Shown here piece after piece: positions 1-64,000 of a stretch of DNA of 64,000 nucleotides. The stretch covers positions 496,001 through 560,000 of the forward strand of contig NZ_CP046400.1 in assembly GCF_009762795.1 (NCBI RefSeq), in the 5' to 3' direction. Each line of letters opens with the position of its first letter. Within the stretch, counting starts at the first letter, position 1. A program made the position numbers and the translations under genes. The stretch is from Pseudodesulfovibrio cashew. GTDB lineage: Bacteria; Desulfobacterota; Desulfovibrionia; Desulfovibrionales; Desulfovibrionaceae. A model generated the notes under the pieces. That model was not told where the DNA came from. It made no database searches and worked only from the letters and a program-made list of their open reading frames with translations.

Positions 1-362
1 CAAAGAACAGCATCGAGCGATTCGTCTAAAAACGGAAACCGCTCGCCGGTCTTTACCAGATAATCGACAAAAGGCCCCGGCACCACGTCCATCCCAACAT
101 AGTCGGTCACGGATGGCAGTAAGAAACGATACGGCTGCAGGCCGCACCCAGCATCCAGCACCCTGCCCTCCAATGTAGGCAACACGTCTGCCAAATCCCG
201 ATTCAAGTCTCTGATTGCTGTCCATTGGAAATGCCAGGGATAAAGATTCGGATGTTTTCCGCACAACAGTGCCATGGTTTTCTGGTAACAGGCTGTGATG
301 CTAATGATACCAGCTTTGCAAAAACGTATCATGAACTTTTGTTCAGACATTGCAACACTCAT
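1..362 (-). CDS. SAM-dependent methyltransferase, partial (C-terminus beyond left edge)
   Basis: I translated this by eye from the minus strand. It opens MSVAMSEQKFMIRF and about 120 residues are visible before the edge. The segment VLDAGCGLQPYRF matches glycine-rich motif I of class I SAM methyltransferases, and an acidic-loop motif (YVGMDVV) follows about 20 residues later, as expected for SAM binding. The ATG overlaps the stop of the upstream acyltransferase gene (TGATG), so it is the next gene of the glycan operon. Its substrate is probably a sugar or lipid-linked glycan, inferred only from context. An ATG at 350 is an alternative start. Confidence 0.75.
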   Translation of the reverse strand, partial: MSVAMSEQKFMIRFCKAGIISITACYQKTMALLCGKHPNLYPWHFQWTAIRDLNRDLADVLPTLEGRVLDAGCGLQPYRFLLPSVTDYVGMDVVPGPFVDYLVKTGERFPFLDESLDAVL

Positions 363-1057
363 CACTCCGGCTTTGACAGAAGGAAGTTAACCATCTCCTC
401 TGAAAAAATTTCCTCGCCCTCCTTGTTCCACCATTCCAGTTTCAGCAGTTCGCTGATGGTTTCGTCTGAGAAGCGCTGCCCTATGGGTTTTGCCGGGACA
501 CCACCCAGAATAGTATACGGCTCATACTGTTTCTTTCCCACGACAGCACCAGCTCCGACCACGCAGCCATCCGGAATGACTGCTCCCGCTAAGATCTTAG
601 CATCCCTGCCAATCCAAACATCATTTCCAACAGATATTGGGATGGAGTAGCAATCTGGCGGCAACATCCTCGCCCGCCCCTCTTTCATTATTCGCAAAGA
701 GTACGTCGTTCGATTCCGATGATCATGGTGGGTGGAGAAAATGAAACAGCCTGGTGCAATGGAGCAGTACCTGCCGATACGGACCTCTTTCTCGCCTCCC
801 AGCCTAGAACCGACGCCGACACAGGAATAATTCCCTAACTCTACAAGGTCCCCAACATAGGATTGCCAAACGAGACAACCAGTCCCAATCTTTGCTTTGG
901 AACCGACATCGCTGTCTCCAGAAACATAAGAACCTGGAAAACGTTTCCTGTAGGCTCTGAATTGGAGCCAATTCCAAAAAGCTGGAGAAATAAGACCATG
1001 AAGTAGCTTTCTACTTTCATACCTGCTGAGCAATTTTACATATTCAGGAATATACAT
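362..1057 (-). CDS. Left-handed beta-helix (hexapeptide) acyltransferase
   Basis: A 231-residue protein with hexapeptide repeats (IGRYCSIAPGC, VGNDVWIGRDAKI, IPDGCVVGAGAVVGK) that build a left-handed beta-helix, ending in the ILGGVPAKPIG segment common to CatB/WbbJ-type acetyltransferases. The motif STHHDH carries the expected catalytic histidine. The family transfers an acetyl group from acetyl-CoA to a sugar or antibiotic. In this operon, sugar O- or N-acetylation in the cytoplasm is likely. I chose ATG 1057 over GTG 1066 because GGGAG lies 8 nt before the ATG. It starts 1 nt after the radical SAM stop. Confidence 0.85.
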   Translation of the reverse strand: MYIPEYVKLLSRYESRKLLHGLISPAFWNWLQFRAYRKRFPGSYVSGDSDVGSKAKIGTGCLVWQSYVGDLVELGNYSCVGVGSRLGGEKEVRIGRYCSIAPGCFIFSTHHDHRNRTTYSLRIMKEGRARMLPPDCYSIPISVGNDVWIGRDAKILAGAVIPDGCVVGAGAVVGKKQYEPYTILGGVPAKPIGQRFSDETISELLKLEWWNKEGEEIFSEEMVNFLLSKPE

Positions 1058-1058
1058 G

Positions 1059-2042
1059 CTATTCACTCCCTGCCTGAGGAATCTTGGTACGGTCTGATTT
1101 CAACAAACGAGTAAATACGATCTGCACAGCACGGAGATCATCAACGAATTCAGTATCCCAATAGCGCATACCATCACATCGCCCGCAACTATCAAAACAA
1201 TTCTTATCCACTGCAAGCGCCTTGCGAACGGCCTCTCCTTTCCCTCCGGCATAAAGTTCCACAACAGAATTTATTTGGCTGATGTGTGCCATATGCAAGG
1301 CGGAATTGACATTGTTACAGCAAGGCACCAAGTATCCATCACAGTTGAAGTACAGGCCCATATAGGGAGAGTGACACTTTCCTGGGGAAGGAGCGGAGGT
1401 GGGGTCGAGCCGGAAGTTTTCCAGTTTAACCTTCAAAATGACATTCTCTTCAGGAATCCCATGCTGCCGTGCAAATTGTATATATGGCTCCCTATCTATA
1501 TCCACTGACGGGACCAGGAACTGGGGGAAAACATCACAAGCCCCATTGGCAAGTATATCCAAATTTCGCAAAACGTTAACATAATCCCCCCCCACACGAT
1601 AATTGGGGTATTCGAATGCATCAAGCGTGTCGATTGAGCAAATGATCCGGAGATGATCCCACATTGCCAATTTGTGGGCCCGCCCCTCCTCATAATTCAA
1701 ATGGGAGGAAAGCCAAGTGGAGAAGCCACGCGTCTTTTCCAACAAATCGCTAAAGCGAGGGTGAAAAGTGGGCTCTCCGAACAGATTTAAAATATACCCC
1801 TTGGCTATGGGCTTGGTGACCTCGATAATTCTGTCGAACACATCCATGTCAATGAACTTATTCTCTCGTTTGAGGGTACCCGTTCCGGTTGGGCACAAGG
1901 GACATGAAAGGTTACAAATAGATGTGGGCTCAATCAACACCATACATTTATGATGTACTGGAATTCGCCCCGTATTGAACGCAATAGCGTTTGTCAAAAG
2001 CGCACTATCCACGCCTTTACTGAACTTTGAACGCAACCCCAT
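1059..2042 (-). CDS. Radical SAM protein with SPASM-type C-terminal cluster
   Basis: 327 residues. The CNLSCPLC motif near residue 43 is the CxxxCxxC 4Fe-4S site of radical SAM enzymes. The C-terminal part has a second cysteine set (CHSPYMGLYFNCDG, CCNN, CFDSCGRCDG) typical of SPASM/Twitch domains that hold auxiliary clusters. Such proteins are frequent in O-antigen and capsule loci, where they modify sugars or peptides, but the substrate cannot be read from the sequence. The start codon overlaps the stop of the upstream KpsC/S-like gene by one base (TAATG), indicating translational coupling. Confidence 0.85.
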   Translation of the reverse strand: MGLRSKFSKGVDSALLTNAIAFNTGRIPVHHKCMVLIEPTSICNLSCPLCPTGTGTLKRENKFIDMDVFDRIIEVTKPIAKGYILNLFGEPTFHPRFSDLLEKTRGFSTWLSSHLNYEEGRAHKLAMWDHLRIICSIDTLDAFEYPNYRVGGDYVNVLRNLDILANGACDVFPQFLVPSVDIDREPYIQFARQHGIPEENVILKVKLENFRLDPTSAPSPGKCHSPYMGLYFNCDGYLVPCCNNVNSALHMAHISQINSVVELYAGGKGEAVRKALAVDKNCFDSCGRCDGMRYWDTEFVDDLRAVQIVFTRLLKSDRTKIPQAGSE

Positions 2043-3559
2043 TACTCAGTCCTTTGCTCGCCTCGGCATGCTTTGGGTTCACTTTCCAACAACAACTCTC
2101 CCCATTTCCGAAACAGATTGTGAGGGATGCGGGCGTAGTCTTGAGCCTTGGCTCCCAAGTCATCCATCTCCCTCGTGCTAAAACTGGTCTTGTATGAAGC
2201 CAAAAAATGCGCCCGCAAAGCGTTTTGAGCCCCTTTCGGATCCTCAGAAAAATTATCCAAATATTCCAAAAGCCTTTCCGTGAAATCAGGAGAGTACAAA
2301 TCGGCATAGAGCAAATTCGGTAGAAAATTATAAAACACCCTTCCCAATACAACGACAGGCCTATTGAGCAGATATGCTTCCCAACCAGCGGTTCCCGTGA
2401 CCGTCAAGGTTGCGGCACTATTTTTAGATAACTCGAATGTGCTGACGTAAGGATGGATGACTTCAACATTATATAGTGCCTTTAATCGCTTGTAAAATCC
2501 CAACTCTCTGTCTCCGACCATAGCAGTATGGTCCTTGACATAGAGGCAGTAATCTGACGGCAACTTTTTTGCTAGTTGAAAAACAAAGCTTTCATGATGG
2601 GAGTACTCTTCGCCAAAATACATATCATTGACTTCAGGAGACTTATGCAATGGCAAATAAATATATTTTTTAGAAAAATCCGGCTTACGTACTAGGAAAT
2701 CGGTATATTCAAGGCGAAACATTCGCAAAGCCTTCCTTGGCCATTTCAGCATGCTGTCCACGGAGGAATCCAATCGCCCGGCATTACGATCAAACTCGTT
2801 ATTACGATACATCTCTACATTTTTCTTAATAAAAGACATACTCCGTGGAACTGATTTGATATTTTTTAATAAAGATCGAGATCGATGCTCAACGTAGCGG
2901 GGAATTTGTGGCTTATTGATAAACCGCTCGTACCACTCATCTGCATCGGCTATATCCTTAGCATCAAAGTCTTTAGTCCCCTCCTTCATTAAGGCATTGA
3001 ATATCTGCTCCATGCCCTGCTGCCTATTCTTTGAATCATAGGCAAATAAGCGGTGACCAACATGCCTTGTCGGGGCTATTCCCATGGCGGGGATTCTGCG
3101 CGATAACCCTATATCAGCCAGAATCTGCCACAAATACAACTCCCGCCCCAGCAAGATGTACCTTATCTCATTTTCATCAAATATTTTTTTTGCAAAAAGC
3201 AAATAGATGACTTGTAGATTACGACTTTCACGGTAGTCTTCAATCTGATAAAACATTCTGTCGTAATAGGTAATCATTACATTATTATTAATACTCAGCT
3301 CTTCTTCCAATGTCTTCTGCAGAGAATCAAGATCGTCTAACTTCATCCCGCTAATCCTATTTATATTATCAAAATAGAACTGCGGCATGCTATAAAATTT
3401 ACCGATATTATCTTTTTCCATGCTGGATAGCGTCATCTGGTTCTCGACAAATTGCCACATTACAATGCATACAACAGGCAACTTGAACTCTTCTCGAATA
3501 GAAGAGACAACTTTTTCCATATAATCTTGATGCATACAACATAGGATTGAACCACTCAT
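2042..3559 (-). CDS. KpsC/KpsS-like surface polysaccharide transferase
   Basis: 505 residues from ATG 3559, which follows the ABC-transporter stop by 1 nt and has GGAAGG upstream; the longer reading frame would start inside the transporter gene. The C-terminal half carries the Capsule_synth signature: YVKDH, IHPYVSTFELSKNS, then VTGTAGWEAYLLNRPVVVLG. KpsC/KpsS enzymes are cytoplasmic transferases that add Kdo linkers to capsule lipid. With NeuB/NeuA-type enzymes in this operon, the donor here could be another CMP-keto-acid (inference). The N-terminal 250 residues match nothing I recognise. Confidence 0.65.
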   Translation of the reverse strand: MSGSILCCMHQDYMEKVVSSIREEFKLPVVCIVMWQFVENQMTLSSMEKDNIGKFYSMPQFYFDNINRISGMKLDDLDSLQKTLEEELSINNNVMITYYDRMFYQIEDYRESRNLQVIYLLFAKKIFDENEIRYILLGRELYLWQILADIGLSRRIPAMGIAPTRHVGHRLFAYDSKNRQQGMEQIFNALMKEGTKDFDAKDIADADEWYERFINKPQIPRYVEHRSRSLLKNIKSVPRSMSFIKKNVEMYRNNEFDRNAGRLDSSVDSMLKWPRKALRMFRLEYTDFLVRKPDFSKKYIYLPLHKSPEVNDMYFGEEYSHHESFVFQLAKKLPSDYCLYVKDHTAMVGDRELGFYKRLKALYNVEVIHPYVSTFELSKNSAATLTVTGTAGWEAYLLNRPVVVLGRVFYNFLPNLLYADLYSPDFTERLLEYLDNFSEDPKGAQNALRAHFLASYKTSFSTREMDDLGAKAQDYARIPHNLFRKWGELLLESEPKACRGEQRTE

Positions 3560-3560
3560 A

Positions 3561-5246
3561 CTAACCTTCCAATTCCCTTTTTTGACCATTGTAGACGATA
3601 ACCTCGTCCGCAATAGTTCTAACTGCTTGCTGGTGGGACACAATCAGCACAGCCATATTATCTTTCAGTCTAACGATACTATCCAAGATAGATTTCTCGG
3701 TCTTTTCATCCAACCCCGAGGTGGCTTCATCAAGAACAAGCAAACGAGGCCGGGCGATCACTGCCCGGGCTATCATCAGGCGCTGCCTCTGCCCCCCGGA
3801 AAGGGCTCTACCTTGCTCCCCAACGAAACCATCAAGCCCACCTTCAGAGGTCTCCACGAAGTCTCGTGCGCCGGCAGCGTCCACTGCTCTCCAAACTTCT
3901 TCATCCTCGACATCTCTGCCAAGTGTAATATTCATCCGGATGGTGTCATTGAACAAAAAGACCTCCTGCGGGACATATCCTATCTGCTCCCGCCATGCGT
4001 TCATGTCCAAATCACTTAGAGGGACGCCATCAACAAGCACTTCACCTTCGTCAGGCCTAACCAGTCCGACGATCAGATCAATCGTTGTTGTCTTACCCAC
4101 TCCCGATGGGCCGCAAAGTGCGGTAATTCGATTCATCGGCACGGAAAGATTAAAATTTCTGAGCACATCCCGGTCCCCATAACTAAGGGAGACATCGCGC
4201 AGCCCGACCTCGCTTTGAAAATCAACTGATTTTTTTCCCGTCCGGCACTCGCTCTGCGAATTGATTTCATTAATTTTTCCAATAAGAGAGATCAAATTCC
4301 CTTCAAGTATCCCATAATTCTGCATCGTCTGTTGAAAGCTTGAAACACGTGACAGAATGCGGTGGAAATAAAATGCCATAACAAGAATCAAGGCGGCATC
4401 TATCTTCATTAAGACGTATCCCACGTACAAACCGCCTGCGACCAGAACCGTTGTAAACGGCTCCTGGATCGAGCTCATCAACCCCATGCCCATGGCACTT
4501 TTTCTTGCGGCCTCTTTAAATTGCTCAGACTGATCCTCAATATGCCCAACAAGAAGCCGTTCCACATTCATAACCTTCAGCGGCTTCACTCCCGCGAGAG
4601 CATCAGTGAAAATGGCATTCATGGCATTTAATGCATTGGTTTGCTTTAGCCCGGCGGCGCGTATTCTTTTTATCAAGAAGTTTAAGGAAAACATCATCAA
4701 GCTTCCGCAAGCAATACCGGCAAGAACAATCTGCCAAGAAAAAAATGAAGCTACGCCAAGGTAAACCACCGCCTGAATAATGTGCGAAAGAGCAAGCGCC
4801 AGTATTCGCAGTCCTCTGCCAGCAAGAGTGCTCTCAGTGGAAAGTGCGTAGGTTAACTTTCCTGCCGGCTGCTTGATGTAGTAGCTCCAGTTTGCCCTGA
4901 GGAGACCGCCCAGCAACCTTGTTCTCAGACGAGTAGCAACCTCTGCCTCGACATACCCGACCTGTTTATACGCCAGCAAAAAGATGACGGCTCTTCCAAC
5001 CATTGCAGCACAAATAATGACAAGAACATTAGTCAGCGAAGGCACAACATCAAAATGGGAAAAAACCATTTCAATGTTTTTCATCAGAGGGTTGGAGGCA
5101 TTCCCATCGATTAGCGCGCTAAGCAAGGGAACAATACTTACGGCACCAATCGACTCCACGGCTCCAGCAAGCAGAAGCAACAACAAGGTTGCCACTATCT
5201 GACGCGGAAATTCGCGGAAATAAAATAAACAAGTATCAATAAACAT
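3561..5246 (-). CDS. ABC transporter/flippase (fused TM and ATPase domains)
   Basis: 561 residues starting MFIDTCLFYF. The N-terminal ~310 residues hold about six membrane helices. The C-terminal nucleotide-binding domain shows Walker A (GPSGVGKTT), Q-loop (YVPQEVFLF), signature (LSGGQRQR), Walker B (LLVLDEATSGLD) and H-loop (VSHQ). It is an MsbA/PglK-type half transporter, which acts as a homodimer in the inner membrane and typically flips lipid-linked glycans. The SD is weak. The gene lies 65 bp after the MBOAT stop and 1 bp before the next gene. The absence of Wzx/Wzy in this operon fits an ABC-dependent route. Confidence 0.88.
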   Translation of the reverse strand: MFIDTCLFYFREFPRQIVATLLLLLLAGAVESIGAVSIVPLLSALIDGNASNPLMKNIEMVFSHFDVVPSLTNVLVIICAAMVGRAVIFLLAYKQVGYVEAEVATRLRTRLLGGLLRANWSYYIKQPAGKLTYALSTESTLAGRGLRILALALSHIIQAVVYLGVASFFSWQIVLAGIACGSLMMFSLNFLIKRIRAAGLKQTNALNAMNAIFTDALAGVKPLKVMNVERLLVGHIEDQSEQFKEAARKSAMGMGLMSSIQEPFTTVLVAGGLYVGYVLMKIDAALILVMAFYFHRILSRVSSFQQTMQNYGILEGNLISLIGKINEINSQSECRTGKKSVDFQSEVGLRDVSLSYGDRDVLRNFNLSVPMNRITALCGPSGVGKTTTIDLIVGLVRPDEGEVLVDGVPLSDLDMNAWREQIGYVPQEVFLFNDTIRMNITLGRDVEDEEVWRAVDAAGARDFVETSEGGLDGFVGEQGRALSGGQRQRLMIARAVIARPRLLVLDEATSGLDEKTEKSILDSIVRLKDNMAVLIVSHQQAVRTIADEVIVYNGQKRELEG

Positions 5247-5311
5247 GCTTTTGCTTAAATAACATCTTAATAGCAGGGAACGGTCCAAGACCAACTCCCA
5301 AAGGGTTTTGT

Positions 5312-6685
5312 CTAGAAGGCAAAATAAATAAAGGGTGCAGCAGTCCCGCGGTAATAAATGGCGGCAAATAATAACAGACCTGCGACGGTTGCCCTTGCTT
5401 CCAGCCTTAACTCCAGCCACATTTTTCCCAACAAGGGAAACGCTGTCTCTCCAGCTTGAATAGCTAAAGCCAATGCAAGAGCGGCAATACAACGGATATC
5501 GATGGGAGCAGAAAACAGAGTTCGGTATGCTCCAGCATCTAAAAACGATGTAAGAATAGACCCCAGTGTTTCCAAATTTTCAACGCGAAAGATCAGCCAG
5601 CCAAAGACGACGAAGATAAACGTCACCCCGATTGCCATAGGCTTGGGCAACCTCACAAATAACCGGGCCACTCTATGCAAAGTCAGCAACAAGCCATGAT
5701 AGGCTCCCCAAATGACAAAGTTCCAAGCAGCACCGTGCCAGAAACCGCATAGAAGCATGGTTGCCATAAGATTTATTATAGTCCGCCACGCCGAACCTCG
5801 ACTTCCCCCCATTGGGAAATAAACATAATCTCTCAGCCAGCGTCCGAGTGTAATATGCCATCGGCGCCAGAATTCACTCGGGCTATGAGCCAGGTATGGG
5901 GCATAAAAATTCTTTGGCAAGTAAATGCCACAAATCAATGCCGCCCCACGCCCCATATCCATATAGCCGGAGAAGTCACCCCAGATCTGAACGGAATATA
6001 AAAGAATGGCCATCCAGAGAGTGACAGGATCAAATTGTTCAGGGGCTGCGAAGATCGGGTCAATTACCTGCGCAACTCGGTCGGCGAGTACCATTTTTTT
6101 GAACAGCCCAAGAATGAAAAGCTCCGACCCCTTGAGGACGTCTCTTTCTTGAGCCCGGGGCAGCGCATGGACTTGAGGAATAAGTTCATTATGCCGAACA
6201 ATAGGGCCCGCAATGAGCTGGGCAAAAAGACTTTGAAACAAGACGAATTCCGTGAAGCTAATCGGCTTTGTTTCACCTCTTGTGTTATCAATGAGATAAG
6301 CTATCCCCTGTAGCGTATAGAAGCTTATTCCTATAGGAAGTTGATGAGAGATAAAAAAGCTGGTCTCCCAGCCATCCAATGACAAGGAAGCCAGGGAAGC
6401 GACCCATCCCCAATACTTCCACATAAACAGGTTCCCAACCAGTAGGCCTATGCCGCACGCGGTAATAAGCTGAGAGCGTTCAGAGTAACGCCGCGCCAAT
6501 GACAATACGGCCCAAATCAGAGAGATAACAAGACAAAGCACTATGGTCGTTACGAGACCAGACCAACAGACAAAAACAGCAGAAAACAACAAAAGCACCC
6601 ATTTTCTTGCTGCTTGGCTGGTGTATTGAAGCAGTATACCAACAAAACCGAGAAGTGCGACGAATTCAAAGGAGGAGTAAATCAA
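5312..6685 (-). CDS. MBOAT-family O-acyltransferase (AlgI/DltB-like)
   Basis: 457 residues, polytopic. The segments SFYTLQGIAYLIDNTRGE, SPSEFWRRWHITLGRWLRDYVYFPMGG (given here in parts) and GFWHGAAWNF are the AlgI signature, with the invariant His in FWHG and the WRRWH histidine. AlgI proteins move acetyl groups across the inner membrane for O-acetylation of exported polysaccharide. The start codon is TTG at 6685: AAGGAGG lies 5 nt upstream and the TTGA overlaps the stop of the preceding AlgJ/X-like gene. The two genes are therefore a coupled O-acetylation pair. Confidence 0.9.
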   Translation of the reverse strand: MIYSSFEFVALLGFVGILLQYTSQAARKWVLLLFSAVFVCWSGLVTTIVLCLVISLIWAVLSLARRYSERSQLITACGIGLLVGNLFMWKYWGWVASLASLSLDGWETSFFISHQLPIGISFYTLQGIAYLIDNTRGETKPISFTEFVLFQSLFAQLIAGPIVRHNELIPQVHALPRAQERDVLKGSELFILGLFKKMVLADRVAQVIDPIFAAPEQFDPVTLWMAILLYSVQIWGDFSGYMDMGRGAALICGIYLPKNFYAPYLAHSPSEFWRRWHITLGRWLRDYVYFPMGGSRGSAWRTIINLMATMLLCGFWHGAAWNFVIWGAYHGLLLTLHRVARLFVRLPKPMAIGVTFIFVVFGWLIFRVENLETLGSILTSFLDAGAYRTLFSAPIDIRCIAALALALAIQAGETAFPLLGKMWLELRLEARATVAGLLLFAAIYYRGTAAPFIYFAF

Positions 6686-7797
6686 CTCGCCTCCTTCAAT
6701 CTCTTGGCAAGCGCCTTAGAAAACTTGACCGCTCCCAAGGGGTTCAGGTGGTGAAGATCCATCTCACAGTTTCCACGTCCCTTGGCCCCAAAAAAATCTG
6801 CATCTGTCAAGCCGAAAGCGGGAAGTGAGGCAATGATGATGTCGTCTCCCACTATCTTACGCACCCGTGGCAGATAATTAAATCCGTCAACGTACGTATA
6901 GTACTTCTCGGTCAATGGCATCACCAAATATACTACCTGATGAGCCAATTGCGGAGCAATGTCGGCAATACGGCGCAGTGCATCCATCTGCTCCAGGCTT
7001 ACCCCTTCCGGGAACCGTTGCTTTGGTGAAGATTCAAACTGTTCTTCTCGCTTCCGAGACTCGACGTTTCCACATGACGCAAGAACACTAAGGTCTTGCT
7101 CGGTCACAATCCATTTTTCTCGACTGTGGGTAACAAGTTTTTTGGCTCCTTCTAGAGTTCGTTTCAACGAAGTCAAAAACGAAGGTTTGCTTGAAAGCGA
7201 CTTAATTTTAGCATCCCACGCCTTTAAATCACTGGAACGAACTGAAAAAGAGGAGTCATCGACGCATATTATCACAACCTTGGACTTGCCCCTTTGCATG
7301 ACCTTCACTTGTTGCATAAGGAGTTCTTCGGTTGTTGCGCTCGCCGCACTCACGGCAAAATTTAAAACTGTCTCAACGCCCAAAGTTTGAGCCAGCACTT
7401 TCGGATTGATTCCATCTCGAGCTCTGGAAGTTCCAAAAATGAGAACGTCCGGAGTTCGTTCCTCCAACAAACGGAAAGGAAGTTCCAAGGGTATATACAC
7501 ATGTGCCTTGCGATCGCTTCCAACCAGTACTGTCGTAAGGGCAAATTCGTCTTCCGAATTCAACGGCGGTCCGGCCTTGTCCAAAACATCTTCATACCCA
7601 GGGAACAGTGTCTCGAAAACCGATTCACAAAGTGCTGAATCCCGCTCTGCCACCCCCTTGCTGAATCTCAAAAAATCATCTGGAAGCCCTAAAGCCAACT
7701 GTCCATATCCAAACGAGGATACTGCTAGATTGACACCAATTGAACACAGCATGACGATCAGGATCGTCAGATAGTACTTCCTCAAAAGCCCCGTCAT
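6682..7797 (-). CDS. AlgJ/AlgX-like SGNH-type O-acetylation partner protein
   Basis: 371 residues from ATG 7797. A single N-terminal membrane anchor (YYLTILIVMLCSIGVNLAV) is followed by a periplasmic domain. The segment VLIFGTSRARDGI resembles the block I Ser of SGNH hydrolases (GxSxxxxG region), and a C-terminal DLHHLNPLGA provides an Asp-x-x-His pair. AlgJ, AlgX and related partners accept acetyl groups from MBOAT proteins and place them on the polymer. Coupling to the MBOAT gene supports this role. The polysaccharide is not identifiable. Confidence 0.7.
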   Translation of the reverse strand: MTGLLRKYYLTILIVMLCSIGVNLAVSSFGYGQLALGLPDDFLRFSKGVAERDSALCESVFETLFPGYEDVLDKAGPPLNSEDEFALTTVLVGSDRKAHVYIPLELPFRLLEERTPDVLIFGTSRARDGINPKVLAQTLGVETVLNFAVSAASATTEELLMQQVKVMQRGKSKVVIICVDDSSFSVRSSDLKAWDAKIKSLSSKPSFLTSLKRTLEGAKKLVTHSREKWIVTEQDLSVLASCGNVESRKREEQFESSPKQRFPEGVSLEQMDALRRIADIAPQLAHQVVYLVMPLTEKYYTYVDGFNYLPRVRKIVGDDIIIASLPAFGLTDADFFGAKGRGNCEMDLHHLNPLGAVKFSKALAKRLKEAS

Positions 7798-7819
7798 GTT
7801 ATTTCCACTCAACGCCGGT

Positions 7820-8593
7820 TTATGGCACCATCCCCATGGGACCACTGTCGTCCTGTTCGGCTTTAGAAACTGTTGGCAGCCGAACCACACCTTTATTGAC
7901 CATAAGTTCAGCCAATTCCCAATCCATCGGGAAATTCAGATCAAATCCCTCATACCCCTCTGAGACGAAGGGGACCATGGGGGCTTCGGCGATGACCCCT
8001 TTCATGAGAGGGAGAGATGTCTTCGCTATCTCAAGGCTGGCATTTTGAACAAATATCTCAGGAAGCGACTGATAGGGGGTGCTATGCCAAGGCGTGGCTC
8101 CTTCATCCGGATTTACGAAAAGCGGTTGTAATCCGCCATCCTGTATCTTCCACATTTTATACGGATGCTCATGGCATTTTTGGACCGCGCGCAATGAGCT
8201 CGCCCACGGGCTCTTTTTCATGGCTTCCCATGCACGTACAATGGTCTCGCTCTGCCTGAACGGATTAGTTGGACGCAAAAGGAAATAATAGTCGGGCAGA
8301 GTTCCCCGTTCTGCCAGATAGAGCAAGGCGTGGCGTACCCAGTCAATATCGGGAGACAGGTCGGCGGAATAGGCTTCTGGCCGAAGGAAAGGAACGTGAG
8401 CCCCATACGAACGAGCAACTTCCGCAATCTTCTGACACTCGGTCGAAACTATTACATCCGAAAATATCCCAGAACCCAAAGCCGCAGCTATCGTATATGC
8501 GAGGAGCGGATGTCCTCCCAACTGCCGTATGTTCTTCCGTGGTATCCTCTTGGATTGTGCTCGTGCAGGGATCAGAGCAACCGGTTTATTCAT
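7820..8593 (-). CDS. CMP-nonulosonate (sialic-acid-type) cytidylyltransferase
   Basis: 257 residues from MNKPVALIPARAQSKRIPRKN. The motif IPARxxSKRIPRKN is the nucleotide-binding P-loop-like signature of NeuA/PseF/LegF enzymes, followed by LLRPTNPFR, the conserved substrate loop. It activates a nine-carbon keto-acid with CTP to a CMP-sugar in the cytoplasm. The start overlaps the transketolase stop by 8 bp. It pairs with the NeuB-type synthase three genes upstream. Which nonulosonate is made (sialic, legionaminic, pseudaminic or other) cannot be told. Confidence 0.85.
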   Translation of the reverse strand: MNKPVALIPARAQSKRIPRKNIRQLGGHPLLAYTIAAALGSGIFSDVIVSTECQKIAEVARSYGAHVPFLRPEAYSADLSPDIDWVRHALLYLAERGTLPDYYFLLRPTNPFRQSETIVRAWEAMKKSPWASSLRAVQKCHEHPYKMWKIQDGGLQPLFVNPDEGATPWHSTPYQSLPEIFVQNASLEIAKTSLPLMKGVIAEAPMVPFVSEGYEGFDLNFPMDWELAELMVNKGVVRLPTVSKAEQDDSGPMGMVP

Positions 8594-10472
8594 CGCGCAA
8601 CACCTCATCAAACCGGTCCACTAACGATTGGGCATCCAAACCGTGATGGGCAAGGACTTGGGAATTTGTCCCGCACACGGCTATTCCTTCGACACCTATT
8701 TGCACCAAGCGAGGAGCAGGACTACGCAGAGAGGCAAGAGCTTGGCCCAAAGTCGTCCCCTGCCCACCGTCAACCTGATGGTTATCCAAGCTGAAGAGAA
8801 TGTCTGTATCCTTGACAAGGTCAGCAAGCCATGCGGAATCCACCGTGCTCAGCCATGGCAGTTCAACCACGCCAATGTCATGCGGAGAAGCGTTGGCAGC
8901 AGCCAACGCCTGTGAGACAAGCACTGGACCATAGGCAAAGCATAAGGCCTTCCGCCCAGGCAGCAACACTCGCCCGTGCCCAATAGCGGCAGGAATTGCC
9001 TCAATATCAACACGTTCCCAAGGAATAGAGCAAATTCGCAGATACGACGGACCGGCATGATCCAGCAGGGTGGCAAGCAACCACGGGACATCAGCTTCAC
9101 AGCAAGGCTCTGCCATCAGCATGTCGGGGATACCCCGCAGCGCGGCTATATCTCTGACGGCTTGGTGAGAGTGTCCAGGCCCTCCCGGCACCACTCCGGC
9201 TAAAAAACCCGAGTACGTGACATTGGTTCTTTCTGTTGCGTTGTTAAATATCTGTTCGTTGGCTCTTGCAGTAAGAAAACAAGAAAAAGAATGGACGATC
9301 GGAAGGAATCCTTTGCCAGCCATCGCTCCAGCTTGTGAGACCATATCCTGCTCGGCTATGCCGCACTCAAAAAAACGTTCACGATGCTCGGCAGCAAACT
9401 TTCCAAGCCCGCAATCGAATTTAAGGTCTGCATCAAGAGCCACCAACTTCTTTCGCTCCTTGGCGGCATTAGCCAAGGCATCTTCGTAGGCAGGCACCAG
9501 CTTTTGCAGATAAGGCAATGGATTTGCGCATTCCCTGGAAGGGCCTTTGTGAAAAGCGATAGCCGGCCCTCCAGCAGATCGAAAGGCCGCTTCAATTCGC
9601 TCCTTAAGTTCCCTAAATGCCTCTGAATACAGTTCAGGATCAACCGCACCACTATGGTAAGGGTAAGGAGTGTCGTCGTTCTCATCCGCTGAATGCAAGA
9701 ATCGCAAAACGCCATGTCCTTTCCCCGTTTCCGCAAATATGACCTGAGGCCTCTTCCGCTCTTCAGCTACAGAGGAAAAGACTTCTTCCAATCCTTCGAA
9801 ATCATGACCGTTGACGGTTTCCACCCGCCATCCACATGCACGAAAACGGCTCTTCACATCGCCCTGCGGAGAGGTAAGATCAACCCAGGTATCGGATTGA
9901 ATGCGGTTGCGATCAACAATTGCCGTTATCTCCCACATGCCCGATTTCACGGCCGAGGCAAGAGACTCCCATAATTGCCCTTCCTGCATCTCTCCATCAC
10001 CAAGCATGACGAAAATACGCTGTCCCTTCTGTCTGCTCAGGCGGTTGGCCTGTACCATGCCTTTGGCCTTGGAAATTCCCATCCCCAAAGAGCCTGTATT
10101 GGCTACAATGCCAGGCGTACTTACATCAGGATGCCCGGGCAGGCCACCGAGCTGACGTAGTGTATGAATGGAATCGAAGGGAATCAGGCCCAAGGCTATC
10201 ATTACAGAGTACAGCCCAGGAGAATCGTGTCCCTTTGATGAAAAGTAGATATGCTCAACGTCACTACCGAGTTGTAGCTCCTTAAGAAATAACCATGTTA
10301 CAATATCCAGACTGCTGAAACTGGAGCCGATATGACCACTCCCCGCCCTTTGAATCATGTACAGGGTGTTCAAACGGCACATGTCGGCCAAAAGACGCCC
10401 CCGCCAAACAAGAGGCTTGTCCATTTCAACAACATAATCAAAAAACGTCCGGGGTATATACAACGGCTCCAT
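8586..10472 (-). CDS. Transketolase-family enzyme, full length
   Basis: 628 residues combining all three transketolase regions in one chain: an N-terminal TPP domain (GSGHIGSSFSSLDI, then GDGEMQEGQLWES with the GDG Mg/TPP motif and NRIQ), a pyrimidine domain (CGIAEQDMVSQAGAMA) with the catalytic Glu, and a C-terminal domain. It is shorter than housekeeping transketolase (about 660). It lies inside the glycan operon between the NeuB and NeuA homologues, so it probably makes or rearranges a sugar precursor rather than serving the pentose phosphate pathway (inference). GGAGAAGG lies just before the ATG. Confidence 0.85.
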   Translation of the reverse strand: MEPLYIPRTFFDYVVEMDKPLVWRGRLLADMCRLNTLYMIQRAGSGHIGSSFSSLDIVTWLFLKELQLGSDVEHIYFSSKGHDSPGLYSVMIALGLIPFDSIHTLRQLGGLPGHPDVSTPGIVANTGSLGMGISKAKGMVQANRLSRQKGQRIFVMLGDGEMQEGQLWESLASAVKSGMWEITAIVDRNRIQSDTWVDLTSPQGDVKSRFRACGWRVETVNGHDFEGLEEVFSSVAEERKRPQVIFAETGKGHGVLRFLHSADENDDTPYPYHSGAVDPELYSEAFRELKERIEAAFRSAGGPAIAFHKGPSRECANPLPYLQKLVPAYEDALANAAKERKKLVALDADLKFDCGLGKFAAEHRERFFECGIAEQDMVSQAGAMAGKGFLPIVHSFSCFLTARANEQIFNNATERTNVTYSGFLAGVVPGGPGHSHQAVRDIAALRGIPDMLMAEPCCEADVPWLLATLLDHAGPSYLRICSIPWERVDIEAIPAAIGHGRVLLPGRKALCFAYGPVLVSQALAAANASPHDIGVVELPWLSTVDSAWLADLVKDTDILFSLDNHQVDGGQGTTLGQALASLRSPAPRLVQIGVEGIAVCGTNSQVLAHHGLDAQSLVDRFDEVLRDE

Positions 10473-10498
10473 GCCTTCTCCAGTGTTGGACTCTATAC

Positions 10499-11557
10499 TT
10501 AGTCATTCTCTACCAGCTCGAATGTAACCAATTGATCTTCTGGCACATTCTCAAGCAACGTCTTGCCTATCAGGTTGTCGATCTCATAGGGAGGAAGACC
10601 ATTGCCTGGGCATTTAAAAGCAAAATCATCCCATTCTAAAACGTGACACGCAGGCAGGTCTCTTGCGGCGACAATAGATTTCGACATCTTGAAAATAGGT
10701 GATTTTTCAGAGGGCGTTGCAACCTTGACTCCATCACCAAGAGCGAGTTTCGCTCTACGTAAGCTTTTTACAGCCAACGAGAGGCCTCTCGGTGTCAAGG
10801 AAAAGGAATGATCGGTTCCCTTCCAGGCGTGATTGAGAGTAAAATGTTTTTCCACGATGCGAGCGCCCAGAATGTAAGCAGCCAAGCTCATGGTTGTACC
10901 GTTTTCATGATCTGAAAGACCAATTACGGCATTTGGAAACTCTTTGCGATACGTGGAGACAACGGATAAATTCATCTCCGAATAATCCAATATGGGATAT
11001 GCTGCCGTACATTGCAAAACGGCAACCTGATCATTGATGGCTGTAATTGTCTCATAAGCACGGACAACATCTTGCAAATCCCCGCCCCCAGTACTGATCA
11101 AGATAGGCTTTCCGGTCTCCGCAATACGCTTTTGCAAAACAGTATTACGCAAATCCCCGGAAGCTATCTTGTAAAAGGGAATATCGAGCTCTTCAAGGAC
11201 GTCCACGCTATTTAAGTCAAAAGCCGTCGAGAACATGGAGATGCCTAACTCTTTGCAGTAGGCCTGTATTTCAGCTAATTCTTCGAGCCCCAGTTCTAAA
11301 AACTCCCTATGTTCTCCATAGGTTTTCCCATAGCTATTTTCATTTTCATAGGGAGAATTGAATGCTTCTTTGGTTAGGAAGCTCCTATTGTCTCTCTTTT
11401 GAAATTTAACAGCATCAGCTCCGCAATCTTTGGCGGCCTTGACCATCTGCTTGGCAATCTCCACATCTCCCTGGTGATTATTGCCAATTTCCGCGATAAC
11501 GTAGCAATCAGTCTCATCATTAACGAGAACGCCGTCGAGGAATATCTCTCTATCCAT
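10499..11557 (-). CDS. NeuB-family nonulosonate synthase
   Basis: 352 residues. The N-terminal TIM-barrel carries VIAEIGNNHQGD, DAVKFQKR, YKIASGDLRN, STGG and VIGLSDHENG, all diagnostic of PEP-dependent sialic/legionaminic/pseudaminic acid synthases. The KHFTLNHAWKGTDHSFSL block supplies metal and substrate residues. The C-terminal ~60 residues form the SAF antifreeze-like domain. The reaction is condensation of PEP with an aldose such as a ManNAc-type sugar. AGGAAAAGGAAAC precedes the ATG. The aldehyde dehydrogenase stop lies 17 bp upstream. Confidence 0.9.
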   Translation of the reverse strand: MDREIFLDGVLVNDETDCYVIAEIGNNHQGDVEIAKQMVKAAKDCGADAVKFQKRDNRSFLTKEAFNSPYENENSYGKTYGEHREFLELGLEELAEIQAYCKELGISMFSTAFDLNSVDVLEELDIPFYKIASGDLRNTVLQKRIAETGKPILISTGGGDLQDVVRAYETITAINDQVAVLQCTAAYPILDYSEMNLSVVSTYRKEFPNAVIGLSDHENGTTMSLAAYILGARIVEKHFTLNHAWKGTDHSFSLTPRGLSLAVKSLRRAKLALGDGVKVATPSEKSPIFKMSKSIVAARDLPACHVLEWDDFAFKCPGNGLPPYEIDNLIGKTLLENVPEDQLVTFELVEND

Positions 11558-11574
11558 GTTTCCTTTTCCTGTAG

Positions 11575-13044
11575 TTACACCAGATCAGGCAAAATCACTG
11601 TGTAAACATCTTTAAGATTTGAATAAACATCCAAAGCCTCGGTTCCTGGCTCACGGGTTCCGTTGCCGGAAAGCTTGAGGCCACCGAAAGGCATGTGCGG
11701 TTCGCTGCCGTATGTTCCAGCGTTAATCATTACAACACCGGTCTGTACTCTGTTAACGAACTCGCCAGTTCGATGAACGCTCTTGGTATGAATAGCGGCG
11801 GTCAGCCCATAGGGCGAATCATTCACGATCTCAACCGCCTCATGAAAATCCCGCGCAGAATAGAGTACCGTGACCGGGCCGAACACTTCTGCCTTGGAGA
11901 GTTCATCTTTTCTTCCCACTTTCTCCAGGATCGTCGGCATCATATAGCAGCCATTCTGATGCGCATCCCCATCGAGACGTTGGCCTCCGGTCAGAAGGCG
12001 CGCACCACCGGCAAGAGCGCGTTCAACTGCGCTCTCCATACTCTCCAATTGTTGCCGGTTTATAACCGGCCCAAGATCGTCGTTATCAGTTGGGCCCAAT
12101 GAAAGCTTCTTTGCAGCTTCAACAAACCGCCCTCTGAACTCTTCATACATGCTTTCAAAAACCACAATTCGGGAAGCGGCGGCACACCGCTGTCCAGCGT
12201 TCGAAAATGCTGACAAAAGTGCCCATTTGACAGCATTGTCCATGTCGGCATCATCGCACACGACTAGGGCGTTCTTTCCGCCCAACTCCAAGGATACACG
12301 TCCCAGGCGCTTAGCCATAGTAGTGGCGATACGCCGCCCCACAGCAGTTGAACCGGTAAAGCTGACCACATCCACTTCTGGGTTCTCGACCAAAGGAGTT
12401 CCAGCCTCTTCGCCATACCCCTGAACGATATTCAAGACGCCGTCCGGCAACCCGGCAACCTTAGCAATGCTGCCTACGATCCAGGCAGTTGCCGGAGTAT
12501 CTTCAGCGGCTTTAAGTACGACGGTGTTACCACAGATAAGGGCCGGAAAGATCTTCCAAGCAACGTTGGCTATGGGGGTATTCGCGGCGACAATCAGGCC
12601 GGCAACGCCAAGAGGTTGACGGACGGTCATGGCGGATTTTCCGTCCACGCCACTTGTAGTGGTCCGTCCGTAAAGTCGCTGCCCCTCCCCCGCATAAAAT
12701 AAGGCCAAGGCTATAGCACCGTCGGTTTCACCCAGCGCCTCGCTTGGAGCCTTGCCCGTTTCGGCGGCCACGATAGCGGCGACTTCTTCACGCCTGGCCT
12801 TAATACCCATGGCGAAATCATGCAAAAGTTGCCCACGCTGAACAGGATTTGTGTTGCTCCACATCGGCCATGCTCTACGGGCCGCACGCACAGCCTCGGC
12901 CACCTCTGCCTTATCTGAACGGGTGACTGAGCAAAGCACTTGTCCATTATGAGGGGAAACCTTGTCGAAACACCTATCCCCTGTAGCAAATGTTTCTCCC
13001 CCTGCCACCCAGTTGCCAATTTCATCAGGAAAAACTGTATTCAT
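11575..13044 (-). CDS. NAD(P)-dependent aldehyde dehydrogenase
   Basis: 489 residues from MNTVFPDEI (GGAG upstream). ALDH landmarks are present: the cofactor-binding block VVLKAAEDTPATA, FTGSTAVGRRIA, general base Glu in LELGGKNA, catalytic Cys in NAGQRCAAASR, and EVFGPVTVL. It oxidises an aldehyde to a carboxylate in the cytoplasm. In this operon it could oxidise a sugar aldehyde for the nonulosonate route, though closest relatives of such enzymes are often succinate-semialdehyde dehydrogenases. The frame extends 27 bp further upstream, but that part lacks an SD. Confidence 0.88.
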   Translation of the reverse strand: MNTVFPDEIGNWVAGGETFATGDRCFDKVSPHNGQVLCSVTRSDKAEVAEAVRAARRAWPMWSNTNPVQRGQLLHDFAMGIKARREEVAAIVAAETGKAPSEALGETDGAIALALFYAGEGQRLYGRTTTSGVDGKSAMTVRQPLGVAGLIVAANTPIANVAWKIFPALICGNTVVLKAAEDTPATAWIVGSIAKVAGLPDGVLNIVQGYGEEAGTPLVENPEVDVVSFTGSTAVGRRIATTMAKRLGRVSLELGGKNALVVCDDADMDNAVKWALLSAFSNAGQRCAAASRIVVFESMYEEFRGRFVEAAKKLSLGPTDNDDLGPVINRQQLESMESAVERALAGGARLLTGGQRLDGDAHQNGCYMMPTILEKVGRKDELSKAEVFGPVTVLYSARDFHEAVEIVNDSPYGLTAAIHTKSVHRTGEFVNRVQTGVVMINAGTYGSEPHMPFGGLKLSGNGTREPGTEALDVYSNLKDVYTVILPDLV

Positions 13045-13061
13045 ATATCGACTCCGTTCCA

Positions 13062-13877
13062 TTACCAACACGTATAGCCACCATCCACGAGAATCTCCGT
13101 CCCGGTAACATAGGACGAAGCGTCAGATGCGAGGAAAACGAGCGGTCCTTTCAGTTCCTCGGCATTCCCCATCCTCCCCATAGGAACTCGGGCACAAAAT
13201 TTTGACTTGAAAGCCTCGTCCTGTCCTCCAAGAATTCCTCCAGGAGAAAGCGTATTGACGCGCACGCCGTGGGGGGCCCAATGCGAAGCGAGATATCGTG
13301 AAAAATTCACTACAGCGGCCTTGGAGGCACCATATGCTGGAGGCTTCAAAAACGGAGGATCCACTTCGATATGATCGTACATGCGCGAATCCGGGGAGAT
13401 CATTCCGTACATTGAACCTATATTGATGATGCTCCCTCCGCCAGATTCAATCATGCTTTCCCCAAAGACTTGGGCGCACTGAAATGCCCCGATAGAGTTG
13501 ACCCCAAAGATGGTTTCACACACTTCGAAAGGAACTGTGGTCATGTCATAAGACGTTGACAGGCCTCCAGGAGGCTGATCTATGCCAGCATTGTTTACCA
13601 AAATCGAGGGAGGGCCAAACTTTTCCCTGCACCAAGCCAGCACCGCTTGAAGCTCTTTTCGGCTCCTAACATCTGCATGGCGAATCGCAAACCGACCGGA
13701 AAACATTCCGCCTAATTGAGCTATCAGGGAATCCGTGTCTTCGGTCTGCAAATCGAACCCGACGACACTGGCCCCTGCCTCCAGAAGGGCCTCGGCCCAT
13801 ACAGGTCCGAGATTTCCCATAACACCAGTTACTATCGCGACCCGACCATCTAAACTGAACTTCGATATTTTTTGCAT
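13062..13877 (-). CDS. Short-chain dehydrogenase/reductase
   Basis: 271 residues with a Rossmann fold: TGVMGNLGPVWAEALLEAG (TGxxxGxG cofactor motif), NNAGID, Ser of the catalytic triad in IINIGSMYG, and YGASKAAVVN (YxxxK). The end DASSYVTGTEILVDGGYTCW is typical of FabG-like SDRs. It is a probable NAD(P)-dependent keto/hydroxyl sugar reductase or dehydrogenase acting with the downstream ALDH. It begins 6 bp after the regulator stop, so it is the first structural gene of the operon. The substrate is unknown. Confidence 0.87.
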   Translation of the reverse strand: MQKISKFSLDGRVAIVTGVMGNLGPVWAEALLEAGASVVGFDLQTEDTDSLIAQLGGMFSGRFAIRHADVRSRKELQAVLAWCREKFGPPSILVNNAGIDQPPGGLSTSYDMTTVPFEVCETIFGVNSIGAFQCAQVFGESMIESGGGSIINIGSMYGMISPDSRMYDHIEVDPPFLKPPAYGASKAAVVNFSRYLASHWAPHGVRVNTLSPGGILGGQDEAFKSKFCARVPMGRMGNAEELKGPLVFLASDASSYVTGTEILVDGGYTCW

Positions 13878-13883
13878 GATCGT

Positions 13884-14408
13884 TTATACAACCTTCCAGT
13901 TCGGCCTGCTTAAAAATACGTTCCGGCTTAATTCGAATTCATTCGGCCCAATATCAATGGCTCGCACTTTCCGTCCGACCTTGTTTTCCACGATACGGCA
14001 CAATTCCGCCATACGATCTTTGTCAACATTTCCTACGATAAGCACGTCGATCAGCCCGGAATCCTTTCCTTGCGCGTAATCATCCAAGATATACACGGCT
14101 TCCACCTCGCCTAGGCTGGCGACGACTTCGTCCACCAGCTTGTCGATGCCGAGCGACTTTCGGACGATGGAACTGATCTCCGGGAAAAAGGGATGTGCCT
14201 TGTTGGCCCGGAAATACACGCTTCGTCCGTTCTGCTCGCGCTCCAGATAGCCCGCCTCGCTCAAACTGTCCAATTCACTTTTCAAGGCATTAGGAGACTG
14301 TGAGAATTCCGTGGCCAATTCTCTGAGATAACAAGACACTTCCGGATTGAGAAAGAGCTTGAGAAGCACTTTTATCCGTGTTTTTGAGGTAAAAAGCTCA
14401 GTTAGCAT
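13884..14408 (-). CDS. Winged-helix regulator with nucleotidyltransferase-like C-terminus
   Basis: 174 residues from MLTELFTSKTRIKVL. Residues 1-75 are an ArsR/MarR-like winged helix (RELATEFSQSPNALKSELDSL as recognition region; LEREQNGRSVYFRAN as wing). The C-terminal part (VYILDDYAQGKDSGLIDVLIVGNVDKDRM) resembles a MNT-type nucleotidyltransferase fold, but the catalytic Gly-Ser and double-Asp pattern is not clear, so it may only bind ligand. It is first in the operon and likely a local regulator. There is no good SD; the inverted repeat at 14417-14435 occupies that position. Confidence 0.7.
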   Translation of the reverse strand: MLTELFTSKTRIKVLLKLFLNPEVSCYLRELATEFSQSPNALKSELDSLSEAGYLEREQNGRSVYFRANKAHPFFPEISSIVRKSLGIDKLVDEVVASLGEVEAVYILDDYAQGKDSGLIDVLIVGNVDKDRMAELCRIVENKVGRKVRAIDIGPNEFELSRNVFLSRPNWKVV

Positions 14409-14416
14409 GTGTGTTT

Positions 14417-14435
14417 CGTACAATTTTTTTGTACG
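14417..14435. promoter_or_regulatory. Inverted repeat at the head of the glycan operon (likely operator)
   Basis: CGTACAA-TTTTT-TTGTACG, perfect 7-bp arms, extending to 10-bp arms with one mismatch. It lies 9-27 bp before the regulator ATG. The position and symmetry suggest autoregulation by the winged-helix protein encoded immediately downstream. Seen: the symmetry. Inferred: the binding protein. Confidence 0.5.
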
Positions 14436-14570
14436 GAACGCAACCTTAGTCGGAGGATTGCACCTTGATCGAGCCAAATGATGATATTTCCGAACCAATA
14501 GGATTTTTTCCCGCCTCTTTCGTTCAGAAAAGGACTTTCCCCTATTGCCCTCGACCGGTGACTATGGCTT

Positions 14571-14653
14571 ATATGGCCCATATTTTCCCGGCCGCAAAGT
14601 CGGGAACTCCCCCCGAAAGGCCTCAATCACCGCCATGAGGCCTTTCTTCTTTT
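14571..14653 (+). terminator. Rho-independent terminator (plus strand) after an unassigned transcript
   Basis: GAAAGGCCTCA (14615-14625) pairs perfectly with TGAGGCCTTTC (14636-14646) around a 10-nt loop, followed by TTCTTTT. It reads in the plus direction, but no plus-strand gene precedes it: the genes to the left diverge from here. A perfect palindrome ATATGG-C-CCATAT sits at 14571-14583. Either a small RNA or a 5' leader with an attenuator starts between 14440 and 14600. I recognise no known RNA family there. The rest of the 345-bp gap 14409-14753 shows nothing else. Confidence 0.55.
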
Positions 14654-14753
14654 CAACACCGAAAACCATCTTGCCCTGCGGCATGGCTTGCCCTCAGGGC
14701 AAAACTTTGGCAATCAGTCGACTGACGATTCGCACTGCAATCCCGATTACATT

Positions 14754-14930
14754 ATGACGCGACTTCTGCTCACCATCGGATTCTTCCTTATCCTCACCCC
14801 CGTCGCTCTGATCCGGCGGGCGGCGGGATACGATCCCATGTCCCTGAAACGATGGAAGGATGGGCCCGAGAGTGCTTTTGTCAAACGGAACCACACCTTT
14901 GCTCCCGGAGACATGGAGTCTCCCCGCTAG
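14754..14930 (+). CDS. Small SxtJ-like membrane protein
   Basis: 58 residues starting MTRLLLTIGFFLILTP. One membrane helix is followed by a short polar tail with RNHTF and GDMESPR. Small membrane proteins of this style (SxtJ/DUF5989-like) commonly accompany NodU/CmcH carbamoyltransferases in polysaccharide loci. The stop lies 2 bp before the carbamoyltransferase ATG, so the two are translationally coupled. It is shorter than full SxtJ proteins, which have more helices, so the family assignment is tentative. Function unknown. Confidence 0.6.
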   Translation: MTRLLLTIGFFLILTPVALIRRAAGYDPMSLKRWKDGPESAFVKRNHTFAPGDMESPR

Positions 14931-14932
14931 AC

Positions 14933-16789
14933 ATGCCTGACGCCATCCTCGGGATTTCCGCCTATTATCACGACTCCGCAGCGGTACTGCTGCTGGACGG
15001 CGAGATCGTGGCCGCGGCCCAGGAGGAGCGGTTCACGCGCAAGAAGCATGACGAGGGATTCCCCCACCATGCGGCCAGGTATGTGCTAGATGAAGCGGGG
15101 CTCTCCCTGGCGGATTTGAGCGCCGTGGCATTCTACGACAAGCCCTATCTCAAGTTTGAGCGGCTGCTGGAGACCTACAACGGCTTCGCGCCCCGGGGGC
15201 TTACCAGCTTCCTCTCGTCCATCCCGGTGTGGATCAAGGAAAAGCTCTTCATGCGCAAGATGCTCAACGAGGAGCTGGACCGGCTGGGCAGGGGCAGACC
15301 GAAAATTCTCTTCCCCGAGCATCACCTCTCCCATGCGGCCAGCGCTTTCTATCCCTCGCCCTTCGAGGAGGCCGCCATCCTGACCGTGGACGGGGTGGGC
15401 GAATGGGCGACCACCACCATCTGCAAGGGATCGGGCAAGGACATCTCCGTCCTGCGGGAACTGCATTTTCCCCACTCCCTCGGCCTGCTCTACTCCGCGT
15501 TCACCGCCTTTTGCGGCTTCCGGGTCAACTCCGGGGAGTACAAGCTCATGGGACTGGCCCCTTACGGCAATCCGGGCGCGGCCAGGGTGGAGCAGTGGAA
15601 GCAGGCCATGTACGACGAGCTCATGGACGTGCGCGAGGACGGCTCCCTGCTCCTGAACATGGATTATTTCAACTACGCCACCGGGCTGACCATGTGCAAC
15701 AACGCCCGCTGGGAGGCCCTCTTCGGCATCCCGGCCCGTCAGCCGGAGAGCGACATCACCCAGCCCTACATGGACCTGGCCCTGGCCATCCAGCAGGTCA
15801 CCGAGGAAATCGTCTTTTCCCTGGCCGAGACCGCCCGGGAACTGACCGGCTGCGAGAACCTCGTCATGGCTGGCGGCGTGGCCCTCAACTGCGTGGCCAA
15901 CGGCAAGCTGCTCCGGCGCGGCACCTTCCGCGACATCTGGATCCAGCCTGCTGCGGGGGATGCAGGCGGTGCCCTTGGCGCAGCCCTGGCAGCCCGCCAC
16001 ATCTGGCAGGGCAAGGCACGCTCACCCGAACCTGACGACGCCATGCAGGGCGCGTACCTCGGCCCCGAATTCCACGAGGCCGACATCAACCGCGTAATAC
16101 GCAAACACAATGCTCCCAACGAGCAGTTCGATGATTTTTCCGCACTTACCGAAAAAGTGGCCGGGCTTCTGGCCGAAGGCAATGCCGTAGGCTGGTTCCA
16201 GGGACGCATGGAGTACGGCCCTCGCGCCCTGGGCAACCGCTCCATCCTCGGCGATCCCCGCCACCCGGAGATGCAGAAAAAGCTCAACCTCAAGATCAAA
16301 TACCGCGAGGGATTCCGCCCCTTCGCTCCCTCGGTCATGGAGGAGGAAGCCGCAGCCTGGTTCGAGCTCGACCGCCCCTCCCCCTACATGCTCATCGTGG
16401 CCCCGGTGGCCGAAGACAGATGCAACCCCCTTCCGGACGGCTACGACGCCATGACCATGTACGACCGGCTCTATGTCCAGCGGTCGACCATCCCGGCGGT
16501 CACCCACGTGGACTATTCGGCGCGCATCCAGACCGTGAGCAAGCGAACCAACCCGCGTTACTGGCAACTTATCGATGCCTTCAACCGCGCCCAGGGCTGC
16601 GGCCTGGTGGTCAACACCAGCTTCAACGTGCGCGGCGAACCGATCGTCTGCACCCCCGAAGACGCTTACGCCTGCTTCATGCGCACCGAGATGGATTACC
16701 TGGTCCTCGGCGATTTTCTCTTTGCCAAGGCCGACCAGCCGGACTGGAAAGAAGAAGGCGACTGGCGCGACCAATTCGAACTGGATTGA
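14933..16789 (+). CDS. NodU/CmcH-family carbamoyltransferase
   Basis: 618 residues from MPDAILGISAYYHDSAAVLL. The N-terminal ASKHA-fold domain carries GISAYYHDSA, the metal/adenylate residues in EHHLSHAASAFYPSPF, VDGVGEW and MAGGVALNC. The C-terminal YrdC-like substrate domain contains GPRALGNRSIL and NTSFNVRGEPIV. The family transfers a carbamoyl group from carbamoyl phosphate, via carbamoyl-AMP, to a sugar or antibiotic hydroxyl. Here it probably carbamoylates a surface glycan. The frame is open further upstream, but ATG 14933 directly follows the small membrane protein gene. Confidence 0.92.
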   Translation: MPDAILGISAYYHDSAAVLLLDGEIVAAAQEERFTRKKHDEGFPHHAARYVLDEAGLSLADLSAVAFYDKPYLKFERLLETYNGFAPRGLTSFLSSIPVWIKEKLFMRKMLNEELDRLGRGRPKILFPEHHLSHAASAFYPSPFEEAAILTVDGVGEWATTTICKGSGKDISVLRELHFPHSLGLLYSAFTAFCGFRVNSGEYKLMGLAPYGNPGAARVEQWKQAMYDELMDVREDGSLLLNMDYFNYATGLTMCNNARWEALFGIPARQPESDITQPYMDLALAIQQVTEEIVFSLAETARELTGCENLVMAGGVALNCVANGKLLRRGTFRDIWIQPAAGDAGGALGAALAARHIWQGKARSPEPDDAMQGAYLGPEFHEADINRVIRKHNAPNEQFDDFSALTEKVAGLLAEGNAVGWFQGRMEYGPRALGNRSILGDPRHPEMQKKLNLKIKYREGFRPFAPSVMEEEAAAWFELDRPSPYMLIVAPVAEDRCNPLPDGYDAMTMYDRLYVQRSTIPAVTHVDYSARIQTVSKRTNPRYWQLIDAFNRAQGCGLVVNTSFNVRGEPIVCTPEDAYACFMRTEMDYLVLGDFLFAKADQPDWKEEGDWRDQFELD

Positions 16790-16961
16790 TCCCCCCCGGC
16801 CTGCCCATCAGTTTTCTTGCGCGCATCGCTTCCATGGCGATGAAGCAGAAAATCCTGCCTTCCCTGAAAAAGAATAATAAATTCCGTGACAACAACTTTG
16901 GGTGAGTTGTAGGCTGAACCCGTTTGGGATCAGGGGGAACACTGTCGTCTGAGAGGTAGGC

Positions 16962-18701
16962 ATGATCTTCGGCATCGTACTCGCTTCCACGCTACTCCAG
17001 TTCGCGGCCGGACTGTTCGCGCTCAGGCTGGTCGCCAGTTCGGGCCGGAGCCTCGCCTGGGCCCTCCTCTCGTCGGGCATCTTCATCATGGCCTTCCGGC
17101 GCACGCACACCCTCTTCCAACTCTTCCAGGGCGATCCGGGGCCGCCGTTCTCCTACGAGGTCCTGGGCCTGGCCATCTCCGTGCTGGTCTTCGCCGGGAT
17201 CGCGCTGATCGACCCCCTGTTGCGCGAGCTAAGGACCTCGGCGCAAAAGCTGGCCGAGAGCGAGGAACGCTACCGGACAGTGGCCAGTTTTACTCACGAC
17301 TGGGAGTATTGGCTCTCCCCGAACGGTCACTACCGGTACATCTCACCTGCCTGCGAACGGATCACCGGATACACGCCGGACGACTTCACTGCCGAACCGC
17401 TCCTCCTCCATCGCATCATCCACCCGGACGACAGGGAGCGGGTCCTTGCCAAACTCTCGTCCCTCGCCGCTCTGGGTGAGCCTCTGCACTTCGATTTCCG
17501 CCTCATCCGCAAGGACGGGACCGCACGCTGGGTGGCCCATGCCTCGATTCCGGTGACCTCGCCCGAGGGAGCCATGCTTGGCATCCGGGCCTCGGTCAGG
17601 GATATCGACCAGCGCAAACGACTGGAAGCGGAGATCAGGGAAAACAGGGCGCTCTACCGGGGACTGGTCGAGAACTCCAGGACCCTGGTTCTTCTGTTCG
17701 ACGCGTCGGGGAAGGCAACATACGCCAACGCATACGCCCTCAGACGCCTGGGGTACGGAGAAGAGGAACTGCGCGAAAAGACAGTGCGGGATATCCTGCT
17801 CCACAGCGCGGCCCAACTTCCGGAAGACGGCGAGAAAAAAATCGAAGCATTTCTTAATTCCGGCCAACGGCTGGAACTGGAAATCGAGACCCGCAGGCCC
17901 GACGGCACCACTTTCTGGGGAGAATGGGCCGGCTCCTTCATCGGCAACGTGGAGAGAAAGATCGGCCAGTATATCTGCGTGGGCATCGACGTAAGCCGCA
18001 GGAAGGCCCTGGACAAACTCAAGGAAGAAGTTACCCGCATCGTACGGCACGACCTCAAGTCCCCCCTCTCAGGCATCATCGGCATCCCCCGGGTCCTGAG
18101 ACGAGACGACAACCTCACTCCGCGCCAACAGGATCTGCTGCAAAGCGTGGAGGAAGCAGGCACGGTCATGCTCGACCTCATCAACCAGTCCCTGGCCCTG
18201 TACAAGCTGGAGACCGGCACCTACGAATTCGACATGCGCGAGGTGGATATCGCCAAGCTGGTGCGGGAGGTTCTGCGGCACCTCCAGATCGGACGTGAAA
18301 AGGCTGTTCCGGTGCACTTCAATCTGAACGGAACTCCGGCGGATGAAGAAGCCTGCGCGATGATCCGTGCGGAATACCCGCTTCTCTTCTCCCTACTCTG
18401 CAACCTGATGAAGAATGCCCTGGAGGCCAACGAGGGCCACCCCGTGAGCATAGATGTGGACGTGGAGGAAACAAACGGCTGCGTCATCCGCATAGCCAAC
18501 GCCGGAGTCGTACCGGAGTCCATCCGGGAGAGATTCTTCGACAAGTACGTCACTGCGGGAAAACCGGGCGGTACAGGTCTGGGCACCTACAGCGCCAGGT
18601 TGATCACCCGGCGGCACGGCGGCGACATCTCCATGCACAGTGCCCCTGGCCAGGGCACCACGGTCACGGTAACCCTTCCGGCGCCGGAAGAGGAACCCTG
18701 A
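16962..18701 (+). CDS. Membrane PAS-sensor histidine kinase
   Basis: 579 residues. There are two to three N-terminal membrane helices (to about residue 85), a short coiled linker, a PAS/PAC domain (about 100-215), a second PAS (about 225-345), then the dimerisation/phosphoacceptor box IVRHDLKSPLSGIIG with the His, N-box NLMKNALEAN, and G-box GGTGLGTYSARLI. It autophosphorylates on His and would pass phosphate to a response regulator, but none lies nearby, so it is an orphan kinase. AGAGG precedes the ATG. The signal sensed is unknown. Confidence 0.9.
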   Translation: MIFGIVLASTLLQFAAGLFALRLVASSGRSLAWALLSSGIFIMAFRRTHTLFQLFQGDPGPPFSYEVLGLAISVLVFAGIALIDPLLRELRTSAQKLAESEERYRTVASFTHDWEYWLSPNGHYRYISPACERITGYTPDDFTAEPLLLHRIIHPDDRERVLAKLSSLAALGEPLHFDFRLIRKDGTARWVAHASIPVTSPEGAMLGIRASVRDIDQRKRLEAEIRENRALYRGLVENSRTLVLLFDASGKATYANAYALRRLGYGEEELREKTVRDILLHSAAQLPEDGEKKIEAFLNSGQRLELEIETRRPDGTTFWGEWAGSFIGNVERKIGQYICVGIDVSRRKALDKLKEEVTRIVRHDLKSPLSGIIGIPRVLRRDDNLTPRQQDLLQSVEEAGTVMLDLINQSLALYKLETGTYEFDMREVDIAKLVREVLRHLQIGREKAVPVHFNLNGTPADEEACAMIRAEYPLLFSLLCNLMKNALEANEGHPVSIDVDVEETNGCVIRIANAGVVPESIRERFFDKYVTAGKPGGTGLGTYSARLITRRHGGDISMHSAPGQGTTVTVTLPAPEEEP

Positions 18702-18759
18702 AAAAACAGCCCGTTGGCATTTCGGCCAAATGGAGCAGGCGCAGGCGTCGCCACACGCG

Positions 18760-20571
18760 CTAGCTCTCCGCGTCCTGCAGCAGACCGTCGAGAACCTCCT
18801 GCAGATTCTTCATCTGAACCGCCAATTCAGCAAGCGCCTCGGATGACTCCGCCACGCTCTGGGTGGTTTCGGCAGAGATGGCATTGATCTCCTCGATGGC
18901 ACGGTTGATCTCTTCCGAAGTGGAGGACTGCTCCTCGGCGGCAGTGGCGATCCCCTGAATCTGACCGGCCGAGTCCTCGGCTCCCTTGACGATGTCCAGG
19001 AGCACGTCACCCGACTTGTGGGACAGGTCCACGGCCTCGCCCAGGTCGGAAAGGGCCTTCTCCATGCTGCCGATATTCTGCTGGGCCACGGCCTGGATGG
19101 ACGAAATGGATTCGCCCACCTCGTGTGTGGCCTGCATGGTCTTTTCCGCCAGCTTGCGGACCTCATCCGCAACCACGGCAAAACCTCGCCCGGCCTCTCC
19201 GGCGCGGGCTGCCTCGATGGCGGCGTTGAGGGCCAGCAGGTTGGTCTGGTCCGCGATATCGGTGATGACCTCCATGACCTTGCCGATACCCTCGGCCTGA
19301 TCGCCAAGCCTGTTCATGCCGCGCTTGAGGTCTTCGGCAGCGCCATAGGTGGTGTTCATAGCCTCCACGGACCGGCTGACGGACTCGGAACCAAGCACGG
19401 CCAGTTTCCTGGCCTCTGCTCCGGTGACCGAAGCGGCAGATGCGTTCTCGGCGACTTCGAGCACGGTCGCATTCATCTCCTCCATGGCCGTGGCCGTACT
19501 CTGGACGCGCGCACGTTGTATAGCCGTGCCCCGATCAATGATATCGGCCTGGCTGGCGATCTGGCTGGAGGCATCGTAGACGCGTTCCACCACGGCGTGA
19601 ATTCTCTCGGCCGCCTGGCGAATGCCCTGTTTGCGGGCCACGTCCGCCTCGGCGCGTGCCCTCTCGGCTTCGGTCATGGCCTCTTCCGCTGCCTCGGCCT
19701 TTTCTCCGGCCTCGCGGGTCCGGGCTGCGATCACCTCCATGTTGTCCCGCAGGGTGGCGGCCATGGAGTCGAGTGCGCCCAGCAACTGGGAGGCTTCGTC
19801 CCGCCCCGAGGAATCCAGTTGCACTGCATAATCGCCATCGGCAATGGCGTGGGCCGCCTGCGTGGCCCCCTGCAACGGACGGGTGATGCTGCGCCCGATG
19901 AACAGGCTCAGGACGAGCACACCCGCGAGCAGGACCGCCAGAACAGCCAGGATACGCACGGTGTTGTCCCTGACGATGGTGCCGATGGCCGCACTTATCC
20001 GGCTTTCACTCTTCTGGATATTGTCGATGTATACCCCCGTTCCGATGGCGTATCCGGTGCCGGGTATCATGGTGGAATAGCTGAGCTTGGGCTGATCCCC
20101 CGCCTCGGGCTTGGGCCAGATGTAGCGCACGAACCCGCCGCCGCCTTCAGCAGCCTTGGCCAACTCCCTGATCATGTGCACGCCGTTCTTGTCCTTGAGG
20201 CCGTCCAGGTCCTTGCCGAGCAAGGAGGTCTTGATATGGGCGATCATGACCGTGCCTTCGGTGACGAAATAATAGCCGGACCCGTCCTTCTCATAACGGA
20301 AGTCCGCGATCATCCGTTGCAGTTCCCCGTTTCGCTCCGCAGGGTCGGGGATGTTATTCAGGACTGAACCCAGCGTCGCGGCCATGCTGTCGGTCGCCAC
20401 CTTAAGCTTGTCCTTCTGCCCCTCGAACATGACGGTGTCGGTCTCGTTCACGCTGAACTCCCTGACCGTTTCGAGGCAATACAGAAACGCCGCACAGGTA
20501 CCGCCGATAAACAGCACCATGATAAAGATCATGGCGATGATTCGATTGCCTATGGAGAGTGATCTGAGCAT
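18760..20571 (-). CDS. Methyl-accepting chemotaxis protein with Cache-type sensor
   Basis: 603 residues. Layout: TM1 (about 12-32), periplasmic single-Cache domain ([41 protein letters not shown] are typical sCache_2 segments), TM2 (about 205-225), HAMP ([20 protein letters not shown]), then a long cytoplasmic coiled coil with the conserved hairpin tip [20 protein letters not shown]. Such receptors signal through CheW/CheA to the flagellar motor. sCache_2 receptors often bind small carboxylates, but the ligand is unknown. It is convergent with the histidine kinase gene. Confidence 0.93.
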
Positions 20572-20806
20572 GGGTCACCTTCTATGCCGGAGGGTTGGAT
20601 AGAAATTTTTCAAAGGTAAATAACACGAAACAGGAATTACCACCACACCCGTACCGGAATATATACCCCACTTAGGGACTTACCCCGAAGTGCTGCATAT
20701 GTTCAGTTCGCGCCTCCACCCGGTGCTATCCTTGACGCCACCCCCTCCCCGGCTTTACTGTCTAGAATCGATACCTATTCCTAATTCTCAATAAAGCGAG
20801 GACGTC

Positions 20807-22492
20807 ATGAGCCCCCTGTTCGCCAAGAAGAAAGACAACGACTGGTTCCTCCCCGAGGATGTCCGCAAGCAGTTGACCGAGACCTTCAAGGATCTGCGTG
20901 GGCAGGTAGCCCTGGAAGTCTTCACCGAAGGCAAGAAGGATGAGTTCTCCGGCTACATGACCAAGTTCTGCGCCGATCTGGCGAAACTGAGCGACAAGAT
21001 CACGCTCAGCGAATTCGGACTGGACTCCGACCGGGCGCAAAAGCTGGGTATCACCACATCCCCCACCCTGTGCGTCAACCCGGACGACTACCACATCCGG
21101 TTCCTTGGCGCGCCCCTTGGCGAGGAAGGCAAGACGTTCATCACCACCATCTTCCTCGCCTCCCTGGGCATGACCGGCCTGTCCGAAACATCCCAACCCC
21201 TGGTCGACCAACTGGATGAAGAGCGCCTGGTTCAGGTCTTCGTCAGCCCCTCCTGCCCCTATTGCCCGGGCCAGGCCATGCACGCCGTCAAGTGCGCCAT
21301 CGCCAAGCCGGATCTGGTCAAGACCGAGATCGTCGAAATGAACGAAAACCCGGAACTGACCGAACGGTACGACGTCGGCTCAGTGCCGCACACCGTGTTC
21401 AACGAAGGCGCGCACCAGGGGCTGGGCCTCATGCCCGAGGAACGATTCGCCGTGGAACTGGTCTACCTGAAGAGCGCGGAAGACCTGCTGGCCGAAGGAG
21501 CCCTGCCCGGCATGAAGGACGGCAAGGCCCCGCAGCATTTCGGCTCCATCGAACCCGGCGAGGTGGACCTGGTCATCGTGGGCGCAGGCCCGGCGGGGCT
21601 CACGGCGGGCATCTACGCCGCTCGGGCCGGGCTCAAGGCCGTGGTCCTGGAGAAAAACATCGTGGGCGGACAGGTGGCCCTGACCCCGGTGGTGGAGAAC
21701 TACCCCGGCTTCGCCACGGTGCCCGGCAAGCAGCTCATGGACATCATGAGTGAACACGCCCGCGAATACGCTCCGGTCCAGGAAGGGGAAGGCGTGGACT
21801 CCATCGAGCTGGGCGATCCTGGGAAGGGCGAGCCCATTACCGTGACCACCAACCGGGGCGTCTACTCGACCAAAGCGCTCATCCTGGCAACCGGCGCGGC
21901 CTACCGCCAGCTAGGCGTGCCCGGCGAGGACCGCTACTTCGGGCGTGGCATCAACTACTGCGCCTCCTGCGACGGCTACCTCTACAAAGGCAAGGTCGTG
22001 GCCATTGTCGGCGGCGGCAATACCGCCCTGACCGACGCCCTGCATCTCAAGAACCTCGGCGTGGATGTAACCCTCATCCACCGGCGTGACGAGTTCCGCG
22101 CCCAGCAGTCACTCCAAGACTCGGTGGAGCGCGAGGGCATTCCGGTGCTCTGGAACACCGTGGTGGAGGAAATCCAGGGAGACGGGAAGCACGCTAACAA
22201 GCTGCTCCTGCGCAACGTCAAGGACGAAACCGTCACGGAGTTACCCGTGGACGGCGTGTTCATCGCCATCGGTCAGGTTGCCGCCACCGGCCTTGCCCAA
22301 GACCTTGGCGTCGTCCTCGGGGAAGACGGCTTCGTCAAGGTGGACGGGACCATGCGCACCAACGTCCCCCGCGTCTATGCGGCGGGCGACCTGACAGGCG
22401 GCCTGCAACAGATCGTCACCGCCATCGGCGAAGGCTCCATGGCGGCCATGAGCGCCTTCGAAGACATAAGCCATCCCTATTGGAAGGAGTAG
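20807..22492 (+). CDS. Thioredoxin reductase-type flavoprotein fused to an N-terminal thioredoxin-fold module
   Basis: 561 residues. The first ~210 look like a tandem thioredoxin-fold domain as in AhpF or protein disulfide oxidoreductases; only the second half has a CxxC (SCPYCPGQ, Cys about 150/153) plus the cis-Pro loop SVPHT. Residues about 250-561 are a TrxB module: FAD site GAGPAGLTAGIYAARAG, redox pair CASCDG near 385, NADPH site VGGGNTA with HRRDEFR, and GDLTGG. It reduces thiol proteins or a peroxiredoxin partner with NAD(P)H. No ahpC lies next to it. The 235-bp upstream gap holds its promoter and an SD (GAGG). Confidence 0.9.
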   Translation: MSPLFAKKKDNDWFLPEDVRKQLTETFKDLRGQVALEVFTEGKKDEFSGYMTKFCADLAKLSDKITLSEFGLDSDRAQKLGITTSPTLCVNPDDYHIRFLGAPLGEEGKTFITTIFLASLGMTGLSETSQPLVDQLDEERLVQVFVSPSCPYCPGQAMHAVKCAIAKPDLVKTEIVEMNENPELTERYDVGSVPHTVFNEGAHQGLGLMPEERFAVELVYLKSAEDLLAEGALPGMKDGKAPQHFGSIEPGEVDLVIVGAGPAGLTAGIYAARAGLKAVVLEKNIVGGQVALTPVVENYPGFATVPGKQLMDIMSEHAREYAPVQEGEGVDSIELGDPGKGEPITVTTNRGVYSTKALILATGAAYRQLGVPGEDRYFGRGINYCASCDGYLYKGKVVAIVGGGNTALTDALHLKNLGVDVTLIHRRDEFRAQQSLQDSVEREGIPVLWNTVVEEIQGDGKHANKLLLRNVKDETVTELPVDGVFIAIGQVAATGLAQDLGVVLGEDGFVKVDGTMRTNVPRVYAAGDLTGGLQQIVTAIGEGSMAAMSAFEDISHPYWKE

Positions 22493-22555
22493 TCTCGAAC
22501 TCCACGCTCGGCTCCCCGCAGATGACGCAGAGAACGAAAGCTCCCATAAACAAAC

Positions 22556-22602
22556 AAGAGGCGCGCTCCCGCAGGAGCGCGCCTCTTGATTTTCTTTCAA
22601 GC
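22556..22602. terminator. Strong bidirectional terminator
   Basis: Perfect 14-bp arms AAGAGGCGCGCTCC / GGAGCGCGCCTCTT around CGCA, followed by GATTTTCTTT on plus. On the minus strand the same hairpin is followed by a T-rich tail (GTTTGTTTAT). It separates the converging thioredoxin-reductase fusion and chemotaxis receptor genes. Confidence 0.85.
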
Positions 22603-22611
22603 AAATACGAT

Positions 22612-24153
22612 TTAGTCGGATTCCATCTGCATGGTGACCATGGACTCGCTCAACTCGCCTGCCAGGCGGGACATGTTGACGACGGCTTCGCTGGCGTGGG
22701 CCATGGCCTCGGCAGTAGCCTCGGCGATGCGGTTGATCTCCTCGGTGGAACGGTTGATCTCCTCGCTGGCCGCAGACTGTTCTTCTGAAGCCGTGGCAAT
22801 GGAATGCACCTGGGATTCGTTGGTACCCACCAGCTCGAGGATCTTCTCAAGCGACTCGCCCGTGGCGTTGGTCATGGAGGTGGCCTCCTCGATCACCAGG
22901 GTGGTCTCCTCGGTCACGGTCATGTTCATGCGCGCGCTCTCCTGGATCGCCCCGATAAAGGAACTCACCTCGTTGGTGGCCTGCACGGTCTTTTCCGCCA
23001 GCTTGCGGACCTCGTCCGCGACCACGGCGAAACCGCGTCCGGCCTCTCCGGCGCGGGCGGCCTCGATGGCGGCGTTGAGCGCCAACAGGTTGGTCTGATC
23101 CGCGATATCGTTAATCACGGACATGATCCGGCCGATGCCCTCGGCCTGTTCGCCCAGGCCGTCCATTTCCAATTTCAGTTGGTTGGCCTTGGCGTTCACC
23201 TGAGTCATGACCTCGATGACCTTGTTGACCTGTTCGCTGCCCTGCTGGGCTGTATCCTGCGCCGAGCTGGCCGTCTGCGAGGCGCTGGCCGCGCTTCGCG
23301 CCACTTCGAGAATGGTGGCGTTCATCTGCTCCACGGCAGTGGCGACCTCGGCGGTTCGCGCCCGCTGTTCCTCTGCGCCTCCGGTGGCCTGGCGAATCTG
23401 GTCCTCAAGGTTCTCGGCGGCCAGGGAGACCTCTTCGGCGACCGAGGTAGCCCCGGCCACGCCCCTGGCGATGGCCTCGTTCTGGGCTGTAATCCGGTCT
23501 TCCTTGAGCTTGATATTGGTAAAGTCCATCACCGAAGTGAAAACACCGATGAGCTTGCCGCTGGTATCCTTGATGGGTGCCGCCGCAATGGAAATGTACT
23601 TGGTGTTGCCCTTGCGGGAATCAACCTGTGTCTTGGCGAACTGCTTTTCTTTCTGCTCAAGCGCCTTGCTGGCCACGGTCTCGGTCTCGTAGCCGTAAAA
23701 AAACTGGGCAAAGGAAAGCCCGTAGAAATCGGACGGCTTCCCTTCCTGCTCCGTGAGTCGGATGATGGATTCGTTCAGCCACTCGATCTTGCCGTCCGCA
23801 TCAGTCAGAGCCATGGGCGTAATGATGTTTTCCAGAATGGAATCGGTAACGCCGATCTTGGCCTTCAACGTCTCGATCAGATGATTGATCGAGTGCTGAA
23901 CCACACGAACCTCTGCGAAGCCCCCCTCTTCCACGTGCATATCCAGCTTGCCCTTGGACGCTTCATCCAGAACGGACGTAGTCTTTCGTAACGGGACGAT
24001 GAGCCTTTTATGCGTAAAAGACAGCCTGAGGCCGCAGATAATGATGACCGCCAGGCACATTCCGCCGACAAAATATCCATTGGGATGAAAAAAGGCCAGG
24101 ATACCGACAAGAACAACTATCGCCAAGTCACTCAGAAAGAATACTTTTTCCAT
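22612..24153 (-). CDS. Methyl-accepting chemotaxis protein with cytoplasmic PAS domain
   Basis: 513 residues from [15 protein letters not shown]; an upstream in-frame Met is dispreferred because GAG lies well placed for this ATG. Two closely spaced N-terminal helices leave almost no periplasmic domain. A PAS domain follows ([41 protein letters not shown]), and then the MCP signalling hairpin with [20 protein letters not shown]. The receptor probably senses an intracellular signal such as redox or energy state through a PAS-bound cofactor. The 270-bp gap to the right shows only a likely promoter. Confidence 0.92.
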
Positions 24154-24424
24154 GATCAAACACTCGGGGTCACAGGTTTGGTGCAATTCCATTGGAATGT
24201 TTCACTTACCACCACTCCGGAATTTCAACAATATCCTTAGACTAGGAAATATTGTAAAATTTGCTACCCGGCAACCCTCGGCCTCCTCCTGCAACATCCA
24301 ACTCATGGCCCCGGAAATCATATCCCCCCGGTAAGGTGCTGCTCCCAACGAAAGACGCCACTTCAGGCTGTGCAAATGCAGGAGAGAAAGGACCGCCTCA
24401 AGCTATAGACACCTGCCGGGTGTG

Positions 24425-25600
24425 TCAGAAAAACAGCCCAGCCATCCGTCCGGTACGGTTCCAAGCCCTGGTTAATAAGCTATTGCAGATTACCGGTTTC
24501 AGAGTAGGCCAGGCCCTCGGATGGTCCTCAAGGGAGGCCTCTAGCACCCTCGCTGTGTCGGCCCCCCATAGGACTAGACTGAACTTCTCGCTGACGAGCT
24601 TCCTGGCATGCATGGACATGCTACGCCATAGTTCAGCATCATCAAACAAGGCTTGAAGGCCATCGGCCAACGCGCGGACATCACCATACTTCACCGCAAA
24701 TCCCGTTTCACCATGTTTCAGGAAACCGTTAATCGCGCCTTCGCACTCATAGGCCACCCCGGGGAGCCCGGCTCCCAAAGCTTCGGCGAGAGACAAGCAA
24801 AAGCCCTCATAGGAAGATGTCAGAACGGCGGCATGGGACGAAGCCAGGTGCCCCTGAAGCTCTCCCCATTCCAAAAAACCTAAAAATTCTATTGAATCAT
24901 TTAATTCATGTTCTTTCACCAATTCGGCCAAAGATTTGCTGTCCGGCCCTGTTCCGGCAATGAGCAACCGGAACTTTCGCCCGGTTTTCCGCAATTCAGC
25001 CATCAATTCTATCAGGTGTGAGATGTTCTTTTGCTCCTCGACCACCCTGCCATGATAAATCAACCTAAACTCGTCAACGGGCGGTTGTGCCATCTCTTCC
25101 GTAATAGGCACCCCGTGACGAAGGTGGACTATATCCTTCTTCCTTTCTGAGAAAATCTGCTTCAAGTAACCCACCGCCGCATTCGAAGGGCAGATAAACC
25201 TGCTAATTATGTGCTCATACTCAATAAAAATATTGTAATAGCTTTCGTGATTATTATGGCAGACGGCCACGATGCGCACAGGCACCTCTTTCGCGTACAA
25301 AGCGCATCCGGCATACGTTGACTTTCTATAATTTGGAAGAATAACGTCCGGCTTGATGACAGACAATACCTTGTACATATTCGCAACATGCGACACCGAG
25401 TCATAAGCTGGCAAAGCATGGACTGTCGCACTTTGTGATATCCTTGCAATCAATTCATTTTCTTTATCAGCTTCAGGCATTGGACCATGGGTTATAAAAT
25501 GTACGTCATACCCAGACCTGGATAATTCGCGTATCAAACGACACGTATAGATGAACACGCCACCAGTCATACCGCTATAAATTGCAACTTTCTTAGGCAT
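24425..25600 (-). CDS. Glycosyltransferase family 4
   Basis: 391 residues of GT-B fold. The N-terminus MPKKVAIYSGMTGGVFIYTCRL is the GGxxxy loop region, followed by FRLIYHGRVVEEQKNISHLIEL and SSYEGFCLSLAEALGAGLPGVAYECEGA, the EX7E nucleotide-sugar motif of GT4 (Glu-Gly-Phe ... Glu). It transfers a sugar with retention from a nucleotide donor to a lipid-linked acceptor at the inner membrane. It diverges from galE across a 385-bp gap and probably belongs to the second glycan locus. Donor and acceptor are unknown. Confidence 0.88.
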   Translation of the reverse strand: MPKKVAIYSGMTGGVFIYTCRLIRELSRSGYDVHFITHGPMPEADKENELIARISQSATVHALPAYDSVSHVANMYKVLSVIKPDVILPNYRKSTYAGCALYAKEVPVRIVAVCHNNHESYYNIFIEYEHIISRFICPSNAAVGYLKQIFSERKKDIVHLRHGVPITEEMAQPPVDEFRLIYHGRVVEEQKNISHLIELMAELRKTGRKFRLLIAGTGPDSKSLAELVKEHELNDSIEFLGFLEWGELQGHLASSHAAVLTSSYEGFCLSLAEALGAGLPGVAYECEGAINGFLKHGETGFAVKYGDVRALADGLQALFDDAELWRSMSMHARKLVSEKFSLVLWGADTARVLEASLEDHPRAWPTLKPVICNSLLTRAWNRTGRMAGLFF

Positions 25601-25985
25601 GGCACCTATACCCTATTAAATATAATGAATGAACAGATCAAAACACACGGGAAACCTCATCGACATTGGATACATTTAATACTATTTTGCCAGGACATAC
25701 AGTACGCCACTACGGATAGGCAAACAGATTAACGCCATCTCATCGGAAGGCTTGCATGCTACAGGTACGAAATAGCCGTGACACCATCTCCACGTTATAC
25801 ATGGTGCAACGCGCCCAGTTTTCACCCCAGGCAAAGCGTACGCATGGCCTCAAGGCTTACATTATTACCAGTGGACACTAAGAAAACATATGCGGTAGGT
25901 ATAGGCTTGGTCAAAGTTTTCTCGCAAGCCCAAGCAGGAATCGCGGCCGAACGCAATTCAGGCCCTTAAGATGGAAAAGGAATTC
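25601..25985. other. Divergent intergenic region, no gene seen
   Basis: 385 bp between the GT4 gene (minus) and galE (plus). It is A/T-richer than its neighbours, as expected for two divergent promoters. On the minus strand TTGATC and TAATAG are spaced 17 bp apart near 25615-25645 and could be the GT4 promoter. I see no RNA gene, repeat or credible ORF. Confidence 0.35.
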
Positions 25986-27011
25986 ATGAAGATTAAGAAG
26001 GTACTTGTCACGGGAGGGGCGGGCTACATAGGAAGCCACACCTGCGTCGAACTGCTTCAAGAGGGATATGACGTAGTTTGCGCGGACAATTTCGTCAACA
26101 GCTCTCCGATTGCCATGGACCGGGTAGCACAAATCACCGGGAAAACGATTCCTGTCCACGAATTGGACTTTTGCGACTATCCAGCAGTGAAGAAGTTCTT
26201 CACCAACGAGACCGTTGATGCTGTAATCCACTTTGCCGGGCACAAGGCTGTCGGCGAGTCCGTTGAAAATCCACTCAAATATTATGAAAACAACTTACTC
26301 AGTCTGATCAATCTGTGTAAAGCCATGGGCAAAGACATCAGGAAAAACCTGGTGTTCAGTTCATCTGCAACGGTCTACGGATTTCCCGACCAGCTCCCCA
26401 TTGAGGAGGATTCCCCCGTGGACTCCTTCAACCCCTATGGCAGGACCAAGCTCTTCATCGAACAGATACTTCAGGACATATGGGCCACTGACAACGCATG
26501 GAACATTTCCATTCTACGCTATTTCAACCCGGTGGCAGCACATCCGTCCGGACTGATTGGAGAAGACCCGGCAGGAATACCCAACAACCTGATGCCCTAC
26601 ATTGCGCAGGTTGCCATCGGGCGCCTTGAGCGGCTTCGGATCTTCGGCGCCGACTACGACACCCCTGACGGGACAGGGGTCAGGGACTTCATTCACGTGG
26701 TGGATTTAGCAAAAGGACACGTAGCCGCCATGCGCAAACTCGAAACCTCTCCGGGCCTCATGGTTCACAACCTGGGCACGGGTCGAGGATACAGTGTACT
26801 GGAACTAGTCAACACTTTTGCCGAGGTCAACAACGTCCAAGTCCCCTACGAGATTGTCGGCCGCCGTCCCGGAGACGTGGCCGCAAATTACGCCTCGACC
26901 GACAAAGCAAAAAAGGAATTGGGCTGGGAAGCACAGTGCGGTATAAGACAAATGGTCCTGGACACTTGGAACTGGCAATCAAAAAATCCGAACGGCTATT
27001 CCTTCGACTAA
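25986..27011 (+). CDS. galE: UDP-glucose 4-epimerase
   Basis: 341 residues from MKIKKVLVTGGAGYIGSHT. AAGGA lies 5 nt before ATG 25986, preferred over the ATG five codons upstream. It carries the NAD site TGGAGYIG, catalytic Ser in FSSSATVYG, the YxxxK pair in NPYGRTKLFIE, and the GalE hallmark segments AVIHFAGHKAVGESV and DGTGVRDFIHVVDLAKGH. It interconverts UDP-Glc and UDP-Gal (possibly the GlcNAc pair) and so supplies galactose-type donors to the adjacent glycosyltransferases. Confidence 0.95.
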   Translation: MKIKKVLVTGGAGYIGSHTCVELLQEGYDVVCADNFVNSSPIAMDRVAQITGKTIPVHELDFCDYPAVKKFFTNETVDAVIHFAGHKAVGESVENPLKYYENNLLSLINLCKAMGKDIRKNLVFSSSATVYGFPDQLPIEEDSPVDSFNPYGRTKLFIEQILQDIWATDNAWNISILRYFNPVAAHPSGLIGEDPAGIPNNLMPYIAQVAIGRLERLRIFGADYDTPDGTGVRDFIHVVDLAKGHVAAMRKLETSPGLMVHNLGTGRGYSVLELVNTFAEVNNVQVPYEIVGRRPGDVAANYASTDKAKKELGWEAQCGIRQMVLDTWNWQSKNPNGYSFD

Positions 27012-27212
27012 ACAGCCTAGCGGCGTGGGCAGCATAATAAAGCCAGGGCGGAAAGGGCATGTACTTACGCATCCCGCGGAATCATCCTTGTTTCAGCAAG
27101 ACCGGTCCGTTCAGTGGAGGGCGCGGTTCCGTAAGGCTTTAGCTGGCATGCCGCTGGAAGAATCGAACGCGGTCCGCCCATTAGGCAAGCCAACACAACG
27201 AGCGCAATATAA

Positions 27213-28694
27213 ATGAAAACCCTCAAGCGATTATACGGTTTCTTTAACTCCTCTCACGGCAGCCTTAGCGATAAAGTCCTTCGTTCAGCGGCATGGCTGG
27301 GCATTGGAAGTGTGGTTGTCAACACCCTGGTTCTTGTTCGATCCATCATCTTGGCAAGACTGTTGCTCCCCGAAGTTTTTGGCCTCATGACCACCGCCTT
27401 TATGATCATGCGGCTCGCAAACGTTTTTACGCAAACAGGCCTGAACACGGCGCTCATCCAACGCAAGGAGTCCATAGAGGACGCCAAAAGCACGGCCTTT
27501 ATTCTCACGCTGCTGCGCGGAATGCTGCTTTATGGCGTCTTCTATCTGTTCTCCCCGTTCATAAGCAAATTCTACGGCGATCCCATTCTGGAAACTATGC
27601 TCAAGGTGCTGGCAATAACGTTCATCTTCTCCAGTGCCTTAAACATCAATATCATCACCTCCAAACGGGAAGTCGACTTCAAGACCGTTTCGATCTACAC
27701 GCAATTTTCAAGCATCATATCATTTATCGTTACGATCACTATGGTCTACATCAAGCCGGACCTTTGGTCTCTGGTTATTGCACAGGTGATATGCTCCTTC
27801 ATAAACATGCTCCTGTCGTATTACTTCTTCCCCATAGAAAAAAAATTCGACTTCAATTTCAACATTGCAAAAGAACTCATTCAGTTCGGCAAATACATGA
27901 CGGGCATTTCCATAGCCACATTCCTGACCACGGAAATCGATAACTTCACGGTGGGTAAAGTCATCGGCATGGAACCCCTCGGATATTATATCCAGGCGTA
28001 TACGCTGGCCAACCTCCCTTCAACGCACATCACGAGCATTCTTGGGAACATCATCACGCCCGCATACAGCAAACTGCAGGGAAGCCTGGACCTTCTGGTT
28101 GTCGCTTACCTCAAAGTCCTACGGGTCATAAGCAGCATCGTCATCCCCGCTGCTTTCGGCCTGTTCTTCCTCGCGAGCGACATTATCCTCATTTTGTACG
28201 GAGAGAGGTGGGCGCCAGCGATATTGCCGCTTAAAGTATTATGTGTCTTCGGCCTGATCAGGTCCGTTGCCTCGACAACAGGGCCCCTGTTCATTGCCAT
28301 CGGCAAACCCAACCTCGTCTACCGAATCCAGACCTACAAACTCATTTTCATTTGCCTGCTCATCTACCCACTGACCCGGTTGTACGGGATCGTGGGAACA
28401 AGCTATGCCGTCATGATTCCCATGGTTTGCGAGCAATTCCTGCTCTGGAGCATGATCGTCAAGGAATTTCCGTTACAACTCAACTCGCTATTTTCGGCCT
28501 TTCGAGGGCCCGTCTGCTCTTCCTTGATTATGCTCTTATATTTGCATTACGTTGATCCGGGCGATCTGAGTCCCATGAATCTTGCTTTCAAAGTGCTGTC
28601 CGGGGCCGCAGTGTACGGAATCGCCTTTTTGACTCTGTTCTATAAGGACACGAAAACAATCTACCGTTCTTTCATCAAGAAAAGGCAATTATAA
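27213..28694 (+). CDS. Wzx/MurJ-like polysaccharide flippase
   Basis: 493 residues with about 12 to 14 hydrophobic helices and few long loops. The start KVLRSAAWLGIGSVVVNTLVLVRSIILARLLLPEVFGLM resembles the RfbX/Polysacc_synt family (WzxC-type: long-chain exporters that open with an ILARLLxPxxFG segment). It would flip undecaprenyl-linked glycan units across the inner membrane. The downstream GT2 start overlaps its stop. The 200 bp upstream shows no credible gene. Confidence 0.88.
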   Translation: MKTLKRLYGFFNSSHGSLSDKVLRSAAWLGIGSVVVNTLVLVRSIILARLLLPEVFGLMTTAFMIMRLANVFTQTGLNTALIQRKESIEDAKSTAFILTLLRGMLLYGVFYLFSPFISKFYGDPILETMLKVLAITFIFSSALNINIITSKREVDFKTVSIYTQFSSIISFIVTITMVYIKPDLWSLVIAQVICSFINMLLSYYFFPIEKKFDFNFNIAKELIQFGKYMTGISIATFLTTEIDNFTVGKVIGMEPLGYYIQAYTLANLPSTHITSILGNIITPAYSKLQGSLDLLVVAYLKVLRVISSIVIPAAFGLFFLASDIILILYGERWAPAILPLKVLCVFGLIRSVASTTGPLFIAIGKPNLVYRIQTYKLIFICLLIYPLTRLYGIVGTSYAVMIPMVCEQFLLWSMIVKEFPLQLNSLFSAFRGPVCSSLIMLLYLHYVDPGDLSPMNLAFKVLSGAAVYGIAFLTLFYKDTKTIYRSFIKKRQL

Positions 28695-29614
28695 TGGATA
28701 TCTCTGTCTTGGTTTGCACCTGGAACAACTGCCGACTCCTACGCCGGACTCTTGATTCGATTCTGGCCAACGACACAACGGCGGGTTTCGAAATTGTCGT
28801 GGTGAATAACAACTCGACTGACGAGACGGCCTCAATTCTCCAGTCCTACGAAGGGCACAAGAACGTGGTTACCGTGCTTGAACCGCGCCAGGGCGTGAGC
28901 TATGCCAAAAACGCAGGACTACAGCATTGTAATGGTCGCCTGATAGTGCTGACCGACGATGACGTCGTCGTCCCCCCACACTGGCTGGAAGAGTATTGGA
29001 AAGCCTTCAGCCAGGACGAATCCGCACAACGCTTCTGGGGAGGGCCGATAGAAAGCGAGTTTGAAACCCATGATTTCGACCGGGAATTGCTCAACTATGC
29101 GCCGGGATCGGTCAAAGGGCTTGATCTCGGAACGCAACAGAAGAGTATCGACCGGAAGAACCTGTTTCTCGGAGCCAACTGGGCGCTTTCGAAAGAAGCC
29201 TGCTTAGCCATGGGGGGATTCAACAACAACCTTGGGCAGAACCCTTCCCTCACCTATCCACGTATCGGCGAGGAAAGCGAACTGATAGAGCGGTTGATGC
29301 GGGCTGGCTACGAAGGGATCTATCTGCCGACCATCAAAATTTTACATTTCGTCCCGGAGACCAAGCTGACTCTGAAACACATCTGCGACAGACGAAGAGC
29401 TCTTGGGCATTACAAAGCGATCCACAGCGGTGCCGCATATCCCGGCCGGAAGGTCTTCGGCATCCCCACTTGGCTCTACAAGAAATATGTATTTCATGTT
29501 GCTGCAAAATATCTGGCACGGCCCTTCTCAAGAAAAGAGTACATCCGTCATGCCGCCAGACTGTCACACATAGTTGGCGAGATGCACGGCCTGGCCTCAA
29601 AAGGTCAAAGCTAG
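28694..29614 (+). CDS. Glycosyltransferase family 2
   Basis: 306 residues of GT-A fold: MDISVLVCTWNNCRLLRRTLDSI at the N-terminus, VVNNNSTDETASIL, and the DDD metal site in LIVLTDDDVVVPPHW. The acceptor-side motif is GEESELIERLMRAGYEGIYLP. The start overlaps the flippase stop by 1 bp (TAATGG), so it is translationally coupled. It is an inverting transferase on the cytoplasmic membrane face; the sugar is unknown. It is related to the next gene and the two may be old duplicates. Confidence 0.9.
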   Translation: MDISVLVCTWNNCRLLRRTLDSILANDTTAGFEIVVVNNNSTDETASILQSYEGHKNVVTVLEPRQGVSYAKNAGLQHCNGRLIVLTDDDVVVPPHWLEEYWKAFSQDESAQRFWGGPIESEFETHDFDRELLNYAPGSVKGLDLGTQQKSIDRKNLFLGANWALSKEACLAMGGFNNNLGQNPSLTYPRIGEESELIERLMRAGYEGIYLPTIKILHFVPETKLTLKHICDRRRALGHYKAIHSGAAYPGRKVFGIPTWLYKKYVFHVAAKYLARPFSRKEYIRHAARLSHIVGEMHGLASKGQS

Positions 29615-29695
29615 AACCGGTTGACGCGACCAATCCGACTTGCCGGGAAACGCCAATAGAAATTGCAAAGAAATCCTTGTTCCGGGAGGAACCGA

Positions 29696-30619
29696 GTGAA
29701 AATAGACGTGCTCATGGCAACATACAATGGCGAGCAGACTCTGGCCGCAGTCCTAGATGGCTACAGAAAAGTTATGCCCCCCGAGCAAGGTTGGCAACTC
29801 GTAATCGTGGACAACGCCAGCACCGATGGAACGAGAAGCCTCATCAAGTCCTATGAAAACGACCTGCCGATCACTTATCTTTACGAAGCCAAACCGGGAA
29901 AGAACTCCGCTCTCAACACAGGAATAAAATCGCTGCAGGGCGATCTCGTCATCCTTACCGACGACGATGCCATACCCTGCCCCGACCTCCTGGTTCAATA
30001 CCGGGAGGTGGCGGAATCCGAGGTAGACGTGTCCATCTTCTCCGGTAAGGTCATGCCGGACTGGAGAAAAGAACCACCTCTGTGGATGGTAGACTCAATT
30101 CCATTGACGACCGCCTACAGTCTCAACGCAGGCAAACACTCCGAAGGAAGCATCCCTCCCACGAGTGTGCTTGGTCCGAACATGGCGGTAAGAAGGGAAA
30201 TCTTCGAGAGAGGATTCCGGTTTGACGAGTCGATAGGCCCATGCGGATCAAGTTACGCCATGGGGAGTGAAACCGAGTTCTGCACAAGACTGCACGGGCA
30301 TGGTTACAACTGCCATTTCAGCGAGCGTCCCTGCGTCAGTCACATCATCCGGGACTACCAGGTCAACGGCAAGTGGCTGCTGAAAAGGTCATTTCAAAAC
30401 GGACGGGGCGCAGCCAACCGGGATCTTCGCAATGCCCCTGGCGAATTCCGACTCTTGGCCGGAATACCCAAGCATTACATAAAGCATGCCGCGATCAGGA
30501 CGGGGACGGTTATCCTCTCCCTCTTCTCCTTTGACAAGACGAAGATCTTTACCTCCCTTTGGGAGTGCAGCAGTGCACTAGGCCGAATCTATGAAGCGCT
30601 GAAGCTTAGGGGGACTTGA
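29696..30619 (+). CDS. Glycosyltransferase family 2
   Basis: 307 residues. I chose the GTG start at 29696 because GGGAGGA lies 5 nt upstream and the encoded (V)KIDVLMATYNGEQTLAAVL is the normal GT2 beginning; the ATG 33 bp further left has no SD. DNASTDGTRSLI and the LVILTDDDAIPCPDLL metal site follow. The C-terminal region (GSETEFCTRLHGHGYNCHF) parallels that of the preceding GT2. It is probably the last gene of the galE-flippase-GT2-GT2 operon, and it converges on the next operon with only 8 bp between stops. Confidence 0.9.
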   Translation: MKIDVLMATYNGEQTLAAVLDGYRKVMPPEQGWQLVIVDNASTDGTRSLIKSYENDLPITYLYEAKPGKNSALNTGIKSLQGDLVILTDDDAIPCPDLLVQYREVAESEVDVSIFSGKVMPDWRKEPPLWMVDSIPLTTAYSLNAGKHSEGSIPPTSVLGPNMAVRREIFERGFRFDESIGPCGSSYAMGSETEFCTRLHGHGYNCHFSERPCVSHIIRDYQVNGKWLLKRSFQNGRGAANRDLRNAPGEFRLLAGIPKHYIKHAAIRTGTVILSLFSFDKTKIFTSLWECSSALGRIYEALKLRGT

Positions 30620-30627
30620 TGCCGCCT

Positions 30628-31755
30628 TTAGCCCTCGGCCAATCTCTCTGATAACTTCTTGAATTCATTTTTCATTTCGAGATTCTGAAAGACCATCAGC
30701 TCGGGGGTCTGCAGGCCCGACATGCGCTCGAGCATGGCGTTGGCGTTCTTCATCAAAGAAATCAGGCTATGGGCGCCCTGTACAGTCTCGTAAGTGTTCA
30801 GTGCCACGTCATACTCATCCGCCACCTTTTCCCTGGCGGAAACAATGCGCGCCCGGTTCTTTTTCAAGTAGTCGGCATAGAGCAGGGCCGTGTCCCGCGT
30901 CAGCCTCTGGGCCTTGAGGTTCGACTGGTAGATCTTGCGGAATTTTTCAGGTTCGTTTGAGATCCTGTCTTCGGTCTTGTCCATGAGCGCTTCCTGTTTC
31001 TCCACGATGCCGTCGATCCTGACCAGGTAGACCTCGTCGATCTTGTGCTCGTACTGCTGGTAGAGATTGAGCAGAATGCGGAGCAGCAGCGTGTGCATTC
31101 CGTAATAGCGCTTGGCCATCTCGATCTCCTCCCCGGCCTGGGAGGTCAGCCGCTGGAGCTCCGTGGTGATGGTCTTGACGTTGTTGAACACCGAGACCAT
31201 TTGCACGTCGTCGTCACCCGTCACGCTGTAGACGAGAGTCTCCACCTGCTCGCGATCCACCTGCATGCCGAGCTTGCGCATTTCTTCCAGGAGCTGGCCG
31301 ACCAGTGCTTCGACCCGCTTGGCGTTGTCCTTCTCCCGGCCTTCCAGCTCCTTGATTTCCTCATCAATGGAAGTGACGTCCTTCTTCCACAGTTCCCACT
31401 TCTCGACCTTTTGAGGCGCAGCGAGACGCTCGGTGCGCAACTCGGCCACCTTCTTGCGGCAATTGAGGGAGTCCTGCTGCAACTCGGCGATGGCCGCCTT
31501 GGTCTCGGCCATGTCGGAGATACCGAGGATCTCGATGCACTCGTTAAGCAGGTCGTTGATATCGTCGTCCACGCTCTCCTTGTCTTCCTTGAACGGGTTC
31601 CAGGAGGAGTCCGGGACGTTTCCCCGCGCCTCCAGATCGGCCACGGCCTTGGAAAGCAGCGGATGGACGTCGTCCCATATTCCTTCAAGGGACGAAGCCG
31701 AAGCCGGGGCCGCAAAAAGCACCAGCATGAGGAGAGTAAGCACTACGCGTTTCAT
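30628..31755 (-). CDS. Secreted coiled-coil protein of unknown function
   Basis: 375 residues from ATG 31755 (GGAG upstream). A clear Sec signal peptide (MKRVVLTLLMLVLFAAPASA) precedes an almost wholly helical, highly charged protein with long heptad-like stretches (ELRTERLAAPQKVEKWELWK; EEIKELEGREKD region). There are two possible disulfide cysteines (NECIEIL and LNCRKKV). I recognise no family. It is the last gene of the six-gene operon reading from 42319, 65 bp after the small Asp-tail protein. A periplasmic structural or scaffold role is a guess. Confidence 0.7.
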   Translation of the reverse strand: MKRVVLTLLMLVLFAAPASASSLEGIWDDVHPLLSKAVADLEARGNVPDSSWNPFKEDKESVDDDINDLLNECIEILGISDMAETKAAIAELQQDSLNCRKKVAELRTERLAAPQKVEKWELWKKDVTSIDEEIKELEGREKDNAKRVEALVGQLLEEMRKLGMQVDREQVETLVYSVTGDDDVQMVSVFNNVKTITTELQRLTSQAGEEIEMAKRYYGMHTLLLRILLNLYQQYEHKIDEVYLVRIDGIVEKQEALMDKTEDRISNEPEKFRKIYQSNLKAQRLTRDTALLYADYLKKNRARIVSAREKVADEYDVALNTYETVQGAHSLISLMKNANAMLERMSGLQTPELMVFQNLEMKNEFKKLSERLAEG

Positions 31756-31819
31756 GAGAACTCCGAAAAAAGGCCGCGCCCGCACATTGCCGAACGGGAC
31801 GCGGCCGTTGCGTTACAGT

Positions 31820-32044
31820 CTAGTCGTCGTCATCGCTGCCGCCGTCATCATCGTACCCGTCGTCTTCAAGATCATCATCGTAATCCTGATGGGCACCACG
31901 ACTTCCGCCGCCACCGCCGCCCCGGCGGCCTTTTTTCACGCGGCGTTTCTTGCCGCCAATCCTAATGGTCTTTTTCTTTCCTCCGAATTTGAAGAAAAGA
32001 ATCAGCACGGCCACGATAATGACTATCCCCAATATGTTATCCAT
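31820..32044 (-). CDS. Small membrane protein with basic linker and Asp-rich tail
   Basis: 74 residues: a single helix MDNILGIVIIVAVLILFFKF, then a strongly basic stretch (GGKKRRVKKGRRGG), a Gly run, and an acidic tail dominated by Asp and Gly to the last residue. The basic stretch next to the helix predicts a cytoplasmic C-terminus (positive-inside). It is followed 65 bp later by the coiled-coil gene and lies 51 bp after the AIM24 gene, whose product ends in a very similar tail. No family recognised; the coding status is supported by context and composition. Confidence 0.65.
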   Translation of the reverse strand: MDNILGIVIIVAVLILFFKFGGKKKTIRIGGKKRRVKKGRRGGGGGGSRGAHQDYDDDLEDDGYDDDGGSDDDD

Positions 32045-32095
32045 CAGAACCCTCCCGAGGTTTCATACAGCAGGGGCCACAACGGCCCGGTCGGC

Positions 32096-32971
32096 CTAAT
32101 CGTCGTCGCCGTCGTCGTAATCGTAGTCGCCGTCGTCGTCATCGCCGCCTCCGCCGCCACCGCCGCGGCCTCCGGCGCCGCCCATACCCGCGGGAACGTA
32201 GGTCAGCATTTCATAGATGGACTGGGTCGGCGCAACCCACACCCGGCCGGAACCGGAGTAGGTGTGCAGCAGCCCTTCGCCGGAAACCGACGTGGAGAAC
32301 CAGGACTTGCTCGACTTCTGGACCGCGAACTCGACACTCTCGGAGCGCATGAAGGCGAACGTGCCGTCCACGCTGAGCTTTCCACCGCTCAGGTCCATGA
32401 TCTCCACCTCGTCAAGCGGCACGGGCGAAAGCACCACGGCAATGCCGATGCCGGAAATCTTGGTCTGGAAGAACCCCTTGCCCCCGAAGAAACCGGCGGA
32501 GATCTTCTTCTGCTTGGCGATGGAGATGTCGAGATCGCCGCTGCCCGCAAAGAAATACCCCTTGTCCACGATGACCCCGCCCTCAAGGCCGCCGATCTCG
32601 TGCAGGAAGTAGTGGCCGAAGGTCGGCTCCAGGTAGACGTCGCCCGTGCCGCTGATCTCGTTGACGAAAAAGGTCTCGCCAGTGAGCGTCTTGCGCAGCA
32701 GGCCCTTCATCATCCCGCCGCCGCTGCTGGTCTTCATCTCCAGGTTGCCCTGCATGAAGTAGAGCGCGCCCGGCTCGAGACGAATCTTGGAATTGTTCAG
32801 GCGGATTCTGACCACCTTGGCCTTCATCCCCGCCTTGTTGGCGAAGTAGAGCCGCTCCGCCGCAAAGGTGTTCCAATATCCCTTGAGCTCCTGCAGCTCC
32901 AGGATCTCGAAGACAGTCCCGTCCTGGGCCGTCTTCGACGCCGTGATTTCGAATTTCCCTTTCAACGACAT
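32096..32971 (-). CDS. AIM24/TIGR00266-family protein with acidic C-terminal tail
   Basis: 291 residues. Residues about 30-255 show the repeated beta-strand pattern of the AIM24 family (ALYFMQGNLEMK, GETFFVNEISGTGDVYL, YFFAGSGDLDISI, GEGLLHTYSGSGRVWVAPT), a two-layer beta-helix like the TRAP-type fold. The tail is a Gly run followed by about 15 residues of nearly pure Asp with Tyr and Gly. AIM24 proteins are widespread in bacteria, and their biochemical role is not established. No signal peptide is seen. It is the fourth gene of the operon. Confidence 0.8.
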   Translation of the reverse strand: MSLKGKFEITASKTAQDGTVFEILELQELKGYWNTFAAERLYFANKAGMKAKVVRIRLNNSKIRLEPGALYFMQGNLEMKTSSGGGMMKGLLRKTLTGETFFVNEISGTGDVYLEPTFGHYFLHEIGGLEGGVIVDKGYFFAGSGDLDISIAKQKKISAGFFGGKGFFQTKISGIGIAVVLSPVPLDEVEIMDLSGGKLSVDGTFAFMRSESVEFAVQKSSKSWFSTSVSGEGLLHTYSGSGRVWVAPTQSIYEMLTYVPAGMGGAGGRGGGGGGGDDDDGDYDYDDGDDD

Positions 32972-32995
32972 GCACTCCTCCCAATTGATGTTGTC

Positions 32996-35900
32996 TTACC
33001 GTTTCCGATTCTTTTTCTTGTAGTCGGCAATGGCCTGAGCCACGCCGCACGCCTTCATGGCCGAGCTTTTGATGTTGAATCGCACGCAGCCGAAATTGCC
33101 ACCGATGCATGCGCCGCTGCCGCGATCGCAGGACGGGCTCTCCCCCTTGGTGAGCTGGGGATGGAACCGTGCCGAGACAATGCCTTTGCTGTTCCGGCAC
33201 ATGCAGTTGAGCAGATCGGTGCGCCCGATCTTCTCCATGAACTTGACGAACTTTTTCTCACCCGCATTCAGTTTGGCGATCTTGCCGCTGTAGTGCAGCG
33301 CGGCCCAGCTCTCCACCTTGGGTTTCCAGTCACACTTCTTCGCCAGTTCGCTCATTCCCCTGCGATAGGCGGACGGCCCTTTTTCCAACAGCACGCAGGC
33401 GAGCTTCTTCGACTCGTATCGAGGGGAGACCTTGCTGCACCCCTTGCCCCCGCTCCACTTGGCCATGTCAGTCTCGATGTCGTGCCGCATCCGGGCATAG
33501 GCTGCAAAAGCCTTGCCGTCCTTGCAGGTTCCCTCCATCCAGTTGGTGAAGGCCTCCTTCCCCTGCTGGTAGGTCGACTTCTGCTTGCGGGCCTCCTCCA
33601 ACTTGTTGAAGAGGGCTAGCGGACAATCCAACGTCTCGAAATCCTTTTTGATCTCTTTGGCAAACCGGGAAAAATCGCTGCCTTTCCGTTCCTTCTCACG
33701 CCAGGTCTCGAACTGCATCTTGAGGTAGGACTCGATCTCCTCATCGCTGATCTGCTCGGCCTTGAGCGCAGCTCCGCCGGTCGCAAGTGAGCGAATTTGG
33801 TGTCCTTCGGTCAAAGCCTTGCGCACCATGGGGTTCGTCGGGTTGGCGATCATCAGTTCGCGCACCTTGTGATAAGGGAAGGCGTATCCCCGGCTCAGGC
33901 CCGCCCAAACCGCGTCGCCCTCCTTGCCGCCGTCGAAAGCCTCCTTGTACCCCGCGTAGAGGTTGCGGGTGGTGTCGTCCACGATGAAATCGCGCATGGC
34001 GACCATGCCTTCGTATCCTGCGGTGCCCACGGCCAGCGCCGTGGCCGTGGCCGGATGCATCTGCATGGCCGACGAGGTCAGCGTCCAGATGGCGCGCTTG
34101 TAGTCGGAGCCGCCTTCCACCACGGCAGTGCCCGTGTCCACGTTGAGCCCCACGTTCATGGCGTCCGGGGCTTCCTCCAGCCGCCTGATGAACGGGTCGC
34201 TGCCGATGGCCGCCCGCATCCTGTTCAGGAACTCGGCCTTTTTCCCGGCGGGCAGTTTCTTCACGTACTTGAGCAGCATCTCGTCCGCGGTCTTGCGGAC
34301 CGAGTTGAAGCAGGCCGCGTCGCCGCAGGCGGTCATCAGGTTCTTGATGACCATGGTCATGGACTGGAGGACCACGTCGGTGTAGTCGCCCTTCTGCATG
34401 GCGGCGATGGCAGCCCCGCCGTGGGTATAGGTATCGTTGGCCATGTTGATGGCCTGGTTGATCTTTTCGCCGGACTTGATCGGCAGCTTCCACTTGGTGG
34501 CAAAAGTCATGGCCATGTTGGTCAGCGCCTGGGCGAACTGGTTGTCCCGCCCCAGGGTCAGGTCGAGCTTGGTCATGATCTCGATTTCCCGGTCTATGCA
34601 TTCGCTGTCCACCTGATGGGCCACGGTCCGCAGCATGGGCGGCGTGGCATCGGTGACGTCGGCATGGAGATAGACGGCCTGGTCGGGATAGTACTGCCTG
34701 AGCAGGTCGAGGAACTCCTCCCGAAGCTGGGCGGTCTTGCCGCACTGGGAGCAATTGCCCAAGGCCTCGCCCCCGTCTCCCGGCTCGATATCCACCACCG
34801 GAATCTCGGGGACATGGAAAAACTGCTCGAACTGCTCGTCCGTAATCTCGAATTCGTCGTATTCCGGCAGGGAATCCAGCAGGGCCTGTGCCTCGGCTTC
34901 CGCTTCGGCATCCCCCTGCCCCTCCGCAAGGGCTGGCAGGACCTCCACCGGGAGGGTGATCATCACCTGATTGGCGTCCGCGCCGCCGTACATGCGCAGT
35001 TCATAAGGGCCGGGGTCGGCGGGAAGGCCGAAGTCGAACACGCCCTCGTCGGCGTACATCAGGCTCTTGCGGGCCAACGCCGCCTTGTAGGCAGCGTTGC
35101 CGTCGGCGGGCGTGCCCTTGCGCACGAACCCGATCCAGGACTTGGACGACCAGTCCTTGCGCGAAACGTATTCCACCTCCATGGAACCGAATGCCCTGGC
35201 CTCGGCGGACATGATCTTCATGGACGGCTCGCGGTCCGCATAGCCGGAGGGGAGCACCACCTCGAATCCGGCCACGAAAACTTCCTTGCTGGAGGAGCCG
35301 TTGCCGTCGAGCATGCGCAGTTCGTACCTGCCGGGCTGCTTGGGCGCGACGACCTTCCATGTGCCGGTCTTTGTCTGGCGCAAATTGAGATAAGCGATGT
35401 CGTGCTTGTCGTTGACCCCGGAGTTGCCGTGGGGGACATCGGCCGGGACCAACGCGATCCACGCCTTGGCCGGCCAGTCCGGCATGGCGTTGTAGACCAC
35501 CGAAAAAGCCCTGCCCGATTCATAGGCCTCCGAATCCAGTGCGATGAGAGGCTTGCCGCCCCACTGCACCTCGCGGACCTCGAAGTCCGAAGAGGTCAGC
35601 TCCTGGCCGTCGTTGCCCCAATGGGAATACAGACGCAGGGAATATTTCCCAGGCTCCCTGGGCGCGCCAAAACCGAGCACGCCATCCTTGGCGTCCTTGA
35701 CCATGACGTATCCCTTGTGCAGGCGGGAGACCACGCCGAACAGGCCGTGCTCGGCTTCAGCCGGAACCAGGGCCACAAACGCCTTGGACGCATCTACCGT
35801 CTCCTCCGGAACCTCGGCGGCGATGAACTCGCCCGGCCCGAACACCGCCCTCGGGATGAACAGGGCCGGAACCGGTGTATCCTCATCGGGAACCACCTTG

Positions 35901-36940
35901 ATCGAGATCCTGGCCAGGACATTGGCGTCCTTGGCCGTGGAGTCGGTCATGATCAATTCATAACAGCCAGGCCGGGCCGGGACCGAGAGGGAGAACATGC
36001 CGTGGGAATGGCTCCCCAGGCGGTTGCCCTGGAGTTTCCCTGAAAAATCTACGAATTCATCCTTGATCGCTTTCCCTGCCGGATACAGGCCGTACCACGC
36101 ATACGGAGTGCCGGGTCCGTCAAAACCGATCCAGACGGATTCCCGGGCGAAATACTGCTCCTGGACGTTATTGAACCCATATCCCTCTTCGCTCACTTCG
36201 TTGAACGGCTCGCAGGGGATCTCCGGGATGGGAATGCCGTCCTCCGGCCCGGCGGGCTGCACGGAGTCCACCCCGAACAGGGAGGCCATGACCCGGTTGT
36301 ACAAGTCAGCAACGGTGCGTTTGGCCGCCGCGACCTCGTCCGAGGCCATGACCTCGGCGGATTTCTCCCGGGCCGCGTCCCACATCTCACCCGCTTCCTT
36401 TTTGGCGGACTGCATCTCTTCGGACGCCATGACCTCGGCGGACTTTTCCTTGGTGGCGTCCCAGAGCTCTCCGGCTCCCTGTTTCATGGACTGCATCTCT
36501 TCCGAGTCCATGGCGTCCTTTGCCTTTGCCTTGGCAGCGCCCCACAGGCTCGACGCGGAGGAGAACAGGGAAGCGCCCACTCCCTGACGGGTCCAGGCGC
36601 CAAGGCCGGTCATGGCGTCGCCGGACACGGTCATGGTCTGCGGCTTCCATTCCGGCTCGCCGCCCATGCTCCGCCACTTGGCCTCGCCCTGATACACATC
36701 GGGATCAGCGGTGGGGTGCATCCGGAAGGAGACCTCCCCTGCGGAAAAGCCGAACTCGGCCGCCGGGCCGGGGTCGGCCACCACGCCTTCGATCTCCCCG
36801 GAGTCTCCCTCGCGGAAGGACACGCTGTGTCCGTCGTCCCGCTCCCAGGTTCCGATGATGGAGAGATCATCCGCCAGGGCGGGAAATGCCCCCGACAAGA
36901 CGACACACAAGGCCAGCAGCAATGCGGAGATACGAGTCAT
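32996..36940 (-). CDS. Giant secreted multidomain protein (1314 aa), unknown function
   Basis: Signal peptide MTRISALLLALCVVLSGAFPALA. Residues about 25-115 form a beta domain. Residues about 140-215 are three 27-residue amphipathic repeats, with Met-x-Ser-[ED]-Glu at 144, 171 and 198. About 250-690 hold four Ig-like beta-sandwich units, each with W-[IV]-[GA]-[FL] early and a PG-x-[YC]-x-LR end (PGRYELRML, PGPYELRMY). Residues about 700-760 are an acidic linker with a CSQC pair. The last ~550 residues are helical with many Cys and a very basic end (KKKNRKR). The product is probably periplasmic or surface-bound. No catalytic motif found. Confidence 0.75.
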   Translation of the reverse strand: MTRISALLLALCVVLSGAFPALADDLSIIGTWERDDGHSVSFREGDSGEIEGVVADPGPAAEFGFSAGEVSFRMHPTADPDVYQGEAKWRSMGGEPEWKPQTMTVSGDAMTGLGAWTRQGVGASLFSSASSLWGAAKAKAKDAMDSEEMQSMKQGAGELWDATKEKSAEVMASEEMQSAKKEAGEMWDAAREKSAEVMASDEVAAAKRTVADLYNRVMASLFGVDSVQPAGPEDGIPIPEIPCEPFNEVSEEGYGFNNVQEQYFARESVWIGFDGPGTPYAWYGLYPAGKAIKDEFVDFSGKLQGNRLGSHSHGMFSLSVPARPGCYELIMTDSTAKDANVLARISIKVVPDEDTPVPALFIPRAVFGPGEFIAAEVPEETVDASKAFVALVPAEAEHGLFGVVSRLHKGYVMVKDAKDGVLGFGAPREPGKYSLRLYSHWGNDGQELTSSDFEVREVQWGGKPLIALDSEAYESGRAFSVVYNAMPDWPAKAWIALVPADVPHGNSGVNDKHDIAYLNLRQTKTGTWKVVAPKQPGRYELRMLDGNGSSSKEVFVAGFEVVLPSGYADREPSMKIMSAEARAFGSMEVEYVSRKDWSSKSWIGFVRKGTPADGNAAYKAALARKSLMYADEGVFDFGLPADPGPYELRMYGGADANQVMITLPVEVLPALAEGQGDAEAEAEAQALLDSLPEYDEFEITDEQFEQFFHVPEIPVVDIEPGDGGEALGNCSQCGKTAQLREEFLDLLRQYYPDQAVYLHADVTDATPPMLRTVAHQVDSECIDREIEIMTKLDLTLGRDNQFAQALTNMAMTFATKWKLPIKSGEKINQAINMANDTYTHGGAAIAAMQKGDYTDVVLQSMTMVIKNLMTACGDAACFNSVRKTADEMLLKYVKKLPAGKKAEFLNRMRAAIGSDPFIRRLEEAPDAMNVGLNVDTGTAVVEGGSDYKRAIWTLTSSAMQMHPATATALAVGTAGYEGMVAMRDFIVDDTTRNLYAGYKEAFDGGKEGDAVWAGLSRGYAFPYHKVRELMIANPTNPMVRKALTEGHQIRSLATGGAALKAEQISDEEIESYLKMQFETWREKERKGSDFSRFAKEIKKDFETLDCPLALFNKLEEARKQKSTYQQGKEAFTNWMEGTCKDGKAFAAYARMRHDIETDMAKWSGGKGCSKVSPRYESKKLACVLLEKGPSAYRRGMSELAKKCDWKPKVESWAALHYSGKIAKLNAGEKKFVKFMEKIGRTDLLNCMCRNSKGIVSARFHPQLTKGESPSCDRGSGACIGGNFGCVRFNIKSSAMKACGVAQAIADYKKKNRKR

Positions 36941-36953
36941 GACAATCCCTCGG

Positions 36954-39900
36954 CTACATCTTGATCAACGCTTCCATGAAGGTGCGCAGGTCGTGCGTCA
37001 CTTCAAGCGAACTCTTGCCGCCCGTCAGCAGACGCAGCTTGCGGTCGCCCTCGGAGGGGTCCATGCGGCCGCTTCCCACGTCGCCGAGGATCTTGTTGAC
37101 CTTGGTCCAGTAGTATTTGTGCTTGAGCCAGGCGTTGTAGTTCTTCACGTCCGACTTCGGCGGCATCTTGGAATCCAGAAGCGGCATGAGCCGTTTGTTG
37201 CACTCCTTGGACGTGGAGCGTGATATCTCCACGTACTTCTGAACCTTGCCGAACTCCGGGGAGCCGCGCAGGTGGTCCGCCTTGAACTTGTTGACGTCGG
37301 CGGTCTGTCCGGCCCAGGCCTTGTTGGCCTCGAGGATGCCGCCCCGGGCCTCGACATTGTGCACGATGCCGGTGATCTTGTCCGTCTCCCGAAGGGGCTT
37401 GCCCTCCTTGAGCGCCTTGGCCCTGGCCTGGGCGATCTCGGCGTCGCTGCGCTTCATGATGACGTTCTTGTCCACGTAGGCTTCGGCGTGCTTGCTGGTG
37501 GTCACCGTTTCCCAGGACATCTCGGGGCTCCGACCCGTAGTATCCCGGTAGGCCTGGTTCCAGGCGCGCTGGGCGTCCTGCATCCAGACCACCTCGGCCA
37601 CGGGCTTGCCGTTCTTCATGGGGGGGAGAGGCTTGCCGTCGGGGCCGTACTGCACCTTGCGGGCGTTGTCGTAGTCGGTGTTGACGGTCTTGCCGCTGTC
37701 CGCGTTGCGGATGGCCTCCATCTGCTCCTTGGTGTAACCCTGCCCCGCCATGAGCTCCTCGAACCGCTGCTGGGTCTTGGAGTGGACCCGGTCCATGGAG
37801 TCCACGAAGGACTCGGTCATCTTGCGGTTCTTGGGGTTTCGCTCGTGGGTCTTCATCATCATCTTGGCCGGGGCCGACTCGTGGATGGCCGACGCACGGT
37901 CCTCCAGCTCGGTCTCCAGCTTCTTGATCTTCTCGGGCGCGGCGCCCTCCTGCCGGGCGCGCTCCAGCTCCTGGAATTTCTTCTTGTACGATTTGACCTT
38001 GACGCGGGCGTCGGCCACCTCCTGGCGGTACTGCTTCATGTCCGCGTCGTTGATGGCGCGGTTGAACCCGTCGTCAGGCACGCCCTTGGCCTTTGCCTTG
38101 GCCTTGACCATGCCCACGTCCGGGGCGTCGCCCGCCTTGGCGGTCTTGGGCGCGGAGCCGACCTCGCCGGTGCGGGTGCTGCCGCCCGGAACGTCCCCCG
38201 TCTTGCCCGCGTGAATCCGCCCTGCGATTCCGGACATGGCCATGTCCATGAACATGCCCTTGGCGATCTCCCAACTGGCGTAGTGCATGATCTCGAGATA
38301 ACCGCCGCCCTGCTTCACGGCCTGGTCCATGCCGCGGTAGCCGTCCACAAGCACGCCGGTGAGTTTGTTGTACGAACCCGCCAGACGAAGGAAGGACTCC
38401 TTGGGGCCACCCTCGATATAGCCGGTGATGCCCTGATAGACCGTGTTGACGTGGGGGCCGCCGTACAGGGACGCGACCATGAGCGAATAGTCGGCGGCGG
38501 TCTTGGTGTACTCCGCCGTCTTGAGGCCGACATTGGCCCAGTAGGCGTCGGAATTGGCCTGAGCGAGCTCCTTGTTCCAGTGTTCGTTGGCCACCTGATA
38601 GACCATGCCGAGCACCTTGGACGCCTGCTTGGTGTTGCCGTTGCCGAGCACCTCCGGGTTCTCGTAGCCGATCTTGAGGATGCGCCGGACCTCGTCCGCC
38701 TTTTCGGGCGGCAGGTTGTCGGCCATCTTCTGGGCGCGGCGCAGGGAGAGCGTGATCTTGTCGTATCGCTGCTGGTCCTCGGCTATCTTCTGGATGAACT
38801 GGGCCTGGGCGTAGTTGTCCCACTCGGAGCGGGTGTGCACGATGGTCCCGGTCTTCAGCGTGGCGATGCGGTCCTGTTCGGCCTGGATGTCGGCCCGCTG
38901 GCCGAGCACGGTCCGCATCAGATCCGCCTTCCTCGCCGGGTCCTCGGTCTCCTGCATCTCCTTTTCCGTGCACTCCATGATCTTGGTCCAGATGGCGATG
39001 TTCGCCTGGCGCTCTTCGATGGCCTCCCAATCGACCTTCCGGCGCTCCTCCGGAGTCTTGTCATCGACCATGTTCAGCTTGACCTTGCCGTCGGCGGTGT
39101 GGGTCGTAACGGCTACGGCCGCTTCCGGCTGCTTTTTCTTGGACGGCAGCGGAACCCTCTCGACCTCATGCCCGGCCACCAGGTTGTCGAAAAGGTTTGC
39201 GGCCTGGACCACATCGCCCTTCTTGTAGTCTGGGTCCTTCTCGAACTCCACGCACGCCCTGTGAAACGCCGAGCGCAGGCGGAAGTGACGCAACTGATCC
39301 TGCACGGCGGACTTGGTCATGCTATCAACCGCTACTGCGGCGATGGATTCAAAGCCATCCTTGCGATCATCGTTAAGGATGCGCTCCCGCTCCGCCTCGC
39401 TGATCTTCAGGGCCTTCAGGTAAACATCGGGAGACGCCTGGGGATAGACCGGCATGTCCCCGTCGGTGTAACGCTTGGCGGTTATGGTGAATCGTTCGCC
39501 CTCGTCACTGTAGGAAAAATTGAAACTGTCGCCCTTGAAATGCTCGGCCAGTCCCATTTCTTCCATGGGCAAAATGTCTATGGAATCGAATTCCTTTTCT
39601 TCATAGTCTCCTGCATCGAGCATGAAGCCGTAATACTTCTTGGGCTCGCCCGTAGCGTAGACATAAAAATATATGGGCTCGTACTTGGCTCCCTCCAAGA
39701 AGGGCACGCCCTTGGGGTAGTGCATGTACCCGATCCACTCCCCTTCGGGGTCGCTCCGCTTGGCGCGGAGGCGACGCAGGTAGTTGAGCTGGTTCATGTA
39801 CTCCTGCTGGTTCTTGAGCATCAGGGCGGCGCCGTCCGGCACGTCGCCCAGGTCCACCAGCTTCTTGATCACCGCGTCCATGCGCTTCTGCTGCGCCACC

Positions 39901-41219
39901 AGCAGGTTGCGGTACTGCTCGCCCAGCGAGGTGTACTGCGCCACCTGGAACGGGTCGTCGATCTCGGCCGCCCAGTAGGCGTGGACCATCGCCTGCTCGA
40001 GCAGCGCGGCGGTGGTGTTGACGGTGGTCCGAAGCGACAGGAGCTCGGCCAGCAGCGGGTTGAACTTGTTGAGGTAATCCACCACATCCTGATGGGGGTA
40101 CTGGCGCAGAACGCCCCAGGTTTCCTGGAACTTGGCCTCGTCCTTGGCGTTCATGTCGCCATAAATGAGGCGCATGCCCTCCATGGCCGCCGTGACCGCC
40201 CCGTCCCACTGGGCGGCGGTGATCTCGTTGAGGTCGATAAACGGCGCGGCCTTGACCGGCGGCACCTTGGCCATGACCTCCTGCAGGCTCGGCATGGGCA
40301 CCGGAGTCTCAGAAGCAGGAGACTGGACAGGTTCGGACACGGCCCCGGCATCAGCCTGACTCGCAGCCCCGTTTTCGGCCAGGTCCGCTCCGTCTTCCGC
40401 CTCCTCTTCTGAAGGCATGGCAGCGCTGCCGCCAACCATCTCCGCCGTCTTCCGCTTACCCTTTTCCCAGAGGTCCTGTGCGCCCTGCTTTGCGGACTGC
40501 ACTTCCTCCGAGTTCATGACCTCGGTGGTCTTCCGTTTGGTCGTATCCCAGAGTTCACCGGCCCCGGAGCGGGCGGACTGCACCTCGTCGGAACTCATGA
40601 CGGCATCGACGGTTTTCTCCGCGTCATTGAACAGGCCGGACACGAACCCGCCGAGTCCGCCGTCGCCCTCGGGCTCCTTTTTGGCGGTGGCCACGGGGTC
40701 GCTCTTCATGCGCACCCCGGACAGAGCCTCGACGATGAAGCCGGGCGGGGTCTCCTTGCCGTAGGAGGCATCCACGCCGCCCATGACGAGCCGCACCCGG
40801 CCGTCACGATAGGGCAGGAAGTTGTAGACCAGCAGTCCCCGGTTTTCGCCTACGGCATAGGGGCAGTTGGGCACGCCGAGCACCGTGTTCGGGCCAGAGG
40901 AAAAAAATTTCGGATTCTTGAAACCGGCGGACTTCCAACGCTGCTCGTACCGGGCGAGCCACTCGTAGTACTCGTCCTCGGACATTTCGGGCATGCGCTC
41001 CTTGTCCACCTGCATGAAGGCGGAGAGCCCGTCCTGGCTGGTCGTGAACAACCGGCTGTCCGGCGAGTCGGCGTCCACCGGCTGCGCGGTCCACTTGTCG
41101 GAGAGATCGATGACGAAGTCCCCCCAGTCCAGGTCATCGGCCAGCGCATTGCCGGGAACGGCGGCGCAAAGGAAAAAGAAGAAAAAGATGATTGAACGAA
41201 TACTGCCGATTCCCCGCAT
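36954..41219 (-). CDS. Giant secreted protein (1421 aa) paralogous in part to its neighbour
   Basis: Signal peptide with a Phe-rich core (SIIFFFFFLCAAVPGNALA). Residues about 30-170 form an alpha/beta domain resembling general PsbP/Mog1-like secreted domains. Residues about 205-262 hold two 27-residue helical repeats (M208, M235) clearly homologous to those of the 1314-aa protein. A long helical core follows, with hydrophobic segments near 970-1060 (SLMVASLYGGPHVNTVYQGI), and then a Lys/Ala/Gly-rich linker and a charged C-terminal domain of about 300 residues. The C-terminal region could be an effector-like domain, but no toxin motif is recognisable. It starts 14 bp after the membrane protein gene. 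Confidence 0.7.
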   Translation of the reverse strand: MRGIGSIRSIIFFFFFLCAAVPGNALADDLDWGDFVIDLSDKWTAQPVDADSPDSRLFTTSQDGLSAFMQVDKERMPEMSEDEYYEWLARYEQRWKSAGFKNPKFFSSGPNTVLGVPNCPYAVGENRGLLVYNFLPYRDGRVRLVMGGVDASYGKETPPGFIVEALSGVRMKSDPVATAKKEPEGDGGLGGFVSGLFNDAEKTVDAVMSSDEVQSARSGAGELWDTTKRKTTEVMNSEEVQSAKQGAQDLWEKGKRKTAEMVGGSAAMPSEEEAEDGADLAENGAASQADAGAVSEPVQSPASETPVPMPSLQEVMAKVPPVKAAPFIDLNEITAAQWDGAVTAAMEGMRLIYGDMNAKDEAKFQETWGVLRQYPHQDVVDYLNKFNPLLAELLSLRTTVNTTAALLEQAMVHAYWAAEIDDPFQVAQYTSLGEQYRNLLVAQQKRMDAVIKKLVDLGDVPDGAALMLKNQQEYMNQLNYLRRLRAKRSDPEGEWIGYMHYPKGVPFLEGAKYEPIYFYVYATGEPKKYYGFMLDAGDYEEKEFDSIDILPMEEMGLAEHFKGDSFNFSYSDEGERFTITAKRYTDGDMPVYPQASPDVYLKALKISEAERERILNDDRKDGFESIAAVAVDSMTKSAVQDQLRHFRLRSAFHRACVEFEKDPDYKKGDVVQAANLFDNLVAGHEVERVPLPSKKKQPEAAVAVTTHTADGKVKLNMVDDKTPEERRKVDWEAIEERQANIAIWTKIMECTEKEMQETEDPARKADLMRTVLGQRADIQAEQDRIATLKTGTIVHTRSEWDNYAQAQFIQKIAEDQQRYDKITLSLRRAQKMADNLPPEKADEVRRILKIGYENPEVLGNGNTKQASKVLGMVYQVANEHWNKELAQANSDAYWANVGLKTAEYTKTAADYSLMVASLYGGPHVNTVYQGITGYIEGGPKESFLRLAGSYNKLTGVLVDGYRGMDQAVKQGGGYLEIMHYASWEIAKGMFMDMAMSGIAGRIHAGKTGDVPGGSTRTGEVGSAPKTAKAGDAPDVGMVKAKAKAKGVPDDGFNRAINDADMKQYRQEVADARVKVKSYKKKFQELERARQEGAAPEKIKKLETELEDRASAIHESAPAKMMMKTHERNPKNRKMTESFVDSMDRVHSKTQQRFEELMAGQGYTKEQMEAIRNADSGKTVNTDYDNARKVQYGPDGKPLPPMKNGKPVAEVVWMQDAQRAWNQAYRDTTGRSPEMSWETVTTSKHAEAYVDKNVIMKRSDAEIAQARAKALKEGKPLRETDKITGIVHNVEARGGILEANKAWAGQTADVNKFKADHLRGSPEFGKVQKYVEISRSTSKECNKRLMPLLDSKMPPKSDVKNYNAWLKHKYYWTKVNKILGDVGSGRMDPSEGDRKLRLLTGGKSSLEVTHDLRTFMEALIKM

Positions 41220-41233
41220 GGCAACCCCGAAAA

Positions 41234-42319
41234 TTATTGTTTCTGTTTCCGTTTCCGTTTCACTCCGTTGGCCTTGAGAGCGGCTTCAATGTCCCCGAAC
41301 CGCGCCAACGAATTCTCCATTATCTTCATGACCTCGCCGTTCTCCCGGTACAGCTTGATCCCGACCTCGTTATTGTGCCGCATGGTCATGCCGAGCCCGG
41401 CGGAGCTCAGCGATCCCCCGAAGAACAAAAGCAGCGTACCAAGCCGCGACGATGTCTTGGATTCGTACGACTGGAAATAGTCGATGGAGCCCCAGGGGAA
41501 GACCCTGCTCCCGGTCCAGGAGAACTCATGGAGCCCGTCTTCGCCGATGCGGTACGCCAACTGGCTGTACCTGAGCCCCACGATCAGCAGGGCGATGCCG
41601 CAGGCCGCCATCAACCACATGGCCCCGGTCAGCCATATCCAGCCCTTGTCGATCGAAAAAACCGAGGTGCCGGGAGAGTTGGACCAGACCACGAGCAAGG
41701 GCAGCAACCCCATCACGGGCGTGAGCATAAGCCCCATCAGGTCGGGCGCGATGACGGAATTGCCCTGGGGATAGCGGATGTCCTCCGGCCCCCACTTTCT
41801 TTTGGGGATCAGAAAATACACCAGCAATCCGGCCATGGCCAGAGCTAGGCCATACCAGCGGTAGGGGCGCCAGTAGGGGTACGGGAGATCGGTGAACTCT
41901 TGAGGATAATCGTTTTGCAGGAAAAGCCAATGACGGCCTTCATCTATGCAGATATACCCGGATAGCGGGTAGCCATCCAGGGAATTGAAAGGCGCTTCGT
42001 CCCCGGCAAAGGCGAATTGGTTTCGAAAGTAGCCGAACCGCCGTGCGGCCAGATCAGGGTCCCCGTCGGGGTTCTCAAGACGTTTCGCCAATTTTTCCCA
42101 GGCCTGCCCGGAAACTTCCTGCCGCCTGCCCTCGGTGCTGGAGAACTTGAACACCTCCAATCCGAACGCCTTGTCTCCTTCCCATTTCTGATAATCTGCA
42201 TAGCTCCGCTGGAAATCGGCAACACGGACAACGAGGACCTTGTCCCCGGGCCAGAGGAATAATGCGCCGCCGCACAACAATAGGCACAAGGCAAGAAAAC
42301 GCCGCAGAAACTCAGTCAT
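41234..42319 (-). CDS. Inner-membrane protein with periplasmic and PH-like domains
   Basis: 361 residues, first gene of the operon. TM1 (about 7-25), then about 130 residues outside (ADYQKWEGDKAFGLEV and following), a helix near 160-175 (YGLALAMAGLLVYFLI), two further helices around 205-260, and a C-terminal beta-rich region (YRIGEDGLHEFSWTGSRVFPWGSIDYF) that resembles the bacterial PH/YdbT-type domain. A very basic end (KRKRKQKQ) points to the cytoplasm. It may anchor the secreted partners encoded downstream. No family assignment is secure. Confidence 0.65.
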   Translation of the reverse strand: MTEFLRRFLALCLLLCGGALFLWPGDKVLVVRVADFQRSYADYQKWEGDKAFGLEVFKFSSTEGRRQEVSGQAWEKLAKRLENPDGDPDLAARRFGYFRNQFAFAGDEAPFNSLDGYPLSGYICIDEGRHWLFLQNDYPQEFTDLPYPYWRPYRWYGLALAMAGLLVYFLIPKRKWGPEDIRYPQGNSVIAPDLMGLMLTPVMGLLPLLVVWSNSPGTSVFSIDKGWIWLTGAMWLMAACGIALLIVGLRYSQLAYRIGEDGLHEFSWTGSRVFPWGSIDYFQSYESKTSSRLGTLLLFFGGSLSSAGLGMTMRHNNEVGIKLYRENGEVMKIMENSLARFGDIEAALKANGVKRKRKQKQ

Positions 42320-42606
42320 GATATCGCACGAATCAGGATTGGATAAAGGGCCGCTGGCAACTCAACTCAAGGACGCACACCATTCTTCGCAAGAATAAAA
42401 ATACCATTAACAAAAACCAACAGTTGGTCAACAAATATTAATCCAGTGTTAACAGGGGGCTTGTATCGTTGTCTTCACCTGTGGCATAGGCATGGCTAAT
42501 ATCGGTGTGAGAGAAACCCAAACGGGACAACTTGCATGAACAGACTCATTCCTACAGTTATGTCACATCAGATGGCAGTACCGTCCCGTCGGGGAAAGGG
42601 CGCGGC
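42320..42606. promoter_or_regulatory. Divergent promoter region with palindrome ACCAACAGTTGGT
   Basis: 287 bp between the six-gene envelope operon (minus) and the K+ channel gene (plus). It is A/T-rich at 42395-42450. A perfect 6-bp-arm palindrome ACCAAC-A-GTTGGT lies at 42416-42428, about 100 bp before the minus-strand start, and GTTAAC-type half sites follow to 42452. It is a plausible shared operator. No factor is encoded nearby. Confidence 0.4.
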
Positions 42607-43659
42607 ATGAGATTGCGGCAGTCCTTCATCGCGCTGGTACTCGCGGGCTACATGGCCACGATCTTCCTCATCTATTTTTTCGAATCGTCGGCGGGCAACG
42701 CCAACATCAAGACGCTGTTCGACGCCTTCTGGTACTCCCTGGTCACACTGACCACAGTCGGATACGGCGACTACTACCCCACGACCGTCATGGGCAAGGT
42801 CGTCTCCTCGACCATGGTCTTCGCCAGTCTCGGGGTACTCGGTTATTTTGTCGGCAAACTCACCGAACACTTTCAGGCTTTAGCGGAGAGGCACAAGATG
42901 GGATTGGACGGAACGGATTTCACCAAGCATGTCATCATCGTCGGCTGGAACGACTTCTCCGAAGGGGTCGTGACGCAGTTGGTCAATGCCGGAAAGAAAG
43001 CATGCGTCATCGTTGACGAAAAGAGCCACATCGACATAATCAGGGATCATTTCAAGCGTGACAGCGTGTTCGCCACTTTTTCCGACTTCAACTGCCGGGA
43101 CTGCCTGAGCAGGGCCAATGCGGCCCAGGCCGCCTCGCTGATGCCCTGCCTGGGGGACGACACCCGAAACCTGGTGTTCATCCTCAACGCCAAAAAGGTC
43201 TACCCCGACCTCTCCTTCGTTGTCACGCTGGACAACGCCGAGCTCAAGGAAACCTTCGAAAGCGCAGGGGTTCACTTCACCATCTCCCGCAACGAGGTGG
43301 CGTCCAAGATCGTGGCCAGCTACATTTTCGAGCCCAGCGTGGCCCGTTTCAACGAGGACCTGCTCGCCTCGGCAACCGGTGACAACGATTACGACATCCA
43401 GCAATACTACATCACCGAATCCTGCCGATATGCACACCATACGTACGGGGAGACCTTCAACGACCTGCGGGAGAAGCACAACGTCCTGTGCATCGCCCTC
43501 AGCCACCCCATCGACGACGGCCGCGAACTCGTAAAGCTGCCCCCGTCCACCGAGGTCGTACAGCCGGGCGACTATCTGGTCATGATGACGTCGGGAAAGG
43601 CCGTGGGGCGGCTCAAGGACATCTTCGGCGTCAACGAAGGGCTGTACTTCGACGAATAG
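42607..43659 (+). CDS. Potassium channel with RCK (TrkA-N) domain
   Basis: 350 residues from ATG 42607 (AAAGGG upstream); an in-frame TTG at 42532 would add 25 residues and cannot be excluded. TM1 (ALVLAGYMATIFLIYFF), pore helix, selectivity filter TTVGYGDYYPTT, and TM2 (VVSSTMVFASLGVLGYFVG) form a two-helix Kch/MthK-type subunit. Then RCK_N (KHVIIVGWNDFSEGVV, a Rossmann GxGxxG variant) and RCK_C follow, probably gating the tetramer through nucleotide or cations. It is a single-gene unit. Confidence 0.9.
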   Translation: MRLRQSFIALVLAGYMATIFLIYFFESSAGNANIKTLFDAFWYSLVTLTTVGYGDYYPTTVMGKVVSSTMVFASLGVLGYFVGKLTEHFQALAERHKMGLDGTDFTKHVIIVGWNDFSEGVVTQLVNAGKKACVIVDEKSHIDIIRDHFKRDSVFATFSDFNCRDCLSRANAAQAASLMPCLGDDTRNLVFILNAKKVYPDLSFVVTLDNAELKETFESAGVHFTISRNEVASKIVASYIFEPSVARFNEDLLASATGDNDYDIQQYYITESCRYAHHTYGETFNDLREKHNVLCIALSHPIDDGRELVKLPPSTEVVQPGDYLVMMTSGKAVGRLKDIFGVNEGLYFDE

Positions 43660-43810
43660 CTGCACCAGGACATGCCCTCCGCCATGAAGCATCTTTGGGA
43701 TCGATCCAACAGAACGCCACGGATTCAGTTGAAGAGACAGCGGGGCAGTGCGGGGCTGGACAACCTTGGCAGGAAGGGAGCAGACTAGCATAGGCCGGAA
43801 TCGTAACTGG

Positions 43811-43830
43811 GGCAGGTCAATTGACTTGCC
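43811..43830. promoter_or_regulatory. Near-perfect 20-bp palindrome before the hydrolase gene
   Basis: GGCAGGTCAA-TTGACTTGCC, one mismatch in ten base pairs and no loop, 38 bp before the ATG at 43869. It could be an operator or the hairpin of a short terminator for the K+ channel transcript, though there is no T-run. The rest of the 43660-43868 gap holds no gene. Confidence 0.35.
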
Positions 43831-43868
43831 GACATATCCCGCCAACCCTCTACAGCGATGGATGCCTT

Positions 43869-45236
43869 ATGAGATACAAGCAGGCAGTCGTAGTGATACA
43901 CGGGATCGGGGAGCAGCGCCCACTTGAAACACTGAGAGGTTTCGTGGATGCAATCCTACCTGAGCCAGAGGACAGCTCGGACAGGAAATACCGCAGCAAG
44001 CCGGATCAAATGGCCGAATCCTTTGAACTTCGATGCTTGCAAGCCCCAGGGAGCAGAACTCGCCCCATCACGGATTTCTACGAATACTATTGGGCCCATC
44101 ACATGCGGAACTCCAAGCTGTCTGGTGTTGTAACCTGGCTTTGCAGCTTGTTGATTCGCCCCATTGGGAAAGTGCCCAAGGGGCTGCGCCCGATTTACTT
44201 CGTTACGTACGCCGGCTTACTGCTGGCTTTCGCCATACTTCTTTGGGGCCTGATCGACCAGACAGGCCAATCGCTTCCGAACCGTCTCATAAGCCTGTAT
44301 AAAACCGAACAACTATACGTTTCCGCGGGCATTCTCATTGTACAGGTTCTTATCAGCAGGTTCATGCTGGGATATGTTGCGGACGCCGCTCGTTACCTGA
44401 CACCAAGCCCTGACAACATAGAGGAGCGCAACAAGATCAGAGCCGAAGGCATCAAGCTGCTTCGCTCCCTCCATGACTCAGGAAGATACTGCAGGATAAT
44501 CGTTGTCGGGCATAGCCTCGGGTCCGTCATCGGCTATGACATTCTACGCCATCTGTGGGTTGAGAAGAGGAAACCTTCTCCACCAAAGGCGATAAAGCAG
44601 CCCGTAGCCAAGCACTTTGATGATACAGTTCATCCGATTCAAACGGCGACCACACCCATTACACGCGATGAGATAGAAACGTTTCAGCAGGAACAACATA
44701 AATTATGGCGGGAGCACCGCGATGCAGGCATACCGTGGCTTGTTACCGACTTCATAACGCTTGGCTCACCATTAGCGCATTCGGCATTGCTCCTGGCCAA
44801 GACGCCAGCTGAATTTCTTGAGCGCAAGCAAGAGCTTGAATATCCTTCATGTCCACCAATGCCGACAGAACAGACCCACTATCTGGAACACTACACGGAT
44901 CCTCATCTGAGCCTGCGAATCCCGCATCACGGTGCGTTGTTCGCATCGACTCGCTGGACCAATCTTTTCTTCCCCTATCACAGCCTTATACTCGGCGATG
45001 TCATCGGCGGAGCCTTGGCCGACAGCCTTGGGCAGGGCATCAAAGACATCCCTGTCCAACCATCAAGAGCCGGATTCTTGAGAAAAACCTTATACTCCCA
45101 TGTTTGCTACTGGGAACCGGCAGATTCGGAGCCCACAGAACACACGGACATGACATCTGATTCCCTGGAGGCCCTTCGGTCTACATTACGACTGGAAAGC
45201 CTACGATCCAAGGCCCCTTGGCCGGACCCGGATTGA
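43869..45236 (+). CDS. Membrane-associated alpha/beta-hydrolase (lipase-like)
   Basis: 455 residues from MRYKQAVVVIHGIGEQRP. HGIGEQRP is the oxyanion-hole loop of alpha/beta-hydrolases. IVVGHSLGSVIGYDIL carries the GxSxG nucleophile elbow about 220 residues in. Two membrane helices (YAGLLLAFAILLWGLI and LYVSAGILIVQVLISRFML) lie between them, so the catalytic domain is split by a membrane hairpin. A later Asp-Phe-Ile-Thr-Leu-Gly-Ser-Pro-Leu segment matches the lipase DxxxxxGSPL pattern. Substrate unknown. It is the last gene before the presumed island boundary. Confidence 0.75.
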   Translation: MRYKQAVVVIHGIGEQRPLETLRGFVDAILPEPEDSSDRKYRSKPDQMAESFELRCLQAPGSRTRPITDFYEYYWAHHMRNSKLSGVVTWLCSLLIRPIGKVPKGLRPIYFVTYAGLLLAFAILLWGLIDQTGQSLPNRLISLYKTEQLYVSAGILIVQVLISRFMLGYVADAARYLTPSPDNIEERNKIRAEGIKLLRSLHDSGRYCRIIVVGHSLGSVIGYDILRHLWVEKRKPSPPKAIKQPVAKHFDDTVHPIQTATTPITRDEIETFQQEQHKLWREHRDAGIPWLVTDFITLGSPLAHSALLLAKTPAEFLERKQELEYPSCPPMPTEQTHYLEHYTDPHLSLRIPHHGALFASTRWTNLFFPYHSLILGDVIGGALADSLGQGIKDIPVQPSRAGFLRKTLYSHVCYWEPADSEPTEHTDMTSDSLEALRSTLRLESLRSKAPWPDPD

Positions 45237-45399
45237 TTGCCCTGGCATTCTTCGTCTCCCCAAAAGCAGGGCTTGGGTGACATTCAACCATGTCACTCAA
45301 GCCATCCAGACATACGATGTCTCAATCGACGATCTCTCGCTAACGCAATGTCTTGCAACAACGTCGCCACATTGCCATGGCGCTTTGTATATCATCCAT

Positions 45400-45446
45400 A
45401 AAAAAAACAGGACGTCAGATCATCTAAAGATGCAATCTAACGTCCT
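45400..45446 (-). terminator. Terminator of the pre-crRNA transcript (minus strand)
   Basis: Read on the minus strand, AGGACGTTAGAT pairs with ATCTGACGTCCT (12 bp with one G-U), with an inner CATC/GATG stem, followed by G and eight T residues. It lies about 145 bp beyond the last recognisable repeat, exactly where array transcription should end, and so defines the array's direction. Confidence 0.75.
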
Positions 45447-45456
45447 GATTTCACTC

Positions 45457-45553
45457 TGGTACAGGGGAGGGACGTGAATCAAATCTTTAACCAGCTAGTA
45501 TGTTAGTAAATACACACACAACTCTTCAAGAACTACTCACAAAGTTACTCACA
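45457..45553. other. Candidate att site: tRNA-3'-end-like core plus arm-type repeats
   Basis: On the minus strand 45480-45457 reads GATTCACGTCCC...TGTACCA, 24 nt resembling the T-arm and CCA end of a tRNA, though it lacks the 5' part of the T-stem. Next to it are two direct repeats AACTACTCACA (45531) and AGTTACTCACA (45543), 12 bp apart, like integrase arm sites. With a P4-type integrase at the other end of the segment, this is a plausible left boundary of an integrated island. The partner copy would lie right of 64000. Confidence 0.4.
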
Positions 45554-45590
45554 CATAGCATTCCCATCTTCCAAGTAAAAAGAGCAACTT

Positions 45591-45622
45591 GCTAAATTAT
45601 ATGCCCTTGAGAAGGGGGCGAC
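45591..45622 (-). repeat. Heavily decayed terminal CRISPR repeat
   Basis: The last 11 bases (AGGGGGCGAC with the preceding A) match the repeat, 16 of the last 21 positions agree, and the segment ends exactly 34 bp before the next repeat, a normal spacer length. The 5' half has lost most identity. It marks the oldest, trailer end of the array and lies in register as a 32-nt unit. Confidence 0.6.
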
Positions 45623-45656
45623 CTAGGTCCGACCTCTCTTGGCAGATGTGTCTGCC

Positions 45657-48600
45657 ATTTCAATTCACGCCCCGTGCAGGGGGCGACTCGACAAACGGAT
45701 TACGCGGGTTGAGGACAATATGTTTCAATCCACGCCCCCGTGCAGGGGGCGACGGGTGGTGTTAGTGGCTGATCAGATTGTCAAACAGTTTCAATCCACG
45801 CCCCCGTGCAGGGGGCGACACGGGTACACCTACGAGGTCCGCGCCCGTTCCGTGTTTCAATCCACGCCCCCGTGCAGGGGGCGACATTTTAAGGGGTACG
45901 TAGATCACTTTTACAACTTGTTTCAATCCACGCCCCCGTGCAGGGGGCGACGCGGAGATATACGGACGTTCCGCGCCTTTTTACCGGTTTCAATCCACGC
46001 CCCCGTGCAGGGGGCGACTCGGTCACTACCGGCACCGCCGGGGGACGAGAAAGTTTCAATCCACGCCCCCGTGCAGGGGGCGACAAGACGCGGAGCGGAC
46101 ATCGCGCCAACACGTTCAGGTTTCAATCCACGCCCCCGTGCAGGGGGCGACACCTTTTCAAGAGCGACGTTTCGGAGGTCGAGCTTGTTTCAATCCACGC
46201 CCCCGTGCAGGGGGCGACGGGCGGGGTAAGCCAAAGGCGCGACGACGAGCTTGTTTCAATCCACGCCCCCGTGCAGGGGGCGACCGGGACGCGGGCAACC
46301 GGGGTCGCCTTTTTGCCCAGTTTCAATCCACGCCCCCGTGCAGGGGGCGACACGCCGAAGCAGGCCGGGCCAGCGCACCGGATATCGTTTCAATCCACGC
46401 CCCCGTGCAGGGGGCGACTGGTCAGGGTGCGGATGATGTGCAGACGTTGAGCGTTTCAATCCACGCCCCCGTGCAGGGGGCGACACCCCTGGCGCTGGCC
46501 GGTGACGATGTACTTCGAGTTTCAATCCACGCCCCCGTGCAGGGGGCGACCGGCGGTGGTTACTGGAGGTCTTGCCTATGCGGCTGTTTCAATCCACGCC
46601 CCCGTGCAGGGGGCGACAGGGCAATTCGTGGCATAACTACGTGTTACACGGCGTTTCAATCCACGCCCCCGTGCAGGGGGCGACAGGGCAATTCGTGGCA
46701 TAACTACGTGTTACACGGCGTTTCAATCCACGCCCCCGTGCAGGGGGCGACGGGACACGGCAGGGGTAGCATAGGAAGGTCGAATGTTTCAATCCACGCC
46801 CCCGTGCAGGGGGCGACGGGTGGTATGGTAAATGTGGACAGATCGCCTATGGTTTCAATCCACGCCCCCGTGCAGGGGGCGACACGGGCCGAACGCGGGA
46901 TGTTGTCGATTTCGACGGTTTCAATCCACGCCCCCGTGCAGGGGGCGACTGGTCGCCGTAATCGGCAGATCGGGCAGCGCAGAGGTTTCAATCCACGCCC
47001 CCGTGCAGGGGGCGACCCTTGGACATGCGGAGCCCGTTCAGATCGATGATGTTTCAATCCACGCCCCCGTGCAGGGGGCGACCACACATGGCGGGTACTT
47101 CCGTCGCATCCATGATGTTTCAATCCACGCCCCCGTGCAGGGGGCGACGCAAGTGCCGAGGCGGGCACATGAGGTTGAACCGTTTCAATCCACGCCCCCG
47201 TGCAGGGGGCGACCCAGCTGCTTCTTGGTCTGCTGATCGGACGCAAGGTTTCAATCCACGCCCCCGTGCAGGGGGCGACTCCGTGACTTCAAAGTCGGTC
47301 CCGTCGTTGAGCGGTTTCAATCCACGCCCCCGTGCAGGGGGCGACATTGACGTTCGGGAACTAGGCACAGGCAAGTCCAGGTTTCAATCCACGCCCCCGT
47401 GCAGGGGGCGACTTAAGTAGTGTCACAACATGCAGATTCTGCGCAGGTTTCAATCCACGCCCCCGTGCAGGGGGCGACTGCGCACCGTGCCGTCGGTGTC
47501 GGCGATGAGGGTGGTTTCAATCCACGCCCCCGTGCAGGGGGCGACTATTCAACCCAAAATCAACCCGACGTTGTAAATAGTTTCAATCCACGCCCCCGTG
47601 CAGGGGGCGACTGCGCACCGTGCCGTCGGTGTCGGCGATGAGGGTGGTTTCAATCCACGCCCCCGTGCAGGGGGCGACTATTCAACCCAAAATCAACCCG
47701 ACGTTGTAAATAGTTTCAATCCACGCCCCCGTGCAGGGGGCGACGCTCAAGGCTGTTGACGGGATAAAAAAGGGGAAGAGTTTCAATCCACGCCCCCGTG
47801 CAGGGGGCGACTCCAGTAACTACAGCCGCCGCGTCAAATATGCCAGTTTCAATCCACGCCCCCGTGCAGGGGGCGACCGAAGCGACGACCATGTCCTGGT
47901 CGATCCACAGGGTTTCAATCCACGCCCCCGTGCAGGGGGCGACGCCCAGGAAGGCCGCGCCAGCCGCCAAACCGACGAGTTTCAATCCACGCCCCCGTGC
48001 AGGGGGCGACGCCGGATACCCCGGCGCTTCCCGCCGCCGCAGGAGTTTCAATCCACGCCCCCGTGCAGGGGGCGACACAACCCCTTGCCGCCCTTGCTAG
48101 CCTCTTTCGGTGTTTCAATCCACGCCCCCGTGCAGGGGGCGACAACGAAGCCAACAGCGTTAAATATAGAGTTCATCGTTTCAATCCACGCCCCCGTGCA
48201 GGGGGCGACAATCCTGGGCCGGGGCGAGGGGCGGCACGCTCTCAGTTTCAATCCACGCCCCCGTGCAGGGGGCGACAGCGGCGACAGAGGCCGAAACCGG
48301 CGCGTGGTATGTTTCAATCCACGCCCCCGTGCAGGGGGCGACCTGATAACTTTCCTCATCCGGCGAAAGGGTAGATGGTTTCAATCCACGCCCCCGTGCA
48401 GGGGGCGACCGCCGGGGGCAACGCCTTCGCCGGACGTATAAAGGTTTCAATCCACGCCCCCGTGCAGGGGGCGACCGCCGGGGGCAACGCCTTCGCCGGA
48501 CGTATAAAGGTTTCAATCCACGCCCCCGTGCAGGGGGCGACCGATGGTTAGGGCGTTCCCGCCTGGGTAGATATGGTTTCAATCCACGCCCCCGTGCAGG

Positions 48601-49801
48601 GGGCGACGGGAGAGATAGCGCGAGTGAGCGCAAAGGGCAGGTGTTTCAATCCACGCCCCCGTGCAGGGGGCGACTGGAGTCCGGGGCGGATAGAGACTCT
48701 GTCATAGTCGTTTCAATCCACGCCCCCGTGCAGGGGGCGACCCAAAAAATACGGTAACTTGGACAAGGAAAAATGGTTTCAATCCACGCCCCCGTGCAGG
48801 GGGCGACTTCGCGTGGCCTATTACGTCGCCTGCCTCGTCGATGTTTCAATCCACGCCCCCGTGCAGGGGGCGACAAGTTCGACTTCGGAAACGTCAGACT
48901 TAAAAAGGTGTTTCAATCCACGCCCCCGTGCAGGGGGCGACCCAGCATATCCGGCTATGTCCGCGCCTTCTTGTGGTTTCAATCCACGCCCCCGTGCAGG
49001 GGGCGACTTGCAGCGGCCATAACGCCCAGAATGATGTACTTGTTTCAATCCACGCCCCCGTGCAGGGGGCGACACGATGATTTTATCTCAACTATAATGG
49101 CAATGACCGTTTCAATCCACGCCCCCGTGCAGGGGGCGACGCTTTACTCCCTTCCGGCGTCAGACATCCTGGATGTTTCAATCCACGCCCCCGTGCAGGG
49201 GGCGACTTCACCATTTCAGGCGCGCGCAGCACCTTCAACCTGTTTCAATCCACGCCCCCGTGCAGGGGGCGACAAAAGTTGAAACAGCCGGACCTTTTGC
49301 GTCATACGTTTCAATCCACGCCCCCGTGCAGGGGGCGACCCAGTAACTTTTGCTGCCTTTTTAAGTTCATAAGTTTCAATCCACGCCCCCGTGCAGGGGG
49401 CGACTTGATCACATTTTAACCGCCCTAAAGGGCAAAGGGTTTCAATCCACGCCCCCGTGCAGGGGGCGACTGTGACGGCCACGGATGCCGGTGCCCTGAT
49501 AGATGTTTCAATCCACGCCCCCGTGCAGGGGGCGACATTGTTTTCGGCTCAAGTTCTGTGGTGGCAGAGGGTTTCAATCCACGCCCCCGTGCAGGGGGCG
49601 ACATGGTTTGGCAGCGACTGTTTGTCAACTTCTCAAGTTTCAATCCACGCCCCCGTGCAGGGGGCGACAAGGTGGTTCCCCGCGGCGGAGGGGATGGAGG
49701 AAAGTTTCAATCCACGCCCCCGTGCAGGGGGCGACGGTGACCGTCAAGGACTCGTTGGAGACCAGCGGGGTTTCAATCCACGCCCCCGTGCAGGGGGCGA
49801 C
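45657..49801 (-). CRISPR. Type I-C CRISPR array, 63 repeats and 62 spacers
   Basis: The repeat is 32 bp: on plus it starts GTTTCAATCCACGCCC and ends CAGGGGGCGAC; in crRNA sense (minus) it ends GTGGATTGAAAC, the type I-C handle. I counted 63 units from 45657 to 49770; all look identical except the first (45657-45687), which is 31 bp with A for G at position 1, T for C, and one C missing. Spacers are 33-35 bp. The inner hairpin is CGCCCCC/GGGGGCG. The leader and cas2 lie to the right, so the newest spacers are near 49800. Duplicated spacers: 46618-46652 = 46685-46719; the two-spacer block 47479-47579 = 47612-47712; 48410-48443 = 48476-48509. Confidence 0.98.
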
Positions 49802-49979
49802 TGTGGGGGTGCGCAACGCACGCAGGATACAGGTTTTAGGCACGGTATCCGCGAACCAGTGACTACGCATCACCACGAAATTGTTCGCGTTGCGACGAAC
49901 ACGCTGCAACGCATCGTTATCATTCTTTATTCCCACCGTGCGAACCCGCCGGGGAATTGGCGACAGCTTGGGGTTCGCG
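49802..49979 (-). promoter_or_regulatory. CRISPR leader with post-cas2 hairpin
   Basis: 178 bp between the cas2 stop and the first (newest) repeat. Immediately after the cas2 stop, GCGAACCC and GGGTTCGC (49971-49978 and 49940-49947) form an 8-bp stem that may insulate cas from array transcription. An A/T-rich box (AATAAAGAATGATAACG on minus) follows and is the likely array promoter. The repeat-proximal part carries the sites for Cas1-Cas2 integration by analogy. Confidence 0.65.
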
Positions 49980-50273
49980 CTACAGGATGAGCACATCCGT
50001 TTCCGGGTCGTAAGCCTCGCCCGCGCCGTGCTGCTCCACTCTCCTTTGCCAGTTCTTACCGAGGAAATAAAACCGCAGGCTATCCACCTCCTCGTCGTAG
50101 GCATCAAGTAGGCGGTGACGCAATTGTGCCCACTGGGCCGGGTCGACCACGCACTCGAACACGGAGTACTGAACCCGCTGACCGTAATTCTCGCAAATCT
50201 TGGCGATCTTCTGCAGGCGGCGCTTGCCGTCCGGATTCTCGAAGCTCACGTCATAACTTACCAAAACCAACAT
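49980..50273 (-). CDS. cas2: CRISPR endonuclease Cas2 (type I-C)
   Basis: 97 residues from MLVLVSYDVSFENPDGKRRL (GGAAGTGAG upstream). VSYDV carries the Asp of the ferredoxin-fold Cas2; RVQYSVFECVVDPAQW is a second family hallmark. Cas2 dimers bridge two Cas1 dimers in the spacer-integration complex. It is the last cas gene, directly before the leader and 2 bp after the cas1 stop. Confidence 0.96.
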   Translation of the reverse strand: MLVLVSYDVSFENPDGKRRLQKIAKICENYGQRVQYSVFECVVDPAQWAQLRHRLLDAYDEEVDSLRFYFLGKNWQRRVEQHGAGEAYDPETDVLIL

Positions 50274-50275
50274 GC

Positions 50276-51307
50276 TCACTTCCAATAATACGGCGGGTAG
50301 CCGTCCAGATCGCCCCGTATGCTTCGGGCGATGAGTTGCGCCTGAACATGAAAGGCCAGGCCAAGCGGGATGCGCTCCCTGAGGAACGGATGCATCGCCT
50401 CATCCTGCTTGCGCTTTTGCCAGGCGGTCAGGACCGTCTTCCGCGTGTCGTCGTCCATGAACACCGCCCCGCTCTCCTTGGTCACGAAGCCGCGTGCACG
50501 GACCTCGCCACGATTGATGAGCGACAGGACCAGCCTGTCCGCCATGAACGAACGGAACTCCTCCATGACGTCCAGGGCAAGACCGGGACGCCCGGGCCGG
50601 TCGCGGTGCAGGAAACCGACTTGCGGATCGAGCCCCACGGCCTCCAGGGCGGACCGAACATCATGAGCCAGCAGCGTATAAACGAAAGAAAGCAGGCAGT
50701 TCACCGCATCAAGCGGCGGACGACGGTTGCGTCCGTCAAACGAGAACGCCTCCTCATCCTGCAGAACCATCTGGCCGAACACGGCAAAGTATGCCCCTGC
50801 CGCCTGGCCTTCCATGCCCCGCGCCTCATCCAGCGAAACAGGGGTTTGCAAGCGGCGGGCGCACTCATCAAGGGTGCAAACGGCCCGCTCCAGCATCCCG
50901 GCATCCACCCGGTCCCCGTGGTCACGGAGACAGCGCCGCAGAACCGCCCGCGAGTTGACGACCTTCCCCGCTATGACGGACCGGGCGATATCCGCCGACG
51001 CCACGGGGTCATCCGCCTGACGGTATTGCTCCCGGCGAAGCAGCACATTGCCGCTCTGCGGGCCGCGCACTCCGGCCAGATACCGCCCGCGCTCGGTCAT
51101 GAATGAAAGCGCCAGCCCCTTCTCGCCGCAATGGCCCAGCAGGAACGGGCTGCACAGCACGTTGCCGAAGCAGACGATGCCGTCCAGTACATGGACCGGG
51201 AAACGCTTCTTCTGGCCGTTCTCGGCCCGGATCACCACACATTCGCCATCCTTTGACAGATAGGTCCCCTGGGAAGTGACATAGAGCGTATTCAAGAGTT
51301 TCTTCAT
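50276..51307 (-). CDS. cas1: CRISPR integrase Cas1 (type I-C)
   Basis: 343 residues from MKKLLNTLYVTSQGTYLSKDGE, the usual I-C Cas1 start; the frame's longer version reads into cas4. A beta-rich N-domain (VIRAENGQKKRFPVHVLDGI) is followed by an all-helical catalytic domain (EGQAAGAYF with the first metal Glu; CLLSFVYTLLAHDV; GFLHRDRPGRPGLALDVMEEFR with the later His and Asp/Glu residues). It integrates spacers at the leader-proximal repeat with Cas2. The ATGA overlaps the cas4 stop. Confidence 0.97.
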   Translation of the reverse strand: MKKLLNTLYVTSQGTYLSKDGECVVIRAENGQKKRFPVHVLDGIVCFGNVLCSPFLLGHCGEKGLALSFMTERGRYLAGVRGPQSGNVLLRREQYRQADDPVASADIARSVIAGKVVNSRAVLRRCLRDHGDRVDAGMLERAVCTLDECARRLQTPVSLDEARGMEGQAAGAYFAVFGQMVLQDEEAFSFDGRNRRPPLDAVNCLLSFVYTLLAHDVRSALEAVGLDPQVGFLHRDRPGRPGLALDVMEEFRSFMADRLVLSLINRGEVRARGFVTKESGAVFMDDDTRKTVLTAWQKRKQDEAMHPFLRERIPLGLAFHVQAQLIARSIRGDLDGYPPYYWK

Positions 51308-51915
51308 GGTTCCAGCCCCTTGAGCAGATAGCGTTCCACATCCTGCCCTGTCTTGGGCATGCACGCGCCTTTCAGGGAGCACCCCCGGCATCGCTTGCCG
51401 TGCGTTGCAGGAGGCGTCTGTGCGGTCTCGACCATTGTGTGCATGTCCCGGCAGCTTTGCTCCACGAGCGAGCGCAAGGGGGTGTCAAAGACCACCCGCT
51501 CACGGCGGCGGGGCTTGCCGTAGAAGATCGCCCCATCCCGAATGACTGCGCCAAGCATCTCCTCCAGGCACATGGCCTGGGCGCAGAGCTGTGCCCGGTC
51601 CCAGTCCTCGACCTTGGGAGAACCGCGCTTGTACTCAACGGGATAAGGAATCTCCCGTCCGTCCGGCCCGGGGCGCATCTCCACCACGTCGGCCACGCCG
51701 TAAAGTCCCAGCCGGTCGCTGCGAATGGGCACGGCGCGGTCCTCGGCAACGCCTCCGCGCCGACCGGCGGAACCGGAATCGGCACGGAGGTGCAGCAGCC
51801 GCCCCTCGGCGGTGAAACGGTTCTCGGCCCAGACCTTTTCCACATGGATGAGCGCGCACTGCCGGGGGCAGTACAGATAGTGCTGCAATGCGGAAAGGGG
51901 CAGGGTCCGGTCCAT
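51304..51915 (-). CDS. cas4: CRISPR-associated exonuclease Cas4
   Basis: 203 residues. The N-terminal Cys in LYCPRQCALIHVEKVW, PVEYKRGSP (the nuclease Asp/Glu-x-Lys block) and the C-terminal CRGCSLKGACMP supply the four cysteines of a 4Fe-4S RecB-type nuclease. In I-C systems Cas4 works with Cas1-Cas2 to choose prespacers with the correct PAM end and to set their orientation. It sits in the operon between cas7 and cas1, with overlapping or abutting ends. Confidence 0.96.
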   Translation of the reverse strand: MDRTLPLSALQHYLYCPRQCALIHVEKVWAENRFTAEGRLLHLRADSGSAGRRGGVAEDRAVPIRSDRLGLYGVADVVEMRPGPDGREIPYPVEYKRGSPKVEDWDRAQLCAQAMCLEEMLGAVIRDGAIFYGKPRRRERVVFDTPLRSLVEQSCRDMHTMVETAQTPPATHGKRCRGCSLKGACMPKTGQDVERYLLKGLEP

Positions 51916-51917
51916 GG

Positions 51918-52793
51918 CTAGAACTTCACGTCCACGTCCACACCGCCTGGAACGGCTCCCTCGTCAACGGCGACCACGTAGTCGCCAAAGGCGCGGGCCG
52001 GGCCATCGCCCCCGTTGCGGGTGACGGTTACGGCGTCGAAGAGCTTGTGCGCCGGAGCGTTGCCCAGCTTGTCCTGGTGTTTGAACACGATCAGGCCGCG
52101 CGCGCTCATCTTGCCACGCGCCGCAGAGTGGTCGTGATCGAACATGTTCGCAAGCGCCTGCCACAGCAGCTCCAGGTCGTCATCGGAGAATCCGGTGCCC
52201 TTGTCACCGTCGGCCAGGTGTGCGGAGACGAACCCTTCGGCACGATACAGGGCATAGGGCACGATGTGCTTGCGGCCCATGGTGCGATTGTCGCCGTCCT
52301 GGGCCTTGGCTTCCTTTTCGGTTTCCACGGCCATGCGGGTGATGGAGACCTCGGCGGGGATGATCGGGTCAATGCTCTTGGCAAAGGTGAGCTGCACCGG
52401 GCCGCGCACCTGTCCGCAGTTGTTCTCCTTGGTGGACATGACCGCGCCGAAGGTGCGCACGTCGAAAAAGTTCTCGCACATCCACTGCCGGGCTGCAGCG
52501 ACCTGCTCTTCCTTTTTCTTGAGCTTCTTGACCTCCTCGGTCTTGTAGGCGGGCTCGCGTGTCAGGGACAGGACGCCCTTTTCGGCCACATAGATATTGC
52601 AGCCCTCCTCGCCTCCCTTGGCGATCTCCACGAAATTGCGCACCTTACGCTTCAGGCAGACATCGGTGACCAGGCCGTGGCCGGTTTCCGGGTCGATGCG
52701 CGGGGTGTTGCCCGCATCCGGGTCGCCGTTGGGATTACCGTTTTCCACGTCGAACAGGTACACGAATTCATAGCGATTGGTGATGGCGGTCAT
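51918..52793 (-). CDS. cas7: Cascade backbone subunit Cas7 (Csd2)
   Basis: 291 residues. [21 protein letters not shown] is the Csd2/Csh2 RRM opening. [20 protein letters not shown] and PVSITRMA-like segments ([12 protein letters not shown]) follow, with [19 protein letters not shown] in the middle. Multiple copies coat the crRNA guide in the I-C Cascade. It lies 3 bp after the cas8c stop; cas4 follows by 2 bp. Confidence 0.96.
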
Positions 52794-52796
52794 GGT

Positions 52797-54509
52797 CTAG
52801 TCCTCCGATTTGTCGTCTTTTTTGGTGAAGAAGTCCTGGCGTTGCTGATAATAACCGAGAATGAACATCCCCTGCTTTTCCGTTGTCAGGGATGAGGGGA
52901 ATCCTGTGGCCGCATCAATGCCGGTCACGATGTCCTGGATCTTTTTTTCGAGAGTGACGGCCCACCCCGGCTTCTCTTTTCGGATCTTGGCCAGGCCGTG
53001 CTGGGCGTTTTTCAAAATGATGGGGAAGGAACGCCCCGGCGTGGCGGTGGCGGAACTGAAGAACCGGTCCCGTACCGTGGCATTGGCACCAGGCACGGCC
53101 TCTTCCTGAATCCGCTCCACCACGGCGAAGAGCCGTCCGAGCCGGTAGCCGATATCCCTGTTTTCCGTATCAAGCGTCATGTGAATCTCCTGATTGCTGT
53201 TTCGAACGAGAAAAGCCTTGATGAGTGCCGTCCGCAGGTAAGTGACGTCCTTGTCCGCACGGATGCGCCCAAGGGCTGAGGCGAGCAACGTCTGCGGATA
53301 GGGCTGCCCCTGTAAGATGGCCCTGATGAGTTGCCCGCCAAGAAGCGGTGAGATGTTCTTGGAATCCCGCTGCGGAGCCAGTTCCCTGAGCAGTTGCCAC
53401 GGGCTTGGATATTCCGGCTCGCTGTCGAACCGGCGCTTCATGGCCAAGGCACGGTAGTGGCGTCCCAGGTTTTCGGCCATGCCTCCAACGGTGCCCACAT
53501 GCCAGAAGCGGACCGAGATGCGCGCCGCATTGGGCGACAATCCAAGGACATAGAACGGCGTGTCGGCGCTCCCCAGTGCATCCGGGAACCGCCCTTTGGC
53601 GATGTCTGCCAGATAGCCTTCCAGCCGCTTCACCAACCCGTCGTCCTCGGCCTTCTTGCCGCCCATGCCGGAGCCGAAGAGCGCCTCTGCCTCGCCCGGC
53701 GCATCGGACCAGAACACCACGGTGGTATCGCCCACCTGCACCTTGCGCAGGCTGCCCGGTGCCAGCAGATGGTTCAGGGCCGTGGTATAGGCGAACGCGG
53801 CCCGTTCCGAGACAGGGGCGTTGTGATTCTGCTTCTTGCCGTATGACACGGCTGCATCGAAATTGAAGGAAACCAGCGACGCCCCGGAGGTCTGCGCCCC
53901 CGGCACCCCCTTGATTTTGGCATGAATCGGCGGAATGGGAGCGTTCTCTCCAGTGACGAGGCACATGCCGGTTTCGCTCTCACCAACGGCTTGATGACGG
54001 ATCCAGGCTTCCCGAAAGGCGGGACGGTCGTGCAGAAAACCGGGCTCGCCATCCAGTTGGAACACGATGTTCTGGCCGATGATCTCCTCCCAGTCCGGCA
54101 AAGTCTCTGCCAGTTCCGGCTCCCAACCATTCAGAAACGCCAAGAATGCTCGCGCCCCGGCATCGTCCACGCCGTCCAGGACGGCAGCGGCCTCGGCCTT
54201 GAACGCCTGGTGGGTTTGGGCCGTACGCTCAGGCTTGCCCTTGTCGTCGGCTCCAAGCACGTAGCCGGTGTTATCCCAGGCGAAATTGGATTTGATCCCC
54301 ACGGAGCGGCCCACCGGCCCCGGCACTTCGATGCGTCTTGGCTTGCCTTTCTCGTCCCGCAGGTCCAGCGGTCGGCCCACCATCTTGCCCTCCCGGTCCA
54401 ACTGCAGGCAGAAATGCACCCCCTGCTTGCCGAAGCCGAATTCCGGAACATTGGCCTTGGGGTCGTCGCTCAGCCGCTTGTAGTATTGATTCAAGGCATG
54501 AAGGATCAT
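52797..54509 (-). CDS. cas8c: Cascade large subunit Cas8c (Csd1)
   Basis: 570 residues from MILHALNQYYKRLSDDP, the characteristic Csd1 start. The body contains GIKSNFAWDNTGYVLG and VFWSDAPGEAE, typical of Csd1. Cas8c reads the PAM and recruits Cas3. In I-C loci an internal start inside cas8c also yields the small Cas11 subunit; here an internal Met with an upstream purine stretch in the last third (the MTLDTENRDIGYRLG region) is a candidate. The ATG overlaps the cas5 stop (ATGA). Confidence 0.95.
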   Translation of the reverse strand: MILHALNQYYKRLSDDPKANVPEFGFGKQGVHFCLQLDREGKMVGRPLDLRDEKGKPRRIEVPGPVGRSVGIKSNFAWDNTGYVLGADDKGKPERTAQTHQAFKAEAAAVLDGVDDAGARAFLAFLNGWEPELAETLPDWEEIIGQNIVFQLDGEPGFLHDRPAFREAWIRHQAVGESETGMCLVTGENAPIPPIHAKIKGVPGAQTSGASLVSFNFDAAVSYGKKQNHNAPVSERAAFAYTTALNHLLAPGSLRKVQVGDTTVVFWSDAPGEAEALFGSGMGGKKAEDDGLVKRLEGYLADIAKGRFPDALGSADTPFYVLGLSPNAARISVRFWHVGTVGGMAENLGRHYRALAMKRRFDSEPEYPSPWQLLRELAPQRDSKNISPLLGGQLIRAILQGQPYPQTLLASALGRIRADKDVTYLRTALIKAFLVRNSNQEIHMTLDTENRDIGYRLGRLFAVVERIQEEAVPGANATVRDRFFSSATATPGRSFPIILKNAQHGLAKIRKEKPGWAVTLEKKIQDIVTGIDAATGFPSSLTTEKQGMFILGYYQQRQDFFTKKDDKSED

Positions 54510-55162
54510 GCGGCCACCACCCCTTTCCGGCAATCAACGATGCCTTTTTCCAGCGTGGGCCGGAAAAAGAACGGCGTCATGTCGGCAGCATAATTGATGT
54601 CATAGAGCATCCAGCCCAGGTCGCGCGGCGCATCCCCCGCCAGCTCCGAAACCGGGATGTCTCCTTTGACCGGCTCGAAGTGGGCCGCAAACTCCCGGCA
54701 GCCCAGGTAGGGACGGTGGAAGCACTGCCCCTTCTTGGCGCGGCGGTTGAACATGTCCAGATGCTTTCCATCATTTCGGTCCTCGGCGGACGTGTAATCG
54801 AAATGCGCCTCAATGACGTATTCCACGTCCCGCAGCACCATGGCCGCCCGTTGCTGGCGGCTCTCCTCCACGTACAACCGGAGCGGCGCATTGCCGCCCT
54901 TCATGGCCGCGTTCACGCCGCCAGAGCCTCCCACCGGCACCTTGCCCGCCACCTCATTGCGACGCACGTTGTCGAACCGGATGGGCTTCATCACATGGAT
55001 GCGATCGATGCCCCACCTGATGGCGGGCTTCCAGTAGATCGCCTCCAATATCCCGCGCGCTGCCGACGGCGTCATCACGTCGTAGCTGACGCGCTCCACC
55101 TTCATCTCCGGGCGGGTGAAGCACGCGTAATCACCCCAGACCCTGAGTTGTATTCCTGCCAC
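54506..55162 (-). CDS. cas5: crRNA-processing endonuclease Cas5c (Cas5d)
   Basis: 218 residues starting at GTG 55162 with GGAGGT 7 nt upstream. IQLRVWGDYACFTRPEMKVER is the Cas5 RAMP start, followed by SYDVMTPSAARGILEAIYWKP, with the Tyr/Lys/His catalytic residues typical of the I-C subtype. Type I-C lacks Cas6, so Cas5c itself cuts the repeat and stays on the 5' handle. It is the first gene of the cas5-8-7-4-1-2 transcript and is separated from cas3 by a 310-bp regulatory region. Confidence 0.96.
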   Translation of the reverse strand: MAGIQLRVWGDYACFTRPEMKVERVSYDVMTPSAARGILEAIYWKPAIRWGIDRIHVMKPIRFDNVRRNEVAGKVPVGGSGGVNAAMKGGNAPLRLYVEESRQQRAAMVLRDVEYVIEAHFDYTSAEDRNDGKHLDMFNRRAKKGQCFHRPYLGCREFAAHFEPVKGDIPVSELAGDAPRDLGWMLYDINYAADMTPFFFRPTLEKGIVDCRKGVVAA

Positions 55163-55286
55163 GAAACTTACCTCCGTGTTGTATCATTTCTACCCATAAC
55201 ACTAGACTGATATAAAATAATAAGTACCTTATCAAGCCCCACAACCTCCCACTCTTAAGAAGTTTCATCATGAAAGTGTGAATCAT
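55131..55286 (-). CDS. Small hydrophobic ORF overlapping the cas5 start (candidate CreT-like toxin or leader peptide)
   Basis: 51 codons from ATG 55286 (or 46 from ATG 55271), stop at 55131 inside cas5 in another frame. The middle part LWGLIRYLLFYISLVLWV is a probable membrane helix, followed by a polar tail. Codon use is unlike the neighbouring genes (tandem TTA-TTA, ATA, AGG, CTA). Its start lies directly after the second TTC-flanked match to the CreR-like guide. No good SD is seen. It may be a toxin repressed by the guide RNA, a leader peptide coupling to cas5, or chance. Not recognised in any family. Confidence 0.35.
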   Translation of the reverse strand: MIHTFMMKLLKSGRLWGLIRYLLFYISLVLWVEMIQHGGKFRGRNTTQGLG

Positions 55287-55287
55287 T

Positions 55288-55306
55288 TATTTATACCTTA
55301 ATTGAA
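55288..55306 (-). promoter_or_regulatory. Predicted CreR target 2 and -10-like box before cas5
   Basis: On the minus strand: PAM TTC (55306-55304), then AATTAAGGTATAAATA, matching the psi-spacer at 15 of its first 16 positions with the single mismatch at position 6. TATAAA at 55295-55290 looks like a -10 element for the cas5 transcript, so Cascade bound here should block initiation. Other possible cas5 promoters lie further in (TTGTGG/TATTAT near 55205-55240). Confidence 0.6.
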
Positions 55307-55322
55307 TTAGACTTAGCCTCAT

Positions 55323-55381
55323 GGAGCTATTTTCGGGCGACATATTTATACCGTAATTGTTTCAACCCACGCCCGAGCTCC
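55323..55381 (-). ncRNA. CreR/CreA-like crRNA mimic (psiR1-psiS-psiR2)
   Basis: Minus strand, crRNA orientation. PsiR1 ends CGGGCGTGGGTTGAAAC at 55359; the genuine repeat ends GGGGCGTGGATTGAAAC (two mismatches in 17). PsiS is AATTACGGTATAAATAT (55358-55342, 17 nt). PsiR2 starts GTCGCCC (55341), the first 7 nt of the repeat. GGAGCT-CGGGCG of psiR1 can pair with CGCCCG...AGCTCC after psiS, enclosing handle and guide in one stem-loop. The guide matches two TTC-flanked sites in this same intergenic region. Architecture and position are those of CreR/CreA RNAs of type I systems, which guide Cascade to repress cas or toxin promoters without cleavage. Expression is not shown. Confidence 0.75.
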
Positions 55382-55387
55382 ACAATC

Positions 55388-55429
55388 TAGCTACATATAC
55401 AATCGCCTTTTGTCAATACCTTAATTGAA
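55388..55429 (-). promoter_or_regulatory. Promoter of the crRNA-like RNA with predicted target 1
   Basis: Minus strand: TTC (55429-55427) then AATTAAGGTAT, matching the first 11 guide positions except position 6. The match runs into a consensus -35 box TTGACA (55416-55411). With 17-bp spacing a weak -10 (TAGCTA) lies at 55393-55388, which would start transcription near 55381, the first base of psiR1. Cascade loaded with this guide would therefore shut off its own RNA. Confidence 0.55.
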
Positions 55430-55472
55430 GCGGACTGTGCATAGCTCCTCCTTTCACACAATGACACCATAC

Positions 55473-57647
55473 TCAACCAATAAAATCCTCCGGGCGCATC
55501 TCGCCGGGAAAGGTCAGCCCGAACATCTCGTCATGGAACTCCATGCCACAGAGCACGGCATAGGTGTCCGCCACCCATTCGATGCCTCCGGCTTGATCCA
55601 GGGCCGCGAACTGACCGTCGTAGACCTGCACCGTGTACTGTTGCAGTTGCCGCAGAATGCCGCCGGGATGCTCGGCATAGTGCAGGTCGCGCACCAGCTT
55701 CTCCGCCCGCTCGTCATAGGGGATGACAACCGGAACCATGGTGTTCTCAATGAGTCTGAACGCCTTGCCCGCCTTGCGGAAATACCACTCGCCCCGGTCG
55801 TTGTTCAGGTGTTCCAGGATGCGCTTGCTGTCGAGCCGGTCCTTCTCCAGCCAGTAGTGCAAGGTAAAATAATGCCGAATGGCTTCGGGCGAAAAGGGAT
55901 CGACATCCGGTGTGCGGAGCACGGAGCCGGTATGCCCTGCCGGGCCGCTGAATGCGCGGGCAACGCCTTCCACGGGCGTGAAAACCCCCACCGGAGCCGC
56001 CCCGTCCAGTTCCCCTTCCCGGTTGCACCGCCCTGCGGCCTGGGTGATGGAGTCCAGCCCGGCCATCTCGCGGACAACTTCAGGAAACGAGACATCCACC
56101 CCGGCCTCGATCAATTGCGTACTGATCACGCGGCACGGCTCGCCGCCCGCCAGCATTTCGCGGATTTCCTCCAGCCTCTTCGATCTATGGGCCGGACACA
56201 TCAACGCGCTCAGATGACGCGCTCCTGGCTCGTCCCGCACCAGCTCGAACAATTCAGCGGCGCGTTTGCGAGTATTGACGATGCACAGGACCTGCTCCCG
56301 CTCCCGAACCATCTCCGCCACCTCGGCCAACGCCAGTTCACCGAGGTCTACCAGCTCGGTCCGTTTAAACGCCTCATGCATCCGCTGCGGGTCCGGCGCG
56401 AGTTCCCGGTCATCACCCAGCCCGTCCAGGCCACAGGCGAAATCCTCCTTTCGCAGGGCTGGCTGCGTGGCCGTGCACAGGACCACGCTGGCACCATAGT
56501 TTTCGGTCAGTTCCTCCAGGGCGCGCAGGCACGGGACCATGAAATCCACCGGCAGCATCTGCGCCTCGTCCAGAATGATCACCGAGTCGGCCAGGTTGTG
56601 CAGCTTGCGACACCTCGACGGCTTGAACGAAAACAGGGACTCGAAGAACTGCACGCTGGTGGTCACCACCACAGGTGCGTCCCAGTTCTCGCACGCCAGG
56701 CGATGCCGCCGGGCCTCGGCTGACTCCCGGGCATGGTCCTCCCGGTCAAAAACCTTGGAAGCGTCAAAGGTGCTGTGGTGCTCGACCACTGAATTGGCCG
56801 GAAATATCTCCCGGAAAACCCGCGCGTTCTGCTCGATGACCGAGGTATACGGGATGACATAGATCACGCGGCGCTTTCCATGCAACCGGGCGTGATCCAG
56901 GGCAAAGGCCATGGAGGTCAGCGTCTTGCCGCCGCCCGTGGGCACCGTCAGGGAGAACAGCCCCGGAGCCAGCGAGGCCTTGGCCCTGCAAGCAGCGAGA
57001 ATTTCCGCACGAAGTTCATTGATACGCCCTGACGCGGCGAACGTTGCCAGCTTGGCATCCAGCGCGGCAGTCAGCACTTCAAGCGAAGGACCGGGAGTGC
57101 GCCAAGAATGCCGAACACCGTCCATAAATGCTTCGGTATCCAGAAAATCCGCATCCACAAGAGTGGAAAAGAGCATACGGGTAAAAAAAGAAGCTTGAAA
57201 TGGGGAGTGTATTGGGAACGGTAGCTCTGGGTCATCTCGTCCCAAAAGAGGATTGGTTCTGTCTTCAGGAAAACTGGCGGCACCCCTAACCGTTTTTTCG
57301 AGAGAGTGCCCGTTGTCTGTCCCGTTGTAATCAGGTAGCCCCACATGATGACCAGCCACACAGTAAGCACCAATTCGACCAAAAGCCGACGCGCGATCCT
57401 GTAAAAGCCGAGCGCCCATACCTTTGTGGTCGACATGTTGCTGCTTTTCGCCGGTTAGGCGTTTCTGAAAGTTTATGGAGTATTTGCCTACATCATGAAG
57501 CAGACCTAAGAGGTAGCCCCATTCAGCTGCGTCAAATGAACTAGCAAATGTGGCTGCCATTTGTGCCACCTTGTCAAGGTGCTCATCCAATTTTTGCCAG
57601 CTTTCAGGACCAGATCCATCTTTTGTGTGCGCGTAAATGTCGTCCAT
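55473..57647 (-). CDS. cas3: CRISPR nuclease-helicase Cas3 (type I-C)
   Basis: 724 residues from ATG 57647 (the upstream in-frame start is TTG). An N-terminal HD nuclease (YAHTKD near residue 6; LLHDVGKYS with His-Asp about 51-52; AGHHVG) is fused to a superfamily 2 helicase: Walker A TVPTGGGKTLTS (about 234-245), motif II DEAQ (about 360-363) in a DExH-like place, TATQPAL, and motif VI QAAGRCNREG. Cas3 is recruited by Cascade and degrades target DNA. It is followed by the CreR-like region rather than directly by cas5. Confidence 0.97.
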   Translation of the reverse strand: MDDIYAHTKDGSGPESWQKLDEHLDKVAQMAATFASSFDAAEWGYLLGLLHDVGKYSINFQKRLTGEKQQHVDHKGMGARLLQDRASAFGRIGAYCVAGHHVGLPDYNGTDNGHSLEKTVRGAASFPEDRTNPLLGRDDPELPFPIHSPFQASFFTRMLFSTLVDADFLDTEAFMDGVRHSWRTPGPSLEVLTAALDAKLATFAASGRINELRAEILAACRAKASLAPGLFSLTVPTGGGKTLTSMAFALDHARLHGKRRVIYVIPYTSVIEQNARVFREIFPANSVVEHHSTFDASKVFDREDHARESAEARRHRLACENWDAPVVVTTSVQFFESLFSFKPSRCRKLHNLADSVIILDEAQMLPVDFMVPCLRALEELTENYGASVVLCTATQPALRKEDFACGLDGLGDDRELAPDPQRMHEAFKRTELVDLGELALAEVAEMVREREQVLCIVNTRKRAAELFELVRDEPGARHLSALMCPAHRSKRLEEIREMLAGGEPCRVISTQLIEAGVDVSFPEVVREMAGLDSITQAAGRCNREGELDGAAPVGVFTPVEGVARAFSGPAGHTGSVLRTPDVDPFSPEAIRHYFTLHYWLEKDRLDSKRILEHLNNDRGEWYFRKAGKAFRLIENTMVPVVIPYDERAEKLVRDLHYAEHPGGILRQLQQYTVQVYDGQFAALDQAGGIEWVADTYAVLCGMEFHDEMFGLTFPGEMRPEDFIG

Positions 57648-58615
57648 TAAACACCAAGGGTCTTCCCGCCAGTCCCTCCCCAACTAATGGTACACTCATA
57701 ACAAATTGCTTATGCATGGATCGGGTAATCTTGTCCATAGTATTTATTGGTTTGCTGGAATGAATTAAGTGCAGCGTATATTCAAAAGGCGGTGACGATT
57801 ATGCCGAGCTATCTACGAGTACAAATACCATCTAGCTAAAGCGCCGAGCAGTCATCATCCTACGGCGCATAAGGCTTTTGGGTTGTGGGGATGAAAGAGG
57901 AGGGTGTACGCCAACAAATCAAGCTGATATAGAATTGACATGAGTAAAAAATGAATTGGTGCATAAAAAACAGCGGGCGGAGGAGCTGATAACTCTTTGA
58001 CTGTGAGCAAAAGCAAAACTGATATGCAACAATTTCAGTCAACACGTTTTACTTGCGGCACTCTTCTTGGTCGAAAATTCCCTCTTGGCCCATCGACCAA
58101 GCTCACCGAGGACGATTTGTTTGATTGTTCCGAGAGCATAGATTGGCGCTCTTCTGATTGGGTATACGGGCGCTAAGTGCATTGTGAGAACTAAATCGTT
58201 CCCGCTGATAGATGCAAAGCACCATCGAAGGAATCAGAGAACGAATCGTTTTCAATAGCGTGATGGCTTAAGCTTTATAAAGGAGCCCCCACCAATGAGA
58301 CCGGAAGATATACCTAAAGGCTGGATTTCCTCCGAGAAGGACTTGAAGAAAGATTGCAAACGAGCGTTCCCGAAGGAGCACTTCAAGCATTTCCGTTACG
58401 CGACTCTCTGGCGTTAGAAGCAGCCGAAAAAACCTGACGACGATTCGGACACCACGGAATGAGGGAGATCTTTACTTGCATGCCTCGAATGATAGAGGCT
58501 TACTCTCCCCATGGGGCAGCCATGGAGCATGTCAGTTTGGAGACGAAAAGGACCTCAGGCCTTCACAGTTGGCGAATACACTTAACTGCAAGCGCTTAGC
58601 GCACGGCACCTGGGG
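57648..58615. other. Mostly non-coding region between cas3 and the iteron cluster
   Basis: Low coding potential and lower GC than the cas genes. It must contain the cas3 promoter near 57660-57800. Two weak minus-strand frames (57604-57738, 44 codons; 57860-58045) have no supporting signals. A small plus-strand ORF with a good SD lies at 58295. I see no CRISPR-like motif or CreR target here, so cas3 may be regulated separately from cas5-cas2. Confidence 0.5.
58295..58417 (+). CDS. Small ORF with an in-frame amber stop (40 codons, readable to 58462)
   Basis: ATG 58295 is preceded by AAAGGAG. The reading MRPEDIPKGWISSEKDLKKD continues to TAG at 58415, after which the same frame stays open for 14 more charged codons (KQPKKPDDDSDTTE) to a TGA at 58462. 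The composition is protein-like (polar, Lys/Asp-rich). It may be a short satellite-element protein, or a slightly longer gene interrupted by a nonsense mutation. Unrecognised. Confidence 0.35.
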   Translation: MRPEDIPKGWISSEKDLKKDCKRAFPKEHFKHFRYATLWR

Positions 58616-59024
58616 CTGTTACCACTGTTACTAGTCCACAACCAGCTTACTACGGCCATATTCCTCAATGATTCAAGCGACATTACTACTGTTACCACTG
58701 TTACGACTTCCATATATGGTTATTGTTGAACGCACTTTCTGTATGAAATATCTCGGTTGCAGTTAAAGAATCACAACTCCCCACCAAAGATCGTGGGGCA
58801 TTTGCCAGAAGAATTGATAGCAGTCAGTCTCTGTGCCAGATCCGATAGGGGCCTACCCCTTTTGAAAAAGCAGGGGGTGGGGTATGGGTCTGGCCATCCT
58901 GCCTTAGTTCAATTCACCATGCGCCTGAACTGTTAGTAACAGTAGTATCAGTAGTAACAGCTCTGAAACGACTAACAATTTCTGTGCCCACAAACAGAAA
59001 CAGTGATGGTAACAGTGGTAACAA
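58616..59024. repeat. Mirrored iteron clusters: candidate replication origin of the P4-like element
   Basis: A 9-bp unit CTGTTACYA occurs in four clusters: 58616-58633 (2 units, plus), 58680-58706 (3, plus, first degenerate), 58934-58960 (3, minus) and 59007-59024 (2, minus). The 16-bp core CTGTTACCACTGTTAC is exact at 58616 and 58689. Matching copies are 73 bp apart on each side, so the layout is a symmetric 2-3/3-2 around a 227-bp centre holding a CCCCAC/GTGGGG hairpin. It lies directly downstream of the primase-helicase gene. P4-type initiators bind iterons at ori/crr, so an origin is the natural reading. Confidence 0.6.
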
Positions 59025-59097
59025 AACCAGACACCAGCCCCACTGCCCATATCCCAGACACGCTATGCCACATCAAACCTAGGATGTGTTGGTGTTA

Positions 59098-61863
59098 TTA
59101 CTCTTTGAAGATCTTCGACGTGATGACGTAAACCTTTTTCAGGCTCTTGACGCCCATTCCGGGAAGTCGCTTGGCCATCTGGAAGCTCCCGGAGGTCTGT
59201 GTTTTCAGAATCCCCTGTTCAGCAAGCATCCTGCAAACCATCTTGTGGTCGAATCCCTGGCAGACCTCCCGAAACGCCTCAGGGAACATCCAGAATTCAG
59301 CGTTGCCCTCGTCATCTTCATTTCGGAATCCTGCCCTGTTGTAGCTCTCGACGATCACCTGCGGTTCAGAGCTTTCACTATTTTTGGATCCAATGAGCTC
59401 AAAGCGGCTGCTAGCGTACTTTTCAAAGAATGCGCGGACCTGCCGAAGCCCTTCCAGCTTTTCAGCAGCACCTTTTCCCCCGCGATGGTTAAGCCATGCG
59501 TGGAAGCAATCCATTGCAGCTTTGGACGCCTCTGCAGACTCCCACGGAAGGATGCCGATCTCAGCAGCAAGCTCACCGCTTGCAGCCACATGCGCAAAAC
59601 GCCTGCAGGCCCGCTTGACCTGCCCGTCAGCTTCGATCGGACAATGAGTGTTATAAAAAGTGTGGCGCAGCTGAGAGTGCCGTTTACAATGGGCATCGAG
59701 GTTGTCCATCAGTTTTTCCAGAAACGCCCGAAGCGGAGTTCCGTAGTAGGAGGTTGCAGCCTGGGAAATCGCTCGTGCGAACTCTTCCCCATTTCCGAAG
59801 CCATGGATCTTCTCGAACGCACCGAGGTCACAACCTGCGTCTGCAGGAATATCCACGATTCTCACAGCATGCCCAGCCTTAGCCCTCAGTCTCTGATCCT
59901 CAAGGAGCTTGTCATTAAGAGAAGTTTCGCCGGTACTGAGAAAACAAGATCGCCAGGCGTTGATGGATGCAGTCGACCCAACTTTAGTCGCACGCAGCTT
60001 CCCCACACCGTTCGCAAGCAAATAAGCACCCTCCGCAACAACCTTACTGTCGGCTTGCCCCATCTCATCAAGGCAGAGGAGAGTATCACAGCATGATGCT
60101 GCAATTGCTTCGATACCGTTGTCAGTGGCACGCCACTGACGGATGTAGCCGGCGTCACCGCCACCGCCACACACACTAGCAGCAGCCATTAGCACGGTAG
60201 TCTTGCCGATGGAGCTACTTCCAATAAAATGAAAGCCGCCAGACTCAGCTCCTGCGTGGTGCTGCATAACGGCAGCGAACGCTACAGAAACACCAAAGGC
60301 GAGACGAGAATTCCCCTGGCACCAGGTGCCCACTGAATCCTGCCACTCCTTAAGGGAACCGCTCAGCTTGTATGGATTGTCATTGCAAAGCCTCTGGAGA
60401 ATTACCTGTTCTTCACCATGGACTCCATATGTCTGATCAGGGAGGACGAACGTGTCACCATGCCACCCGGTACGGGGGACACAAAGGGCGCGGGCTTCCG
60501 GGTCAGTCTGCACAATGTACTCAAGGAGCCGAGCCTTGGAATAACGTCCTGGCGCTAAGCGCAAGCCAAGACTTGCCAGATGTTGCCGAAAAGGCTCCCC
60601 AGCCATAGCGGTCATTTCCATGGACATGGCCCACTTATGGTCATTGCCATCAGGATCAGTAACCTGAAGCAACTTCCCCCAGCTCTGGTTGTCTTTATCG
60701 CGAGTAAGAGCGAGTACTTCCAAAGGAGAGCAGACCATTTCCTCGACGAGCTCGCCGCTCGAAACAATCTTGGTACGGTAGACACCGTCTTCCTTCAACT
60801 TAAAGCCGGGGGAGGCCGACGGGGAAGTTTGGGGCTTGTCGTCAATCCCGTAACGTTCTAATGCCAGACACTTGAATCCTTCACGGTCCACCTGGTTGTT
60901 TTCGATCAATTCCAGGGTGCGCTTGCTATCCCAGTCAGTGGCGTCGGCTAAATCCCACCCTTTGGGGGCATTTGCAGGAGGCACAACAATCGAGACCGAA
61001 GCGGCCTGTTCGATGACTGCGAGTTCTGCAACTTTGAGCGCGGCTTCGAAGCCGGGCTTGTCTGCGTCCGGCCAGATCTTTACCGCACGGTCTTTGACGG
61101 GGCTCCAGTCGGCCAAGTGCACGGAGTTGGAGCCGCTAGGCCAAGTCATAGCGACCATGCTATCCCCAACCAAATCACGCGCGGCATCAGCCGCTTTTTC
61201 CCCTTCCATAATAAGGACAGGGACAGTAGCTTCGGCCTGGGCCAAGATATCCAACCCATACAGGGACCGAGGGGCAGGCACCCCCTTCCAATCCCAGTGC
61301 CTGTTCCCTTTTCCGTCATGCCCAAACGTATGAGGAAGGATAGCCTTTCCCCCATCCGGCAGATCAAACCTGCAGACGTACGACAACGGATTGCCTTCAC
61401 AATCGAGGTAGAGCCATACCCGTGACGGCAATCCGAACTTCGGGTGTCTGTGATCGCTGCCAGGTGCGTCTTCAGGGATGGGCAGGAAGGGCTCCCAGTC
61501 GGCTTTTTTCGAAGACATCTTCTTTCGATTACAGCGGGGAGTATTGAATTCGATATGGAGATATTCTGCCAGCGCTTTGGCTGCCTCAAGCTGCGTGACG
61601 CCATTAAGATAGGCATAGAGGGAGATGAGATCGCCACCATATTCACCAGTAGCGTTTTCAAACCATTGCCCAGTGTCCTTATTAATTTTGAACGAACCAG
61701 GTTTTTTATCATCACGGGTCGGATTACGAGGGACATACTCGTTTCCTTCGTAACGCCCGCCAGGGCACCACAGCTCCACGAGCTCGTTGAAACGGTTCAA
61801 CGCAGCATGATTAACGGCCTGAAAATCAACCTTGAAATACTTCTGTTGACGGGGGCTACTCAT
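59098..61863 (-). CDS. P4-type primase-helicase (Toprim and DUF927 domains)
   Basis: 921 residues from MSSPRQQKYFKVDFQ; ATG 61863 has GAAGGAG upstream and overlaps the AlpA-like stop by 8 bp. The N-terminus resembles DnaG-type primase zinc-domain folds (GQWFENATGEYGGDLISLYAYL), followed by a Toprim domain (VLIMEGEKAAD with Glu; IWPDADKPG with the Asp pair). The C-terminal DUF927 helicase carries Walker A GSSSIGKTT and Walker B LLCLDEMGQ. This arrangement drives self-replication in P4-like satellites and integrative elements. Downstream lies the iteron cluster. Confidence 0.9.
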   Translation of the reverse strand: MSSPRQQKYFKVDFQAVNHAALNRFNELVELWCPGGRYEGNEYVPRNPTRDDKKPGSFKINKDTGQWFENATGEYGGDLISLYAYLNGVTQLEAAKALAEYLHIEFNTPRCNRKKMSSKKADWEPFLPIPEDAPGSDHRHPKFGLPSRVWLYLDCEGNPLSYVCRFDLPDGGKAILPHTFGHDGKGNRHWDWKGVPAPRSLYGLDILAQAEATVPVLIMEGEKAADAARDLVGDSMVAMTWPSGSNSVHLADWSPVKDRAVKIWPDADKPGFEAALKVAELAVIEQAASVSIVVPPANAPKGWDLADATDWDSKRTLELIENNQVDREGFKCLALERYGIDDKPQTSPSASPGFKLKEDGVYRTKIVSSGELVEEMVCSPLEVLALTRDKDNQSWGKLLQVTDPDGNDHKWAMSMEMTAMAGEPFRQHLASLGLRLAPGRYSKARLLEYIVQTDPEARALCVPRTGWHGDTFVLPDQTYGVHGEEQVILQRLCNDNPYKLSGSLKEWQDSVGTWCQGNSRLAFGVSVAFAAVMQHHAGAESGGFHFIGSSSIGKTTVLMAAASVCGGGGDAGYIRQWRATDNGIEAIAASCCDTLLCLDEMGQADSKVVAEGAYLLANGVGKLRATKVGSTASINAWRSCFLSTGETSLNDKLLEDQRLRAKAGHAVRIVDIPADAGCDLGAFEKIHGFGNGEEFARAISQAATSYYGTPLRAFLEKLMDNLDAHCKRHSQLRHTFYNTHCPIEADGQVKRACRRFAHVAASGELAAEIGILPWESAEASKAAMDCFHAWLNHRGGKGAAEKLEGLRQVRAFFEKYASSRFELIGSKNSESSEPQVIVESYNRAGFRNEDDEGNAEFWMFPEAFREVCQGFDHKMVCRMLAEQGILKTQTSGSFQMAKRLPGMGVKSLKKVYVITSKIFKE

Positions 61864-62083
61864 TAGCATCTCCTTCAGAGTATTCGCCCATTGCAATGCG
61901 CTTGAGACCATCAATCAAGTCGTCAATATCGCTTTCGCGCCACACCGTGCATCGTGCACCAAGCTTCAATCCGGCAGGATAAATGCCGTGTTTGACTCCA
62001 GCCCACCACGTGGACTTGCTGACAGGGATCCGCTCCAGGACGTCGGAGATACGCAAAAGGGATTCTTTCTGTTTTTCACTCAT
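61856..62083 (-). CDS. AlpA/excisionase-like DNA-binding protein
   Basis: 75 residues. RISDVLERIPVSKSTWWAGVKHG is a MerR-type HTH as in AlpA, with YPAGLKLGARCTVWRESDIDDLI as the wing region. AlpA-like proteins control integrase/excision or the replication operon in P4-type elements. It is first in a two-gene unit with the primase-helicase, under the palindrome and TGGTGAA repeats at 62151-62219. Confidence 0.88.
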   Translation of the reverse strand: MSEKQKESLLRISDVLERIPVSKSTWWAGVKHGIYPAGLKLGARCTVWRESDIDDLIDGLKRIAMGEYSEGDANE

Positions 62084-62150
62084 GTCATGATTCCTTTGGT
62101 TGTGACGTTAGCGGAAATCGCCGTGTCCATCTGAAATCAGACTACCGAGA

Positions 62151-62219
62151 CACCACTAGTGGTGCGTCAAGATGCCTAGGTGGTGAAAAAGCTGGTGAAA
62201 AATACTGAGGGGTGGTGAA
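62151..62219. promoter_or_regulatory. Palindrome CACCACTAGTGGTG and three TGGTGAA repeats
   Basis: A perfect 14-bp palindrome (62151-62164) is followed by TGGTGAA at 62181, 62193 and 62213. It lies in the 136-bp gap upstream of the AlpA-like gene and just after the stop of the 221-aa ORF. It is a likely operator for the AlpA-like protein or for an element regulator. P4 iterons of the GGTGAAC type are similar, so a replication role is also possible. Confidence 0.5.
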
Positions 62220-62885
62220 CTACTCTTTTTGGGCTCGTTTTCGAGCAGATTTCCCTCTTGACCGAAAGCCCTCGACCGAAAGCACTTCGTCAGGGTGTGA
62301 AACTAAGCGCCCCATCTGGTAATTGGAAATAACAGGGTTGTTTTTTCGATCTTCCGGACACGGAAAAGAGTCGTCCAATTCCCTGGCAACTTCAGCGCGC
62401 AAATTTCTACCGGAACAATGCTTGTACTTCTCATGGAGCCATGGGGCCATTTCTTCAGGCGTGTTGAAGACTACTCCCTCAAAAGAAGCAGGCTCCACTA
62501 TGCTGTTGACCACACCAATAGTAGGTAAATCTGCCCCTTCAGCCATATCAGCAAATTTATCCATGCCAGGGATCGGGAGCCCATTGACGGTATAAACAGC
62601 GCCTCTGATCCGGAGCAACAGATATTCAAACTCCAAAATTTTCTCATCCCGGTTCTGCAAAGACTTCGCATCGTCTGTTGAAGCCCTCCTCCAGCGCTGA
62701 AGTTCTCTTATGACCTTTTGTTCCAAAGTCTGGCCGTCAGCGTCACGCCTATTCAAAACCAATTCAGGCTTGCCGCCCTTTTGGAGAATTTCCGTCAATT
62801 GCTCCTCAAACTCGGAAACTAACACATTGTAATAGCTAACCTTACCACAACCCGCCATACCTTTTTTCTCCCTGTTGTCTTCCAT
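62220..62885 (-). CDS. Element-encoded protein of unknown function
   Basis: 221 residues, charged and helical. Visible features are FEEQLTEILQKGGKPEL, ELQRWRRAS, a central more hydrophobic stretch (LLLRIRGAVYTVNGLPIPG), and a very basic C-terminus (FRSRGKSARKRAQKE) that suggests nucleic-acid binding. It sits between the integrase (30 bp upstream) and the regulator. This position in P4-like elements often holds accessory or anti-phage genes. No family recognised. Confidence 0.7.
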   Translation of the reverse strand: MEDNREKKGMAGCGKVSYYNVLVSEFEEQLTEILQKGGKPELVLNRRDADGQTLEQKVIRELQRWRRASTDDAKSLQNRDEKILEFEYLLLRIRGAVYTVNGLPIPGMDKFADMAEGADLPTIGVVNSIVEPASFEGVVFNTPEEMAPWLHEKYKHCSGRNLRAEVARELDDSFPCPEDRKNNPVISNYQMGRLVSHPDEVLSVEGFRSRGKSARKRAQKE

Positions 62886-62915
62886 TTGAATTTGACTCCC
62901 ATCTTTCCTGGTGTG

Positions 62916-64000
62916 TCACATACGCCCCTTGAGCTCATCTAAATAGTCCGCCCAAACCTGCATCATCTTTTTCCGCTCAGGCAGATATTCGGCATGGTTA
63001 TACGCGGCCCGGACCTTATTCCCCTCGACGTGCGCGAGTTGCCTTTCTATCTGGTCAGGATGAAAACCCATTTCATTAAGGTTAGTGCTGGCCATGGAAC
63101 GGAAGCCGTGGCCAGTCATTTCTTCTTTCGTATAGCCCATACGGCGAAGAGCAGCATTGACAGTATTATTGCTCATCGCTCGATCCCTGGAACGTTCTGA
63201 CGGAAAGACATAGCGGCCATGGCCAGTCACTACCTCCATCTCCTTCAACACTGATATTGCCTGCTCGGACAATGGGACTATGTGCTGACGCTTCATCTTC
63301 ATCTTCTCGGCCGAGATGCGCCACTCCTTCTTCTCGAAATCAATCTCGGCCCACTCAGCATGCCGCAACTCCCCAGGACGGACAAAAGTGAGGGCCGCCA
63401 GCTTCATGGCGTTCCTCGTCACAGGGCTGCCCTGGTACTCATCAATTGAGCGCAGAAGCCCTTTGATGCCCTCCGGGTCGGTAATGCCAGCTCGATGCTG
63501 CTCCTTTACGGGAGGGAGGACCCCTGCAAGATCTGGAACAGGATTATGAGTAATCAACCCCATGGCCACGGCGTACCGCATGACCTCGCCAATGATGTTT
63601 TTGACTCTGTGGCCGGTGTGCAGCTTGCCGAAGCTCTCCAAACGGAGCAGCACACGACGGATTTGGGGAGCGTCCACTTGTTCAATGGAGATTCCCCCTA
63701 TTACAGGAAAGACATGACTCTCAAGACGACCTATTTTGCGAATCCCGGTTTGCTCGGCCCAATTCTTGTGGAATTTTTCAAACCACTCCCTGGCCACCGC
63801 CTCAAAGCGATCCTTACCTTCAGCTATGGCCTGCTGGGATTTCTTGTGTTCAGCGGGGTCAATCCCCTGCTTCAACAGCCGACGCAACTCATCACGCTTA
63901 TCCCTTGCGTCAGACAATTTCACTTCCGGCCACACGCCAAGGCTGACCATTTTGGCTCTGCCAGAAAAACGGTAACGATATCTCCATCTTTTAGAACCAC
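62916..64000 (-). CDS. P4-type tyrosine integrase, partial (N-terminus beyond right edge)
   Basis: 344 residues follow the first Met at 63950, but the frame continues to the edge and reads GSKRWRYRYRFSGRAK, the core of the N-terminal DUF4102 arm-binding domain, so the true start lies right of 64000. The catalytic domain shows R (FVRPGELRHAEW), HxxR (GHGFRSMASTNL) and the Tyr near VRAAYNHAEYLPER. It integrates circular DNA, usually at the 3' end of a tRNA gene lying next to int. The intact att/tRNA is therefore expected just outside the window. Confidence 0.93.
   Translation of the reverse strand, partial: GSKRWRYRYRFSGRAKMVSLGVWPEVKLSDARDKRDELRRLLKQGIDPAEHKKSQQAIAEGKDRFEAVAREWFEKFHKNWAEQTGIRKIGRLESHVFPVIGGISIEQVDAPQIRRVLLRLESFGKLHTGHRVKNIIGEVMRYAVAMGLITHNPVPDLAGVLPPVKEQHRAGITDPEGIKGLLRSIDEYQGSPVTRNAMKLAALTFVRPGELRHAEWAEIDFEKKEWRISAEKMKMKRQHIVPLSEQAISVLKEMEVVTGHGRYVFPSERSRDRAMSNNTVNAALRRMGYTKEEMTGHGFRSMASTNLNEMGFHPDQIERQLAHVEGNKVRAAYNHAEYLPERKKMMQVWADYLDELKGRM

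Follow-up and report, generated by a model that had tools for sequence, protein, structure and literature searches.

The window analysed here, 64,000 nucleotides of Pseudodesulfovibrio cashew (positions 496,001 to 560,000 of contig NZ_CP046400.1), comes from a genome that is a single contig of 3.9 Mb. Profile matches place on its minus strand an operon in the order cas3-cas5c-cas8c-cas7-cas4-cas1-cas2 with a CRISPR array downstream, the complete set by which type I-C is recognized. On that strand cas3 (55473..57683) is matched by general cas3 models only, cas5c (54506..55162) is matched by TIGR01876 (8.1e-57), and cas8c, cas7, cas4, cas1, and cas2 occupy 49980..54533. The array (45591..49801, minus strand) contains 62 exact copies of the 32-nt repeat GTCGCCCCCTGCACGGGGGCGTGGATTGAAAC and a degenerate end; spacers are duplicated within it at 47447-47712 and 48413-48508. 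Near cas3, positions 59098-63950 encode a primase/helicase-like protein and a tyrosine integrase, so the CRISPR locus may adjoin a mobile element.

Between cas3 and cas5 lies a gap of 310 nt, with a G+C content of 39% versus 59% in cas3 and 62% in cas5. Read in the direction of the operon, it contains a strong SD with a nine-codon mini-ORF, a first target site, a hairpin, a second target site, and an ORF of 51 amino acids (aa) that enters cas5. The hairpin is a crRNA-like RNA element (55323..55381, minus strand) whose arms, GGAGCT-CGGGC (55381-55371) and GCCCG-AAAAT-AGCTCC (55338-55323), are complementary and on folding close across a handle and a guide. The 5'-handle mimic GTGGGTTGAAAC (55359..55370), which reads GTGGATTGAAAC in the array, is followed by the 17-nt guide AATTACGGTATAAATAT (55342..55358) and then by a mimic of the 5' end of the repeat, GTCGCCC (55335..55341), so that the whole hairpin reads GGAGCT CGGGC-GTGGGTTGAAAC-AATTACGGTATAAATAT-GTC-GCCCG AAAAT AGCTCC. 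Minus-strand positions 55374-55359, GGGCGTGGGTTGAAAC, differ by one mismatch from the 3'-terminal 16 nt of the array repeat. The genome contains 64 copies of GTGGRTTGAAAC: 62 in the array, one in the cas3-cas5 gap, and one elsewhere. Thus, an ectopic repeat-derived handle (55370-55359) is present inside the cas locus, as is expected of a CreR.

The order of the repeat-derived parts is unusual. The 3' half of the repeat stands before the guide and the 5' half after it, and since these halves are mutually complementary, the guide forms the loop of a hairpin. This guide-in-loop fold has an energy of -23.2 kcal/mol (z -2.35; 4 of 200 shuffles are equally good), and the pairing across the guide extends outside the repeat-derived letters, where GGAGCT pairs with AGCTCC. 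The original prediction had described a crRNA-like guide directed at sites in its own operon and flanked, like a spacer, by two separate repeat mimics; the guide and its sites are as described, and the two flanking mimics turn out to be the sides of one hairpin across the guide.

Both target sites consist of a TTC PAM and a 17-nt protospacer and are read on the minus strand. Site 1 (55410..55429), TTC-AATTAAGGTATTGACA, has its PAM at 55429-55427 and its protospacer starting at 55426; within the 17 nt the guide matches at positions 1-5, 7-11, 14, and 16, and the site covers the -35-like hexamer TTGACA. Site 2 (55287..55306), TTC-AATTAAGGTATAAATA, has its PAM at 55306-55304, starts its protospacer at 55303, matches the guide at 1-5 and 7-16, and ends immediately before the 51-aa ORF. 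Both sites mismatch the guide at position 6, and the gene for the guide itself is preceded by AAC, not TTC. Handle, guide, GTCGCCC, both sites, and this AAC agree to the base with the letters and coordinates originally predicted. The pattern TTCAATTANGGTAT occurs twice in the window, for an expectation of 0.00, and none of 100 shuffles contains two copies; with A or C at position 6, TTCAATTAMGGTAT is found in the whole genome only at the two sites. A 19-nt pattern with up to 3 mismatches has five occurrences, three of them at the guide gene and the two sites; its backward control has two. Of what characterizes a CreR guide, limited complementarity and PAM flanking are present at two sites; that a promoter of the operon is addressed is tentative, given the weak -10 behind TTGACA.

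A candidate promoter for the RNA (55381..55416, minus strand), obtained with a simple scoring scheme of our own, consists of TTGACA (55416-55411), a spacing of 17 nt, and a weak TAGCTA (55393-55388). The start, about 7 nt after the candidate -10 and near 55381, falls on the 5' end of the hairpin. This promoter is tentative because a consensus scan of the cas3-cas5 gap found no consensus promoter; the weight matrix used general rather than fitted base frequencies, and the poor -10 counts against a promoter at site 1. Directly after cas3 and overlapping site 1, the nine-codon mini-ORF (55413..55442, minus strand) was recognized by eye, preceded by the strong SD AAAGGAGG (55454-55447). The 51-aa ORF (55131..55286, minus strand) contains a hydrophobic stretch, overlaps the start of cas5, and is a possible toxin-like cargo. 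A consensus scan of the gap for terminator-like sites found none; thus, transcripts that start there should run into cas5, which makes autorepression of the RNA together with cas5-cas2 the first choice as output.

To follow the element in other bacteria, loci were fetched after Cas5c matches had been found in 48 of 148 genomes of relatives and in 101 of 348 genomes of the class. A broad set added the best 80 of at least 587 relatives confirmed in a scan of genome contigs, a non-random choice, for a total of 187 fetched I-C loci. The class set comprises 107 loci with cas5, the window included: 15 have no upstream cas3 match, 42 have a cas3-cas5 gap shorter than 75 nt, and 50 have a gap of at least 75 nt. 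These long gaps contain 27 handle sites (at most 2 mismatches) in 23 of the 50, against one on the reverse strand; the other 27 gaps are without a handle. A partner was defined as a TTC-flanked site with at least 9 of 10 matches over guide positions 1-5 and 7-11. Such a partner exists for 15 of the 27 class handle sites and is lacking for 12; shuffled guides find one in 0 of 1080 cases and swapped guides in 0.7% of 692. In the 80 broad loci, 14 of the 45 long gaps have a handle site. A wide pattern scan of the class was uninformative, with mainly ordinary arrays among the matches listed.

Across all 187 loci there are 71 solitary repeat-handle sites within 3.3 kb upstream of cas5, of which 32 (in 31 loci) have a TTC partner in the same stretch and 39 do not; in three loci (L073, L078, L100) only TTT-flanked sites passed. 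A reversed-handle control, run without the core and solitary filters that the actual search applied, gave a partner in 0 of 16 cases. Removal of four of the 32 pairs, whose guides lay within 4 differences over 17 nt, leaves 28 non-redundant pairs. The original prediction had staked itself on the conservation of the element with matching targets in relatives, and guide and site do covary in these 28 pairs. Partnered elements occur in distant bacteria, for example Desulfonema magnum (L121), Halomonas sp. Y3 (L157), and Azotobacter vinelandii CA (L168); in Pelosinus propionicus (L117) the element lies upstream of cas3, and in Tautonia sociabilis (L160) and Rhizobium terrae (L171) it lies on the other strand. 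Within the same genus, the element is present in the window, L004, and L010, only 3 of 13 Cas5c loci, which speaks against strong conservation. Nine of the remaining loci have gaps of 29-60 nt without it, and one is a weak Cas5 match without an upstream cas3 match. Because 10 of the 13 lack it in the cas3-cas5 gap, the element is dispensable. Two loci (L076, L080) have a tRNA-like sequence, recognized by eye, inserted between cas3 and cas5, together with two or three tandem copies of the handle.

The 28 pairs also reveal how far pairing extends, since positions 6 and 12-24 played no role in their selection. At positions 13 to 17, guide and site match in 22, 23, 22, 22, and 18 of the 28 (64-82%; permutation means 8.1-10.4). 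Matches are few at position 6 (5/28), position 12 (3/28), and position 18 (4/28), and positions 19 to 24 are near chance. The I-C code is thus 5-1-5-1-5: pairing at 1-5, 7-11, and 13-17, after which it stops. A type I effector flips every sixth base, and the code is the footprint that such flipping would leave; it points independently to these RNAs being read by Cascade. The 17-nt guide in the window has exactly the length of the code; apart from position 6, site 2 matches through position 16, and site 1 through 11 only. The target base, as written, is A at positions 6, 12, and 18 in 22, 17, and 19 of the 28 pairs (binomial P 2e-5, 0.016, and 0.002). The guide base is A there in only 2, 3, and 1 of 28 and is avoided relative to other positions. 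Since matches at positions 6 and 18 are near the permutation mean, mismatch there reflects base preferences rather than avoidance pair by pair. One guess is that target A is preferred at flipped positions because T and U flip easily.

A cross-guide stem, built from other letters, is also found in L004, L010, L017, L025, L027, and L052. The helices in these six loci comprise 9 to 15 Watson-Crick pairs and reach the handle; they are equalled in 0 of 300 shuffles in one test and at a frequency of at most 0.01 (200 shuffles) in another, and the corresponding values for the outer arm in the window are 0.007 and 0.02. Altogether, the stem is clear at 7 of 41 sites in 37 loci, the window included, and folding adds L131. 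Among the 20 remaining class sites, 7 resemble an ordinary repeat in that the 28 nt preceding the handle form their own hairpin of at least 6 Watson-Crick pairs. Because the arms differ between loci and nevertheless remain complementary, the cross-guide stem itself appears to be under selection. In L027 the stem is long, yet no TTC site exceeds 6/10. An association of the stem with cargo ORFs was considered and rejected. By a loose SD criterion each of the six other clear cases has a small ORF; L131, cross-paired on folding, has none, and the association is therefore not applied to the window.

How such a hairpin might enter Cascade can be considered from the I-C structure, in which Cas5c and Cas7 clamp the 5' handle of the crRNA; a 3' stem-loop is described as absent from the I-C crRNA (PMC7684278). 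A guide without a 3' hairpin of its own is therefore plausible. The RNA in the window can tentatively be read, at less than even odds, as a naturally minimal, circularly permuted crRNA in which the two half repeats, placed on either side of the guide, together restore the repeat stem, the guide has the length of three five-base blocks, and the code, obeyed by I-C regulators across phyla, is a built-in rule for binding without cutting. Cas5c would then cleave the permuted stem and could excise the RNA, with the 3' half staying paired to the cast-off 5' arm.

Where the partner sites lie bears on what they control. In many relatives the site occupies the other strand, and a TTGACA-like -35 box follows its PAM end at 5-12 nt (5 in L017, L025, L052, and L094; 11 in L048, L088, and L090), distances that are taken from best matches without a null. 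In other relatives the site covers promoter-like elements, and in some loci neither arrangement is clear. Toxin families or small orphan membrane-protein ORFs stand beside the elements of L055, L139, L155, L004, L010, L147, L157, and L168; the membrane-protein ORF of L004 appears by eye to end in a terminator hairpin. In two loci (L017, L025), ORFs of 55 and 54 aa that resemble each other and are rich in Cys (WHFCKNC...) separate the promoter site from the element; they have no confident Pfam family. In two others (L098, L099) a hairpin followed by a strong SD (AAAGGAGG) was noted by eye between target site and element, and could represent a CreT-like RNA toxin.

Transcription and processing of the gap RNA, its binding by Cascade, and repression with its relief can be inferred from these observations, and it is highly probable, judging from sequence, that the RNA serves as a guide with which Cascade represses through partial pairing. 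Transcription of the RNA would run toward cas5, starting at a promoter with its -35 box inside site 1. Cas5c would recognize the handle and stem as repeat-like, and Cascade would assemble on the 17-nt guide and pair with both TTC-flanked sites at 1-5, 7-11, and part of 13-17. The resulting R-loop would be short, and Cas3 would not be licensed. Bound Cascade would prevent transcription from starting at site 1 and from crossing site 2, lowering the RNA itself, the 51-aa ORF, and the gap-initiated share of cas5-cas8-cas7-cas4-cas1-cas2 transcription; this last effect is expected because the gap has no terminator-like site. The net result would be negative feedback on free Cascade, which would relax when other crRNAs or inhibitors occupy the complex. 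Results in type I-B speak against so short a guide: 16- and 20-bp spacers on crtB left 67% and 65% of the mRNA in one strain, and a 20-bp spacer left 44% in another (PMC10989794).

Autorepression, including joint repression of a cargo, is probably the main output. The principal competing view holds that Cascade and the RNA mainly guard a toxin, as in CreTA or CrePA, silencing it so that loss or inhibition of Cascade harms the cell; the candidate toxins are an RNA around the mini-ORF and the hydrophobic 51-aa ORF that follows site 2. The position of this ORF, immediately behind site 2, and the same-genus loci L010 (-393) and L004 (-530), in which target and start codon of a small membrane-protein ORF overlap, make such a guard a live rival to the cas5 output. 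It agrees, too, with the known toxin families in the region before cas5 of some relatives (PIN_3 followed by a weakly matched RHH protein in L055, HicA in L139, the holin-like Hol_Tox in L155), and in view of such cargo repression of cas5 is possibly a side effect. When the DNA behind a fixed start codon is shuffled, only 1% of 20000 sequences are as open and hydrophobic as the 51-aa ORF (P about 0.01). Against this, the ORF has no convincing homologue in the 148 related genomes (its best other match, E 0.0015 and 29% identity, lies inside a 518-codon frame) and no match in Pfam; its last codons cross the cas5 leader, which is conserved in the genus, and then enter cas5. Moreover, the gaps of L033, L094, and L131 contain no ORF that has an SD-like motif and reaches 30 codons. 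A toxin guard as the main role is thus rated rather unlikely; the output of the 51-aa ORF and that of cas5-cas2 may both be real at once.

Autorepression must also be weighed against explanations that give the element no role for its host. Patchy presence within the genus and the diverged repeat halves would suit a decayed mini-CRISPR or target remnant without present function. Decay, however, would hardly leave two intact PAM-flanked sites where none is expected, an identical pairing code in 28 non-redundant pairs, and a cross-guide stem longer than its repeat-derived part, which makes this explanation improbable. Still less probable is an RNA anti-CRISPR, a Racr-like repeat mimic that titrates Cas5c or Cascade. 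There is a precedent in RacrIC1, which mimics an I-C repeat and inhibits type I-C (PMC10651486), but the element lies in a host operon and its guide matches two local PAM sites. In a viral collection, the exact handle-plus-seed pattern GTTGAAACAATTANGGTAT is absent, and 46 short-spaced I-C handle sites in 45 stretches have no TTC site of at least 9/10 within 3.3 kb; one such site occurs at a distance of 7 kb. A Racr or phage origin was rejected on these grounds, the absent pattern and the lack of near partners.

If the preferred reading, Cascade-guided autorepression, is true, type I-C, a common subtype, regulates itself or guards toxins through Cascade-guided RNAs that often lie between cas3 and cas5, and anti-CRISPRs against I-C are predicted to switch on the regulated genes. 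The natural pairs would be a read-out of the pairing that Cascade needs for binding without cutting, otherwise an engineering question, and the code could serve directly for designing guides when native I-C systems are used for repression. How Cas5c processes a permuted repeat is a testable question posed by the guide-in-loop hairpin.

It is very likely, on the sequence evidence assembled here, that the window element works like CreR or CreA, as a Cascade-guided repressor of that kind. It also resembles, in being a repeat-derived unit in a cas locus whose spacer partly matches local sites, the elements surveyed by Shmakov et al. in 2023, who reportedly described standalone repeats and mini-arrays in cas loci, mostly of type I. 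The mini-array spacers are said to match in part cas promoters or cargo such as toxin-antitoxins, and the survey may include I-C. The literature searched, which did not extend to Shmakov 2023 and Liu 2023 themselves, yielded no CreR or CreA of type I-C. Racr RNAs are repeat mimics recognized by Cas proteins, tested also in I-C; they are described as solitary repeats encoded by viruses or plasmids, without guide and target sites (PMC10651486). Solitary I-C-like repeats on viral contigs (L195, L200, L227, L230) could be RNAs of this type. In contrast, the window element sits inside a cas operon with a guide and two sites, which places it outside the Racr definition.

CreR (cas-regulating RNA) is a crRNA-like RNA in the cas locus that pairs in part with a promoter of the operon to which it belongs (PMC12737573, PMC13131331, PMC12948488), and CreRs have been reported for I-B, I-E, and V-A (PMC13131331). 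The window element shares this plan, a crRNA-like RNA inside the cas locus with a guide partly complementary to sites in its own operon. It differs from CreR in belonging to an I-C system with Cas5c, in having half repeats that close over a 17-nt guide, and in the 51-aa ORF in between; repression is predicted. A CreR has no coupled toxin, and the 51-aa ORF, possibly toxin-like, belongs to no known family. In CrePA, which includes the KilA-N toxin CreP, repression is guided by Cascade and Acr proteins would lift it (PMC12737573). Cascade-guided repression is likewise predicted in the window; unlike CrePA, its gap shows no KilA-N gene, and the cargo, if any, is the 51-aa orphan. In I-B, CreA recognizes a TTC-flanked site through a seed at positions 1-5 and 7-11, in which a change at any of the ten breaks function, and CreA with Cascade autoregulates its own promoter (PMC8501985). 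CreTA is known from I-B of Haloarcula and Halobacterium and from I-F of Acinetobacter (PMC8501985, PMC9458426, PMC10097628), the I-F form, which has an SD mini-ORF, being flanked by cas3 and the cas gene that follows it (PMC10097628). The seed code at 1-5 and 7-11 and the TTC PAM are thus shared with I-B CreA, and the position between cas3 and the next cas gene with I-F CreTA. In contrast to CreA, pairing in I-C reaches 13-17, and a toxin in the window is only putative. Those creA genes carry either a single repeat with a T-rich terminator or a pair of degenerate repeats, with no cross-guide stem mentioned in the available portions of these reports. The principle, then, is known from related systems; what is added here is an unusual folded form and a pairing rule common to distant bacteria.
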